NCBI GenBank assembly: GCA_949372805.1
Contig: CASIBH010000004.1
Location: 22,036-86,035 of the forward strand
Direction: 5' to 3'
DNA from: an uncultured Flavobacteriales bacterium
GTDB taxonomy: Bacteria > Bacteroidota > Bacteroidia > Flavobacteriales > BACL11
DNA: 64,000 nucleotides
In this document: positions 1 through 64,000 of the stretch, one piece after another
Numbering within the stretch: the stretch's first letter is position 1
Layout of the letters: each line of letters opens with the position of its first letter
Notes under the pieces: generated by a model
What the model was told of the DNA's origin: nothing
Database searches by the model: none
The model's input: the letters and a program-made list of their open reading frames with translations, nothing else
Translations under genes and position numbers: made by a program

Positions 1-150
1 TTTATTTACTCTTTCATCTGTGCACTGAGCAGATAATAATACTGCTATTAAAAGTGTGTATGGATCTTTGTGATCAAGTGGTATTGGAGTTGTTGGATAT
101 AAGTCTTCTAATGATTTAATGACAAAATTTACTTTATCTTTTTTATTCAT
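1..150 (-). CDS. nth: Endonuclease III, N-terminal part (gene runs off the left edge)
   Basis: Reverse complement of 1-150 reads MNKKDKVNFVIKSLEDLYPTTPIPLDHKDPYTLLIAVLLSAQCTDERVNK, the characteristic Nth N-terminus; not in the ORF track because it is truncated. Confidence 0.85.
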   Translation of the reverse strand, partial: MNKKDKVNFVIKSLEDLYPTTPIPLDHKDPYTLLIAVLLSAQCTDERVNK

Positions 151-859
151 ACTTTATGCCATTAAAGTTTTTTTTAGCAAAATCATGAATAATATTTATT
201 TTACTAGAAAGTGACATTATTCCCGGGTTAATTCCTAATTCTCCTTGAGGAACTTCCATGTCTAATTTAGTATAATAATCTTGCCATATTTGCATAATTT
301 CATTGTTATTATCACAGAAATTCATTGGAGCTAATTCAAAAATATCTTCTTTTTTAAAAGCTTCAAAGATTAATTCAGAACAATAATATTTTTCATTATT
401 TAATAGAAATTCATTGTCATATTCAATTCCAATCTTGTCGTTTAAGAATCTTACAGCATCTTTTATTAAATATCTATATTCTGCTTTTAATCTTCCAACC
501 ATTACTTTTGAGTTATCCATACTATCTAGGGAATTATTTAAAAAACTATCTAATCTAGTAGTTGTAACTCCTCCTGGAATTGCCTCTAACACCCTATATT
601 CCTCTTGGATCTTATAAAAGTTTTTTTCCTCAAATTTGCTGTCTACATTTTGCAGAATTGGGTTGCCTCCTTTAGTAATAATACCTATGTGAGAAAATTT
701 TTGATCTTTATACCCTGGCGTAACTGATTCTATAGCTTCACATAAGGGAGATGAATCTAAGTCTTGAAATAAAAAATCTCCAACTTGAAGTTGAAATTTT
801 TTTTCTTTAGATTCACTACAGCTACAAAATATAATTAATATTAAAATAAAATATTTCAT
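143..859 (-). CDS. YiiX/YebB-like (permuted NlpC/P60-type) cysteine hydrolase, putative lipoprotein
   Basis: Signal peptide ILIIFCSCS (lipobox-like); motifs VGDFLFQDLD, FSHIGIIT and KYYCSELIFEAF. Overlaps the nth start by 8 nt. Confidence 0.65.
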   Translation of the reverse strand: MKYFILILIIFCSCSESKEKKFQLQVGDFLFQDLDSSPLCEAIESVTPGYKDQKFSHIGIITKGGNPILQNVDSKFEEKNFYKIQEEYRVLEAIPGGVTTTRLDSFLNNSLDSMDNSKVMVGRLKAEYRYLIKDAVRFLNDKIGIEYDNEFLLNNEKYYCSELIFEAFKKEDIFELAPMNFCDNNNEIMQIWQDYYTKLDMEVPQGELGINPGIMSLSSKINIIHDFAKKNFNGIKYE

Positions 860-872
860 TATCCAAAATTAA

Positions 873-899
873 AAAAGAGGATTTATAAAATCCTCTTTT
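873..899 (-). terminator. Rho-independent terminator between atpC and the downstream lipoprotein gene
   Basis: Perfect inverted repeat AAAAGAGGAT-ttataaa-ATCCTCTTTT with A/T tracts. Confidence 0.75.
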
Positions 900-926
900 G
901 ATTATTTAAAATTAACTTATCTGTAA

Positions 927-1163
927 TTATTCAGCGAGAACAATAATATTATTTTTTTGCATTTCAATTACACCACCATTTATTTCAAAAGTTTGTTTGT
1001 TGTGATCAGTTTGAACTAAGTAAATTTTACCTGGACTTAGAGTAGAAATAATTGGAGCATGATTATTTAGTATTTCAAACTGCCCATTTGTTCCAGGTAG
1101 TTTAACTGACTTTATCTCTCCAGAAAATAGTTTTTTCTCAGGTGTTAGTATATCAATTTGCAT
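927..1163 (-). CDS. atpC: ATP synthase F1 epsilon subunit
   Basis: MQIDILTPEKKLFSGEIKSVKLPGTNGQFEILNNHAPIISTL; adjacent to atpD. Confidence 0.93.
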   Translation of the reverse strand: MQIDILTPEKKLFSGEIKSVKLPGTNGQFEILNNHAPIISTLSPGKIYLVQTDHNKQTFEINGGVIEMQKNNIIVLAE

Positions 1164-1168
1164 AATAA

Positions 1169-2710
<1,542 letters not shown>

Positions 2711-2723
2711 TTAAAATCGCCTA

Positions 2724-2731
2724 CAAATCTA
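2724..2731 (-). promoter_or_regulatory. Bacteroidota-type -7 element (TAGATTTG) upstream of atpD
   Basis: Matches TAnnTTTG on the minus strand; well placed, no strong -33 element seen. Confidence 0.4.
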
Positions 2732-2823
2732 CTATTTTTAATTTGTTTCATTATTACTTTAAGCCAAATAAATTTATTGTTAATTTTGAACACTTTATAA
2801 ACAATATTTAAAATATACATTAA

Positions 2824-3732
2824 TTGAAAATATATAATTCTCTTGAAGAGTTTAAACCTGACTTTAATACTATTGTAACTATTGGCACTTTTGATGGTGT
2901 GCATATTGGACATAAGTATATTATTAATCATTTAAATAATATTGCTAAAAATGAGGGAGGAGAGAGTGTTTTACTGACATTTCACCCTCATCCACGACAT
3001 GTCTTATATCCGGAAAATCAGGATTTAAAACTAATTGATACCTTAGAAGAAAAAAAAGAAAAGCTTGCTGCTGCTGGTCTTCAAAACTTAATTATTCATC
3101 CATTTACTTCCATTTTTGCCAAAACAAAATCTATAAACTTTGTCCGTGATATTTTAGTAAATAAAATGAGTCTTCATTATTTAGTGGTTGGTCATGATCA
3201 TCATTTTGGTAAAAACAGAGAGGGAACCTTTAAGGATTTAAATAGTTTGTCAAAAACATATGATTTTACCGTTGATCAAATTCCTGCACAGGCTAAAGAT
3301 GAAATTGCAGTTAGTTCAACCAAAATTAGAAATCTTATAGCTTTAGGTGATATTGATAAATCCAACAATTATTTAGGATTAGAATTTGGGTTATCTGGAA
3401 CTGTTGTGCATGGTGATAAACTTGGTAGAACAATAAATTATCCAACGGCAAATTTAGCAATTGAAAAAAATAAAATTGTTCCTAAAACAGGAGTATATTT
3501 AGTAAAAGTTATTTTTAATTCTCAGGAATTATTTGGCATGTTAAATATTGGAGTACAAAACAAAAAAATAGAAGTGCATATTTTTGATTTTTCTCAAAAT
3601 ATTTATGGTGAAAAACTTAAAATTAATTTCGTTAAAAGAATGCGAGACGAACAACAGTTTATCGACGCTAATGCTCTTAAAGCTCAGCTGAAAATAGATG
3701 AGGAAAATTGTCGGAAAAATGTTTTAAGCTAA
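2824..3732 (+). CDS. ribF: Bifunctional riboflavin kinase/FAD synthetase (TTG start)
   Basis: TIGTFDGVHIGHKYII, HDHHFGKNREG, GRTINYPTANL; start codon at 2824 is TTG. Confidence 0.93.
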   Translation: MKIYNSLEEFKPDFNTIVTIGTFDGVHIGHKYIINHLNNIAKNEGGESVLLTFHPHPRHVLYPENQDLKLIDTLEEKKEKLAAAGLQNLIIHPFTSIFAKTKSINFVRDILVNKMSLHYLVVGHDHHFGKNREGTFKDLNSLSKTYDFTVDQIPAQAKDEIAVSSTKIRNLIALGDIDKSNNYLGLEFGLSGTVVHGDKLGRTINYPTANLAIEKNKIVPKTGVYLVKVIFNSQELFGMLNIGVQNKKIEVHIFDFSQNIYGEKLKINFVKRMRDEQQFIDANALKAQLKIDEENCRKNVLS

Positions 3733-3749
3733 TTAGATAATAATTTACA

Positions 3750-4361
3750 TTATACCAAATTATATTTTAAAGCAACTTTAGCAATCCCTATACTATTTTT
3801 AACATCTAATTTTAGATTTATATTTTTTCTATGCGTCTCAACTGTTCTCTTGCTGATATTTAAGATATCAGCAATCTCTTTATTAGATCTTTCATTTAAT
3901 AATTCTGAAAGTACATCTCTTTCTCTAGAAGTTAATTTATATTTAATTGTAAATTCATCATTAATTGTAGATTCCTTTTGTGTTTTGTGAAAATGTTTTT
4001 TATTATTAAAGCAATTTTTTATTGCTTTAGATATTTCTTCTTTTGTGGCTGTTTTAGTTAGGTAAATATTAGCCCCTGATTTTATTGCTTGTTGTTTTAT
4101 TCTAGAATCATCATACATTGACATTGCAATAGTTTTAATTTTTATGTGTCTTAATTTTATTTCTTCACAAATTTTGAAACCATTAAATCCTGGCATATTA
4201 ATATCAGTAAAAACAATATCAACATCATTTACTTTTTTCAGATATTCAAGTGCTATTTTAGGTTCTTGAAATACTCTTACAACTTCTAAATCTATACTTG
4301 ATAAAAGTGATGCCAGCCCTTCACCAAATATTTTATGATCATCAATTATTATTATCCTCAT
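3750..4361 (-). CDS. Response regulator, LuxR/NarL-type HTH
   Basis: N-terminal receiver IIIDDHKIFGEGL; C-terminal LTSRERDVLSELLNERSNKEIADILNISKRTVETHRKNI. Confidence 0.92.
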   Translation of the reverse strand: MRIIIIDDHKIFGEGLASLLSSIDLEVVRVFQEPKIALEYLKKVNDVDIVFTDINMPGFNGFKICEEIKLRHIKIKTIAMSMYDDSRIKQQAIKSGANIYLTKTATKEEISKAIKNCFNNKKHFHKTQKESTINDEFTIKYKLTSRERDVLSELLNERSNKEIADILNISKRTVETHRKNINLKLDVKNSIGIAKVALKYNLV

Positions 4362-6115
4362 TTTTTATTTTTAAACATTAAATTTATTGTTATTGTAGTT
4401 CCAAAACCTATTTTGGAATCAATTAAAACTTCTCCATTAAAAATCTCAGCTCTGTTTTTTATATTTCTCAAGCCATTTCCTTTAATAAATTTGTTGGTAT
4501 TAAAACCACTGCCATTGTCTGAAATAATTAAATTTAAAAATTCTAAGTGTTGTGTAATACTAATATTAATTTTCTCTGCATTGGCGTGTTTAATAATATT
4601 GGTGAAAACTTCTTTTAAGATTCTAATAACATTATTTGATAATTGTGCGTCAAAATTTTCATTTAAATCATTTTTTGGAAAGGGATTTAATTCGATTTTT
4701 TTTGAGCCAGCAAAGGTTTCTTGACACAGTTTTTCGATTTTTTCTAAGAGACTTTCTTTAATGTGGGGATTAACTGAAAGGTTTGAGGATATTTCTCTTA
4801 CCTGATTATAGATTTCTTCTAAATTCTTGATTTCTTTGTTTAATGAGCTATAATAATTTGGGTCATTTAACTGTGATAGTCTCATCTTAAGAGCTGCTAA
4901 AGACCCACCAATATTGTCATGGAGCTCCTCGCCAATTTTTTGTTTAATTTTTTCTTCTTGCGCGGCTATGTTTTCTAAAGCTTTTGTTTTGTTAAGTCTT
5001 TTTTTCTCTAAAAAATAATTTTTTGATTTATTGATATAGAAATATACTAATAAAACCATTATAAATAATAATATTGAAATTTTGTAGCTAATATTTTTAG
5101 ATTCTTTAAGTTTTATTTGGGTTTCTTTTAGCTTTAAATTTGTTTTTTGGAATTCATTATCAGATAAAAGTTTTTTTCTGCTAACTTGATTTATAGAGTC
5201 AATTTTTTTGTTTGTTAAAAAGGCATTTTTATAATCTTTTTTTAATTCATATATTTCAGATGCTTGATTTAATACGCTCTTGAAATTTGCTTTCTTATTT
5301 GTTTGAGTTATTATTTTAAGTGCTGAATTATTATATAAAATAGCTGAATCTAAATTATCTCTTAAAAAAAATAATTTTGCTAAATTAAATCTACTTTCAA
5401 TTTTTAGTTCTGGGTTTTTAATTTTTTTAGAGATGTTAACTATATCTTTAAATATCTTTAGGCTTTTATTAGCATCTGAAGATAATAGTAAGATTGCTTT
5501 TGATCTTAACCCTTTCATTATATGAAGGGTGTCATTAATTGCATAACTATAAAACAATGAAGAGTCTATTAATTGTAAGGATTTAGAGAAATTTGAATCT
5601 AGCCTGCTTATTATGCTTGAAAAAGATAATCTTTTAGCTACAAGGGCAGTATCTTTCTGAGATAATATTGTGTCTTTTTGAAATTTTAAATATTTAAGAG
5701 ATTCATTTAAAACTTCCTCACATGATAAGTAATCTTTTAATTTAAAAAGCGTATTTATTTTCCAGGAATAAACAGAATTGATTAAATCAATATTGTTTAT
5801 TATTTTGGCTTTATTAAGGGATTTATTGAGATTTAATACAGCACTTTTAAAATTACCGTTATTAAATTGGAAGATTCCTAAATTTAAATGGTGTTGTGAT
5901 ATACCAAAATTATAATTTACTCTTTCAATAAGTCTATCAGTTGTTTTTATCGACATCAAGAATGAAGCCTCATCATTTATTCTTGCAAGTTTATTGTTAA
6001 TTTTATTTATTGAATCTATTTTGCTTTTAAAGTCAATTTTTTTTGGTCTTTGTGCTGATAGAGTTAATGAGGTGAAAAGAATACAAATTAGTAAAAATAT
6101 ATTCGCAGTTTTCAT
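4358..6115 (-). CDS. Sensor histidine kinase (HisKA_3 type) with TPR-like N-terminal region and one transmembrane helix
   Basis: IGEELHDNIGGSLAALKMRL H-box; HATPase segment SDNGSGFNTNKFIKGNGLRNIKNRAEIFNGEV; ATGA overlap with the response regulator. Confidence 0.9.
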   Translation of the reverse strand: MKTANIFLLICILFTSLTLSAQRPKKIDFKSKIDSINKINNKLARINDEASFLMSIKTTDRLIERVNYNFGISQHHLNLGIFQFNNGNFKSAVLNLNKSLNKAKIINNIDLINSVYSWKINTLFKLKDYLSCEEVLNESLKYLKFQKDTILSQKDTALVAKRLSFSSIISRLDSNFSKSLQLIDSSLFYSYAINDTLHIMKGLRSKAILLLSSDANKSLKIFKDIVNISKKIKNPELKIESRFNLAKLFFLRDNLDSAILYNNSALKIITQTNKKANFKSVLNQASEIYELKKDYKNAFLTNKKIDSINQVSRKKLLSDNEFQKTNLKLKETQIKLKESKNISYKISILLFIMVLLVYFYINKSKNYFLEKKRLNKTKALENIAAQEEKIKQKIGEELHDNIGGSLAALKMRLSQLNDPNYYSSLNKEIKNLEEIYNQVREISSNLSVNPHIKESLLEKIEKLCQETFAGSKKIELNPFPKNDLNENFDAQLSNNVIRILKEVFTNIIKHANAEKINISITQHLEFLNLIISDNGSGFNTNKFIKGNGLRNIKNRAEIFNGEVLIDSKIGFGTTITINLMFKNKK

Positions 6116-8374
6116 TATATTATTTCAAGTTTTGCAAACTTTAATAAGAGCTGTTTTTGACCAAATTTTTCAAAAAATATAGTTGCTTTTTTATTCGCAT
6201 CTTCACCACTAATCTCAATTATTTTTCCATTACCAAATTTTGAATGTAAAACATTCATGCCGTTTTGTATTTTATTAATGTCACTTGAATTAACTCCTGT
6301 CAGAACTAGTATTTACTTTTTTTAAATTACTTGGAATATTTGGCTTTAGATTTTTTTTCTCAAATCTGTTTTTTATTCCTTGTTTTTTCTGTTTAAAGAA
6401 TTTTTCTTTTTTCTTGGCATGAATTTCTGTTTTCTCAAGGTATTTGCTATCAAGTTCGCTTAAAAACCTACTTGGTTCGCAATCAATAAATTGTCCCCAT
6501 TTAAATCTATTTGTTGCAAATGAGAGGAAAAGTCTTTTTTCTGCTCTTGTAATGGCTACATAAAATAGTCTTCTTTCTTCCTCTAAATTTTCTTGGCTAT
6601 CTCCTGACATCATAGATGGAAATAGATTTTGCTCTAAACCAACAATAAAGACATATGGGAATTCAAGCCCTTTTGCTGCATGAACAGTCATGAGTGTTAC
6701 TTTATTCAAGTCTTCTTCTTTTTCATTATCTTGATTAGTAAGAAGTGCAACATCAGTCATATATTCAGTAAGAGAATTTTTTTCAGTATTCTCACAGAAG
6801 TCTTTTATACCATTTAAAAGTTCTTGAATGTTTTCAAACCTGCTAACACCCTCTGGGCTCTTATCATTATACAAGTCGTTAAATATACCAGAAGATTTTG
6901 CAATATGTTCTACTAAGAAATAGGCGTCTTTTGTTTCAAGTTGAGCTTGATAGTTTTGAATTAATAGAGCAAATTGCTCTAATTTTTGTGCTGTTCCTTT
7001 GTTAATGTTATGATCAAAATTTTTGAGATTATTAATTATATTCCAAATGCTAGTATTTTTGTTATTTGCATAGACAACTAATTTTTGCAGGGTAGTGTTT
7101 CCTATTCCTCTTCCAGGATAATTGATGACTCTTTTTAGAGCTTCTTCATCATTTGGGTTAACTGTTAGGCGGCAGTAGGCTAGAATATCTTTAATCTCCT
7201 TTCTTTGATAAAAAGAAAGTCCACCATAAATTTTATATGGAATATTTTGTTTTCTAAGGGATTCTTCTAAAGCTCTTGATTGTGCATTAGTTCTGTAAAG
7301 GATCGCAAAATCTTTTGGCTGAGCATACTCTTGCATTTTTATTTCAAAAATTGTATTGGCTACAAGCCTTCCTTCATCATTATCTGACCCGCATTTACAA
7401 ATTATAATTTTCTCCCCTTCTTCATTATCTGTCCAGACCTCTTTGGGGATTTGATTTTCATTATGCTGAATAAGGCTATTTGCTGTTTCAACAATTGTAG
7501 TTGTTGACCTGTAGTTTTGCTCTAATTTATAGCTTTTAAAGTCAGGGTAGTCAGCCTTGAAATTAAGGATGTTTTGGATTTTTGCGCCTCTAAAAGAGTA
7601 AATACTTTGTGCATCATCACCAACTACACAAATATTTTCATTTAGTGCGGCTAGTTTTTTAATAATCAAGTATTGAACGTGATTTGTATCTTGGTATTCA
7701 TCAATTAAAATATATCTAAACTTACTTTGATATTTAAGAAGAATATCTGGATAATTATCAAGTAATTTATAGGTGTTTAGGAGTAAGTCATCAAAATCCA
7801 TAGCGCTTGCCTGAAGACATCTTTTCGTATACAATGTGTAGATTCTGTGAAAATCTGGTCTTTTAGCAATCTTGTCAGTTTGAACTAACTCATTGTGATT
7901 ATTATATTTATCGTGAGTTATGAAATTATTTTTCAATGCTGAAATTCTATTTGCAATCATTGAAAACTTATAAATATCTTTATCTAAATTAAGCTCTTTT
8001 ATGATCGATCTGATTAGACTTTTAGCATCATCTGAATCATAAATTGTAAAATTAGTTGGGTAGTTTAATCTTTGTGCTTCAATTCTAAGTATTCTAGAAA
8101 AAACAGAGTGAAAAGTCCCCATCCATAGGTCTCTTGAAATATTGTTGCTTACAATGGAGTCAATTCTATTTCGCATCTCCTTTGAAGCTTTATTTGTAAA
8201 TGTAAGAGCAAGGATGTTGAAAGGGCTTATTTTGTTTTCTAAAAGGTGAATAATTCGGTAGGTGAGGACTCTTGTTTTTCCAGATCCAGCTCCAGCTATG
8301 ACCATTAGCGGTCCGTCTATATGTTCAACAGCTTTTCGCTGCTCACTATTTAGTTTTTCTAGTTGGTTTTGCAT
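6115..8374 (-). CDS. pcrA: UvrD/PcrA-family DNA helicase; single +1 frameshift near 6301 separates the C-terminal ~60 aa
   Basis: ORF 6290-8374 has GAGSGKTRVLTYRI, DEYQDTN, VTLMTVHAAKGLEFPYVFIVGLEQ. Frame +1 over 6115-6300 reads TGVNSSDINKIQNGMNVLHSKFGNGKIIEISGEDANKKATIFFEKFGQKQLLLKFAKLEII*, the usual Bacteroidota PcrA tail. Confidence 0.9.
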
Positions 8375-8392
8375 TTATTTTTTATCAATATA

Positions 8393-8400
8393 CAAATCTA
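8393..8400 (-). promoter_or_regulatory. Putative -7 element TAGATTTG upstream of pcrA/uvrD
   Basis: TAnnTTTG on the minus strand about 20 bp before the start codon. Confidence 0.4.
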
Positions 8401-8527
8401 TTATTTTTGTCATGTAAAATATCTAATTCTAAAAAGTTTTTGTGAAAGGTCATAAAATCAGCTTTATTAACATTCAATTCTACATAAGATTTAAGAAATA
8501 CTTAGTCTAATAGATACTAATATTTTG

Positions 8528-8535
8528 TAAATTTG
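8528..8535 (+). promoter_or_regulatory. Putative -7 element TAAATTTG upstream of the first SprB-repeat gene
   Basis: TAnnTTTG about 18 bp before the ATG at 8553. Confidence 0.4.
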
Positions 8536-8552
8536 GGAAAAATTTTTTATTT

Positions 8553-11500
8553 ATGAAGAAATTATTGATTCTACTAGTAGCGCTTTGTAGTGTTTTTCAA
8601 ATGCAGGCAACTCACTTGATGGGTGGTGAAATTACATGGGAGTGCATTAAGGTTGGTCCTGATGCTGGAAAGTATATTTTTAAGCTGAAATTATATAGAG
8701 ATTGTGATGGCACTTCTCTAAGTACTTTTGCTCAAACAATTTATGTTTGGGATCACCCTACAGTTACATCTATGTCACTTGACTTTATTTCAAATACAGA
8801 TATTTCGCCTGATTGTGATGTTACTAATAGTGGAAATGCTCAACTAGATTGCTCAACCAATCCTGTTGGAGCAGTTGAAGAATATCTTTATGAATCTCAA
8901 CCTGTTAGTTTGCCAGGCTCTCCGCCAACAACTGGATGGCATTTTACATGGGATTCATGTTGTAGAAATGGTGCAATAACAAATTTAGTTTTATCTAGCA
9001 CAACATCACCTTCTGAAGGTTTTACACTTAGAGCATCGATGTTCCCGTATGTTGATCCTTTAGGTAATCTTATTCCTGCTGAACCATGTTTTGATTCTTC
9101 TCCAATATTTAATGAAAGTCCAAAAACAATTATTTGTACTGGTTACCCTTTTTCCTACTCACATAATGCATCTGACAATGAACTTGATTCAATTTCTTAC
9201 TCATGGGATGAGCCTTTAGATGATTTTGTAGGTAATTTTGATCCTGCTGCAGGAAATCCTGCTTCCTTACCTTGGGTAGCTCCTTATGCTTTTAATAATC
9301 CTTTACCTGGTAATGTCTCACTTAATTCTCAAACTGGAGAAATTTCATATAATTCAAATATTTCAGGAAATTTTGTAACTGTTGTAAGAATAGATGCTTA
9401 TAAGTGTGGGCAAATAGTTGCTTCAATTTACAGAGAGATTCAAGCGGTACTTTTGGCATGTCCATCTTTGTCAGGAAACACACCAAATACACCTCCATCA
9501 ATTGATGCTCCTTTTATAGACCCAATTACTGGCTTGCCTTCATTTAGTACTTCAGTTCCAGCAGGAAGTTTAGTAAGTTTTAATATTACTGGAGTAGATT
9601 CTTTAGATATATACCCAAATGGTGCATCTCAAGAGATTACACTTGAAATAACTGGAGGTCAAATGTCTGGTGATTTTGTAAATATATTTGATTGCGCTGA
9701 ACCTCCTTGTGCTATTTTTAATAACGGCTCGGGTGTAGTGCCTCCTTTTTCTAGTCCTTCGTTTGTAAGCGGATATTTTGAATGGCTTACTGATTGTAAT
9801 CATATTGCTAGTGATGCGGGTTGTGGAACAATTTCAAATCTGTACACATTTGCCATTAAAGCTTATGATGATTTTTGTCCTGCTCCAGCAATTACTTTAG
9901 CAACAATTTCTATTGAAGTAACTGCAGCTCAAGGACTGTCAGAGCCTGATCTTCAGTGTGCATTTTTAAATGGGGCAGGTGATCTTACCCTTGATTGGAA
10001 TTATAGTTTTGGTGGTGATGCATCAACTATTTATCATATCTATGGATCTGATAATATTGGTGGGCCATATTCATTGCTTGAAGATGTTAATTATTCAAAT
10101 CCTAACAATCTTTTATTTCAGACTCATACTATTGATTCTATTAACTTACCAGCGGGTTATCAATTCTTTTATTTAACACAAGAATCTGCTTGTGCAAGTT
10201 CTTCAGTAGAATCTGATACAATTACTCCTATTGAATTTCAAATTTCTCATTCTGATGTTAATTGCTGGGATGATACAGATGGTCGTATAACTGTTGAGGT
10301 TTTAAGTACGATGTTAGCTCCTTTTAGTTATTATCTAAATGGAGTTTTAAATCCAAATCCTATTCCTTATGATACTGTTTTTTCTGATTTAACTGCAGGA
10401 AATTATGTTGTTACAGTTAGTGATAATGGAAGTTGTCAGATTGATCAAACTGTTAATATTACTGCTCCAGGTTCACCACTTCAATCACTTGTTAGCGATA
10501 CAATGAATAACTGTTACGGCAGCAATGATGGTATTGCTATAGGTTCTGGCGCTGGAGGAACTCCTCCTTATTCTTATGAGTGGTTTAACCAAAACTTTGT
10601 CAGCTTTAGTACTAATGATACGGCCTTTAATTTAAGTGCTGGTAGTTATTATTTAGAGGTTAGTGATGCAAATGGATGTGATACTTTCTCTACTGTCCAG
10701 GTTATTGCTCCTCAAACAGCACTTAGTGGATCTCCTCAAGTATTTGGTATTGCTTGTCGAGGTGATAGTACCGGTATGATAATTGGTGATGCCAATGGTA
10801 GCTGGGCTCCATATCAGTATTACTGGATTTCTAGTGCTGGAGATACTCTTCAGTCCACTTCATATACAACAACAAGAGATACTTTAAAAGATTTAAGTTC
10901 TGGCGTTTATACTCTTCATGTTTATGATGCTCAATCTTGTTTTGTGAGCTATAGTTTAAATGTTGGAGAACCAATGACTATGCTTAGTATTGATAGTATT
11001 TTAGTTGTAGAAAATATTGCTTGTTTTGGTGATAGTGTTGGTAAGGCTCGATTATTTGCTAGCGGAGGGATGCCAAACTATAGCTATATGTGGGATAATG
11101 GAGAAACAGGATTGGTAGCACAAAATTTATCTGCGGGATATCGTCATCTTACGCTTACTGATGATTGGGGCTGTGAGGTTGTTGATAGTGTTTATATTTC
11201 AGAGAATCCAGAGATACAATCTACTATTAGCGTTGTTCAGACAGTTAGCTGTTATGGGCAGTCTGATGGTATTGCAAGTATTAGTTCTGTTGGAGGTATT
11301 CCAACATACACTTACTTTTGGAGTAATGGTCATACAGGTCTTAGCATGCCAGATACTTCTTCAGGTCTTGTTGAAGGGAGTTATTATGTAACTACAAGAG
11401 ATGTAATAGGCTGTGAGGTTGTTGATAGTGTTTATGTGTCAGAGCCAGAGCCACTTTCTATGATAGCAAATGAGCTAGTATGGATCTCATGCTTTGGAGC

Positions 11501-13415
11501 TAATGATGGTCTTGCTTATGCAAGCGGTTTAGGAGGAAATCTTCCATATACATTTACTTGGATGACTAATGGTCAGATAGGAGATACAATTAACACTGTT
11601 CATCCAGGACTACATACTGTAGAAGTTGTTGATGCAAGAGGATGTACATCAAGTGATACAATTTTTATGCATGAGCCAACAGAGCTTCATGTAAACATAG
11701 ATGATAACTTCACAATACTTCCTTACTGTATCGGAGTAAATAGTGCAAGCTTAACATCTTTAGCTACAGGAGGAACACCAGGATATAGTTATGCTTGGGA
11801 TGATAACTTAGTAGCACCACAACTTACAGCAACAGCTAGTCATCTTTTAGCAGGAGTTTATACGGTTACTGCAACAGACTCAAGAGGATGTACAGCAAGT
11901 GATAGTAGAGATATTGATACAATAACTAATACAATGAGTGCTTTTGTTTTAGAGATAGACAATGTAAGCTGCTTTGGATATAATAATGGATCTGCAGTTG
12001 TTAATGCATCAGGAGCGCATGCTCCATATTCATACCAATGGTTTGGTCCAAATGGCTACTCAAGTGTGAATGATAGTGTAGCTAATTTATATGCTGAAAA
12101 TTATTCTGTAACAGTATCAGATACTAATAACTGTATGGTTAATACAAGTATTAATTTAAGTGAGCCAGCAGCTATTACATACAATACTTTATCTTCCACA
12201 GATGCAGTATGTCTTGGGTCTTGTGATGGAAGTGTTCTTTTAGACTTTACAGGAGGAAGTGCTCCATATTATGGTCATGCTTTAGATAATAATACTGGAG
12301 CTGTAACAATGAATTTATTGAGCGATAGTTTATTCTCAGGAATTTGTGCAGGTAATTATACTGTCAGCTTAACAGATGCTAATGACTGTCCTTCTTACCT
12401 GGTGAATGGAGGGAATAATCAGCATGATATAACTGCTTTAGATACTATCTTCACAGCTCTTTCCTCAAATGGAAATATGATTTTATGCTATGGTGATGCT
12501 ACAGCAAGTCTTTCTATTGACTTAAATTACTTTAATAACACTTATTCTTACTCTTGGGAGAATGTTTTAAGCCCTGGCGTTAGTCTTGGTGCAGGTTCTT
12601 CTTTGGTAGGTCTGGAGTCTGGAACATATGTTCTTTTAGCTAACTATATGACTTGTCATGCAAGTGATACAATGACTATTACAGAGCCTGATTCACTTAC
12701 TATCTTAGGAAATGTAGTTGATGCAGATTGCTATGGTGCAAGTACAGGCTCTATAACAACAAATATTAGTGGTGGATCATTGGGTTATGTGTATAATTGG
12801 TCTGGAAGTTCAAGTACCAATAATAATTTAAATAATGTTTCTGCAGGAGTTTATACTTTAACCGTAAGTGATATGTATTCTTGTGAGTACTCACAAACAT
12901 TTGTAGTTGGCGAGCCACAAGAGATAACAGCTACGATAAATCAAAATTCATCTAACACTTACTTATTAGAATCTAATAATGTAAATGGAGGAGTTGCACC
13001 ATATGTTCATTCTTGGAGAGAAGCATCTGCTCCAAATGTTCAGCTAGCAACCGGAACAACTTATACTGTTAGTAGCTATGGCGATTACTTTGTAAGAGTA
13101 ACAGATGCTCAAGGTTGTACTAGCGAGTCCAATAGTATAGAGTTCATCTCTACCACTATAAATGAAGTAGGATCAAGCTTAGAGGTAAGTGTTTATCCAA
13201 ATCCATTTAGATCAGAAGCTGTAGTTGACTTTGGAAGAGTAGTTGAGAGTGCAAGCTTGACGATAGTGGATATGTATGGTAAGGTAATAGAGCGTCATTT
13301 AGTTGGAAATAGTGATAGATACATTATTACCAACAAAGATAAAGCTAGTGGAGTTTATTTCTTGAAAATAGAAACAAGAGAAGGAAATATGTTTGTTAAA
13401 TTAGTTATAAAATAA
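8553..13415 (+). CDS. SprB-repeat surface protein A with T9SS type A sorting domain (1620 aa)
   Basis: Signal peptide, THLMGGEITWECI head, many SprB repeats (xxVSCFGxxDGxAxxxxxGGxxPYxYxW...LxxGxYxVxVxDxxGC), C-terminal VSVYPNPFRSEAVVDFG...GVYFLKIETREGNMFVKLVIK. Confidence 0.9.
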   Translation: MKKLLILLVALCSVFQMQATHLMGGEITWECIKVGPDAGKYIFKLKLYRDCDGTSLSTFAQTIYVWDHPTVTSMSLDFISNTDISPDCDVTNSGNAQLDCSTNPVGAVEEYLYESQPVSLPGSPPTTGWHFTWDSCCRNGAITNLVLSSTTSPSEGFTLRASMFPYVDPLGNLIPAEPCFDSSPIFNESPKTIICTGYPFSYSHNASDNELDSISYSWDEPLDDFVGNFDPAAGNPASLPWVAPYAFNNPLPGNVSLNSQTGEISYNSNISGNFVTVVRIDAYKCGQIVASIYREIQAVLLACPSLSGNTPNTPPSIDAPFIDPITGLPSFSTSVPAGSLVSFNITGVDSLDIYPNGASQEITLEITGGQMSGDFVNIFDCAEPPCAIFNNGSGVVPPFSSPSFVSGYFEWLTDCNHIASDAGCGTISNLYTFAIKAYDDFCPAPAITLATISIEVTAAQGLSEPDLQCAFLNGAGDLTLDWNYSFGGDASTIYHIYGSDNIGGPYSLLEDVNYSNPNNLLFQTHTIDSINLPAGYQFFYLTQESACASSSVESDTITPIEFQISHSDVNCWDDTDGRITVEVLSTMLAPFSYYLNGVLNPNPIPYDTVFSDLTAGNYVVTVSDNGSCQIDQTVNITAPGSPLQSLVSDTMNNCYGSNDGIAIGSGAGGTPPYSYEWFNQNFVSFSTNDTAFNLSAGSYYLEVSDANGCDTFSTVQVIAPQTALSGSPQVFGIACRGDSTGMIIGDANGSWAPYQYYWISSAGDTLQSTSYTTTRDTLKDLSSGVYTLHVYDAQSCFVSYSLNVGEPMTMLSIDSILVVENIACFGDSVGKARLFASGGMPNYSYMWDNGETGLVAQNLSAGYRHLTLTDDWGCEVVDSVYISENPEIQSTISVVQTVSCYGQSDGIASISSVGGIPTYTYFWSNGHTGLSMPDTSSGLVEGSYYVTTRDVIGCEVVDSVYVSEPEPLSMIANELVWISCFGANDGLAYASGLGGNLPYTFTWMTNGQIGDTINTVHPGLHTVEVVDARGCTSSDTIFMHEPTELHVNIDDNFTILPYCIGVNSASLTSLATGGTPGYSYAWDDNLVAPQLTATASHLLAGVYTVTATDSRGCTASDSRDIDTITNTMSAFVLEIDNVSCFGYNNGSAVVNASGAHAPYSYQWFGPNGYSSVNDSVANLYAENYSVTVSDTNNCMVNTSINLSEPAAITYNTLSSTDAVCLGSCDGSVLLDFTGGSAPYYGHALDNNTGAVTMNLLSDSLFSGICAGNYTVSLTDANDCPSYLVNGGNNQHDITALDTIFTALSSNGNMILCYGDATASLSIDLNYFNNTYSYSWENVLSPGVSLGAGSSLVGLESGTYVLLANYMTCHASDTMTITEPDSLTILGNVVDADCYGASTGSITTNISGGSLGYVYNWSGSSSTNNNLNNVSAGVYTLTVSDMYSCEYSQTFVVGEPQEITATINQNSSNTYLLESNNVNGGVAPYVHSWREASAPNVQLATGTTYTVSSYGDYFVRVTDAQGCTSESNSIEFISTTINEVGSSLEVSVYPNPFRSEAVVDFGRVVESASLTIVDMYGKVIERHLVGNSDRYIITNKDKASGVYFLKIETREGNMFVKLVIK
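10516..13381 (+). repeat. Long direct repeat, copy 1 (3' stalk plus CTD of protein A)
   Basis: Near-identical to 22536-25401 at constant offset 12,020 (no net indel); only about 5 mismatches seen by eye. Confidence 0.95.
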
Positions 13416-13471
13416 ATTATAAATTAGCTATCAGACATACTCTAGTAATTATTAGTTATTTAATTTAAGAG

Positions 13472-13479
13472 TATATTTG
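13472..13479 (+). promoter_or_regulatory. Putative -7 element TATATTTG upstream of the second SprB-repeat gene
   Basis: TAnnTTTG about 38 bp before the ATG at 13517. Confidence 0.4.
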
Positions 13480-13516
13480 CAAGGCTAGGATTTTAAGAAT
13501 TCAATAAATTTGAAAA

Positions 13517-16500
13517 ATGAAGAATAAAAATATTAGAATGAATAACAGAAAATCATTTTTGGAAAGTACCTCTTTAATTAAGAAGGTACTATTTCTGCTT
13601 TTAGGGATATGTATAAGTTTAAATATTAATGCCCAGTCAATAACAGTTGGAAGTATTGCGGCAACTAATACTTTTACAGCAGATGGAAAAGCATATGTTG
13701 TGGTATCAGGTGTTCCTGGTGGATTGAATAATTATACATGGACCAACTTAAGTTCAGGAGCTCAAGCATCATTCACATCATCCACTGATTTTACAGATAC
13801 TCTAACAGATTTTTCTGGAACTTATGAGATAAGTGTGGATAATTTTGATTTTGGATTTTCAGCTGTTGATACAATAACAATTACTGCTCCTGGAGCAACT
13901 TTTAGCTACAACGGATCTTTTGTGCTTTGTGGTGGTCTTACTAATGCTTTTATAACAGCTTTTGTTCAGGGATGTGCTGTTCTTGGACCAACTCTTGGAA
14001 CTAATTATTTATTAACTGATGCCTCGAATAACACAATATTATTAGATTCAATAGCGCCAACTACTGCCATGCCTCTTCCGCCACTTGTTGTTGGTACATA
14101 TTACTTATCATCTACAAATTTAGATAATGGATGTGTTGGGTTTGATACCTTTGATATTACTGCAGGTCTTTTAAATGTTTCTACTTTCAGTACAAATGTT
14201 CTTAACAATACTCTTGGATTATTTACTATAACAGCTTCTGGAGGCTCGTCTCCTTATACACTTGATTGGCAAGGGCAAAATCTTCCGACATGGAATAATG
14301 GGGATACATTAATTGGACTTCCTGCAGGAACATATTTTTTTACAGTTTCAAGCTCTGATGGTTGTACGTATTCTGATTCTGTTATCATTCAGAACACATG
14401 TGATGGACAGATTACAAGCATTAATTATGATCCTTGTGCTCCAGAGGTTTTTGTTAGTGCTGCTATCAATATGGTAGGGTCTGGACCATTTGATTTTGAC
14501 TATGAATTATCTGATGGCTCATCTGTTGTGGCATTTGAAAATTCTACTGCTTCAAATATAACTTTCTCAAACAGCGTTGGCTCTGGAACATTTTATTTAA
14601 ATATTACTGAGACTAATACAGGATGTATTGTTACAGATACAATTACTCATACTTTAAATCCTGTTTTTGTTTCTTCCTCAATAACTGATGTAACTTCTGT
14701 TGGAGCTTGTGATGGAGGTGTTTTTGTGACCCCTACCTCAGGACAATTTCCTTATACATTTGAGTGGAGTAATTCTACTGGAATTATTTCTACAACTAAT
14801 GGACCATTTACACAGCTTACAAATCTTTGTGATGATACATATTGTTTAGTTATAACTGATGATAATGGATGTACTTTTACCGAGTGTTATGATGTTCTTT
14901 ATTACCCTTGTAATGTTACCCTTTCTATTTTTGATTCAATTAATTGTTATAATGGTTTTGGAGCTATTCAAGTAAATATTGATACAACAGGAAATCCTGG
15001 AGGACCTTATGAATACACATTGTTTAATGCAAATAATGGAAACCAAATAGGAAATCCTCAAGTTAATGTTAATACTCAATTTACTTTTCCAAATTTACCT
15101 ACAGGCAATTATTTTGTTAATGTTTTTGATCCAGCCTTTGGGAGTTACTGTAAGCCTGATACAATTATATTAACAGAGCCTGATCAAATTAACGTTTGGA
15201 CAACTGTTGATAGTTCATCTGCTGTTTGTGCTGAAGATGGAATTATTACTATTGATTCTATAACTGGAGGAACAAATCCATTTAATATTACTTGGTTAGA
15301 TTCCATTCTTTCTCCTTTACCAACTATAGCAGATACAAATATTAATGGAAATGTTTTTCAAGATTCCTTATTATATTCAAATGAAAATACAAATGGATAT
15401 TTAATCTTAATTACTGACGCAAATGGTTGTTCAAGAAATCAAACTGTTTACATCCACCCACAAAATTCTGGAGCTGACTTTGCTATCGAGAGCTGGGAAG
15501 TGACTCAGCCAAAATGCTATGGTGCCTGTGACGGAGGAATTCTTGCAACAATGGCTGGAATGCCAAATGGTTGTTTATCTGTTCCTCCTTTTACATTTTA
15601 CTGGATAGATGGTGCTACTGGTGGAGCTGGACAAGTAGCAGATACCTTAAAAGTAGATTCAGTTGGAACTCTTTTTTATAATCCCTCTCATGTAGCTACT
15701 TATGTTAATTTATGTCCTGGTTCTTATCAATTACATGCTTATGATTACTATGGTAATTTTGGAGGAATACAAAATTTTGATGTTTTTGAGCCTGATTCAA
15801 TTACTATTGCCTTAAGTGATAGCCTAGAGCTATTTTGTGGTGAAGAACAATTTGTTTTATCAAATGTTAGTGGTGGACCAACAGTAAATGATACAACTCT
15901 AATTTCAAGTAATACGCTAGACTTTGGAATTCCAAGTGGGTTTCAGGATAGTTTAAACATAAATGATTACTATCTTTTAGTAGTAAGTGGAACATATGAA
16001 GATACTGCAGGTAACTTGTATGATGCTGCATGGGATTACACTGCTTTTCCTGGCGCTCCAGCTACTCCTGTGATGCACTGGGCATTTGATGGTAATTTCA
16101 CTCATAGACCTTTTCCAGATGCTTTTAACTTAGATCATACTTATACCTTTCCATTTGTTTCTCAAACTGGTGTTCACAATTTTGCAATGACTCAGCCTGG
16201 TTTCTTGCAACCTGGAGCTACTGGAATGCAATTTGATTTATATCTTGTGCGATATGATACTACCATTTTTTCATATCAGTGGGAATATCTAAATGCAACC
16301 GGTACTGCTAATATTGGGAATACTGATTCTGTTTTAGTATACCCTTACTACGGAGGACAATATGAACCAACAGATTATATTGTTACTGTTACTGATATAA
16401 CAGGCTCCTGTTCAAAATCTGATCAAATACACGTTTCATGGGATTTAGGCATTTTAAGTTTTGACACTATAGGAAACTCTTTAGTTTCATGCTATGGCGA

Positions 16501-19500
16501 TTCTTCTTCAACTATTATATTAGCAATTGATACGACTTCATCTGGCACTAATACCCCTGGTTTTGCACCCTACATTTTCTATCTTGATGGTGACTCTACT
16601 TTAACTTCTCCATCAAATTATAGCGATACAATTGAAAATGTTCCTGCAGGTACTCATACTGTTAGCATTTCAGATTCTTTAGGATGTCTTTCCAGAGAAA
16701 TATCAATTGATGTCATACAATCAGATTCCTTATATGCATGTGGAGTAGATTCTAATTATATAGAGGTTATGGTGGATAATTTTAATATGACTTTTGATAA
16801 TCCATATCTTCATACCTCAGTTGTTCCTACGTTACTTGGAATGAATTACCGACTAAAAGTTAGTGGTACTTACAACGATTCTTGGTCAGGATCAAATTAT
16901 AAAGATGCTGCATACATATATAATATAAATCCTCCAACTGGTAATATTGATTGGATGATGAATGGCTCAAGTCTTTTTTACCCTACTCCAAATCAGTACA
17001 ATTCATCACATGAATATGTATTTGAGTTTGTTGGAGATGGTGATTCTATTGATTTTACATATAATGATTACTTTGATTCTCTGTATGTGAATAATAGTGG
17101 ACTTTTATCATTTGAGCTTTATAAAATGGTTTGTCCAAATACCGATACTGCATTTACTTGCTTTGGTGATTCAACTGCTTCATCTAATGTGTATCCAACA
17201 GGAGGAACGCCTTTTGATCCTGATGGCTTTGCTAATTCAGGAGATGAGTTTTATAATATAGTTTGGAAAGATTTTTCTGGAAGTGCTACAAATCTTGCTG
17301 GTGATCCTTGGGGTACTGGTCAAACAGTTTCTAATCTTCCTGCCGGAACATATTTTGCTTATATTACAGATGCTCTTGGATGTGAATATGTTAGAACTCT
17401 AATTGTTCAAGAATCTGCTGTTGCAATGAATATAGATACTATTTATCCAACACCTGTTGCTTGTCGAAATGACTCCTCAGGATGTATTTCTGCTGTTGTT
17501 TCTGGTGGTTTTACTGATAATATTGTTGTTGTAATTTCTGCAGGAGATACTATTTATACTGATCAAGGTGATCTTGACACTATTCAAATTTGTGGTTTAG
17601 TCGCTGGTACATATCAGTTTTATATTTATGACTCTCCAGATGCAAGTTTTGCTGATTATGATTGTGCAGAGTTTGCAGAAATAATAATAACTCAGCCTCA
17701 AGATATTTTATCTACCTCAGTAAACTTATTATCTGATGTTCAATGTTTTGGAGATTCTACAGGAGCTGCAATTGCTAATGCTATTGGTGGACAGTTTCCT
17801 TATTCATATAATTGGCTTGCAGGAAATACTTCTGCTATAGTTAATAATCTATGGCCAGGATGGCAGGTTGTTGAAATAAGCGATAGCAATGGATGTGTCA
17901 AGCTTGATAGTATCGAAATAATAAATTTATATCCAGAGATCTCAAGTGTTCTTGACGTTATACAAGATGTTTCTTGCTTTGGGGGATGTGATGCAATAGC
18001 AAGCTTGTCAACAAATGGAGGAGTGCTTCCTCATACTTACTTCTGGGATATTGGTCAGGTATCTATTAATATGCCTGATACAGCATTTAACCTTTGTTAT
18101 GGAGGGCATGATGTAATTGTTGAAGATGCTCTTGGATGTAGACAAACAGTTACCTACAATATAAGTCAACCTGACGAGCTCTTTGCTCAAGCAGTTATGA
18201 CTCAACCAATCCAATGTTTTGGTTTTGATGATGGAACTGCTTTTGCTTCAGCTACTGGGGGAACACAATTTTATTCTTTTGTTTGGGATAGTATTAATGG
18301 ACAAGCAGGACAGAACGCTACTAATCTTACTCCAGGATTGCATTATGTGTATGTTACTGATGCTAAAGGGTGTACTGCAATGGACTCTGTTAATATTTCT
18401 GAGCCAACGCAATTAACAATTGCAATAGATGATACAATGACGGTTTACTCTTATTGTGCTGGAACAAATTCTGGTCAATTATGTGCTATAGCTGATGGAG
18501 GAACACCAAACTATAATTATGTTTGGAATGATGTATTGGGACAAACAGGAACATGTGCTACAAATTTAATTGCTAGTCAGTATACAGTATTAGTAATGGA
18601 TGATAGAAACTGTATTGCAACTGTATCCTTTAATTTAGATTCTATTACTAATAGTATGGACCCTGACTCAGTTGGTATATCTATTGATGATGTAAGTTGT
18701 TTTGGGACTTTTGATGGTTCTGTTTCAATTACTACTGTTGTTGGAGCTGTTGCACCATATACTTATTCATGGACAGGTCCTAATAGTTATAGTTCTGTGC
18801 TTTCATCAATCAGTTCACTCTATGCTGGAAGTTATGGAGTTGTAATTGAAGATTCTAATGGATGTGCTATAACAGTAAATGCAGAAGTACAACAGCCTGA
18901 TCAATTAGAATATACTACATATAATGTAGAAAGTTCTACTTGTCTAGGAGCTTGTGATGGAGAAATACATGTTAGTATTGAAGGTGGTACTCATCCATAT
19001 TTTTATGATTTAGACCAGCAAGGAACATTTCCTCTAATGAATACTTCACCAGTTATAAACGATACTTTAATAACTAATTTATGTGCTGGACTTCGTTCAA
19101 TATATATTACAGATGATAATAATTGTGAAGGAACAGTCGTTTGGGGTGGAAGATGGGAAGAAACAGTTGATCAAGGAGTTGTTGTTGAACTTGACTCTGT
19201 TGTAGCAAGTCCTGCAACGTGCTTTAATTTAAATGATGGTTCTGCTTTTATTCATGGTCAAGGAAATCCATTATTCACATATACTTGGGAAACAAATGAT
19301 ATTGCAACAAATCTTCCAACAGGAACTGTTTTAGGTAATGGTATTGCATATAATAATTTTTACCCTGGAACATATTGGGCAGTAGCTCACTATGCTGATT
19401 CATCAAGTTTTGGTGTTCCCTATTCAGGATGTGATTTTGGATATCAATTTACAATTTCAAGTGCTGCACAATTAACAACTGCCGCTACAAATGTTACTGA

Positions 19501-20980
19501 GGTTACTTGCTATGGTGATACAGATGGGGAGATTGATCTAATAATTTCGGGAGGAACTGCTCCATACTCAGTGCAGTGGGATACAACAACATCTCTTCCA
19601 AATGGATCAAGTGCTTTACAAGTTAACTCATTGCAGCCTGGAACATATACGGCAAATATATTTGATAATAATGGATGTAGTATAACTTCAGACTTTGAGA
19701 TAACTGAGCCTTTAGCAATAACAAATTACTATACAGTAACTGAGCCTTTATGTAATGGCGGATCAGATGGTTCTGCAATAGCAAATACAAATGGTGGAAA
19801 TGCTCCATATACATATAACCCAAATATTAGTAATAATCTTTCTGCAGGAATTTACTCTGTAGTTGTAATGGATAACAAAGGATGTACCTTCTTAGATGAA
19901 GTAACAATAACAGAACCTGATGCTGTTATCTCTTCTGTAGAATCAGATAATTTATTCTTTGGGCCTTATGATGTACGATGTTTCGGAGAAAATAATGCCT
20001 CTGCTACAGTTACTGGAGGTGGTGGAGTGCCAGTTATTTCTTATCTATGGACTCCTTCTAATCAATCAACTGCTACAGCAACAAATTTATCTGCCGGCTC
20101 TTATGATGTCACCGTTACAGATTTAAATAATTGTTCTCAAACTGAAACAATATTAATAACAGAACCAGATCAATTAGTTATTAATTTAACTAGAAGTGGA
20201 GATAATGCACCGTTCTATGATATTAGTTGTTTTGGCTTAAACGATGGTTGGGCACAATCTCTTCCAATAGGAGGTGTTGAAGGTACTTCAGGATATAATT
20301 ACCAATGGGATGTTAGTGGAAGTAATATTTCTTCAAACTACTATATTGATAATTTACAAGCTGGTCTTGCATATACAATCACTGTAGTTGATGTAAATGG
20401 ATGTGAGGAGACTGAGTCTACACCAATTCTAACAGAGCCAATTGAATTTATTGCAAATGTTATTTCTGATGATTATGCAGGTCCTACTCATGAAGGCTTT
20501 ACTGTTAACTTTACTGATTTAACTGTATGTTCTGATCCTTACAACTTTGAATGGACGTGGCTTAATGGAACAACTACTAATCCTTCTGGCACAACTAATT
20601 TTAATCATATGTTTGATATAATTGGTTTGAATGAAGTTTATGTAACTCTTGAAAATGAGGTGACACTTTGTACTGATACTGTTGGCTTTAATATTGAAGT
20701 TCAAGGAATTCCAGAAATATATAATGTTTTCTCTCCAAACGGAGATGGTGTTAATGATTTATTTGGTTTTGGAGAATATGCAATGGAGGCTATGCAAGTA
20801 GAATTTTTTAACAGATGGGGTGAGTTAGTTTACTCATTGGATTTATCTGGACAAGATTGGGACGGTAGAGGTCTTGACGGTAGAGATCTTCCTGAGGGAG
20901 TGTACTTCTATGTTCTTCAGTCTACAGGTCTAGATGGAAGATACTATGAAAAAAGAGGTTCAGTCACAATATTGAGATAA
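13517..20980 (+). CDS. Giant SprB-repeat surface protein B with gliding-motility-type (T9SS type B) C-terminal domain (2487 aa)
   Basis: SprB repeats throughout; C-terminus IPEIYNVFSPNGDGVNDLFGF...VEFFNRWGELVYS...WDGRGLDGRDLPEGVYFYVL...KRGSVTILR. Confidence 0.9.
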   Translation: MKNKNIRMNNRKSFLESTSLIKKVLFLLLGICISLNINAQSITVGSIAATNTFTADGKAYVVVSGVPGGLNNYTWTNLSSGAQASFTSSTDFTDTLTDFSGTYEISVDNFDFGFSAVDTITITAPGATFSYNGSFVLCGGLTNAFITAFVQGCAVLGPTLGTNYLLTDASNNTILLDSIAPTTAMPLPPLVVGTYYLSSTNLDNGCVGFDTFDITAGLLNVSTFSTNVLNNTLGLFTITASGGSSPYTLDWQGQNLPTWNNGDTLIGLPAGTYFFTVSSSDGCTYSDSVIIQNTCDGQITSINYDPCAPEVFVSAAINMVGSGPFDFDYELSDGSSVVAFENSTASNITFSNSVGSGTFYLNITETNTGCIVTDTITHTLNPVFVSSSITDVTSVGACDGGVFVTPTSGQFPYTFEWSNSTGIISTTNGPFTQLTNLCDDTYCLVITDDNGCTFTECYDVLYYPCNVTLSIFDSINCYNGFGAIQVNIDTTGNPGGPYEYTLFNANNGNQIGNPQVNVNTQFTFPNLPTGNYFVNVFDPAFGSYCKPDTIILTEPDQINVWTTVDSSSAVCAEDGIITIDSITGGTNPFNITWLDSILSPLPTIADTNINGNVFQDSLLYSNENTNGYLILITDANGCSRNQTVYIHPQNSGADFAIESWEVTQPKCYGACDGGILATMAGMPNGCLSVPPFTFYWIDGATGGAGQVADTLKVDSVGTLFYNPSHVATYVNLCPGSYQLHAYDYYGNFGGIQNFDVFEPDSITIALSDSLELFCGEEQFVLSNVSGGPTVNDTTLISSNTLDFGIPSGFQDSLNINDYYLLVVSGTYEDTAGNLYDAAWDYTAFPGAPATPVMHWAFDGNFTHRPFPDAFNLDHTYTFPFVSQTGVHNFAMTQPGFLQPGATGMQFDLYLVRYDTTIFSYQWEYLNATGTANIGNTDSVLVYPYYGGQYEPTDYIVTVTDITGSCSKSDQIHVSWDLGILSFDTIGNSLVSCYGDSSSTIILAIDTTSSGTNTPGFAPYIFYLDGDSTLTSPSNYSDTIENVPAGTHTVSISDSLGCLSREISIDVIQSDSLYACGVDSNYIEVMVDNFNMTFDNPYLHTSVVPTLLGMNYRLKVSGTYNDSWSGSNYKDAAYIYNINPPTGNIDWMMNGSSLFYPTPNQYNSSHEYVFEFVGDGDSIDFTYNDYFDSLYVNNSGLLSFELYKMVCPNTDTAFTCFGDSTASSNVYPTGGTPFDPDGFANSGDEFYNIVWKDFSGSATNLAGDPWGTGQTVSNLPAGTYFAYITDALGCEYVRTLIVQESAVAMNIDTIYPTPVACRNDSSGCISAVVSGGFTDNIVVVISAGDTIYTDQGDLDTIQICGLVAGTYQFYIYDSPDASFADYDCAEFAEIIITQPQDILSTSVNLLSDVQCFGDSTGAAIANAIGGQFPYSYNWLAGNTSAIVNNLWPGWQVVEISDSNGCVKLDSIEIINLYPEISSVLDVIQDVSCFGGCDAIASLSTNGGVLPHTYFWDIGQVSINMPDTAFNLCYGGHDVIVEDALGCRQTVTYNISQPDELFAQAVMTQPIQCFGFDDGTAFASATGGTQFYSFVWDSINGQAGQNATNLTPGLHYVYVTDAKGCTAMDSVNISEPTQLTIAIDDTMTVYSYCAGTNSGQLCAIADGGTPNYNYVWNDVLGQTGTCATNLIASQYTVLVMDDRNCIATVSFNLDSITNSMDPDSVGISIDDVSCFGTFDGSVSITTVVGAVAPYTYSWTGPNSYSSVLSSISSLYAGSYGVVIEDSNGCAITVNAEVQQPDQLEYTTYNVESSTCLGACDGEIHVSIEGGTHPYFYDLDQQGTFPLMNTSPVINDTLITNLCAGLRSIYITDDNNCEGTVVWGGRWEETVDQGVVVELDSVVASPATCFNLNDGSAFIHGQGNPLFTYTWETNDIATNLPTGTVLGNGIAYNNFYPGTYWAVAHYADSSSFGVPYSGCDFGYQFTISSAAQLTTAATNVTEVTCYGDTDGEIDLIISGGTAPYSVQWDTTTSLPNGSSALQVNSLQPGTYTANIFDNNGCSITSDFEITEPLAITNYYTVTEPLCNGGSDGSAIANTNGGNAPYTYNPNISNNLSAGIYSVVVMDNKGCTFLDEVTITEPDAVISSVESDNLFFGPYDVRCFGENNASATVTGGGGVPVISYLWTPSNQSTATATNLSAGSYDVTVTDLNNCSQTETILITEPDQLVINLTRSGDNAPFYDISCFGLNDGWAQSLPIGGVEGTSGYNYQWDVSGSNISSNYYIDNLQAGLAYTITVVDVNGCEETESTPILTEPIEFIANVISDDYAGPTHEGFTVNFTDLTVCSDPYNFEWTWLNGTTTNPSGTTNFNHMFDIIGLNEVYVTLENEVTLCTDTVGFNIEVQGIPEIYNVFSPNGDGVNDLFGFGEYAMEAMQVEFFNRWGELVYSLDLSGQDWDGRGLDGRDLPEGVYFYVLQSTGLDGRYYEKRGSVTILR

Positions 20981-21100
20981 TTAAGAAATTTATAAAAATA
21001 TATTTTTTGTTTAATGATTATGCGGTTAGATTTCCTAAATGAAAAGTGATTTTTATTTAAAAGAAAAAGTTGATTAGAAATATTTAAAAAACTATATGAT

Positions 21101-24100
21101 ATGAAAAGAATTATTTTAATTGCTTTGTTATTACCATGCTTTATTAGTGCACAAGTAATAATTTCTAATGATACTACTGTTTGTGGTAATTTCAATGATA
21201 CTCTATATGCTTTGAGTGCAACACAATCTTCTATGCAAACCGATGATTTACATGATGATCTAGTTTCTATTGGATTCACATTTAATTTCTATGGAACTCC
21301 TTATACTGAATGTGTAGTTTCAGGAAATGGCTATGTTACATTTGATACTTCATTAGCTAATTCATATTCTCCTTATTCTATAAATGCTCCTGTGCCAAAT
21401 CCTGGTAATATTCCTGAAAATGCTATTTTAGCTCCTTGGCAAGATATTAATACTGGTGTTACTGGTAATATTTATTATGGAACAACTGGTATAGCACCAA
21501 ACAGAATGTTTACCGTAACATGGTGTGAAATTGCTATGTTTTCTTGTACAGCTGATTTACATACTTCACAAGTTGTTTTACATGAAGGGTCTGATAAGAT
21601 TGAAATGTTTATTGCCGAAAAACCACTTTGTGCAGCATGGAATGGAGGTGCTGCTATTCAGGGTTTAGTGTCTGATGCTAGCACATTTGCTGATATTGTA
21701 TTTGACCCAATTCTATTAGCTGATAGAAATTATCCTTTGCAGTGGACTGCAACTAATGAGGGATGGGAGTTTTTAACTGCTGGATCTTCAGCCTATGTTA
21801 TTAATCAAATTCCTTTTATACCAATTGTTGCAGGTGAAGCTATTTGGACTTCAGCATCTGGAGATACTTTAGGATATGGGCCTACACTGCCAGTAAATAT
21901 TTCCTCTACAACAGTTTATTATGCTGATGTTGTTGGTAGCTGCTCCTCGGGAATACTTTCTGATCAAGTTACTGTTTCAGTTTCTGGTTGTTTTGCAATA
22001 GTTTTGAGTTCCTCTGATGCTTCCTGTCAAGGAAATGACGGTCAGGTTAGTGTTGATCCTGGTATAAATACACCTTCTCCTTATGATATGTTGCTTTTAG
22101 ATATGAATGGAGTTATTTTACAATCTAATCTTAATGTCAGTTCTTCTCAAACTTTTTCAAATCTTTTTCCTGGAACTTATGTTGCAAGGGTTACAGATGC
22201 TGGAGGTTCTTCTTCTCAAGATACAATTGTAGTCATGCAAGCAAATAATCCTTTAAATGTTTCTTCATTTGCAAATAATGTTAATTGTTACAATGGTCAA
22301 GATGGTCAAATTTCTATTTTAGCAGATAGTGGAGCGCTTCCTTATTCATTTTATCTAAATGGAGTTTTAAATACTAATCCTATTCCTTACGATAGTGTTT
22401 TTTCAAACTTGTCTGAAGGGGTTTATATTGTTTCTGTTTTAGATGATAATAGTTGTTTATTTAGAGATACTATTAATTTAACCTCTCCACAATATACTTT
22501 ACAATCTTTAGCTCAATCTAAAGTTGTTATTTGTAACGGCAGCAATGATGGAATAGCTATAGGTTCTGGCGCTGGAGGAACTCCTCCTTATTCTTATGAG
22601 TGGTTTAACCAAAACTTTGTCAGCTTTAGTACTAATGACACGGCCTTTAATTTGAGTGCTGGTAGTTATTATTTAGAGGTTAGTGATGCAAATGGATGTG
22701 ATACTTTCTCTACTGTCCAGGTTATTGCTCCTCAAACAGCACTTAGTGGATCTCCTCAAGTATTTGGTATTGCTTGTCGAGGTGATAGTACCGGTATGAT
22801 AATTGGTGATGCCAATGGTAGCTGGGCTCCATATCAGTATTACTGGATTTCTAGTGCTGGAGATACTCTTCAGTCCACTTCATATACAACAACAAGAGAT
22901 ACTTTAAAAGATTTAAGTTCTGGCGTTTATACTCTTCATGTTTATGATGCTCAATCTTGTTTTGTGAGCTATAGTTTAAATGTTGGAGAACCAATGACTA
23001 TGCTTAGTATTGATAGTATTTTAGTTGTAGAAAATATTGCTTGTTTTGGTGATAGTGTTGGTAAGGCTCGATTATTTGCTAGCGGAGGGATGCCAAACTA
23101 TAGCTATATGTGGGATAATGGAGAAACAGGATTGGTAGCACAAAATTTATCTGCGGGATATCGTCATCTTACGCTTACTGATGATTGGGGCTGTGAGGTT
23201 GTTGATAGTGTTTATATTTCAGAGAATCCAGAGATACAATCTACTATTAGCGTTGTTCAGACAGTTAGCTGTTATGGGCAGTCTGATGGTATTGCAAGTA
23301 TTAGTTCTGTTGGAGGTATTCCAACATACACTTACTTTTGGAGTAATGGTCATACAGGTCTTAGCATGCCAGATACTTCTTCAGGTCTTGTTGAAGGGAG
23401 TTATTATGTAACTACAAGAGATGTAATAGGCTGTGAGGTTGTTGATAGTGTTTATGTGTCAGAGCCAGAGCCACTTTCTATGATAGCAAATGAGCTAGTA
23501 TGGATCTCATGCTTTGGAGCTAATGATGGTCTTGCTTATGCAAGCGGTTTAGGAGGAAATCTTCCATATACATTTACTTGGATGACTAATGGTCAGATAG
23601 GAGATACAATTAACACTGTTCATCCAGGACTACATACTGTAGAAGTTGTTGATGCAAGAGGATGTACATCAAGTGATACAATTTTTATGCATGAGCCAAC
23701 AGAGCTTCATGTAAACATAGATGATAACTTCACAATACTTCCTTACTGTATCGGAGTAAATAGTGCAAGCTTAACATCTTTAGCTACAGGAGGAACACCA
23801 GGATATAGTTATGCTTGGGATGATAACTTAGTAGCACCACAACTTACAGCAACAGCTAGTCATCTTTTAGCAGGAGTTTATACGGTTACTGCAACAGACT
23901 CAAGAGGATGTACAGCAAGTGATAGTAGAGATATTGATACAATAACTAATACAATGAGTGCTTTTGTTTTAGAGATAGACAATGTAAGCTGCTTTGGATA
24001 TAATAATGGATCTGCAGTTGTTAATGCATCAGGAGCGCATGCTCCATATTCATACCAATGGTTTGGTCCAAATGGCTACTCAAGTGTGAATGATAGTGTA

Positions 24101-25435
24101 GCTAATTTATATGCTGAAAATTATTCTGTAACAGTATCAGATACTAATAACTGTATGGTTAATACAAGTATTAATTTAAGTGAGCCAGCAGCTATTACAT
24201 ACAATACTTTATCTTCCACAGATGCAGTATGTCTTGGGTCTTGTGATGGAAGTGTTCTTTTAGACTTTACAGGAGGAAGTGCTCCATATTATGGTCATGC
24301 TTTAGATAATAATACTGGAGCTGTAACAATGAATTTATTGAGCGATAGTTTATTCTCAGGAATTTGTGCAGGTAATTATACTGTCAGCTTAACAGATGCT
24401 AATGACTGTCCTTCTTACCTGGTGAATGGAGGGAATAATCAGCATGATATAACTGCTTTAGATACTATCTTCACAGCTCTTTCCTCAAATGGAAATATGA
24501 TTTTATGCTATGGTGATGCTACAGCAAGTCTTTCTATTGACTTAAATTACTTTAATAACACTTATTCTTACTCTTGGGAGAATGTTTTAAGCCCTGGCGT
24601 TAGTCTTGGTGCAGGTTCTTCTTTGGTAGGTCTGGAGTCTGGAACATATGTTCTTTTAGCTAACTATATGACTTGTCATGCAAGTGATACAATGACTATT
24701 ACAGAGCCTGATTCACTTACTATCTTAGGAAATGTAGTTGATGCAGATTGCTATGGTGCAAGTACAGGCTCTATAACAACAAATATTAGTGGTGGATCAT
24801 TGGGTTATGTGTATAATTGGTCTGGAAGTTCAAGTACCAATAATAATTTAAATAATGTTTCTGCAGGAGTTTATACTTTAACCGTAAGTGATATGTATTC
24901 TTGTGAGTACTCACAAACATTTGTAGTTGGCGAGCCACAAGAGATAACAGCTACGATAAATCAAAATTCATCTAACACTTACTTATTAGAATCTAATAAT
25001 GTAAATGGAGGAGTTGCACCATATGTTCATTCTTGGAGAGAAGCATCTGCTCCAAATGTTCAGCTAGCAACCGGAACAACTTATACTGTTAGTAGCTATG
25101 GCGATTACTTTGTAAGAGTAACAGATGCTCAAGGTTGTACTAGCGAGTCCAATAGTATAGAGTTCATCTCTACCACTATAAATGAAGTAGGATCAAGCTT
25201 AGAGGTAAGTGTTTATCCAAACCCATTTAGATCAGAAGCTGTAGTTGACTTTGGAAGAGTAGTTGAGAGTGCAAGCTTGACGATAGTGGATATGTATGGT
25301 AAGGTAATAGAGCGTCATTTAGTTGGAAATAGTGATAGATACATTATTACCAACAAAGATAAAGCTAGTGGAGTTTATTTCTTGAAAATAGAAACAAGAG
25401 ATTTATCATATAATTCAAAAATTATCATCAAGTAA
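21101..25435 (+). CDS. SprB-repeat surface protein A' with T9SS type A sorting domain (1444 aa)
   Basis: Signal peptide; unique N-terminal beta-rich head (FTFNFYGTPYTECVVSGNGYVTFDT...APWQDINTGVTGNIYYGTTG); C-terminal ~955 aa identical to protein A. Confidence 0.9.
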   Translation: MKRIILIALLLPCFISAQVIISNDTTVCGNFNDTLYALSATQSSMQTDDLHDDLVSIGFTFNFYGTPYTECVVSGNGYVTFDTSLANSYSPYSINAPVPNPGNIPENAILAPWQDINTGVTGNIYYGTTGIAPNRMFTVTWCEIAMFSCTADLHTSQVVLHEGSDKIEMFIAEKPLCAAWNGGAAIQGLVSDASTFADIVFDPILLADRNYPLQWTATNEGWEFLTAGSSAYVINQIPFIPIVAGEAIWTSASGDTLGYGPTLPVNISSTTVYYADVVGSCSSGILSDQVTVSVSGCFAIVLSSSDASCQGNDGQVSVDPGINTPSPYDMLLLDMNGVILQSNLNVSSSQTFSNLFPGTYVARVTDAGGSSSQDTIVVMQANNPLNVSSFANNVNCYNGQDGQISILADSGALPYSFYLNGVLNTNPIPYDSVFSNLSEGVYIVSVLDDNSCLFRDTINLTSPQYTLQSLAQSKVVICNGSNDGIAIGSGAGGTPPYSYEWFNQNFVSFSTNDTAFNLSAGSYYLEVSDANGCDTFSTVQVIAPQTALSGSPQVFGIACRGDSTGMIIGDANGSWAPYQYYWISSAGDTLQSTSYTTTRDTLKDLSSGVYTLHVYDAQSCFVSYSLNVGEPMTMLSIDSILVVENIACFGDSVGKARLFASGGMPNYSYMWDNGETGLVAQNLSAGYRHLTLTDDWGCEVVDSVYISENPEIQSTISVVQTVSCYGQSDGIASISSVGGIPTYTYFWSNGHTGLSMPDTSSGLVEGSYYVTTRDVIGCEVVDSVYVSEPEPLSMIANELVWISCFGANDGLAYASGLGGNLPYTFTWMTNGQIGDTINTVHPGLHTVEVVDARGCTSSDTIFMHEPTELHVNIDDNFTILPYCIGVNSASLTSLATGGTPGYSYAWDDNLVAPQLTATASHLLAGVYTVTATDSRGCTASDSRDIDTITNTMSAFVLEIDNVSCFGYNNGSAVVNASGAHAPYSYQWFGPNGYSSVNDSVANLYAENYSVTVSDTNNCMVNTSINLSEPAAITYNTLSSTDAVCLGSCDGSVLLDFTGGSAPYYGHALDNNTGAVTMNLLSDSLFSGICAGNYTVSLTDANDCPSYLVNGGNNQHDITALDTIFTALSSNGNMILCYGDATASLSIDLNYFNNTYSYSWENVLSPGVSLGAGSSLVGLESGTYVLLANYMTCHASDTMTITEPDSLTILGNVVDADCYGASTGSITTNISGGSLGYVYNWSGSSSTNNNLNNVSAGVYTLTVSDMYSCEYSQTFVVGEPQEITATINQNSSNTYLLESNNVNGGVAPYVHSWREASAPNVQLATGTTYTVSSYGDYFVRVTDAQGCTSESNSIEFISTTINEVGSSLEVSVYPNPFRSEAVVDFGRVVESASLTIVDMYGKVIERHLVGNSDRYIITNKDKASGVYFLKIETRDLSYNSKIIIK
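22536..25401 (+). repeat. Long direct repeat, copy 2 (3' stalk plus CTD of protein A')
   Basis: See copy 1; divergence is abrupt at both edges. Confidence 0.95.
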
Positions 25436-25604
25436 TTAGTATCACAAACTTTTAATTTTTTATTTCTTTAAATGAATTTCAGAAATATTTATTTAAGTTA
25501 TTGATTATCAGTTGAGACTAGCATTTTTAAATATTCTTGATTGTACAGTGATATTTCAGATTAAAAAAAATACAAAACAATTTCACTTTTAGGTAATAAA
25601 TTAT

Positions 25605-25612
25605 TACATTTG
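25605..25612 (+). promoter_or_regulatory. Putative -7 element TACATTTG for the str/S10 ribosomal operon
   Basis: TAnnTTTG followed by GCCGCCC, 25 bp before rpsL. Confidence 0.55.
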
Positions 25613-25637
25613 CCGCCCATTTTAGTAAAGAAATAAT

Positions 25638-26012
25638 ATGCCTACAATACAACAACTAGTAAGAAAAGGGAGAGTAACTGTTAAGAAAAAGAGTAAATCT
25701 TTAGCTTTACAAAGTTGCCCTCAAAGAAGGGGAGTTTGTACAAGAGTTTATACAACTACTCCAAAGAAACCAAATTCAGCTTTAAGAAAAGTTGCCAGAG
25801 TTAGATTAACTAATGGTAATGAAGTTAATGCTTATATTGGTGGTGAAGGACACAATCTTCAAGAATATTCAGTTGTATTAGTAAGAGGTGGTAGAGTAAA
25901 AGATTTACCTGGTGTTAGATATCATATTGTTAGAGGTGCATTAGATACTTCTGGAGTAAATGAAAGAACACAACGTAGATCAAAATATGGAGCTAAGCGT
26001 CCTAAGAAATAA
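25638..26012 (+). CDS. rpsL: 30S ribosomal protein S12
   Basis: [12 protein letters not shown]...[21 protein letters not shown]. Confidence 0.98.
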
Positions 26013-26022
26013 AATATAGATA

Positions 26023-26493
26023 ATGAGAAAGAAAAAGGCTAAAAAAAGAATATTACTTCCAGATCCAAGATTTGGAAGTCCTTTAGTTACAAGATTTGTA
26101 AATAACTTAATGTATGGTGGAAGAAAGAATACTGCATTTAAAGTTTTTTATACTGCTTTAGAGACTGTAGCAGAGAAAATTGAAGATGTTACAAATCTTG
26201 AAGTTTTTGAAAAATCGTTAGAAAATGTTAGTCCTAATGTTGAAGTTAGAAGTAGAAGAATTGGGGGAGCAACTTTTCAAATACCTCATCCAGTAAGAGA
26301 AGATAGAAAAGTTTCTCTTGGAATGAAATGGATGATAGCTGCGGCAAGAAAAAGAAATGAAAAAACAATGGATGAAAAATTGTCTGGTGAGATAATGGCT
26401 GCATACAAAGAAGAAGGAGCTGCGTATAAGAAGAAACAAGATACTCATAGAATGGCGGAAGCTAACAAAGCATTTTCACACTTTAGATTTTAA
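26023..26493 (+). CDS. rpsG: 30S ribosomal protein S7
   Basis: MRKKKAKKRILLPDPRFGSPLVTRFVNNLM. Confidence 0.98.
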   Translation: MRKKKAKKRILLPDPRFGSPLVTRFVNNLMYGGRKNTAFKVFYTALETVAEKIEDVTNLEVFEKSLENVSPNVEVRSRRIGGATFQIPHPVREDRKVSLGMKWMIAAARKRNEKTMDEKLSGEIMAAYKEEGAAYKKKQDTHRMAEANKAFSHFRF

Positions 26494-26502
26494 ATTATAG
26501 AA

Positions 26503-28605
26503 ATGGCAAGAGACTTAAAATATACAAGAAATATTGGTATCGCAGCTCATATTGACGCTGGTAAAACTACTACTACAGAAAGGATCCTTTACTATGGAGG
26601 TGTGAATCATAAAATTGGTGAAGTACACGATGGCGCAGCAACTATGGATTGGATGGAACAAGAGCAAGAGAGAGGAATTACAATTACTTCTGCAGCAACT
26701 ACTCTAGGCTGGGATTATAGAGGTAAAAACTATCACGTTAATATTATTGATACACCTGGACACGTTGATTTTACTGTAGAAGTAAATAGATCTCTTAGAG
26801 TGCTAGATGGTTTAGTTTTCTTATTTAGCGCTGTTGATGGGGTTGAGCCACAATCTGAAACAAACTGGAGACTTGCAAATAATTATAATGTACCAAGAAT
26901 TGGTTTTGTAAATAAAATGGATAGACAAGGTGCTAATTTTCTTAAAGTTTCTGCTCAAGTAAAAGAAATGTTAGGAAGTCATGCTCTTCCGTTGCAAATC
27001 CCAATTGGTTCTGAAGATGAATTTAAAGGAGTTGTTGATTTAATAAATTTCAAGGGAATTGTTTGGAATGAAGAAGATCAGGGAATGACATATGAAGAAG
27101 TTGAAATACCAGCAGATATTATTGATGAAGCAAGAGAATACAGAGGGCAGCTTTTAGAGGCTGTAGCAGAATTTGATGAGTCATTAATGGAAAAATATTT
27201 TGAAGATGAAAATTCTCTTACTGAAGCTGAAATTCTTGCAGCATTAAGAGAAGCGACAATTTCTGGTAAAGTTGTGCCTATGATGTGTGGTTCAGCTTTT
27301 AAAAATAAAGGTGTTCAGGCGATGTTAGATATGGTCATGGAAATATTACCTTCTCCCTTAGATGTTGAAGGTATAAGTGGAACGAATCCTGATAACGATT
27401 CTGAAGAAATTAGACAACCTTCTGCTACTGAACCATTTGCTGCATTAGCATTTAAAATTGCAACAGATCCTTATGTTGGTCGTTTATGTTTTACTAGAGC
27501 TTATTCAGGCACATTAGATCAAGGAACTTTTGTTTTAAATACTAGAACAGGTAAAAAAGAAAGAATTTCTAGAATTTATCAAATGCATTCAAACAAGCAA
27601 AACCAAATTGATTCACTTCAGGCAGGTGATATTGCTGCTTTAGTTGGTTTTAAAGATATTAGAACAGGTGATACATTATGTGCTTTAAAGTCACCAATTG
27701 TTTTAGAATCAATGGATTTTCCAGAACCAGTTATTGGAATTGCTATTGAACCTAAGACTCAGAAAGATTTAGATAAACTTGGAGTTGCTTTAGGAAAACT
27801 AACTGAAGAAGATCCTACTTTTTCAGTTAAAACTGATGAAGATTCTGGACAAACTATTATTTCTGGAATGGGTGAATTACACTTAGATATTATTCTAGAT
27901 AGGTTGAAGAGAGAATTTGATGTAGAATGTAATCAAGGAGCTCCACAAGTCGCTTACAAAGAAGCTATTACAGCATTGGTTGAGCATAGAGAAGTATACA
28001 AGAAACAATCTGGTGGTAGAGGAAAGTTTGCTGATATTAAATTTGATATATCACCTGTTGATTCTGACTTCGAAGGTGAAGGTTTACAGTTTGTAAATGA
28101 AATTAAAGGTGGTAATATTCCTAAAGAATTTATCCCATCAGTTGAGAAAGGTTTTAAAATGTCTATGACTAATGGAGTATTAGCCGGTTTCCCTCTAAAC
28201 TCTATGAAAGTAAGACTATATGATGGTTCTTATCATGATGTGGATTCAGATGCGCTTTCATTTGAGCTTTGTGCTCAGATTGCTTTTAAATCTGCTGCAA
28301 AGCAAGCATCTCCAGTTTTACTAGAACCAATAATGAAATTAAATGTTATTACTCCAGAAACAAATATGGGAGATGTTATTGGAGATTTAAATAGAAGGAG
28401 AGGGCAAGTAGAGGGAATGGAGGATAAGGCTGGTGCAAAAGTTGTTAATGCTAAAGTTCCACTTTCAGAAATGTTCGGTTACATAACAGACTTAAGAACA
28501 ATTACATCAGGTAGAGCTACATCGACTATGGAGTTTTCATCATTTGAAAATGCTCCAAAAAATGTTTCAGATGAAGTAATATCTAATATTAAAGGAGATA
28601 AATAA
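26503..28605 (+). CDS. fusA: Elongation factor G
   Basis: [22 protein letters not shown]...; intact 700 aa. Confidence 0.98.
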
Positions 28606-28613
28606 ATATACTT

Positions 28614-28922
28614 ATGGCACAAAAAGTTAGAATAAAGCTTAAATCATTTGATCACAACTTAGTTGATCAATCGGCTGAGAAGATTGTAAAGACTGTAAAG
28701 AATTCAGGTGCAATTATTAGTGGTCCAATTCCACTTCCAACACACAAAAGAATTTATACTGTTTTGAGATCCCCTCACGTAAATAAGCAAGCAAGAGAGC
28801 AATTTCAACTTGCAAATCATAGAAGATTAATGGATATATATTCTTCATCTTCTAAGACAATTGATGCACTTATGAAGTTAGAATTGCCAAGTGGTGTTAA
28901 AGTAGAAATTAAAGTAATTTAA
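28614..28922 (+). CDS. rpsJ: 30S ribosomal protein S10
   Basis: [22 protein letters not shown]. Confidence 0.98.
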
Positions 28923-28933
28923 AAAATAGAGTA

Positions 28934-29551
28934 ATGCCAGGATTATTAGGAAAAAAAATAGGAATGACTTCAATGTTCTCTGATGAGGGGAAAAATATAC
29001 CATGTACTATTTTAGAAGTTGGACCATGTGTTGTTTCTCAAATTAAGACAAATGAGATTGATGGTTATGAAGCTGTTCAAATTGCTTATGATGAGCAAAA
29101 AGAATCTAGAATGTCTAAAGCTTTAATGGGACATCTTAAAAAGGCAAATTCTAAAGCTGTTAAAAAAATGGTAGAAGTTACACCGTTTGCAAACGAAGTT
29201 AATTTAGGAGACGTTCTTACAGTTGATCTTTTTGAAGTAGGAAGTTTTGTTACTGTCGTAGGAACTTCAAAAGGTAAAGGTTTTCAGGGTGTTGTTAAAA
29301 GACATGGTTTTGCTGGAGTTGGTGATGCTACTCACGGTCAACATAACAGATTAAGAGCTCCAGGTTCTATTGGTGCTGCTTCATATCCTGCAAGAGTATT
29401 CAAGGGAATGAGAATGGCAGGTCAAATGGGTAATGAAAGAGTTAAAGTAGAGAATTTACAGGTTCTAAAAATTATGAGTGAGCGTAATGTAATTATTGTT
29501 AAAGGTGCGGTACCTGGTGCAAAAAATTCATATATAATAATAGAGAAATAA
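28934..29551 (+). CDS. rplC: 50S ribosomal protein L3
   Basis: [26 protein letters not shown]. Confidence 0.97.
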
Positions 29552-30174
29552 TGAAGATAGCTGTACACAGTATTAAAGGAAAAGAAACTACAAAAAAAGT
29601 AGATTTAAGTAAAGATATTTTTGGTGTTGAACCAAATGATCATGCTATTTATTTAGATGTTAAACAATATTTAGCATCACAAAGACTAGGAACTCATAGC
29701 TCTAAAGAAAGAGGAGCTGTTAAGGGTAGTAGAAGAAAGCTTAGAAAACAGAAAGGAAGTGGAGCTGCTAGAGTCGGAGATATTAAAAATCCTTTGTTTA
29801 GGGGTGGTGGTCGTGTTTTTGGTCCAAGACCTAGAAAATATGACTTTAAGGTAAATAAGAAAGTTAAAAGATTAGCAAGAAAATCAGCACTTTCATATAA
29901 GCTTACTCAAAATAATATAATCGTTGTTGAAGACTTTAATTTTGATAACCCTTCAACTAAAAACTACTCTAGCACATTAGCAAATTTTGATGTTCTAAAT
30001 AATAAAACAGTATTAGTTCTTGATAAACCAAATAAAAATATATTTTTGTCCTCCCGAAATTTAAGCAGGGCAAAAGTGGTATTAGCTTCAGAATTAAACA
30101 CTTATGATATTATGAACGCTAATAAGATGTTATTTGTTGAGTCTTCAATCAAGGAAATAGAAAATAATTTTTAA
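29551..30174 (+). CDS. rplD: 50S ribosomal protein L4
   Basis: Position and GRVFGPRPRKYDFKVNKKVKRLARKSALSYK. Confidence 0.96.
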   Translation: MKIAVHSIKGKETTKKVDLSKDIFGVEPNDHAIYLDVKQYLASQRLGTHSSKERGAVKGSRRKLRKQKGSGAARVGDIKNPLFRGGGRVFGPRPRKYDFKVNKKVKRLARKSALSYKLTQNNIIVVEDFNFDNPSTKNYSSTLANFDVLNNKTVLVLDKPNKNIFLSSRNLSRAKVVLASELNTYDIMNANKMLFVESSIKEIENNF

Positions 30175-30186
30175 TATTTTTATATA

Positions 30187-30477
30187 ATGAGCATCATAAA
30201 AAAACCAGTAATAACAGAAAAAATGACGAATGATAGTGAAAAATTCAATCGTTATGCTTTTGTTGTTGATAGAAAAGCTAATAAGATTGAAATCAAAAAA
30301 GCTGTTGAACAACAATATGATGTTGTTGTCGAGTCAGTAAGAACAATGGTTTGTATTGGAAAAAAAAGAGTTAGAGGTTCAAAATCTGGAATGATCGTTG
30401 GTAAAACTGCTACATATAAGAAGGCTATTGTACAGTTATCTTCAGGTGATTCAATTGATTTTTACAGTAATATATAA
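30187..30477 (+). CDS. rplW: 50S ribosomal protein L23
   Basis: IIKKPVITEKMTN...RYAFVVDRKANKIEIKKAVE. Confidence 0.96.
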   Translation: MSIIKKPVITEKMTNDSEKFNRYAFVVDRKANKIEIKKAVEQQYDVVVESVRTMVCIGKKRVRGSKSGMIVGKTATYKKAIVQLSSGDSIDFYSNI

Positions 30478-30487
30478 TTAAGAAACA

Positions 30488-31320
30488 ATGGCAGTAAGAA
30501 AATTTAAACCAACAACACCAGGACAAAGACATAAGGTAGCAATATCTTTTGACGACTATTACTGCTTCTAAGCCAGAAAAAAGTCTTATTAGTTCCTAAG
30601 ACTAGATCAGGGGGTAGAAACGATACTGGTAAAATGACTATAGCCAATGTAGGTGGTGGTCATAAGAAGAAATATAGATTAGTAGATTTTAAAAGAGATA
30701 AATTTGGTATTCCTGCTAAAGTTGCTACTATTGAGTATGATCCAAATAGAACTGCTAATATTGCATTGCTTAATTATGTTGATGGTGAAAAAAGATACAT
30801 TATTGCTCCTGAAGGATTAGAAGTTGGAATGGAAGTTATTTCAGGTGATAAAGCTCCGATTAATATTGGAAATACTTTACCACTTAGTGCTTTACCTCTT
30901 AGGTACAGTTATTCATAATGTAGAGTTAAAGCCAGGTCAAGGAGCTATTATGGTTAGAAGTGCTGGTTCATATGCTCAGCTTAATGGCAAGAGATGGTAA
31001 ATATGCTACTGTTAAATTAGCTTCTGGTGAAATTAGAAGAATACTTAGTTACTTGTTTAGCAACTATTGGATCAGTTTCTAATCCTCAACATCAATTACA
31101 AATTTCAGGTAAAGCAGGTAGAAGCAGATGGCAAGGTAGAAGACCTAATGTAAGAGCAACAGTTAAAAATCCAGTTGATCATCCAATGGGTGGTGGTGAA
31201 GGAAAACATTCTGGTGGATTACCAAGAAATAAAAATGGTGTTCCAGCAAAAGGATATAAAACAAGAAATAAAAAGAAGCTTTCTGATAAGTATATAATTG
31301 AAAGAAGAAAAAAGAAATAA
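30488..31320 (+). CDS. rplB: 50S ribosomal protein L2, interrupted by about five +1 indels (30557, 30588, 30901, 30983, 31047)
   Basis: [18 protein letters not shown]... then ORFs 30634-30918 and 31027-31320 in shifted frames together rebuild L2. Confidence 0.93.
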
Positions 31321-31323
31321 TTT

Positions 31324-31593
31324 ATGGCTAGATCATTAAAAAAAGGACCGTTTATTCATTATAAATTGCAAAAGAAAGTTGATGCAATGAATGAGTCAGG
31401 AAAAAACTCAGTAATTAAAACTTGGTCAAGAGCATCTATGATCTCACCTGATTTTGTAGGGAAAACAATTGGAGTTCATAATGGAAGACAATTTATTCCT
31501 GTTTTTGTAACTGAGAATATGGTAGGTCATAAGTTAGGTGAGTTTTCTCCAACAAGGACTTTTAGAGGTCATGGAGGTAATAGAAAAAAATAA
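31324..31593 (+). CDS. rpsS: 30S ribosomal protein S19
   Basis: [19 protein letters not shown]. Confidence 0.97.
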
Positions 31594-31597
31594 ATAA

Positions 31598-32006
31598 ATG
31601 GGATCTAGAAAAAGAATAAAAGCAGAGAGTATGAAGGAGGCAAGAAAAAATATTGCTTTCGCTAAACTTAATAACTGCCCTACATCTCCAAGAAAAATGA
31701 GGCTTATTGCTGACTTAATCAGAGGTATGGACGCGGATAGAGCATTATCAGAATTAAAACTTAATCCAAAAGAAGCTTCTAACAGAATGGAGAAGTTACT
31801 ACTTTCAGCATTAGCAAATTGGGAAGCTAAAAATGAAGGGAAGAAGATGGATGAGAGTAATCTTATATGTCTCTGAGGTTACAGTTGATGGAGGTAGAAT
31901 GTTAAAAAGAGTTCAGCCTGCTCCTCAAGGTAGAGCACACAGGATTAGAAAAAGATCTAATCACGTAACTCTTGTTGTTGATAGTAGAAAAATTGAAATA
32001 AATTAA
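31598..32006 (+). CDS. rplV: 50S ribosomal protein L22, one +1 indel at 31865
   Basis: [18 protein letters not shown]...; shifted frame continues [38 protein letters not shown]. Confidence 0.93.
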
Positions 32007-32009
32007 TTT

Positions 32010-32705
32010 ATGGGACAAAAAACAAATCCAATTGGTAATAGATTAGGTATCATTAGAGGTTGGGAATCTAATTGGTACGGTGGTGATAACTTTGGTGATA
32101 AACTTGCTGAAGACGCTAAAATTAGAAAGTATCTTAATGTTAGATTATCTAAAGGTAGTGTTTCTAAAATAGCTATTGAACGTACTTTAAAATTAGTTAC
32201 TATTACTATTCACACTGCTAGACCTGGAATTATTATTGGTAAAGGAGGTCAAGAGGTAGAGAATTTAAAAGGAGAAATTAAAAAGATTACTGACAAGGAA
32301 ATACAGATCAATATCTTTGAAGTAAAAAGACCAGAACTTGAAGCAACTCTTGTAGCTGATAGTATTGCTCGTCAAATTGAGGGAAGAATCTCTTATAAAA
32401 GAGCAACAAAAATGGCTATAGCCTCTACAATGAGAATGGGAGGTGAAGGAATTAAAGTTCAAATTTCAGGAAGACTTAATGGAGCTGAAATGGCAAGATC
32501 TGAAATGTTTAAAGATGGAAGAACCCCTCTTCATACATTTAGAGCTGATATTGATTATTCATTAGCAGAAGCCCAAACAACATATGGTAAAATTGGTGTT
32601 AAAGTTTGGATCTGTAGAGGAGAAGTTTATGGTAAGCGTGATTTAATGCTTCATTTTAAAACTCCAAAGAAAACAGGTAATAATGCACCTAGAAGAAGAA
32701 AGTAG
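32010..32705 (+). CDS. rpsC: 30S ribosomal protein S3
   Basis: [25 protein letters not shown]; intact. Confidence 0.98.
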
Positions 32706-32731
32706 TTAAAGAAATAAGAAAATAAAAAGAA

Positions 32732-33152
32732 ATGTTACAACCAAAAAAGACAAAATTTAGAAGAGATGCAAAAAGGCAAAATGAAAGGTAATGCCCAAAG
32801 GGGACACCTTCTTGCTTTTGGGTCATTTGGTATTAAAGCTCTTGAAGAAACTTGGATTACAGCTCGTCAGATTGAAGCAGCTAGAATTGCCGTTACAAGA
32901 TATATGAAAAGACAAGGCCAAGTTTGGATAAGAATTTTTCCTGACAAACCTATTACTAAAAAGCCAGCCGAAGTAAGGATGGGTAAAGGTAAGGGAGCTC
33001 CAGAATATTGGGCTGCTTGTGTAAGCCCAGGAAGAATGCTTTTTGAGTGTGATGGTGTTGATTTTGAAACTGCAAAAGAAGCTTTACGTCTTGCAGCTCA
33101 AAAACTTCCAATTAAGACAAAGTTTGTAATGAGAAGAGATTTAGTACAATAA
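32732..33152 (+). CDS. rplP: 50S ribosomal protein L16, one +1 indel near 32765
   Basis: [11 protein letters not shown] in frame 1 then [27 protein letters not shown] in ORF 32766-33152. Confidence 0.94.
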
Positions 33153-33164
33153 AAAAAAACATAG

Positions 33165-33362
33165 ATGAAAGACTTAGTATTAACTGAAATGCCTTTAAAT
33201 GAATTAAATGATCTTCTTGAAAGTGATAAAGAAAGATTAATGAAATTAAAAATGAGTCATTCTGTTTCTCCATTAGAGAATCCATTGTCTATAAAATTTG
33301 CAAGAAAAAAAATTGCACGTATAATGACAGAGATTAACAAAAGAAGAGTAGAATCTAATTAA
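33165..33362 (+). CDS. rpmC: 50S ribosomal protein L29
   Basis: Position between L16 and S17; length 65 aa; SPLENPLSIKFARKKIARIMTEI. Confidence 0.92.
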   Translation: MKDLVLTEMPLNELNDLLESDKERLMKLKMSHSVSPLENPLSIKFARKKIARIMTEINKRRVESN

Positions 33363-33371
33363 TTATTTATA

Positions 33372-33626
33372 ATGAATAGAAATTTAAGAAAAGAAAGAAT
33401 TGGTGTTGTTACCAGCAATAAGATGGAAAAATCTATTGTTGTATCAATTGAAAGAAAAGTTAAGCATGAACTTTACGGTAAGTTTTTGAAAAAAACTTCA
33501 AAATTTACTGCTCATGATGAAAAAAATGATTGTAATGAAGGAGATACAGTAAAAATAATGGAAACAAGACCAATGAGTAAAAATAAGAATTGGAGGTTAG
33601 TAGAAATAATTGAAAGAGCAAAATAA
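33372..33626 (+). CDS. rpsQ: 30S ribosomal protein S17
   Basis: [29 protein letters not shown]. Confidence 0.97.
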
Positions 33627-33994
33627 TGATACAACAAGAATCAAGATTAAAAGTAGCTGATAACAGCGGTGCAAAAGAAATCCTTTGTATTAGAGTTTTA
33701 GGTGGTACTGGTAAGAGATATGCTTCAGTTGGAGATAAAATAGTAGGAAGTGTTAAAAATGCTACTCCGTCAGGAAATGTAAAAAAAGGGACAGTAGTTA
33801 AAGCCGTAGTTGTTAGAGTTAAAAAAGAAGTTCGTCGTAAAGATGGTTCTTATATTAGATTTGGTGATAATGCATGCGTTATTATTGATGAAAATGGTCA
33901 AATGAAAGGTACTCGTGTATTTGGTCCTGTTGCAAGAGAATTAAGAGATAATGATTTTATGAAGGTTGTTTCATTAGCTCCAGAAGTTTTATAA
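33626..33994 (+). CDS. rplN: 50S ribosomal protein L14
   Basis: [27 protein letters not shown]. Confidence 0.98.
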
Positions 33995-34003
33995 AATATA
34001 AAA

Positions 34004-34330
34004 ATGGCAAAGAAAATAAAAATTAAAAAAGATGATACTGTGCTTGTTTTAGCTGGTACGTCAAAAGGCTCTAAAGGTAAAGTCGTTAAGGTTATGCCTG
34101 ACAATTATAGAGCTATCGTTGAGGGAGTTAATATGGTTTCTAAACACACTAAACCAAATGCAGCTAATCCTCAAGGTGGAATAATCAAGCAAGAATCTTC
34201 AATTCATATTTCTAATCTAAAGTTTGTTGATCCCAAATCTGGTAACGCAACAAGGGTTGGAAGGATGAGAGATGAGAAAACTGGTAAAATTGTAAGATTT
34301 GCAAAATCAACCAAAGAAGTAATAAAGTAA
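34004..34330 (+). CDS. rplX: 50S ribosomal protein L24
   Basis: [25 protein letters not shown]. Confidence 0.97.
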
Positions 34331-34899
34331 TGGAATACAAAGCAAGACTAAAGAATAAGTACAATACCGAGATTATTAATAATCTTAAAGGTAAGTATAA
34401 ATCAGTTATGGAAGTTCCTAGACTAGTAAAAATTTGTTTAAATCAAGGTGTTGGAAGTGCAACAACAGATAAAAAACAAATCGAAGCTGCTCAGCAGGAA
34501 ATGTCTTTAATTACTGGTCAAAAAGCAGTTCTAACTAAATCTAGAAAAGATATATCTAACTTTAAATTACGAAAAGGTATGCCTGTTGGTGTTATGGTTA
34601 CTCTAAGAGGTAATACAATGTATGAATTTTTAGATAGATTAGTAACATCTACAATGCCTAGAGTTAGAGATTTTCAAGGTATAACTATTAAGGGTTTTGA
34701 TGGTAGAGGTAATTTTACTCTTGGTATTAAGGAACAAATTGCTTTTCCTGAAATAAGCATTGATAAAGTTATGAAAGTTACTGGAATGGATATAACTTTT
34801 GTTACGGACACTAATTCAGATTCTGATGCTCTTGAGTTATTGAGAGAATTGGGAGTTCCATTTATAAAAGATATTAAAACTAATAAAACAAATAGTTAA
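34330..34899 (+). CDS. rplE: 50S ribosomal protein L5
   Basis: [16 protein letters not shown]...[10 protein letters not shown]. Confidence 0.97.
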
Positions 34900-34901
34900 A
34901 T

Positions 34902-35171
34902 ATGGCAAAAGAATCAATGAAAGCCCGCGAGGTAAAAAGAGCTAAGTGTGTTGCAAAATACGCTGATAAAAGAGCTGCCTTAAAAGCTGCTGGAGATTAT
35001 GAAGGTTTACAAAAACTACCTAAGAATGCTTCACCGGTAAGAATGCACAACAGATGTAAACTTACTGGAAGACCTAAAGGTTACATGAGACAGTTTGGCA
35101 TTTCACGTGTTATGTTTAGAGAAATGGCGAATTTTGGTTTAATCCCTGGCGTTAAGAAGGCTAGCTGGTAA
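34902..35171 (+). CDS. rpsN: 30S ribosomal protein S14
   Basis: [43 protein letters not shown]. Confidence 0.98.
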
Positions 35172-35190
35172 TTTATAAATAATAAAGAAT

Positions 35191-35592
35191 ATGTTTACAG
35201 ACCCAATATCAGATTATTTAACTAGAGTAAGAAATGCTCAAATGGCAGGTCATAAAGTTGTTGATATACCTGCTTCGAATATGAAGAAAGAAATAACTAA
35301 AATCTTACATGATAAAGGTTATATCCGAAATTTTAAATTTGAAGATGATGTTAATTTTCAAGGCAATATAAAGATTGCCCTTAAGTATAATAATAAGACT
35401 AAAATGCCAGCTATTAAGAAATTATTACGAATAAGTAAACCTGGACTTAGAAAATATACTCCTTCAAAAACTTTACCTAGAGTTATTAATGGCTTAGGTA
35501 TTGCAATAGTATCAACTTCTAAAGGTGTTATTACTGATAAAGAAGCTAGAGATTTAAATGTTGGTGGAGAAGTTCTTTGTCACGTATATTAA
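35191..35592 (+). CDS. rpsH: 30S ribosomal protein S8
   Basis: [15 protein letters not shown]...[31 protein letters not shown]. Confidence 0.98.
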
Positions 35593-35604
35593 AAAAAAAG
35601 AAGA

Positions 35605-36156
35605 ATGTCAAGAATAGGAAAAAATCCAGTTACAATCCCAGAAGGTGTTACAGCAACACTTGAAGGAACGATAATTACAGTTAAAGGAAAATTAGGTGAA
35701 TTAACTCAAGAAATATCTTCGAGTATTTCAGTTGAAATTAAGGATGGTTTAGTGTCTTTCTCTAGAATTAGTGATCAAAAGGATATACGATCTCTTCATG
35801 GTTTATATAGAGCCCTTGTTCAAAATATGATGGTAGGTGTTACTGTTGGTTATACAAAAAAATTACAATTTATTGGTGTTGGATATAGAGCAGCTGCAAA
35901 TGGTCAAAATTTAGATATCTCTGCTGGTTTTTCACATAATATTATAATTTCTATTCCAGCTGAGGTTAAACTTTTAGCTGAAACTGAAAAAGGAAAAGCT
36001 CCGCTTGTAACTCTTACTTCTCATGATAAGCAACTTTTAGGTGCGGTAGCTGCAAAGATTAGATCTTTTAGACCACCAGAACCTTACAAAGGTAAAGGAA
36101 TAAGATATGTTGATGAATATGTAAGAAGAAAAGCAGGTAAAACATCTGCTAGTTAA
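35605..36156 (+). CDS. rplF: 50S ribosomal protein L6
   Basis: MSRIGKNPVTIPEGV...PPEPYKGKGIRYVDEYVRRKAGK. Confidence 0.98.
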   Translation: MSRIGKNPVTIPEGVTATLEGTIITVKGKLGELTQEISSSISVEIKDGLVSFSRISDQKDIRSLHGLYRALVQNMMVGVTVGYTKKLQFIGVGYRAAANGQNLDISAGFSHNIIISIPAEVKLLAETEKGKAPLVTLTSHDKQLLGAVAAKIRSFRPPEPYKGKGIRYVDEYVRRKAGKTSAS

Positions 36157-36171
36157 AAAATTTGATATAAA

Positions 36172-36529
36172 ATGATAGATTCAAAGAAAGATAAAAGACA
36201 AAAAGTTAGGTTTAAAATCAGAAAAAAAGTTTCTGGTACTAAAGATATGCCAAGATTAGCAGTTTTTAGAAGTAATAAAGAAATTTATGCTCAAGTAATT
36301 GATGATGTTAATTCTTGTACTCTAGCTTCTGCTTCATCTAGAGATAAATCTTTAGAAACTAAAAAACTTACAAAGACAGATCAAGCTAAGTTAGTTGGTA
36401 AACTACTTGCAGAAAGAGCCACAGGAGCTAAAGGTTACTAATGTAGTTTTTGATAGAGGAGGCTTTCTTTATCATGGAAGAGTTAAAGCATTGGCAGATT
36501 CTGCTAGAGAAGCAGGTTTAAAATTTTAA
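36172..36529 (+). CDS. rplR: 50S ribosomal protein L18, one +1 indel near 36433
   Basis: [18 protein letters not shown]...; shifted frame continues [31 protein letters not shown]. Confidence 0.94.
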
Positions 36530-36541
36530 TAAATAAAATAT

Positions 36542-37066
36542 ATGTTAAAATCAGCAAAGGATAAAAAAGTAAAAATATCATCAGATATTGAATTAAAAGA
36601 TCGTCTTGTAGGTATTCAAAGAGTTGTTAAAGTAACCAAGGGTGGTAGAGCATTTGGTTTCTCAGCAATTGTTGTGGTTGGGGATGAAAAAAGTATTGTT
36701 GGAATTGGTTTAGGGAAATCTAAAGATGTTTCTACAGCAATTGCTAAAGCAATTGATTCTGCAAAGAAGAATCTTGTTAAAATACCTGTTCTCAAGGGAA
36801 CTATTCCTCATGAACAGTCTTCTAAATTTGGAGGTTCACAAGTGTTTATTAAGCCTGCTTCTAATGGTACAGGTGTTAAGGCTGGAGGGGCAATGAGAGC
36901 AGTTCTTGAGAGTGCTGGTGTTAAAGATGTACTCGCTAAATCAAAAGGTTCATCTAACCCTCACAATTTGGTAAAAGCAACTTTAAAAGCTTTACTTGAG
37001 CTTAGAGATGCAAGAACAGTTGCTATGCAAAGAGGAGTAACGATGGATAAAGTTTTTAATGGTTAA
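36542..37066 (+). CDS. rpsE: 30S ribosomal protein S5
   Basis: [30 protein letters not shown]. Confidence 0.98.
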
Positions 37067-37077
37067 TTAAATTGATT

Positions 37078-37254
37078 ATGAGTAAAGTAAAAATAAAACA
37101 AGTTAGAAGTAGGATAGGAAGACCAAAAGATCAAAAATTAACTCTTGATGCTTTAGGCCTTAGAAAAATGAATAGAATTGTTGAACATAATGCTACCCCT
37201 CAAATTATGGGTATGATTAAAAAGGTTAAACACTTAATTGCAATAATAGATTAA
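37078..37254 (+). CDS. rpmD: 50S ribosomal protein L30
   Basis: KVKIKQVRSRIGRPKDQKLTLDALGLRKMNRIVEH; ATG at 37078 preferred over the track's 37072 TTG. Confidence 0.95.
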   Translation: MSKVKIKQVRSRIGRPKDQKLTLDALGLRKMNRIVEHNATPQIMGMIKKVKHLIAIID

Positions 37255-37256
37255 AT

Positions 37257-37709
37257 ATGGAATTACATAATTTAAAGCCTGCAGAGGGATCAGTAAAGTC
37301 AGGTAAAAGAGTTGGAAGAGGTGAAGGGTCTAAAAGAGGAGGTACTTCTACAAGAGGGCATAATGGTCAAAAGTCAAGGTCAGGTTATTCTAAGAAAGTA
37401 GGATTTGAAGGTGGACAGCAGCCAATTCAAAGAAGATTACCTAAGTTTGGATTTACAAACCCTAACAGAGTTGAATACAATGGTGTAAATATTGATACTA
37501 TTCAAGCTCTAGTTGATAATAAAAAAATTAAATCTGAAATTAATAAGCAAGTACTTATAGATAATGGTCTTGTTCAGAAAAAAGATCTTGTAAAGATCTT
37601 AGGAAGAGGAGAATTAAAAGCAAAACTAAATATCACTGTTGACGCTTATTCTGACTCTGCAAAATCTGCAATAGAAAAAGCAGGAGGAACAGCGAATTTA
37701 AGTAAATAG
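37257..37709 (+). CDS. rplO: 50S ribosomal protein L15
   Basis: MELHNLKPAEGSVKSGKRVGRGEGSKRGGTSTRGHNGQKSRSG. Confidence 0.97.
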   Translation: MELHNLKPAEGSVKSGKRVGRGEGSKRGGTSTRGHNGQKSRSGYSKKVGFEGGQQPIQRRLPKFGFTNPNRVEYNGVNIDTIQALVDNKKIKSEINKQVLIDNGLVQKKDLVKILGRGELKAKLNITVDAYSDSAKSAIEKAGGTANLSK

Positions 37710-37713
37710 AGAA

Positions 37714-39063
37714 ATGAAAAAGTTAATTGAAACAATAAAAAATATTTGGAATATTGAAGATCTAAGAAGTAGAATCTTAGTTACTCTTGGTATTTTAGCT
37801 ATTTACAGATTTGGTTCTTTTGTTGTTATTCCTGGTGTTGACCCAGCTCAATTATCTGCACTTCAAGAACAAACAGCTGACGGCCTGCTAGGTCTTCTTA
37901 ATATGTTTACAGGAGGTGCTTTCTCACAGGCATCAATTTTTGCTCTTGGAATAATGCCCTATATTTCTGCCTCTATTGTTATTCAATTGCTTAGGTATGG
38001 CTATTCCTTATTTTCAAAAACTTCAAAAAGAAGGTGAAAGTGGAAGAAGAAAAATTAATAATATAACTAGATATCTTACTATTTTAATTACTGGTGGTCA
38101 AGCTCCTGGTTATATTGCAAATTTACAGGCAACTCTCCCAGAATCAGCATTTTTATTGCCAGCAGGTGGTTTTTGGTTTTCTTCTATTATTATTTTAGTA
38201 ACTGGTACAATGTTTGTTATGTGGTTAGGTGAAAAAATCACTGATAGAGGTATTGGAAATGGAATATCATTATTAATTATGATTGGAATTATTGCAAGCT
38301 TTCCACAATCATTAATGCAAGAGTTTGTTTCTGCTCTTAGGAAGTCACAGGAGGTGGTCTAGTTGTTTTTCTTAGTTGAAATGATTCTGTTATTATTTGT
38401 AATTCTTGTTACTATCCTACTTGTTCAAGGAACAAGAAGAATTCCTGTTCAATATGCTAAAAGAGTAGTAGGTAATAAACAATATGGTGGAGTTAGACAA
38501 TTTATTCCATTAAAGGTAAATGCTGCTGGTGTAATGCCAATAATATTTGCTCAAGCAATTATGTTTGTACCTATAACACTTAGTTGGTTTCTCAGAAAAT
38601 GAATCAGCTTACAAGGAGTTAGCTGCTATACTTACTGATTTTCGAGGTTTTGGTACAATTTTATGTTCTTCTGTAATGATTGTAATGCTTTACTTATTTT
38701 TATACAGCTATGACGGTTAATCCTAATCAAATGGCTGATGATATGAAAAAGAATGGTGGTTTTATTCCAGGAATAAAGCCAGGAAGATCTACTGCTGATT
38801 ATTTAGATAATGTGATGTCAAGAATTACTTTCCCAGGATCTTTATTCTTAGGTTTAGTAGCTATTTTACCTGCATTTGCTATGGCAGGAGGAATTAATAT
38901 GCAGTTCGCTCAGTTTTATGGTGGAACTTCATTATTAATTTTAGTTGGAGTTATTTTAGATACACTTCAGCAAATAGAAAGTCATTTATTAATGCGTCAT
39001 TATGATGGATTAATGGATTCAGGAAGAATAAAAGGAAAGTCTTCTGGAAATAGTATGATGTAA
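37714..39063 (+). CDS. secY: Protein translocase SecY, interrupted by about six +1 indels (37993, 38339, 38349, 38374, 38582, ~38695-38701)
   Basis: Four track ORFs in different frames rebuild SecY (VVIPGVDPAQL; GERITDRGIGNGIS-like; GTRRIPVQYAKRVVGNKQYGG; MTVNPNQMADDMKKNGGFIPGIKPG). Confidence 0.94.
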
Positions 39064-39075
39064 TCATATTGATTT

Positions 39076-39850
39076 ATGATTTATTATAAAACAGAAGAAG
39101 AGATAGAGTTAGTAAGAGAAAGTTCTTTACTTGTTGCAAAAACCCATGCTGAAATAGCTGGGCTGATAAAACCAGGGATAACTACCTTAGCATTAGATAA
39201 AATTGCTGAAGAGTTTATCAGGGATAATGGAGGAGTTCCAGCTTTCAAAGGTTATGGTGGTTTTCCAAATACCTTATGTATGTCTCCTAATGAACAGGTG
39301 GTTCATGGTATACCCAATGATAAATTTCTTGAAAATGGCGAAATTTTATCGGTGGATTGTGGAGTAGTAATGAATGGCTATTATGGTGATTCTGCTTTTA
39401 CCTATGAAGTTGGGGAAGTAGATGCTGAAATAAAACAATTACTTAAAGTTACTAAAGAGTCACTTTATAAAGGAATTGAACAAGCAGTTGCTGGAAATAG
39501 AATTGGTGATATTGGTTATGCTGTACAGCAACATGCTGAAAGCTTTGGATATGGTGTTGTTAGAGAATTGGTTGGTCATGGTGTAGGTGAAAATCTTACA
39601 TGAAAGTCCTGAAGTTCCTAATCACGGAAGAAGAGGTAAGGGTTTAAAGCTTAAAGAAGGGTTAGTTATTGCAATTGAGCCAATGATTAATATGGGTACT
39701 AAGAGTATTTTGCAACATAATGATGGATGGACAATAACAACTATTGATAATAAACCATCTGCACATTTTGAACATACAATTGTTGTTCGAAAAGGAAAAG
39801 CAGAGATATTATCAAGTTTTGAAGAAATAGAAAAAAAGATAAATGGCTAA
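39076..39850 (+). CDS. map: Type I methionine aminopeptidase, one +1 indel at 39598
   Basis: [24 protein letters not shown]...GHGVGENL + [29 protein letters not shown]. Confidence 0.95.
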
Positions 39851-40058
39851 ACAAGCTAACATAGAGTTAGATGGAACGATAACACAAGCATTGTCAAATG
39901 CTATGTTTCGTGTTGAATTGAAAATGGACATGAGAGTTGTTGCTCATATCTCTGGTAAAATGAGAAAGTTTTATATTAAATTATTGCCAGGTGACAAAGT
40001 TAAAATGGAAATGTCACCTTACGATTTAACAAAAGCAAGAATAACATATAGGTACTAA
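39843..40058 (+). CDS. infA: Translation initiation factor IF-1
   Basis: [65 protein letters not shown]. Confidence 0.97.
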
Positions 40059-40072
40059 TAAAATAAAAAGAA

Positions 40073-40189
40073 ATGAAAGTACGAGCATCAGTAAAAAAAA
40101 GAAGTGAAGATTGCAAGATCGTCAAAAGAAAAGGACGAGTTTATGTAATCAATAAGAAGAACCCAAGGTATAAACAAAGACAAGGTTAA
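40073..40189 (+). CDS. rpmJ: 50S ribosomal protein L36
   Basis: Read directly: [38 protein letters not shown]; below the ORF-track length cutoff. Confidence 0.95.
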
Positions 40190-40194
40190 TAATT

Positions 40195-40570
40195 ATGGCA
40201 AGAATTAAAGGTATTGATTTACCAAAAAACAAAAGAGGAGTTATTGGATTAACTTATATTTACGGAATTGGTCCATCTTTTGCAGTAACAATTTTGATGA
40301 AGCAAATAGTTTCTCATGATAAAAAAGTTCAAGATTGGACAGATGAAGCAAGCAAATAGCTATAAGAGCAATTATTGGTGATAGATTATACTGTTGAGGG
40401 TGAGTTAAGAGCTGAAACGCAAACATGAATATTAAGCGATTAATGGATATTGGTTGTTACAGAGGTATCCGTCACAGAACTGGGTCTACCTCTTAAGGGG
40501 ACAAAGAACAAAAAACAATTCTAGAACTAGAAAAGGGAAAAGAAAAACAGTTGCTAATAAAAAGAAATAG
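40195..40570 (+). CDS. rpsM: 30S ribosomal protein S13, multiply frameshifted (about 7-8 indels)
   Basis: [30 protein letters not shown]...; [52 protein letters not shown] in different frames. Confidence 0.9.
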
Positions 40571-40588
40571 CTACGAAATAATAATATC

Positions 40589-40972
40589 ATGGCTAAAACA
40601 ACAAAAAAAAATAAAGTTAGAGTTGAGTCTGAAGGGCAAGCGCACATTCAAGCAACTTTTAACAACATTATTATTTCACTTACTAATAATAGATGGACAA
40701 GTTATTTCTTGGTCTTCAGCTGGTAAGATGGGATTTAGAGGTTCTAAAAAAGAACACTCCTTATGCTGCACAAATGGCTGCTGAGGATTGCTGCAAAAGT
40801 TGCTCTTGATGCAGGGCTTAAGAAGAGTAAAGGTTTATGTTAAAGGACCTGGTCAAGGAAGAGAATCTGCAATTAGAACGATACATAATACTGGTATCAT
40901 TGTTACTGAGATAGTTGATGTTACTCCATTCCACACAATGGATGTCGACCACCAAAAAAGAGAAGAGTTTAA
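40589..40972 (+). CDS. rpsK: 30S ribosomal protein S11, multiply frameshifted (about 5 indels)
   Basis: [25 protein letters not shown]...; [66 protein letters not shown] in different frames. Confidence 0.92.
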
Positions 40973-40995
40973 TTCATTTATATTAAGATAAAAAT

Positions 40996-41604
40996 ATGGC
41001 AAGATATACAGGCCCAACAGTCAAGAATTGCAAGAAGATTTGGAGAACCAATTTTTGGACCAGATAAAGCATTAGCTAAAAAAGCTTATGCTCCAGGACA
41101 GCACGGAAATGCAAGAAGAAGAGGTAAACAATCTGAATATGGGGTGCAATTAGATGGAAAAACAAAAAGCTAAATTTACTTATGGTATTTTAGAAAAACA
41201 ATTCTCAAATTTATTTAAGGTTGCTTTAAAAAGAAAAGGTATTACGGGAGAAATTCTGCTTCAAATGTGTGAATTAAGATTAGACAATGTTGTTTACAGA
41301 ATGGGAATTGCTCCAACAAGAAGAGCTGCTCGTCAGTTAGTTTCTCATAGACACATTATGGTTAATGGTAATCTTGTTAATATTCCTTCTTACTGCAATT
41401 TCAGTAGGTGATCAAGTTAGTGTTAGAGAACGTTCTAAATCTTTAGAAGCAATTACAAATTCTCTTTCTAATAATTCTGATATTCTTGAGTGGCTTGAAT
41501 TTAATAATGAATCTAAAACAGGAAAATTACTTTCAGCTCCTGAAAGAATTCAAATTCCTGAAAATATAAATGAGCAGTTAATTGTTGAACTTTACTCTAA
41601 ATAA
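40996..41604 (+). CDS. rpsD: 30S ribosomal protein S4, about three +1 indels
   Basis: MARYTGPT / [44 protein letters not shown] / [17 protein letters not shown]... / [17 protein letters not shown]. Confidence 0.93.
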
Positions 41605-41632
41605 TAAACATAAAATTTAAAAAAATAAAGAT

Positions 41633-42617
41633 ATGCACATATTAGATTTTCAAAAACCTGATGAAGTAATTATGATCAATGAGGAAGCCAACCAAGGTAA
41701 CTTCGAGTTTCAGACCTCTAGAACCTGGTTATGGTTTAACAATTGGTAATGCTGTTAGAAGAGTTTTACTTTCTTCTCTTGAAGGTTTTGCATTAACATC
41801 AATAAAGATTAAAGGAGCTGATCATGAATTTAGTTCACTCAAAGGAGTTGTTCAGGATGTTACAGAGATAATATTAAATCTTAAACAAATTAGACTAAAG
41901 CAACAGATTGAAGGTGTTAATTCTGAAAATGCTACCATCACAGTTAAAAATCAAGATAAAATTACTGGAGCAGACCTAGCAAATGGTCTTTCTAGTTTTC
42001 AAATTTTAAATCCTGATTTGTTAATATGCGAGTTAGATAAGTCAGTTGAGTTCACAATGGAGTTTTCAATAAATAAGGGTAGAGGATATGTTCCTGCTGA
42101 AGAAAATATTGTTGAAGATGCTCCAATTGGAACAATAGCTATAGATTCAATTTTCACACCTATTAAGAACGTTAACTATAATGTTGAAAATTATAGAGTT
42201 GGTCAAAAGACAGATTATGAAAAGTTAAATATTAATATTACAACTGACGGTTCAATTGATCCTAAAAGAGCTCTTACTGAAGCATCAAAAATATTAATAC
42301 AACACTTTATGCTTTTCTCTGATGAAAAAATCAATCTTGAGGCAGATATTGCAGATGATTTTGATGAAGACACTTTACACATGAGACAATTATTAAAAAC
42401 TGAACTTACTGATTTCGGCTTATCAGTTAGAGCTCTAAATTGTCTTAAAACAGCTGAGGTATATACATTAGGAGAATTAGTTTCTTTTAAAAAGAGTGAT
42501 ATGCTAAAGTTTAGAAATTTTGGTAAAAAATCATTAACTGAGCTTGAAGAATTAATTGACGAAAAAGGTTTACATTTTGGATTTGATATTTCAAAATATA
42601 ATTTAGATAACGACTAG
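41633..42617 (+). CDS. rpoA: DNA-directed RNA polymerase alpha subunit, one +1 indel within GAGTTTCAGACC (~41711)
   Basis: [16 protein letters not shown]... then [28 protein letters not shown] in +1 frame; C-terminal [26 protein letters not shown]. Confidence 0.95.
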
Positions 42618-42621
42618 AAAA

Positions 42622-43224
42622 ATGAGACACGGAAAAAAGTTTAACCATTTAGGTAGAAAAGCTGCACATAGAAAAGCTATGCTAGCTAATATGGCATGTT
42701 CTTTAATAGAGCATAAAAGAATAAAAACAACTCTGGCAAAAGCCAAGGCTTTAAGAGTATATATTGAACCTCTTATTACAAAATCTAAGAATGATACAAC
42801 ACATTCTAGAAGAGTTGTTTTTAGTTACCTAAAGCAGAAAGAAGCTATTACTGAGCTTTTTGGAGATATTTCTTCTAAGGTTTCTGAAAGAAATGGAGGC
42901 TATACTAGAATTCTAAAGTTAAGTAATAGGTTGGGTGATAATGCTCAGATGTCTTTAATTGAGTTAGTAGATTATAATACCGAATACTCTACAAATGTTA
43001 TCAAAACTAAAAAAGCAAGAAGAAGAGGCGGTAAGAAAGTTTCAAATTCAGACGCTAGTATATCCACAGTTGACATTCCTTTAGCAGAAGTTGTAGAAGA
43101 GACTCCTGCGCCAGAAGTTGTAGAAGAGACTCCTGCGGCAGAAGTTGTAGAAGAGGCTAATGATGCAAAAGAATCTAAGGAAGATTCAGAGGACTCAAAA
43201 GCAGATGATAAGGAGAAAAAATAA
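42622..43224 (+). CDS. rplQ: 50S ribosomal protein L17 with acidic, repeat-containing C-terminal extension
   Basis: [34 protein letters not shown]...; tail rich in E/D/A/V. Confidence 0.97.
43087..43161 (+). repeat. 27-bp tandem repeat in the L17 tail (about 2.6 copies)
   Basis: gaagttgtagaagagactcctgcgSca repeated, encoding [24 protein letters not shown]. Confidence 0.85.
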
Positions 43225-43262
43225 GAAGAATTAAGTAAAAAAAATAGAAATGATTCATATTT

Positions 43263-43303
43263 AAAAAAAAAGGATAAAGCCATTTGAGTTTTATCCTTTT
43301 TTT
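43263..43303 (+). terminator. Rho-independent terminator after rplQ
   Basis: AAAAAAAAGGATAAA-gccatttgag-TTTATCCTTTTTTT hairpin with T-tract. Confidence 0.85.
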
Positions 43304-43318
43304 AATTATTTAAGTAAA

Positions 43319-44437
43319 ATGAAATATAAAATTAAAAATAAGGCTATACTTCTTCTTGAGGACGGAACAATTTTTTATGGGTTTGGTGCTGGATTTAGTG
43401 GAATTGCTACTGGAGAACTTTGTTTTAATACTGGAATGACAGGCTATCAAGAAGTTTTTACTGACCCTTCTTATTATGGTCAGCTAATGATAACAACTAA
43501 TGCTCATATTGGAAATTATGGAGTTAAAGATGATGAAATAGAATCTGAAGATATCAAAATTTCAGGCTTAATTTGTAAGAATTTTAATATTGGATATTCT
43601 AGAGAATCTGCTGATTTAGATCTCAACACATTTTTTGAAAATGCAAAAAAAGTAGTAATAACTGATGTTGATACAAGAGCAGTAGTAAGACATATTAGAG
43701 ATAAAGGAGCTATGAATGCAATTATTTCTAATACTACTACAGATATTTCTGAACTACTTGAAATTATTAAATCATGTACCATCTATGGAAGGATTAGAAT
43801 TATCTTCTAAGGTTTCAACTAAAGAAAGCTTATTTATTAGGTAATGAAAAATGCAAATTTAAAAGTTGCCGTATTAGATTTAGGAGTTAAAAAAAATATT
43901 TTAAAATGTTTAACTGATAGAGATTGCTTATTTGAAAATTTTCCCTATGCATACTTCCTATGATGAAATTAATGCTTGGAATCCTGACGGTTTCTTTTTG
44001 TCAAACGGTCCTGGTGACCCAGATCAGCCATGCCAATGATTATTAGAAGAAGTATAAAATCTATAACTAAAGATGGAAAACCTGTATTCGGAATTTGCCT
44101 TGGACATCAAATGCTTGCACTTATCTGAGGGTATTCGTACTTATAAAATGCACAATGGACACAGGGGCATAAATCATCCTGTTCAAAATTTAAAAACTGG
44201 CAAATCTGAAGTTACTTCTCAAAATCATGGTTTTGGAATTAATACAGAGGACGTAAACGCTGATAATAATATTGTCATTACACATATTAATTTAAATGAT
44301 AACACAATTGAAGGTATTGAGTTAAAAGATAAAAATTGTTTTTCTGTTCAATATCATCCAGAATCATCACCTGGACCACATGATTCAAGATATTTATTTG
44401 ATGAATTTGTTGAACGTATGATAGAATTTAAAAAATA

Positions 44438-44438
<1 letters not shown>
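43319..44438 (+). CDS. carA: Carbamoyl-phosphate synthase small subunit, multiply frameshifted between 43770 and 44125
   Basis: [42 protein letters not shown]...; [41 protein letters not shown]. Confidence 0.93.
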
Positions 44439-45726
<1,288 letters not shown>

Positions 45727-45769
45727 TTTTTTTTTAAGGTGTTATATTTACAATAAATAAAATTTAAGA

Positions 45770-47062
45770 ATGAGTGAGAGTAGAAAAGCAGAATTACATT
45801 ATGACGGAAAAAAGTATGAAATACCTGTTACAGTTGGTTCTGAAAATGAGCATGCTTTAGACATTAGTAAATTAAGATCAGAATCTGGTCTTATAACAAT
45901 TGATAGGGGTTTTAAAAATACTGGCTCTACTAAAAGCGCTATTACTTTCCTAAATGGAGAAGAAGGTATTTTAAGATATAGAGGCTATTCTATTGAAGAG
46001 CTTGCTGAGAAGTCTAATTTTTTAGAAGTTTCTTACTTGCTTATTTATGGTGAATTACCTTCAAAGACTCAATTAGATGATTTTGTTAATGAGATTACTT
46101 CTCACACATTAGTTCATGAAGATGTAAAAGCTATTTTAGATGGATTTCCATCAAGATCGCACCCAATGGGTGTACTTTCTTCACTTGTTTCTTCTTTAAC
46201 AGCATTCTACCCTAAATCATTAGATCCTAATAGGTCCCTGGATGAGATTAATGGTACAATCATTAGATTAATTGCTAAGCTACCAACTCTTGCTGCTTGG
46301 AGTTTTAAGAATAGAATGCGTCAGCCAATTATGTATCCTAAAAATAAATTAAATTATACTAGCAATTTTTTACATATGATGTTTGGTTTACCTACTACTG
46401 AAACAGAAATTAACCCTGTTATTGCTAGTGCTTTAGATAAGTTACTTATTCTTCATGCCGATCATGAGCAAAATTGCTCTGCTGCTACAGTTAGAATTGT
46501 CGGTTCTTCACATGCAAGTTTATATGCATCTATCTCTGCAGGAATAGCTGCATTATGGGGTCCTTTGCATGGTGGTGCTAATCAAGCTGTTATTGAAATG
46601 CTTGAAGAAATGAAAGATAGTGGGGGTGACGTAGAAAAATATATTTCAAGAGCAAAAGATAAAAATGATTCTTTTAGACTTATGGGTTTTGGACATAGAG
46701 TTTATAAGAATTTTGATCCAAGAGCTACAATAATTAAAAAGGCAGCTGACGATGTCTTAGATCAGTTAGGAATAAAAGATCCTGTACTAGATCTTGCTAA
46801 AAAGCTAGAAGAAGTTGTATTAAAAGATGAATACTTTAAGACCAGAGGTTTGTATCCAAATGTAGATTTTTATTCAGGGATAATTTATAGAGCTTTAGGT
46901 ATTCCTACCGATATGTTCACAGTTATGTTTGCTTTGGGTAGACTTCCAGGATGGATTGCTCAGTGGAAAGAAATGAGAGAAACAACTGAGCCTATTGGAA
47001 GGCCAAGACAGGTTTATACTGGTGAAAACCTTCGCTCATATTCTGATATTAATAAAAGATAA
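45770..47062 (+). CDS. gltA: Citrate synthase
   Basis: GILRYRGYSIEELAEKS...GPLHGGANQAVIEML...MGFGHRVYKNFDPRA. Confidence 0.97.
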   Translation: MSESRKAELHYDGKKYEIPVTVGSENEHALDISKLRSESGLITIDRGFKNTGSTKSAITFLNGEEGILRYRGYSIEELAEKSNFLEVSYLLIYGELPSKTQLDDFVNEITSHTLVHEDVKAILDGFPSRSHPMGVLSSLVSSLTAFYPKSLDPNRSLDEINGTIIRLIAKLPTLAAWSFKNRMRQPIMYPKNKLNYTSNFLHMMFGLPTTETEINPVIASALDKLLILHADHEQNCSAATVRIVGSSHASLYASISAGIAALWGPLHGGANQAVIEMLEEMKDSGGDVEKYISRAKDKNDSFRLMGFGHRVYKNFDPRATIIKKAADDVLDQLGIKDPVLDLAKKLEEVVLKDEYFKTRGLYPNVDFYSGIIYRALGIPTDMFTVMFALGRLPGWIAQWKEMRETTEPIGRPRQVYTGENLRSYSDINKR

Positions 47063-47081
47063 TATTTATAAATATATGTTT

Positions 47082-47113
47082 TTAAAAGGTAACTATTTTA
47101 GTTGCCTTTTTTA
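47082..47113 (+). terminator. Rho-independent terminator after gltA
   Basis: AAAAGGTAACTA-ttt-TAGTTGCCTTTTTT hairpin plus T-tract. Confidence 0.85.
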
Positions 47114-47125
47114 TAATTTTGCTAT

Positions 47126-48846
47126 ATGGGATATTCATCATTATTAGAGTGTATTAAGGATTTAGAAGAAAATGGTCATTTAATTAGAATTAAGGAAGAA
47201 GTTGATCCTAATCTTGAAATGGCAACATATCATTTAAATGAATTTAAAAAGCAAGGAAAAGCTTTGCTTTTTGAAAATGTTAAAGGAAGTAAGTATCCAG
47301 CTGTTTCTAATCTTTATGGGACTTTAGAAAGAAGTAACTTTATTTTTAGGGATTCAATTGATAAAGTAAAAAAATTAATTAATCTAAAGATTGATCCTCT
47401 TGATGGATTTAAAAATCCATTAGCATCATTACAATCTGCATTTTATGCACTAAATGCATTGCCTAAGAAAGTCTCTTTCCTAAATATTTTGAGGAAATTG
47501 CTATATCAGATTTGCCACAAATAAAATGTTGGCCTGATGATGGTGGTGCCTTTATTACTCTTCCACAAGTTTTTTCAGAAGATATTACTAAGCCTGGTAT
47601 AATGAATTCTAATCTAGGAATGTATAGAATTCAAATTAGCGGAAATGATTTTAAAAAAGATAAAGAAATAGGTATGCATTATCAGATTCATCGTGGTATA
47701 GGAATACATCAGAAAAAAGCTATTGATAAAGGTATTCCTTTAAAGGTTTCTATTTTTGTTGGTGGACCTCCTGCTCATACATTTTCATCAGTAATGCCTT
47801 TACCAGATAATATGTCTGAACTTACTTTTGCTGGAATTTTAGGAGCAAAAAGATTTAGATACTCTGTTGTTGATGGATATACCATATCAGCAGATGCAGA
47901 TTTTGTTATTTGTGGTGAAATCTCAAACGATCTTAAACCCGAAGGTCCTTTTGGTGATCATTTAGGATATTATAGCTTAAAACATGATTTTCCTTATTTA
48001 AAAGTAAAAAAAGTGTTAGCAAAAAAAAATGCAATATGGCCATTTACCGTAGTTGGAAGACCTCCTCAAGAAGATTCACAATTTGGCAAACTAATACATG
48101 CAATGACAGGAAGTGCAGTTGAAAATGAGATACCCGGTTTAAAATCAGTCAATGCTGTTGATGAAGCTGGTGTCCATCCACTACTTTTAGCTATTGGGTC
48201 AGAGAGATATACTCCTTACAACCCTACAAAAATTCCTAAAGAGCTTTTAACTATTGCGCATCATATTCTTGGTACGGGACAATTATCATTAGCTAAATAT
48301 TTACTTATAGTTGATGATGAAAATGCTCCTGATATAAATAATAAAAAAGCTTTTTTTAAGCATTTATTAGAACGTGTCAATTGGTCTAGAGATTTACATT
48401 TTCAAACTATGACTTCTATGGATACTCTTGATTACAGCAGTAAGAAGCTTAATGAAGGATCTAAAGTTATTATTGCCGCAGCAGGAAAATTAAAAAGAAC
48501 TTTAATTCAAGAAAATCCACTATTATCTTTACCTGATTCTTTTTCAAATAGTTTTATTGTTTCAGATGGAATTCTAGCCATTGATGGTAATGGAGATATA
48601 ATCTCTCTAATTGATTATTTAGAAAGTGTTAATTTAGATGGAATAGCCTTAATTACTTTAGTTGACGATGCAAAATTTGTATCTGAAGATTTTAGTAATT
48701 GGTTGTGGGTATGTTTTACAAGATCAAATCCATCTCATGATATTTATGGATTAAATTCTAAAATTAAAAACAAGCATTTTTCATGTTCAGTTCCTATAAT
48801 AGATGCAAGAATAAAGGATCATCATGCTCCAGTATTAATTAGATAG
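47126..48846 (+). CDS. UbiD-family decarboxylase, one -1 indel near 47480-47485
   Basis: LLECIKDLEENGHLIRIKEEVDPNLEMA...; second ORF IGMHYQIHRGIGIHQKKA, VSIFVGGPPAHTF, EGPFGDHLGYYS. Confidence 0.9.
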
Positions 48847-48848
48847 AT

Positions 48849-50054
48849 TTATTTTTTTCTTTTCCAATTTTTCTTTTTATTATTTTTTTTAAAAATTTCA
48901 AATTTTGGACCTTTTTCATAATTTTCAGGTAAATTATTTTTTATCACTGATTTGTCTATTAGTGTTTCTATATCCATAAAATTTTTGACCTGTTTTTGAT
49001 TTATGAATGTTATTGCTTCTCCTGTTCGATCTGCTCTCGCTGTTCTTCCTATTCTGTGTACATAATCTTCTGCATCATGAGGGACCTCATAATTCATCAC
49101 TAATTCAATTCCCTTAATATCAATTCCTCTGGAAAGAATATCTGTTGCTACAAGAATTTTTATTTTTTTATTTTTAAAATCTCTAATTGTATCTTCTCTT
49201 TGTTCTTGATTTAGTTCTGAATGCATATCACTAGATCTTAAGCCGGACTTATTTAAAGTTCTTTTAATTTCTTTAACACTTTTAATACTAGAAGCAAAAA
49301 TTAGAACATGACTAAGAGGTTTTTCGCTTTCTTTTTCTTTTAAAATATCTCTTATCAATCGTATTTTTTGATCATCATTAATTAAATATGCACTTTGTTT
49401 TATTCCTTCTGCTGGCTTTGAGATAGCTAAGCTTATACTTGATGGGTTAATTAAAATGTTTTCGGCTAGTTTTCTTATTTTTGATGGCATTGTAGCAGAA
49501 AAGAGAAGTGTCTGTCTTTTTTTAGGTAATTTTTTTGATATAGAAAGAATATCATCATAAAATCCCATATCAAGCATTCTATCTGCTTCATCTAATATTA
49601 AATACTCTATTTCACTTGTGTCAAAATAATTAAATTTCAGATGAGCCATTAGTCTTCCTGGAGTACAAATAATTATATCAGTTCCTTTAACAAGTGCTTG
49701 CTTTTGATTTTCAAATTCAGGCCCAGTTCCGCCTCCATATATTGGGTATGATGATGAATTGGTATAATAAGAAAACCCTTCAATTTGCATATCAATTTGT
49801 TTTGCAAGTTCTCTGGTTGGGGCAATAATTAACGCTTTAACTTTATTAGTTTGCTTTTTATTAGAAAGTATACTTAGTATTGGTAGAACAAAGGCTGCTG
49901 TTTTTCCTGTTCCAGTTTGAGCACACGCTATTAGATCTTTGCCATCTAAAATTATTGGTATTGCTTGCTCTTGAACGGGGGTGGCATTTTCAAAACCCAT
50001 CATCTCAAGCCCTTCTTGTAGTTGATTGCTTAATCCTATTTTATTAAATTTCAT
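48849..50054 (-). CDS. DEAD-box RNA helicase (RhlE-like)
   Basis: ACAQTGTGKTAAFVLPIL, LDEADRMLDMGF, YVHRIGRTARADRTGEA. Confidence 0.95.
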   Translation of the reverse strand: MKFNKIGLSNQLQEGLEMMGFENATPVQEQAIPIILDGKDLIACAQTGTGKTAAFVLPILSILSNKKQTNKVKALIIAPTRELAKQIDMQIEGFSYYTNSSSYPIYGGGTGPEFENQKQALVKGTDIIICTPGRLMAHLKFNYFDTSEIEYLILDEADRMLDMGFYDDILSISKKLPKKRQTLLFSATMPSKIRKLAENILINPSSISLAISKPAEGIKQSAYLINDDQKIRLIRDILKEKESEKPLSHVLIFASSIKSVKEIKRTLNKSGLRSSDMHSELNQEQREDTIRDFKNKKIKILVATDILSRGIDIKGIELVMNYEVPHDAEDYVHRIGRTARADRTGEAITFINQKQVKNFMDIETLIDKSVIKNNLPENYEKGPKFEIFKKNNKKKNWKRKK

Positions 50055-50056
50055 AT

Positions 50057-50485
50057 TTATTTTTCATCATTAACTACTTTGTTAATTTTTTTTAAGACAT
50101 TAAAAAATATTTTTATTTCTTCTTTATTACACTCAGAAAATACTTTGTTATTAAATTTTAAAACTTCTGTTTTAGCTATTTCTCTCCACTCAAGCCCAAT
50201 TTTAGTTAAATGAATAATTGACTTTCTTTTATCATTTGGGTCCGTTTTTCTAATTATAATACCAATATCCTCTAGTTTATTTAGTGATCTTGCTAATGAT
50301 GTTGATTCCATGCCCATATTAGGACCTAGTTGAGTTGATGGTGTTCCTTCAAACATATCAATATTTAAAATTATTTTACCTAGTGACATACTAACCATAT
50401 AATCAGATGCTTTTTTATTATACATCTTTGTTATGTTATACCAGGTTTTCCTAATATTATAATCTACTGTTTCTTCAGGCTCCAT
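50057..50485 (-). CDS. MarR-family transcriptional regulator
   Basis: QLGPNMGMESTSLARSLNKLEDIGIIIRKTDPNDKRKSIIHLTKIG. Confidence 0.88.
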   Translation of the reverse strand: MEPEETVDYNIRKTWYNITKMYNKKASDYMVSMSLGKIILNIDMFEGTPSTQLGPNMGMESTSLARSLNKLEDIGIIIRKTDPNDKRKSIIHLTKIGLEWREIAKTEVLKFNNKVFSECNKEEIKIFFNVLKKINKVVNDEK

Positions 50486-50503
50486 GTTTTAATTTAAGAT
50501 TAA

Positions 50504-50511
50504 CAAATATA
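50504..50511 (-). promoter_or_regulatory. Putative -7 element TATATTTG upstream of marR
   Basis: TAnnTTTG on the minus strand about 19 bp before the start. Confidence 0.4.
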
Positions 50512-50586
50512 ACAATTCTAAAGCCCGTTTTATTTGTGATTTTATAGACTTTATATTTTCTTATATTTATAACCAAAAATAAACTT

Positions 50587-52215
50587 ATGCAATATTTATC
50601 TCCATTAGAGTTTTTATATAGGTGGGAAAAAGAAAAACCCAATGAAATATTTTTAAGTCAACCCATTAATGGAGTTTGGCATAATTGGACCTTTCAAGAG
50701 GTTGGCTTACAAGTTAGAAAAATGGCTGCATATCTTACTTCATTAAATTTTGAAAAAAAATCTAAGATTGCAATTCTTTCTAAAAATTGTGCTCATTGGA
50801 TTATGAGTGATTTAGCTATTATGCTATCAGGAAATGTTTCAGTTCCTTTATATCCAAATCTTAGTGAAGACTCTTTAAATCAGATATTAGTTCACAGTGA
50901 ATCAAAGTTTATTTTCATTGGTAAATTAGATAATTTTCATCTTATGAAGGGAGGAGTTCCTAATAGTGTTAAAGCAGTAACATTTCCTTTTTATTCTGAA
51001 GATTACCCAATATGGGATGATGTTATTTTAGATATAGTTGAAATTAAAGAGAATATAATTCCTGAAATTAATGATTTAGCATCTATCATTTATACTTCTG
51101 GTACAACAGGTGCTCCAAAAGGAGTCATGCATAGTTTTCATAATTTTAGTTTCGCTACTGTTAATGCTAGTCAAAGTTTAGAAATAGCAAATAATGCTAT
51201 TTTCTTTTCATATCTTCCTTTAAGTCATATTGCTGAAAGATTACTAGTTCAAATGTGTAGTATTTATGTTGGAGGAAGAGTTTTTTTTGCTGAAAATTTA
51301 GAAACTTTTAGTGAAAATTTAGCATTTGCCAGTCCTACAGTTTTTCTTGGTGTTCCCAGGATTTGGACTAAGTTTCAACAAGGTATACTTACTAAGCTTC
51401 CTCAAAAGAAATTAGATTTCTTATTAAAGATCCCTTTAATTTCAACTTTAATAAAAAGTAAAATTAAAAAAGGTCTAGGCTTATCAAATGCTACTAATGT
51501 ATTTACTGGAGCAGCTCCAACTCCTGTTGCAACCTTTGATTGGTTTTCAAAACTTGGCATTCATTTACAGGAGGCATATGCAATGACTGAAAATACATGC
51601 TATTCTCATGTTACATTAAAAGATAATATTGAAATTGGATGTGTTGGTCAATCACTTCCATTTTGTAAAGTTAAGTTAAGTACTGTTAATGAAATTTTAA
51701 TTAAGCATGATGCATTAATGCTGGGGTATTATAAAGATCAAGAAAAGACAGATGAAATTATTATTGATGGATGGTTACATACTGGTGACGAAGGTGAAGT
51801 AAATAACGATGGTTTTTTAAAGATTACTGGTAGAGTTAAAGATTTGTTTAAGACATCTAAAGGTAAATATATTGCTCCTTCTCCTATTGAAATGAAAATT
51901 TCTGAAGATTTAAATATTGATCAGGTTTGTATTGTCGGTTCAGGAATGCCTCAGCCAATAGCTTTAGTAGTCTTATCAACTATTGGTCGAGATAATTTGG
52001 ATATTCAAAATAGTTTAGAAAAAACAAGATTAAAGGTAAACAGCATACTAGAAAAACATGAGCTAATACATAATTTTGTTGTTGTTACTGAAGTTTGGAG
52101 TGTTGAAAATAATTTACTTACTCCTTCAATGAAAATTAAGAGAAATTCTCTTGAAAAGTTATATGTAGAACATTATGCTAGCTGGTATGAAAATGATTCA
52201 ATTATAATTTTATAG
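50587..52215 (+). CDS. AMP-dependent synthetase / long-chain acyl-CoA synthetase
   Basis: SIIYTSGTTGAPKGVMHSFHNF, YLPLSHIAERLL, GWLHTGDEGEVNNDGFLKITGRVKDLFKTSKGKYIAP. Confidence 0.94.
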   Translation: MQYLSPLEFLYRWEKEKPNEIFLSQPINGVWHNWTFQEVGLQVRKMAAYLTSLNFEKKSKIAILSKNCAHWIMSDLAIMLSGNVSVPLYPNLSEDSLNQILVHSESKFIFIGKLDNFHLMKGGVPNSVKAVTFPFYSEDYPIWDDVILDIVEIKENIIPEINDLASIIYTSGTTGAPKGVMHSFHNFSFATVNASQSLEIANNAIFFSYLPLSHIAERLLVQMCSIYVGGRVFFAENLETFSENLAFASPTVFLGVPRIWTKFQQGILTKLPQKKLDFLLKIPLISTLIKSKIKKGLGLSNATNVFTGAAPTPVATFDWFSKLGIHLQEAYAMTENTCYSHVTLKDNIEIGCVGQSLPFCKVKLSTVNEILIKHDALMLGYYKDQEKTDEIIIDGWLHTGDEGEVNNDGFLKITGRVKDLFKTSKGKYIAPSPIEMKISEDLNIDQVCIVGSGMPQPIALVVLSTIGRDNLDIQNSLEKTRLKVNSILEKHELIHNFVVVTEVWSVENNLLTPSMKIKRNSLEKLYVEHYASWYENDSIIIL

Positions 52216-52237
52216 AATAAAATTTTCGAAAAATAAA

Positions 52238-53530
52238 TTATGTTTTTAATTTTTTCTTTTTTGCAGCAGGAAAAAGAATATTATTTAATATTAGTCGATA
52301 TCCTGGAGAGTTTGGATGCAATGATAAATCTGTCTTAGGGTCTCCAACTTTATGTTGATAATCCTCTGGATCATGTCCTCCATAAAATGTCCAAGTTCCA
52401 TTACCTAATTTTCCATGAATATATCTTGCTTCATTCGAAAGGTTCGTTTCTCCCATAACAATTACATTGGATTTTAAATATTGTTTTTTAAAAGATGTAG
52501 TTTGTCCCATAAATCCTTTTATTACTTGCATATGGTTTTGACATAACATTGTTGGTATAGGATCCCATTTAGCTGAAAAATCAAATAAAGTAAAAAAATC
52601 AATATTTGCTTTTATTCTTCTTGATTGCGTTGCGTCAATTGATGAGAATTCATATTTATTAGGATCTTTTACTAAGTTAAAATTTTTGAATGCTAAAGTT
52701 TTTTCAAAATTTAATTTTTTATCAATATCAGTATCCATTGCATCGCCATCAAACATATGTTGACAAATATCAATTCCCTCTGAAGCCAGAGCTATATCAT
52801 AAGAGTCTGTTGCAGAGCACATGGCAAAAAGAAATCCTCCAGAGAAAACAAAGTCTTTAATTTTTTTTGCAACCTCTAATTTAAGTTCAGAAACTTTATT
52901 AAAACCTAATTTTCGAGCGTTTTTTTCATATAAGTTTTTTTGATCTTTATACCATGTTGCATTTTGAAAGGCAGCATAGAATTTACCATATTGCCCTGTA
53001 AAATCTTCATGATGTAAGTGCAGCCAGTCATAAAGAGGCAGTAAATTATTTAGTACTTCATCATCATAAATAATATCATAAGGAATTTCAGCATAGGTAA
53101 GAGCAAGTGTAACAGCATCGTCCCAAGGTTGTTTGTTTTTTGGTGAATAAATAGCAATCCTAGGGCTTTTTTCTAGCTTTATAACTTCTTGATTTACATC
53201 ATTAGCACTTATTGATTGTAATATTGTTGTTGATTGAAGATCTGCAATTAAAGAAAAGGAAACATTTCTTATTGTACATTCATTTTTAATCTTCTCATTA
53301 CTTTTGATTAGAAAACTTCCACCTTTATAATTTAATAACCAATTAACATTTATTTCTTTTTCAATTGCGAGAAAAGCTACTCCATATGCCTTGAGATGAT
53401 TTGTTTGTGTATCATCCATTGGAATTAAAATATATGCACTAAATAAATTTTTACATGAAAAAAGAATCAGAAAAATTACTAAAAGATTGAATCTAATTTT
53501 AAAAGGGAGCATTATCAGAATTATCTTCAT
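52238..53530 (-). CDS. Putative lipoprotein of the Bacteroidota family often labelled 'asparagine synthetase B'
   Basis: Lipobox-like LILFSCKN, then YILIPMDDTQTNHLKAYGVAF; no glutaminase or ATP-pyrophosphatase motifs seen. Overlaps the dnaB 3' end by 32 nt; the start may be the internal Met at MLPFKIRFN. Confidence 0.55.
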   Translation of the reverse strand: MKIILIMLPFKIRFNLLVIFLILFSCKNLFSAYILIPMDDTQTNHLKAYGVAFLAIEKEINVNWLLNYKGGSFLIKSNEKIKNECTIRNVSFSLIADLQSTTILQSISANDVNQEVIKLEKSPRIAIYSPKNKQPWDDAVTLALTYAEIPYDIIYDDEVLNNLLPLYDWLHLHHEDFTGQYGKFYAAFQNATWYKDQKNLYEKNARKLGFNKVSELKLEVAKKIKDFVFSGGFLFAMCSATDSYDIALASEGIDICQHMFDGDAMDTDIDKKLNFEKTLAFKNFNLVKDPNKYEFSSIDATQSRRIKANIDFFTLFDFSAKWDPIPTMLCQNHMQVIKGFMGQTTSFKKQYLKSNVIVMGETNLSNEARYIHGKLGNGTWTFYGGHDPEDYQHKVGDPKTDLSLHPNSPGYRLILNNILFPAAKKKKLKT

Positions 53531-54983
53531 TCATACTAGATGACGCTGTAGAAATCATAGATTCATCTGTTATATTACTTTCTAAATTATCATAGTAATC
53601 TAAGTCTGAAAATTTAGCAAATTCAGCAGTAAATTTAAGTCTTACATTTTCTAAGGCACCATTTCTGTGTTTTGCTATAATAATTTCACCTTGCCCTCTT
53701 GAATCATCACCATTATCCCATTCATATATTTTGTAGTATTCAGGCCTATAAATGAATGTAACTATATCTGCATCTTGCTCAATTGCTCCAGATTCTCTTA
53801 AGTCAGAAAGCATAGGGCGCTTACTTCCTGTTCCTGTCCGACTTTCTACTCCTCTGTTTACTTGAGATAATGCAATTACAGGTATCTTTAATTCTTTTGC
53901 AATTCCTTTTAGTGATCTTGATATTGTTGAAATTTCTTGTTCTCTATTTCCTGAATTTCCTCCTGCACTCATTAATTGTAAGTAATCAACAATAATAACT
54001 TTTACATTATGATTTTTCACTAATCTTCTTGCTTTAGCTCTTAGTTCAAAAATTGTTAAAGCAGGCGTATCATCAATATATATTTGAGCATCAGTTAATT
54101 CTTTGATTTTTTCATGTAATTGTACCATTTCAAAATCTTTTAAATCTCCTTTTCTAAGTTTTTGAGCTGGAAGTTGAGCCTCGCTAGCAATTAACCTACC
54201 TACTAGTTGTTCTGAAGACATTTCTAATGAAAAGAATCCTATTGGAGTTTGATGATTAATAGCAATATTTCTTGCCATAGTTAGTGCAAATGCAGTTTTA
54301 CCCATTCCTGGTCTTGCTGCAACAATAATTAGATCAGATTTTTGCCATCCAGATGTAACTCTATCAAGTTTGGTAAAACCTGAGGGTACACCACTAAGCC
54401 CGTCTTCTTTTTGTCTTAATATTTCAATATTATCAAGAGCACCTTTTATTAAGCTACTCATTTTATCATAACTTTTTCTTAAAGTACCTTCTGTAACAGT
54501 AAATAATTTTTCTTCTGCTGTATTTAGTAAGTCAAAAATATCAATTGTATCATTAAAAGCATCTCCAATAATATTATTTGAAATACTAATTAAAGACCTC
54601 TTGATAAATTTTTCAGCTATTATTCTTGCATGAAATTCAGTATTTGAAGCTGAAGAAATATTATTAGTTAGTTGACTAATATAAAGCATTCCACCAACAG
54701 ACTCTAAAAAACCTAATCTTTTAAGTTCTTCAGAAACTGTAAGAATATCCACAGGCTTACTATTGTTAAATAAATTAACAATTGCTTCAAATATTTTTTG
54801 ATGGTCCGGCTTGTAAAAATATTCTGATTGTAGACTGTCAATTGTATCAGATAGGGATTCATTATCAATCATCAGAGCCCCAAGAACAACTTCTTCTAAT
54901 TCAATTGCCTGAGGTTGTAATTTACCATCAATTTTTTGTGTTGATGTCGCTTTAATTGTTCGTTTACCTACTTTGTTTGCCAT
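53499..54983 (-). CDS. dnaB: Replicative DNA helicase
   Basis: PQAIELEEVVLGALMIDNE; IIVAARPGMGKTAFALTMARN; SDLRESGAIEQDADIVTFIYRPEYY. Confidence 0.97.
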   Translation of the reverse strand: MANKVGKRTIKATSTQKIDGKLQPQAIELEEVVLGALMIDNESLSDTIDSLQSEYFYKPDHQKIFEAIVNLFNNSKPVDILTVSEELKRLGFLESVGGMLYISQLTNNISSASNTEFHARIIAEKFIKRSLISISNNIIGDAFNDTIDIFDLLNTAEEKLFTVTEGTLRKSYDKMSSLIKGALDNIEILRQKEDGLSGVPSGFTKLDRVTSGWQKSDLIIVAARPGMGKTAFALTMARNIAINHQTPIGFFSLEMSSEQLVGRLIASEAQLPAQKLRKGDLKDFEMVQLHEKIKELTDAQIYIDDTPALTIFELRAKARRLVKNHNVKVIIVDYLQLMSAGGNSGNREQEISTISRSLKGIAKELKIPVIALSQVNRGVESRTGTGSKRPMLSDLRESGAIEQDADIVTFIYRPEYYKIYEWDNGDDSRGQGEIIIAKHRNGALENVRLKFTAEFAKFSDLDYYDNLESNITDESMISTASSSMNEDNSDNAPF

Positions 54984-54984
54984 A

Positions 54985-55941
54985 TTATTTCTCTTTTACT
55001 ACCCCCATATTAGCAAATTTATCCATTCTTTGATCTACTAGATCAGTGCTTGAGAGCTCAGATAAGTTTTTAATACTAAGATTAATTTCTTTTTTAACTT
55101 TTTTAAATATTTCTTCTTTATTAGTATGAGCACCACCGACAGGTTCTTCTATTATTTTATCTACTAAACCTAAACCTTTCATTTCTTTTGCAGTAAGTTT
55201 TAGTGAATCAGCTGCTGTTTCTTTATAATCCCAGCTTCTCCATAAAATTGTTGAGCAGTTTTCTGGTGAAATGACTGAATACCATGAATTATTAAGCATT
55301 ACAATATGATCTCCTACTCCAATTCCTAAAGCGCCACCAGAAGCTCCTTCACCAATTATTACACATATAATTGGAGTTTGTAATCTTGACATTTCTAGAA
55401 TATTTCTAGCAATAGCTTCTCCTTGACCTCGTTCTTCAGCTTCAAGCCCAGGAAATGCTCCAGGAGTATCAATAAGAGTGATAACTGGTTTGTTAAACTT
55501 TTCAGCTAATTTCATTAATCTTAGTGCTTTACGATAGCCTTCAGGGTTAGCCATTCCAAAATTTCTAAATTGTCTTTCCTTTGTATCTCTTCCTTTTTGT
55601 TGACCAATAAACATTACCGTTTGTTTTCCAATAGTTCCCCAGCCACCAACCATTGCTTTATCATCTTTTACACCTCTGTCTCCATGAAGCTCAATAAAGT
55701 CTCCATCTGTAATTGCTTCAATATAATCTAATGTATATGGTCTTTGTGGATGTCTAGATACTTGGACTTTTTGCCAAGGACTTAAATTATTGTATATTTT
55801 TTTTTTAGTTTTTAAAATTTCATCTTCAATATCAGAAATAATTTTAGTTGTATCTAAATTGTCTATCTCTGCTAGTTCTTTAGCTTGAGTTAGTTTATTT
55901 TCTAACTCTTCAATTGGTTTTTCAAACTCTAAATAAATCAT
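54985..55941 (-). CDS. accA: Acetyl-CoA carboxylase carboxyltransferase alpha subunit
   Basis: [12 protein letters not shown]...[27 protein letters not shown]...[17 protein letters not shown]. Confidence 0.97.
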
Positions 55942-55963
55942 ATAAAAATGTGTTAAAGGCTAA

Positions 55964-55971
55964 CAAAGTTA
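55964..55971 (-). promoter_or_regulatory. Putative -7 element TAACTTTG upstream of accA
   Basis: TAnnTTTG on the minus strand about 22 bp before the start. Confidence 0.4.
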
Positions 55972-56040
55972 AATAAAATGATTTGTGAATGTATATAAAA
56001 AATCAGTTGATTATTTTTGTTGTTGAAAACTATTTAATAT

Positions 56041-56808
56041 ATGATACTTTATCCAAATGCTAAGATTAATATTGGTTTAAACATTGCCTCTAAAAGACTT
56101 GATGGATATCATAATATTAAATCTGTTTTCTATCCCTTAAAAGATTCTTTTGATATTCTTGAAATAATTGAGTCACCCTCATTTTTATTTACTTCTTCTG
56201 GTATTAATATTCCTGCAGGTGAAAATATATGTATAAAAGCTTTTAACTTAATCAATTCTAATTTTTCTATTTCTCCAGTTCATATTCATCTTCATAAAAG
56301 AATTCCAATTGGAGCCGGATTAGGAGGTGGTTCATCAGATGGGTCATTTACCCTAAAAGCTTTAAATCAATTATTTAATCTTAAAATTTCTAATATTGAA
56401 TTAGAAAAATTATCTCTAGAACTTGGAGCGGACTGTCCATTTTTTATAGATAATACTCCCAAATACGTTGAAGGGATCGGAGACCATCTTACACCTATAT
56501 CTTTAGATTTATCTGCTTATAGTATTAAATTGATTAATTCAAATATACACGTAAGCACAAAAGAAGCTTATAGTTCTTTAGAAATAAATTCTTCTAAAAT
56601 TTCAATTTTAGAGTATATTTCTAAGCCAATACATCTCTGGAAGGGAGTAATTAAAAATGATTTTGAGTTTTGTATTTTTAAGAATTATCCAATAATAGAA
56701 AATGCGAAAAATAATTTATATAATAATGGAGCAATTTATGCAAGTCTGTCCGGAACTGGCTCAGTTGTTTATGGATTATTTTCTAAAAAAAAGATTAACC
56801 ATTCATAG
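56041..56808 (+). CDS. ispE: 4-diphosphocytidyl-2-C-methyl-D-erythritol kinase
   Basis: [55 protein letters not shown]. Confidence 0.95.
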
Positions 56809-58393
56809 TAATTAAGAACTCATTATTATCTTTAGTTTTCTGTAATCTATCTTTCATAAACTCAATTGCTTCAACTGGATTCATATCTGCTAAATAATTT
56901 CGTAACACCCAGATTCTTTGAATATATTCTTTATCAAGAAGTAGGTCTTCTCTTCTAGTACTTGAAGAAACTAAATCTACGGCTGGATAAATTCTTCTAT
57001 TAGCTATTTTTCTATCTAACTGTAGCTCCATGTTACCAGTACCTTTAAATTCTTCAAAGATTACTTCATCCATTTTACTACCTGTTTCAGTTAGAGCAGT
57101 AGCTAAGATAGTTAATGACCCCCCATTTTCAATTTTTCTCGCTGCACCAAAAAATCTTTTAGGCTTGTGAAGTGCATTTGCATCTACACCACCACTAAGA
57201 ATTTTACCAGAAGCAGGTTGAACAGTGTTATATGCTCTAGCTAATCTCGTAATTGAGTCAAGAAGAATTACTACATCATGACCACATTCTACCATTCTTT
57301 TTGCTTTTTCAAGAACAATATCAGCAACTTTTACATGTCTACTTGCTGGTTCATCAAATGTTGAAGCAATAACTTCAGCATTTACACTTCTTTCCATATC
57401 AGTAACTTCCTCAGGTCTTTCATCAATAAGAAGAATAATCATATAAACCTCTGGATGATTATCAGCTATTGCATTAGCTATATCCTTTAATAGAACTGTT
57501 TTACCAGTTTTTGGTTGTGCAACAATTAAACCTCTTTGTCCTTTTCCTATCGGCGTAAAGATGTCAAGCATTCTTGTAGAGATATTATTATGACCATTAC
57601 CAATTAAATGAAATTTCTCATTTGGAAATAATGGTTTTAAATGCTCAAATGGAACTCTGTCTCTAACAATTCCTGGATCTTTACCATTAATACTTTTAAC
57701 TTCAATTAAAGGAAAATATTTTTCACCAGTTTTTGGAGGTCTCACAGTTCCAAGAATTGTATCTCCAGTTTTAAGTCCAAAAAGTTTTATTTGTGAATGA
57801 GATACATAAACATCATCAGGAGAAGAAAGATAATGGTAATCTGATGATCTCATAAAGCCATAACCATCTGGCATTATTTCTATTACACCTTCAGTTGAAA
57901 TAATTCCATCAAAATCATAATCATAATCAGACTTTGGCTTGAATTCTGTTCTTTCAGGTTTATTCCCTTTATAGTTTTTACTATGTGGAACATGATTTGG
58001 TTTTGGATGTTGTGGTTTTTCATCATTAGTTTTAGAATTGTTGGGTTTTGGCTCATTATTCTTGTTTTTTTGATGATTATGTTGTGGCTTTTTATGTACA
58101 ACTGGTTTTGGACTTTCATTCTCTTGAGAATCTTTTTTAACTGTCTCTGTATTTTCTTTTTTATCCTCTTTAGTCTTTTGAATGTTTTTATTAGGAACTT
58201 TTTTCTCGACTACCTTTTTTACAATTTTAACCTCAGGCTCTTTTGGTTTTGAAGTACTTTCAGCTTGATAATCTAAAATTGCATAAGCAAGATCTAATTT
58301 TTTAAGTTTATCGTATTTTGGAATATTTAATTTTTGAGCTATATCTCTTAAGTCAGCAACTTTTGAGTTGTTTAATTCGTCTAATATGTACAT
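56795..58393 (-). CDS. rho: Transcription termination factor Rho with low-complexity N-terminal insertion
   Basis: [53 protein letters not shown]; Lys/Asn/Pro-rich insertion after the N-terminal helix domain. Confidence 0.97.
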
Positions 58394-58576
58394 TTAATTT
58401 TTTATGTTTTGGAAAATAGGATTAAAATTATTTAATTTGAATTATCTAAGGTGAAAAAGTAAAATTCAAAGTAAATTTATAGTGATTTTCTTGGTAAGAT
58501 GATGCAATAATACGATTTTTTAATTTATCATAAAAATTATGTTAATTTTAATTTAATTTTGTAAAAATTTATAATA

Positions 58577-58984
58577 ATGATACAAAGAGTTCAATCACTG
58601 TTTTTTTTCTTTTCATCTGTTACATTACTTTCAATAGTTTTCTATTTTCCGGTTTTAGTTTCCGTGTCAGAAGATTTACTCGAAATTGGGTTTTTTTTAA
58701 AGAATAATTATACTTACGCTAGGCTTTTTATTTTTTTTTCTGTTGGACTTTCATTTTTTTCGATCTTTCAATTTAAAAATAGAAAACGTCAAATTATCAT
58801 ATCATCTTTAGCCAGGCTCATGATAACTATAGCTTTTATTTTACTTGTTTTTATTTATAAAAAACAGCTCGCTTTTGGTATTGGTTTATTCTTATTGATT
58901 ATTCCTTATACAACGTTGTTTTTAGCTACATACTTTATAAGGAAAGATGATAGGTTAATAAAGGATGCTGATAGAATTAGATAA
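58577..58984 (+). CDS. DUF4293-like four-TM membrane protein
   Basis: MIQRVQSLFFFFSSVTLLSIVFYFPV and four hydrophobic segments; conserved next to rho in Bacteroidota. Confidence 0.7.
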   Translation: MIQRVQSLFFFFSSVTLLSIVFYFPVLVSVSEDLLEIGFFLKNNYTYARLFIFFSVGLSFFSIFQFKNRKRQIIISSLARLMITIAFILLVFIYKKQLAFGIGLFLLIIPYTTLFLATYFIRKDDRLIKDADRIR

Positions 58985-59479
58985 TTATTTTCTTGGAATT
59001 TCTATTACCTTTAAATCTTTAATTTCTTTCCCCTCTATAATAAATTTTAGAATTGTCTTAACTTTATGAATGCCATAATCTCCTACTGCACCTGGATTCA
59101 TATGCATGATTTTTAATTTTTTATCATACATAACTTTTAGTATGTGTGAGTGACCACAAATAAATAAGTTTGGTTCATATTGAATAAGTCTATCTTTAAT
59201 TCCTTTAGCGTATCTTCCTGGGTACCCTCCAATATGTGTAATCATTACTCTTACTTGCTCACATTTAAAGAGCTCAATTTCATTTAAACTACTTCTAAGT
59301 ATATGGTTGTCAATATTACCAAAAACAGCTCTAACTTTTGTTATTTTTTTTAATTCATCTACTATATCAATTGAACCAACATCACCAGCATGCCAGATTT
59401 CATCACAATCCTTAAGGTGTTTGTATAATCTTTCATCAAGAGTATGATGAGTGTCAGAAATTACTGCTATTACTTTCAT
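58985..59479 (-). CDS. YfcE/MJ0936-type metallophosphoesterase
   Basis: VIAVISDTHHTLDERLYKHLKDCDEIWHAGDVG...VFGNIDNH...FICGHSHI. Confidence 0.92.
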   Translation of the reverse strand: MKVIAVISDTHHTLDERLYKHLKDCDEIWHAGDVGSIDIVDELKKITKVRAVFGNIDNHILRSSLNEIELFKCEQVRVMITHIGGYPGRYAKGIKDRLIQYEPNLFICGHSHILKVMYDKKLKIMHMNPGAVGDYGIHKVKTILKFIIEGKEIKDLKVIEIPRK

Positions 59480-62400
59480 CTACCTAGCTAGTGTAATTTT
59501 TCCTGCGTATCTAAAGACTTTATTTTTATAATCTATAGCTTCTATATTGTAGTTGTATATTCCTTTTGGGTAATCAGCGCCATCCCATTCTTTATTTTCT
59601 TCATTAAAGACAATTCCTCCCCATCTATCATATATTCTTATGCTATATGATTTCATTGCTGTCATTACTGGTCCAAACGAATCATTTTTACCATCATCAT
59701 TTGGGGTAAAAGCATTAGGTATATAGCATGTATATATAGGATTTATGATAACACTATCTTGTATTGTATCTCCACACCCATACTGGTTTGATATGATTAG
59801 TTCGATAATATATTTTCCTGTATCACTATATGTGTAATTAAAGCTTATGCTGTCTAAGATAGTTTGCCCATCTCCCATATTCCATATTAGACTATTTACT
59901 TGTTCACTTTTATTGAGGAAAAATATATTTGGATTATCAATATCAGTTGTTTGAGGTCCTAGAGTAAAATTAGCTATAGGTGCTGGTAGTATGCTTACTA
60001 TTTTATCCGTGCTATTACTACAGTTTGTAATAGGATCTGTATATAGATATGTTATTATATAATCTCCTGTTTCTAAATTTTCAATATCAAAGATATTACT
60101 TATTTGACCATCAATTAAATATGTCCCCCCTTGTGGCAGTGCTTGATCTAATACAAATGAAGGGTAGCTCTCACATACATTATCTATTAGGATATCTAAA
60201 GCTGGAGGCATATTAACGACTATTGTAGAGCTATTATTAGCTGGGCTAGTACAGCCATCACTATCTGTAATTGATGTTAGATTAGTCGTTACCGTACTGC
60301 TAGGGAGTAGCTGTATCGGTATTCCCTCTGGTATTAATATTCCTAATGAATCTACTATATAGATTTGATTATCTATTACTAGTGAATATTGGTTTACAAG
60401 TGGGTCAATAATTTTAATTGAAAGTGTTGATTTATCATCTCTACAGATGGGACTTTGTGCGCTATAGTTAGCAAATATTTGATCTGCTTGATTGACAGTT
60501 GCACTACTATCAATTCTACATCCGTTGTCATCTGTTATTGAGAAGCTATAATTACCAGCACTTAGTGCTAAAGGGTCATTACCAAACCAGTTCTCACTAT
60601 ATGGAGAAGTTCCACCACTTACTCCAACATATATACTTCCATTATTTCCATTAAAACAATTTGCATCACTTACAGTAACATTTAGTATTATAGGATTTGG
60701 TTGATATATATTTATAAAATCTGCTTCTACACATCCATTATTATCTGTAATTGTGTATCCGTAGTTTCCTTGAGATAGCGCTAAGTTATTTGTTCCAGCC
60801 CAATCTTCATTGTATGGCGCTGTTCCACCACTTATTTGTAAAAATGCTATTCCATCAGATAGTCCAAAGCAGCTTACATTTGTAAGAAGTTCATTTACCA
60901 TTAGCTGTGTAGGCTCTGTAATTATAATACTATCATTTAGTATGCAGTTTAGAGAATCTGTTACTGAATAATAATATATTCCAGCACTTAAAGAAGTAGG
61001 GTCATTTGCTCCCCAGTTATTAGTATATGGCGCAGTACCACCAGAAATTAAAAGGGTAGAAGTCCCATCAGAGAATCCATAACAGCTAACATTAGCATTG
61101 TTTTCAATAGTTTGTATTGCTGCAGACTCTCCAACAGTTACAGTGCCTTGAATTATACAATTATTATCATCATTTACAGAAAAGTTATATACTCCAGCAC
61201 TTAAAGAGTTAGGGTTATTTACTCCCCAATCTTGAATATATGGGGGTATTCCACCTATTATTTGTAGAGAGGCACTTCCGTCATTAGCACCATTACAGAG
61301 AGCATCTTGTACACTTGAATTTATGATTATCTGATCAGGCTGTATTATAGTGATTGAATCTATATAATTACATCCATTACTATCAATCACAGTATATAAA
61401 TAATCACCAGCACTTAAAGCGGCAGGATCATATGCTCCCCAATTTTCAGTATATGGAGATACTCCACCAGAAATATTTAAGATACTAAATCCATCATTAC
61501 CACTAAAGCAAGATACATCTGAAACAATTGGATTAACAGATATAGCATCAGGTTCTGTAATAGTCACTGCATTATTATAAATACATCCATTATCATCAAC
61601 AATAGTATAGAAGAAAGACCCTGCAGAAAGTGCTACAGGATTATTTGCTCCCCAATTTTCAGTATATGGTGTTGTTCCACCACTAATATTAAGAATTGCA
61701 ATTCCATTAGATAGTCCGTTACACGATACATTATTTATACTATCAACAACAGAAATAACAAGAGGTTCATTGATAGTAATTGTATCATTTAAAATACAGC
61801 TATTACTATCTGTAATTGAATATGGATAGTCTCCAGCTAAAAGCATAGGAGGTATAGAGAATAAGTTTAGACCACCTGTAAGATTTTGGTTAAATCCTGC
61901 AACGTTAATATTATAATCTGTTATTCCACCATTAATTGAAATAGTGGCAGATCCATCAGATAGACCATTACAACTAACATTATTAGTGATATAATTAGAT
62001 GTTAGTGTGTTAGGTTCATTAATAATTAATGAATCTGTAATAGTACAACTATTAGAATCTGAAATAGAGAAAATATAAGTGCCATAAGAAAGAATTGTAT
62101 CAGTATTAAATATATTAATTCCGTTTACTAATTGTTGATTATTACCTAAAAAATTAATATTATAATCTGGGATTCCACCAAAAATATTTATTGTGGCAAA
62201 TCCATTGTTCCCTCCAAAGCAGCTAACATCTTCGGTACTATAATTGCTAAATAATAATTGAGGTTCATTAATAGTAATAGAATCTGAAATAACACATCCA
62301 TTATCATTAGTGATATCAACAGTATAGCTTCCAGGAGAAAGATTATTAATAGAATCATTGGTTTGACCATTGGACCAAAGAACAGAAGCTGAAATTGTTG

Positions 62401-64000
62401 TGCTGTGAACTACAATAGAATAATCTTCAGTAGCGCCATACCAAGGTTCTGAGTAATTAGGTGGGTTAAATAAGCCTACTTGACATGGCGATAATCGAAT
62501 TAGTGGTTTGAGAGGTAAGAAACTGTGAGAAACAACTCTTAGTCTGGTAACACCAAAAGGTCCATTATTTGGGACAGTAAATGATATAGCAGCATTTGAA
62601 TTTGTTCCATAGGGAATTGTCCCAATCTCTTCGCCTGGATCAAGAAAATCTCCATCAATATTCCAATCTATATATACTTTTCCTCCAGATGAAAAGCTAA
62701 AACCACTGCAATCTCCTAATGTTACATCTATTGTGTATGACTGTCCTTCAGTGATATCAGCGTGCTGAGTTGTGTAATCTTCATATAGATCACATAACCC
62801 AGAAGTATTATTGTTGATATTGAAATTATCTCCAATTAATTCTACATTTTCAATTGAAGAGTATTGATCAGAGCCTGCAGCAGAAGCACAATAATTAAGA
62901 GAAGAAATATTACCAATTGGTGTAGAATTTCCTTGAAGTTGGATAATTGCACTTCCATCATTTTGACCAAAACAATTTACATCTGTAGTGTTTATTGATG
63001 ATGTAAATAAATCCGGTTCAAAAATGTATATTGAATCAGAAAAAATACAGTTATTGTTATCAGTTATTATACAATTATAAGCTCCAGCACTTAAAGCTGA
63101 AGGGTTATATCCATTCCAGTCTTCAATATAGTTAGGTGATCCACCACTAATTGATGTTACAATTGAACCATCCGATAATCCAAAGCAGGAAGCATTTGTT
63201 GTTGTAAATGATGCAGATGGCGAGTCAAAGACATCAATTGTATTTATAAATGTATTTGAGCATCCATTTGAGCTAGTAAAAGAATAGGAAATAGTATTTG
63301 CACCTATATTGCTTAGATTAGGATCAAAAATATTTGCTATATTATTATTTACAAGATAGTTTCCTCCAATAGGAGTTGCAAAATCTAATATTAGAGGTGT
63401 TTCACCAAGACAAAATTGTGATGATAATGGAAAAGAGATATTTGCTGAAGTATCTACATATATAGTAAAAGAATCAACATAAGTACATCCATAGGAATTT
63501 GTTATTGCAAGAGTATATGATGTTGTTGTGTCTGGAGAAAAGAATGGAGAAGATGCAGTATCATTTGATATACTATTGCTTGGAGACCATTGATATGTAT
63601 AGGAATTTGCTATTGCAAGAGAATTTAATTGAATTGAATCGTTCTGACATATCGTTGTATCATTCAACTCATAATTAAACCTAAACTGTTGAAGGTTGTT
63701 AGCTCCTCCTGTTGCTCCAGTCATTCCCCAGTAAACAACAGGGTTTCCACCAAAAATATTAGTAACAATATCTCCAGTATAGCTAAGAACATTTGAATAG
63801 CCATCAAAATCTAATGTAAATGTTTGAGAAGACGGATTCCATTTAAATACCGCGCTATGCCACTGACAGTCTTCAATTTGATAGTTGCTTGGGGGAAAGC
63901 CTACTGGGCCAGCTAAATTATTTCCTCCATTATGATTTAAAATTCCATTTTTTTGAATTGCAATGTGATCATATGATGGGTCTGAACTATTTTGCCAAGT
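59480..64000 (-). CDS. SprB-repeat surface protein with L-type-lectin-like N-terminal segment, nested GEVED-like domain and T9SS type B CTD (5' end outside the window)
   Basis: Track ORF starts at an internal Met (63724), but the frame stays open to 64000: TWQNSSDPSYDHIAIQKNGILNHNGGNNLAGP...VVYWGMTGATGGANNLQQF; C-terminus CYIPNAFTPNDDGKNDSFGPV...IYDRWGGIVFNE...WDGADYPKGIYNYNI...RYAGKITLAR. Confidence 0.9.
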   Translation of the reverse strand, partial: TWQNSSDPSYDHIAIQKNGILNHNGGNNLAGPVGFPPSNYQIEDCQWHSAVFKWNPSSQTFTLDFDGYSNVLSYTGDIVTNIFGGNPVVYWGMTGATGGANNLQQFRFNYELNDTTICQNDSIQLNSLAIANSYTYQWSPSNSISNDTASSPFFSPDTTTSYTLAITNSYGCTYVDSFTIYVDTSANISFPLSSQFCLGETPLILDFATPIGGNYLVNNNIANIFDPNLSNIGANTISYSFTSSNGCSNTFINTIDVFDSPSASFTTTNASCFGLSDGSIVTSISGGSPNYIEDWNGYNPSALSAGAYNCIITDNNNCIFSDSIYIFEPDLFTSSINTTDVNCFGQNDGSAIIQLQGNSTPIGNISSLNYCASAAGSDQYSSIENVELIGDNFNINNNTSGLCDLYEDYTTQHADITEGQSYTIDVTLGDCSGFSFSSGGKVYIDWNIDGDFLDPGEEIGTIPYGTNSNAAISFTVPNNGPFGVTRLRVVSHSFLPLKPLIRLSPCQVGLFNPPNYSEPWYGATEDYSIVVHSTTISASVLWSNGQTNDSINNLSPGSYTVDITNDNGCVISDSITINEPQLLFSNYSTEDVSCFGGNNGFATINIFGGIPDYNINFLGNNQQLVNGINIFNTDTILSYGTYIFSISDSNSCTITDSLIINEPNTLTSNYITNNVSCNGLSDGSATISINGGITDYNINVAGFNQNLTGGLNLFSIPPMLLAGDYPYSITDSNSCILNDTITINEPLVISVVDSINNVSCNGLSNGIAILNISGGTTPYTENWGANNPVALSAGSFFYTIVDDNGCIYNNAVTITEPDAISVNPIVSDVSCFSGNDGFSILNISGGVSPYTENWGAYDPAALSAGDYLYTVIDSNGCNYIDSITIIQPDQIIINSSVQDALCNGANDGSASLQIIGGIPPYIQDWGVNNPNSLSAGVYNFSVNDDNNCIIQGTVTVGESAAIQTIENNANVSCYGFSDGTSTLLISGGTAPYTNNWGANDPTSLSAGIYYYSVTDSLNCILNDSIIITEPTQLMVNELLTNVSCFGLSDGIAFLQISGGTAPYNEDWAGTNNLALSQGNYGYTITDNNGCVEADFINIYQPNPIILNVTVSDANCFNGNNGSIYVGVSGGTSPYSENWFGNDPLALSAGNYSFSITDDNGCRIDSSATVNQADQIFANYSAQSPICRDDKSTLSIKIIDPLVNQYSLVIDNQIYIVDSLGILIPEGIPIQLLPSSTVTTNLTSITDSDGCTSPANNSSTIVVNMPPALDILIDNVCESYPSFVLDQALPQGGTYLIDGQISNIFDIENLETGDYIITYLYTDPITNCSNSTDKIVSILPAPIANFTLGPQTTDIDNPNIFFLNKSEQVNSLIWNMGDGQTILDSISFNYTYSDTGKYIIELIISNQYGCGDTIQDSVIINPIYTCYIPNAFTPNDDGKNDSFGPVMTAMKSYSIRIYDRWGGIVFNEENKEWDGADYPKGIYNYNIEAIDYKNKVFRYAGKITLAR

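What the first reader, a model, noticed from the sequence alone, without database searches (positions are those of the whole stretch)
10516..25401. Two SprB-repeat adhesins share a near-identical 2.87 kb stalk/CTD but have unrelated heads
Genes A (8553-13415) and A' (21101-25435) have different N-terminal heads. From GSNDGIAIGSG to KIETR (~955 aa) they are identical in protein. At DNA level I see only five differences: two in GGTATTGCT/GGAATAGCT, GAT/GAC, TTA/TTG and AAT/AAC. All are synonymous, and four lie within ~130 bp of the left edge. Upstream of the edge the genes are still homologous (YLNGVLNPNPIPYDTVF vs YLNGVLNTNPIPYDSVF) but much diverged. Similarity also stops sharply a few codons before the stops. 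An abrupt jump from moderate to ~99.8% identity is a hallmark of recent gene conversion, pointing to a cassette-like head/stalk arrangement on surface proteins.
Basis: partly seen in the sequence, partly recalled or inferred. Interest (0 to 1): 0.8.

Follow-up and report, generated by a model that had tools for sequence, protein, structure and literature searches.

The report
Adhesin pair with homogenised shared stalk
Two neighbouring sticky surface proteins of an uncultured marine bacterium have different tips but almost the same 950-residue stalk, and comparison with related species shows that the bacteria have kept re-copying the stalk DNA from one gene to the other through the divergence of many genera while the tips stayed different.

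Summary
In detail: window 10516-13381 and 22536-25401 match without gaps at offset 12,020 and differ at five synonymous sites, while the flanks drop to about 50-70% identity and then to no detectable similarity. The gene-conversion reading is supported and can be strengthened: it is recurrent. The same A-M-A' trio lies directly upstream of rpsL-rpsG-fusA in relatives. In eight other species the stalks within a genome are 98.2-100% identical over 2-3 kb, with dS 0-0.015 in the pairs measured. Orthologous stalks in different species have dS 0.15-1.6. Trees switch across the boundary: the repeat just upstream sorts mainly by head type, the stalk sorts by genome. Four unrelated head types (A, nidogen-like B, choice-of-anchor-L C, reelin-like X) carry this stalk, and slot 1 holds A, C or X depending on lineage. 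One lineage (G010, G033) has escaped. Two corrections: the 'recent' event is the latest of many, and the exact count of five differences is unsafe, because all five sit within 181 nt of a tract edge, as short-read repeat collapse would give. Segment-limited concerted evolution is known for Helicobacter babA/babB and Leptospira ligA/ligB. This appears to be a new, unusually old case in T9SS/SprB-repeat proteins. What the heads bind is unknown.

The parts
8553..13415 (+). Gene A: 1620-aa SprB-repeat protein, head A + stalk + T9SS type A C-terminal domain
8553..10515 (+). Head A (about 655 aa, includes one diverged SprB repeat next to the boundary); orthologous across the family, no Pfam domain besides that repeat
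10516..13381 (+). Homogenised tract, copy 1: SprB-repeat stalk and most of the T9SS type A sorting domain
13191..13412 (+). T9SS type A C-terminal sorting domain of A (PF18962 / TIGR04183)
13517..20980 (+). Gene M: 2487-aa SprB-repeat protein with T9SS type B (CHU_C) C-terminus; its C-terminal half is a distant paralogue of the stalk (34-37% aa) and is not homogenised
21101..25435 (+). Gene A' (called B in the comparison): 1444-aa SprB-repeat protein, head B + stalk + T9SS type A C-terminal domain
21101..22535 (+). Head B (about 479 aa), weak nidogen-like match (PF06119, below cut-off); orthologous across the family, unrelated to head A apart from the last SprB repeat
22536..25401 (+). Homogenised tract, copy 2
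25638..28922 (+). rpsL, rpsG, fusA, rpsJ: the conserved downstream anchor of the adhesin locus in relatives

Best explanation
A and A' are surface adhesin-like proteins exported by the type IX secretion system. Each has its own N-terminal head on a common stalk of SprB repeats ending in a type A sorting domain. Shown: the two-gene locus, with both heads and gene M, is ancestral, and the stalks, but not the heads, are repeatedly homogenised at the DNA level within each lineage, i.e. segment-limited concerted evolution. Inferred: homologous recombination (RecA-type gene conversion, or unequal exchange between sister chromosomes) copies one stalk over the other; the tract stops where sequence similarity becomes too low, at the head on the left and at the last ~11 codons on the right, and not at a site-specific junction. 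Also inferred: keeping one stalk per genome preserves a matched length and secretion/anchoring module, and provides the homology by which a new head can be placed on the same stalk, as the A-to-C and A-to-X replacements at slot 1 suggest.
For: Conserved synteny: A-M-B directly upstream of rpsL in G032, G009 and G045, with the tract ending beside rpsL in G000 and G001; A-M-B-C in G011, C-M-B in G041. Within-genome stalk dS is 0-0.015 in eight genomes; between orthologues it is 0.45 (G000-G001), 0.15 (G009-G020) and 0.9-1.6 between more distant genomes. Heads and M between G000 and G001 have dS 0.59-0.63, so synonymous sites are not frozen. The stalk tree joins copies by genome (A needs 11 changes). 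In the tree of the single repeat left of the boundary all 11 B copies fall on one side, with only 2 A copies among them, and A needs 5 changes. The left edge of the tract wanders from -198 to +144 nt around the same point, which argues against a site-specific junction. G011 and G045 each carry a third gene, with a different head, on nearly the same stalk. Contigs of G014, G035 and G025 share exact 99-bp overlaps at the stalk, as assembly graphs do at repeats.
Against: No recombination event was observed directly, and no reads or populations were examined. Interior identity may be inflated by collapse in the short-read assemblies. The advantage of keeping stalks alike is an inference; neutral conversion would look the same. 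Adhesin function rests on domain content only. Single-gene arrangements (G046) show the pair can be lost.
Confidence: 0.9

Rival explanations
1. Assembly artefact: the stalks are really different and a short-read assembler collapsed them into one sequence that was written out twice.
For: All five differences in this window lie within 181 nt of a tract edge; in the single-cell assemblies G009, G032 and G020 the differences are likewise within about 320 nt of the left edge or at the right end; a direct-repeat loop can be walked twice by an assembler.
Against: Near-identity recurs in independent assemblies of different kinds. G001 (FRAM18_bin220) comes from a study that used PacBio HiFi reads averaging 8.6-9.6 kb as well as Illumina, and shows 12 differences spread through the tract (99.58%). 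G011 has three copies in a 1.39-Mb contig. Short-read assemblies did keep copies apart when they differed by 2.2% (G014) or about 25% (G010). Collapse can therefore hide perhaps 1-2%, not the ~10% nt difference that separates even the sister species.
Confidence: 0.05
2. One recent duplication or transfer of the stalk in this species only, not a recurrent process.
For: Within this window alone, one event would suffice to explain the pattern.
Against: The pair with both heads is conserved across genera, and each lineage is homogenised to its own, different stalk sequence. This needs at least one event per lineage.
Confidence: 0.02
3. A programmed switch: recombination between the two direct stalk repeats deletes or circularises the 12-kb M + head B segment, turning head B on and off.
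For: Direct repeats 12,020 bp apart; an A-rpsL arrangement without M or B exists in G046 on a 1.06-Mb contig.
Against: No recombinase or invertible element was identified near the locus; deletion would be irreversible; the A-rpsL contigs of G025 and G044 look like assembly paths through the repeat, because M and B are on separate contigs; G046 is a different species, so its state may simply be a fixed loss.
Confidence: 0.07
4. Strong selection on the stalk sequence itself (protein and codons), without DNA exchange.
For: The stalk protein is identical between the copies.
Against: Orthologous stalks in the sister species differ at about a third of synonymous sites (pS 0.33-0.34) and by 57-58 amino-acid-changing substitutions, so the sequence is free to change.
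Confidence: 0.01

Closest known systems
Helicobacter pylori babA/babB and homA/homB (review PMC3960876, citing Pride and Blaser 2002)
   Same: Paralogous surface adhesin/outer-membrane genes whose 3' segments are alike within a strain while the 5' parts follow locus identity; interpreted as concerted evolution by intragenomic recombination.
   Different: There it is seen between strains of one species with homologous 5' parts. Here it runs across genera, the heads are unrelated, and the proteins are T9SS SprB-repeat proteins, not Hop/Hom barrels.
Leptospira ligA/ligB (review PMC7821625)
   Same: Tandem genes of Ig-like repeat surface proteins with a near-identical shared part and unique remaining parts; gene conversion proposed.
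   Different: There the shared part is the upstream region plus N-terminus; here it is the C-terminal stalk and secretion signal. Different repeat family and secretion route.
Long-lasting concerted evolution in prokaryotes (Wang and Chen 2018, PMC6053082)
   Same: Duplicates older than the species, conserved synteny, homogenised at synonymous sites by recurrent conversion.
   Different: Their 26 cases are mostly members of stable complexes or pathways; 'adhesin', 'surface' and 'Bacteroidetes' do not occur in the main text. Here conversion covers only part of each gene and spares the heads.
SprB of Flavobacterium johnsoniae
   Same: PF13573 SprB repeats in large T9SS-exported surface proteins.
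   Different: Only repeat family and export signal are shared; no gliding role was tested here.

Membership tests
Concerted evolution by gene conversion | Paralogues within a genome more alike than orthologues between species, synonymous sites included | tested here: met
   dS within 0-0.015, between 0.15-1.6; stalk tree by genome
Concerted evolution by gene conversion | Duplication predates the species (conserved synteny, orthologous unconverted flanks) | tested here: met
   Heads A and B orthologous, M between them, rpsL downstream
Concerted evolution by gene conversion | Abrupt tract boundary with a change of phylogeny | tested here: met
Concerted evolution by gene conversion | Direct observation of conversion events or RecA dependence | not testable with these tools
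   no reads, strains or mutants
T9SS cargo, type A CTD | C-terminal Por_Secre_tail domain over the curated cut-off | tested here: met
   PF18962 49.3 and 53.3 bits (cut-off 27), TIGR04183 53.1 and 69.8 bits (cut-off 23)
SprB-repeat proteins | PF13573 repeats over the cut-off | tested here: met
   183 and 192 bits, cut-off 28
SprB gliding adhesin (orthologue) | Role in gliding, association with sprC/sprD/sprF-type genes | not tested
   Neighbours identified here are uvrD-like, two-component and ribosomal genes; the spr genes were not searched for
Site-specific cassette/invertase system | Recombinase gene and fixed recombination site at the boundary | tested here: not met
   No recombinase among the neighbours examined; left edge varies by about 340 nt

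The most novel reading that the evidence does not exclude
The locus is a long-lived head-exchange system: conversion keeps one stalk per genome so that unrelated binding heads (A, B, C, X) can be grafted onto the same secretion-and-stalk module by ordinary homologous recombination, and marine populations exchange or drop heads at this site next to rpsL.
Probability: 0.3. Interest if true: 0.7.

Novelty: new member of a known kind. Interest (0 to 1): 0.5.

Why it matters
Concerted evolution that outlasts genera is rare in bacteria and has been reported mainly for genes of complexes and pathways. Here a surface protein pair keeps one domain identical and its neighbour different for as long as the compared genera have existed, with a lineage that has escaped as a natural control. 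That makes it possible to ask whether identical stalks are selected for (matched length, co-assembly, secretion) or are a by-product of recombination, and whether the shared stalk is the route by which new adhesive heads are acquired. It also warns that short-read MAGs of this group will break or collapse at this locus.

Tried and rejected
Sequence search of solved structures gave nothing useful for heads or stalk. The apparent A-rpsL deletions in G025 and G044 were first taken as pop-outs, but M and B lie on separate contigs and the G025 contigs overlap by exactly 99 bp, so they are more likely assembly paths. Homogenisation of M with the stalk: not seen (34-37% aa). Literature searches found no report of conversion among SprB-repeat genes; the held library is incomplete. 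No paper was found for AC_MB403.

Full report
Observation. Genes A (8553-13415) and A' (21101-25435) were compared base by base. From 10516 to 13381 they match the stretch at +12,020 without gaps, with five differences (10532, 10535, 10619, 10634, 13202); the protein is identical. To the left the last ~90 residues of the heads are still homologous but far diverged (dS 0.71, dN 0.53), and further left nothing aligns. On the right identity stops about 11 codons before the stop. The host is a 1.17-Mb, 64% complete genome in 25 contigs with exactly two copies of this tract.

Anatomy. Both proteins are SprB-repeat proteins with a T9SS type A sorting domain. The gene between them, M (13517-20980), is also an SprB-repeat protein but with a type B domain; its second half is a distant paralogue of the stalk (34-37% aa). 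Directly downstream are rpsL, rpsG, fusA and rpsJ. Upstream, on the other strand, are a UvrD-type helicase, a histidine kinase and a response regulator.

Relatives. The stalk was searched in 80 related genomes and in a genome collection. The trio A-M-B (B = A') is found in the sister species G001 and in other genera (G009, G020, G032, G045, G033). G011 has A-M-B-C, G041 has C-M-B, and G012 has X-M-B. Wherever the sequence reaches that far, rpsL follows. Heads of one kind are orthologous across genera (A 49-95%, B 43-95% identity), while A and B heads share no similarity. Head C is a choice-of-anchor-L domain (NF038133, 200 bits), head X resembles reelin subrepeat B (PF21471, 66 bits), head B weakly resembles nidogen (PF06119, below cut-off) and head A is unassigned.

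Concerted evolution. Within-genome pairs share 2.3-3.1-kb tracts with 1-12 differences in G000, G001, G009, G011 (three copies), G012, G020, G032, G041 and G045 (A/B); the third copy of G045 has 27, mostly one short patch. Within-genome stalk dS in the pairs measured is 0-0.015. Between orthologues it is 0.43-0.46 for G000-G001, 0.15 for G009-G020, 0.48 for G009-G032 and 0.9-1.6 between more distant genomes. Heads and M evolve normally (G000-G001 dS 0.59-0.63). The stalk tree groups copies by genome with high support, whereas the single repeat just left of the boundary groups largely by head type. G010 and G033 are exceptions: their copies are only about 70-78% identical, and in G033 the A copy has an M-like type B end. 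This shows what the pair looks like when homogenisation stops. G014 (2.2% apart) and G025 (partly homogenised, 96.5% over 2.3 kb) are intermediate.

Boundaries. The left tract edge lies within -198 to +144 nt of the same residue in all pairs but is not fixed. The right edge lies in the last ~50 nt of the gene in the A pairs, but extends through the stop for G011 B/C. Wandering edges fit homologous recombination limited by similarity better than a site-specific junction.

Artefact question. All five differences in this window lie within 181 nt of an edge (chance 3e-5 if uniform), and the single-cell assemblies show the same edge bias. Collapse of a 2.9-kb repeat by short reads would produce this, so the interior identity may be overstated. 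It does not undo the conclusion. G001, from a study with PacBio HiFi reads averaging 8.6-9.6 kb beside Illumina (PMC8254474), has 12 differences spread through the tract (99.58%); that MAG has single-base frameshifts in A and M, so a few of the 12 may be errors, though 9 are synonymous. I could not confirm which read type produced this particular bin. Short-read assemblies kept 2.2% (G014) and ~25% (G010) diverged copies apart, so collapse can hide only a small divergence, far below the roughly 10% that separates the sister species.

Mechanism. Shown: old duplication, recurrent DNA-level homogenisation of the stalk only, replacement of heads at slot 1. Inferred: RecA-type gene conversion or unequal exchange between the direct repeats; stalk identity as a substrate for head replacement; an adhesive function. 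The A-to-X change is supported by the homologous upstream neighbour in G012, G035 and G039 (X) and in G009, G010, G025 and G046 (A).

Comparison with the known. H. pylori babA/babB and homA/homB show concerted evolution of the 3' segment only (PMC3960876). Leptospira ligA/ligB share a near-identical part attributed to gene conversion (PMC7821625). Long-lasting concerted evolution is documented for 26 prokaryotic genes (PMC6053082). The present case belongs to that kind. Its distinguishing points are the span across genera, the unrelated heads and the T9SS/SprB context. I found no earlier report for SprB-repeat genes, but the library is incomplete.

Verdict. Real, well explained, a new and instructive member of a known kind; interest 0.5.

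Noticed in passing
L041 (FRAM18_bin220), about 9970, and L050 (reverse strand) about 12620: The sister species' gene A is split by a one-base insertion and its gene M is also split, by what looks like a one-base deletion; probably residual long-read errors, possibly real inactivation.
   Followed up: partly
window 10516-13381 versus sister species: Between-species dS of the stalk (0.43-0.46) is lower than that of heads and M (0.59-0.63), and for G009-G032 0.48 against 1.0 for M; stalk GC is slightly higher (0.367 vs 0.33-0.35). Biased conversion or cross-species exchange of the stalk could cause this.
   Followed up: no
L059 (G033), 114-6041: In G033 gene A carries head A and a stalk followed by an M-like T9SS type B end, a chimera between neighbours, and its stalk is no longer homogenised with B.
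   Followed up: partly
L057:1711-6393 (G045): A third gene with a choice-of-anchor-L head carries the same stalk about 70 kb away from the main locus, so conversion also acts at a distance.
   Followed up: partly
window 59480-64000: Another large minus-strand SprB-repeat protein (at least 1506 aa) runs off the contig end.
   Followed up: no
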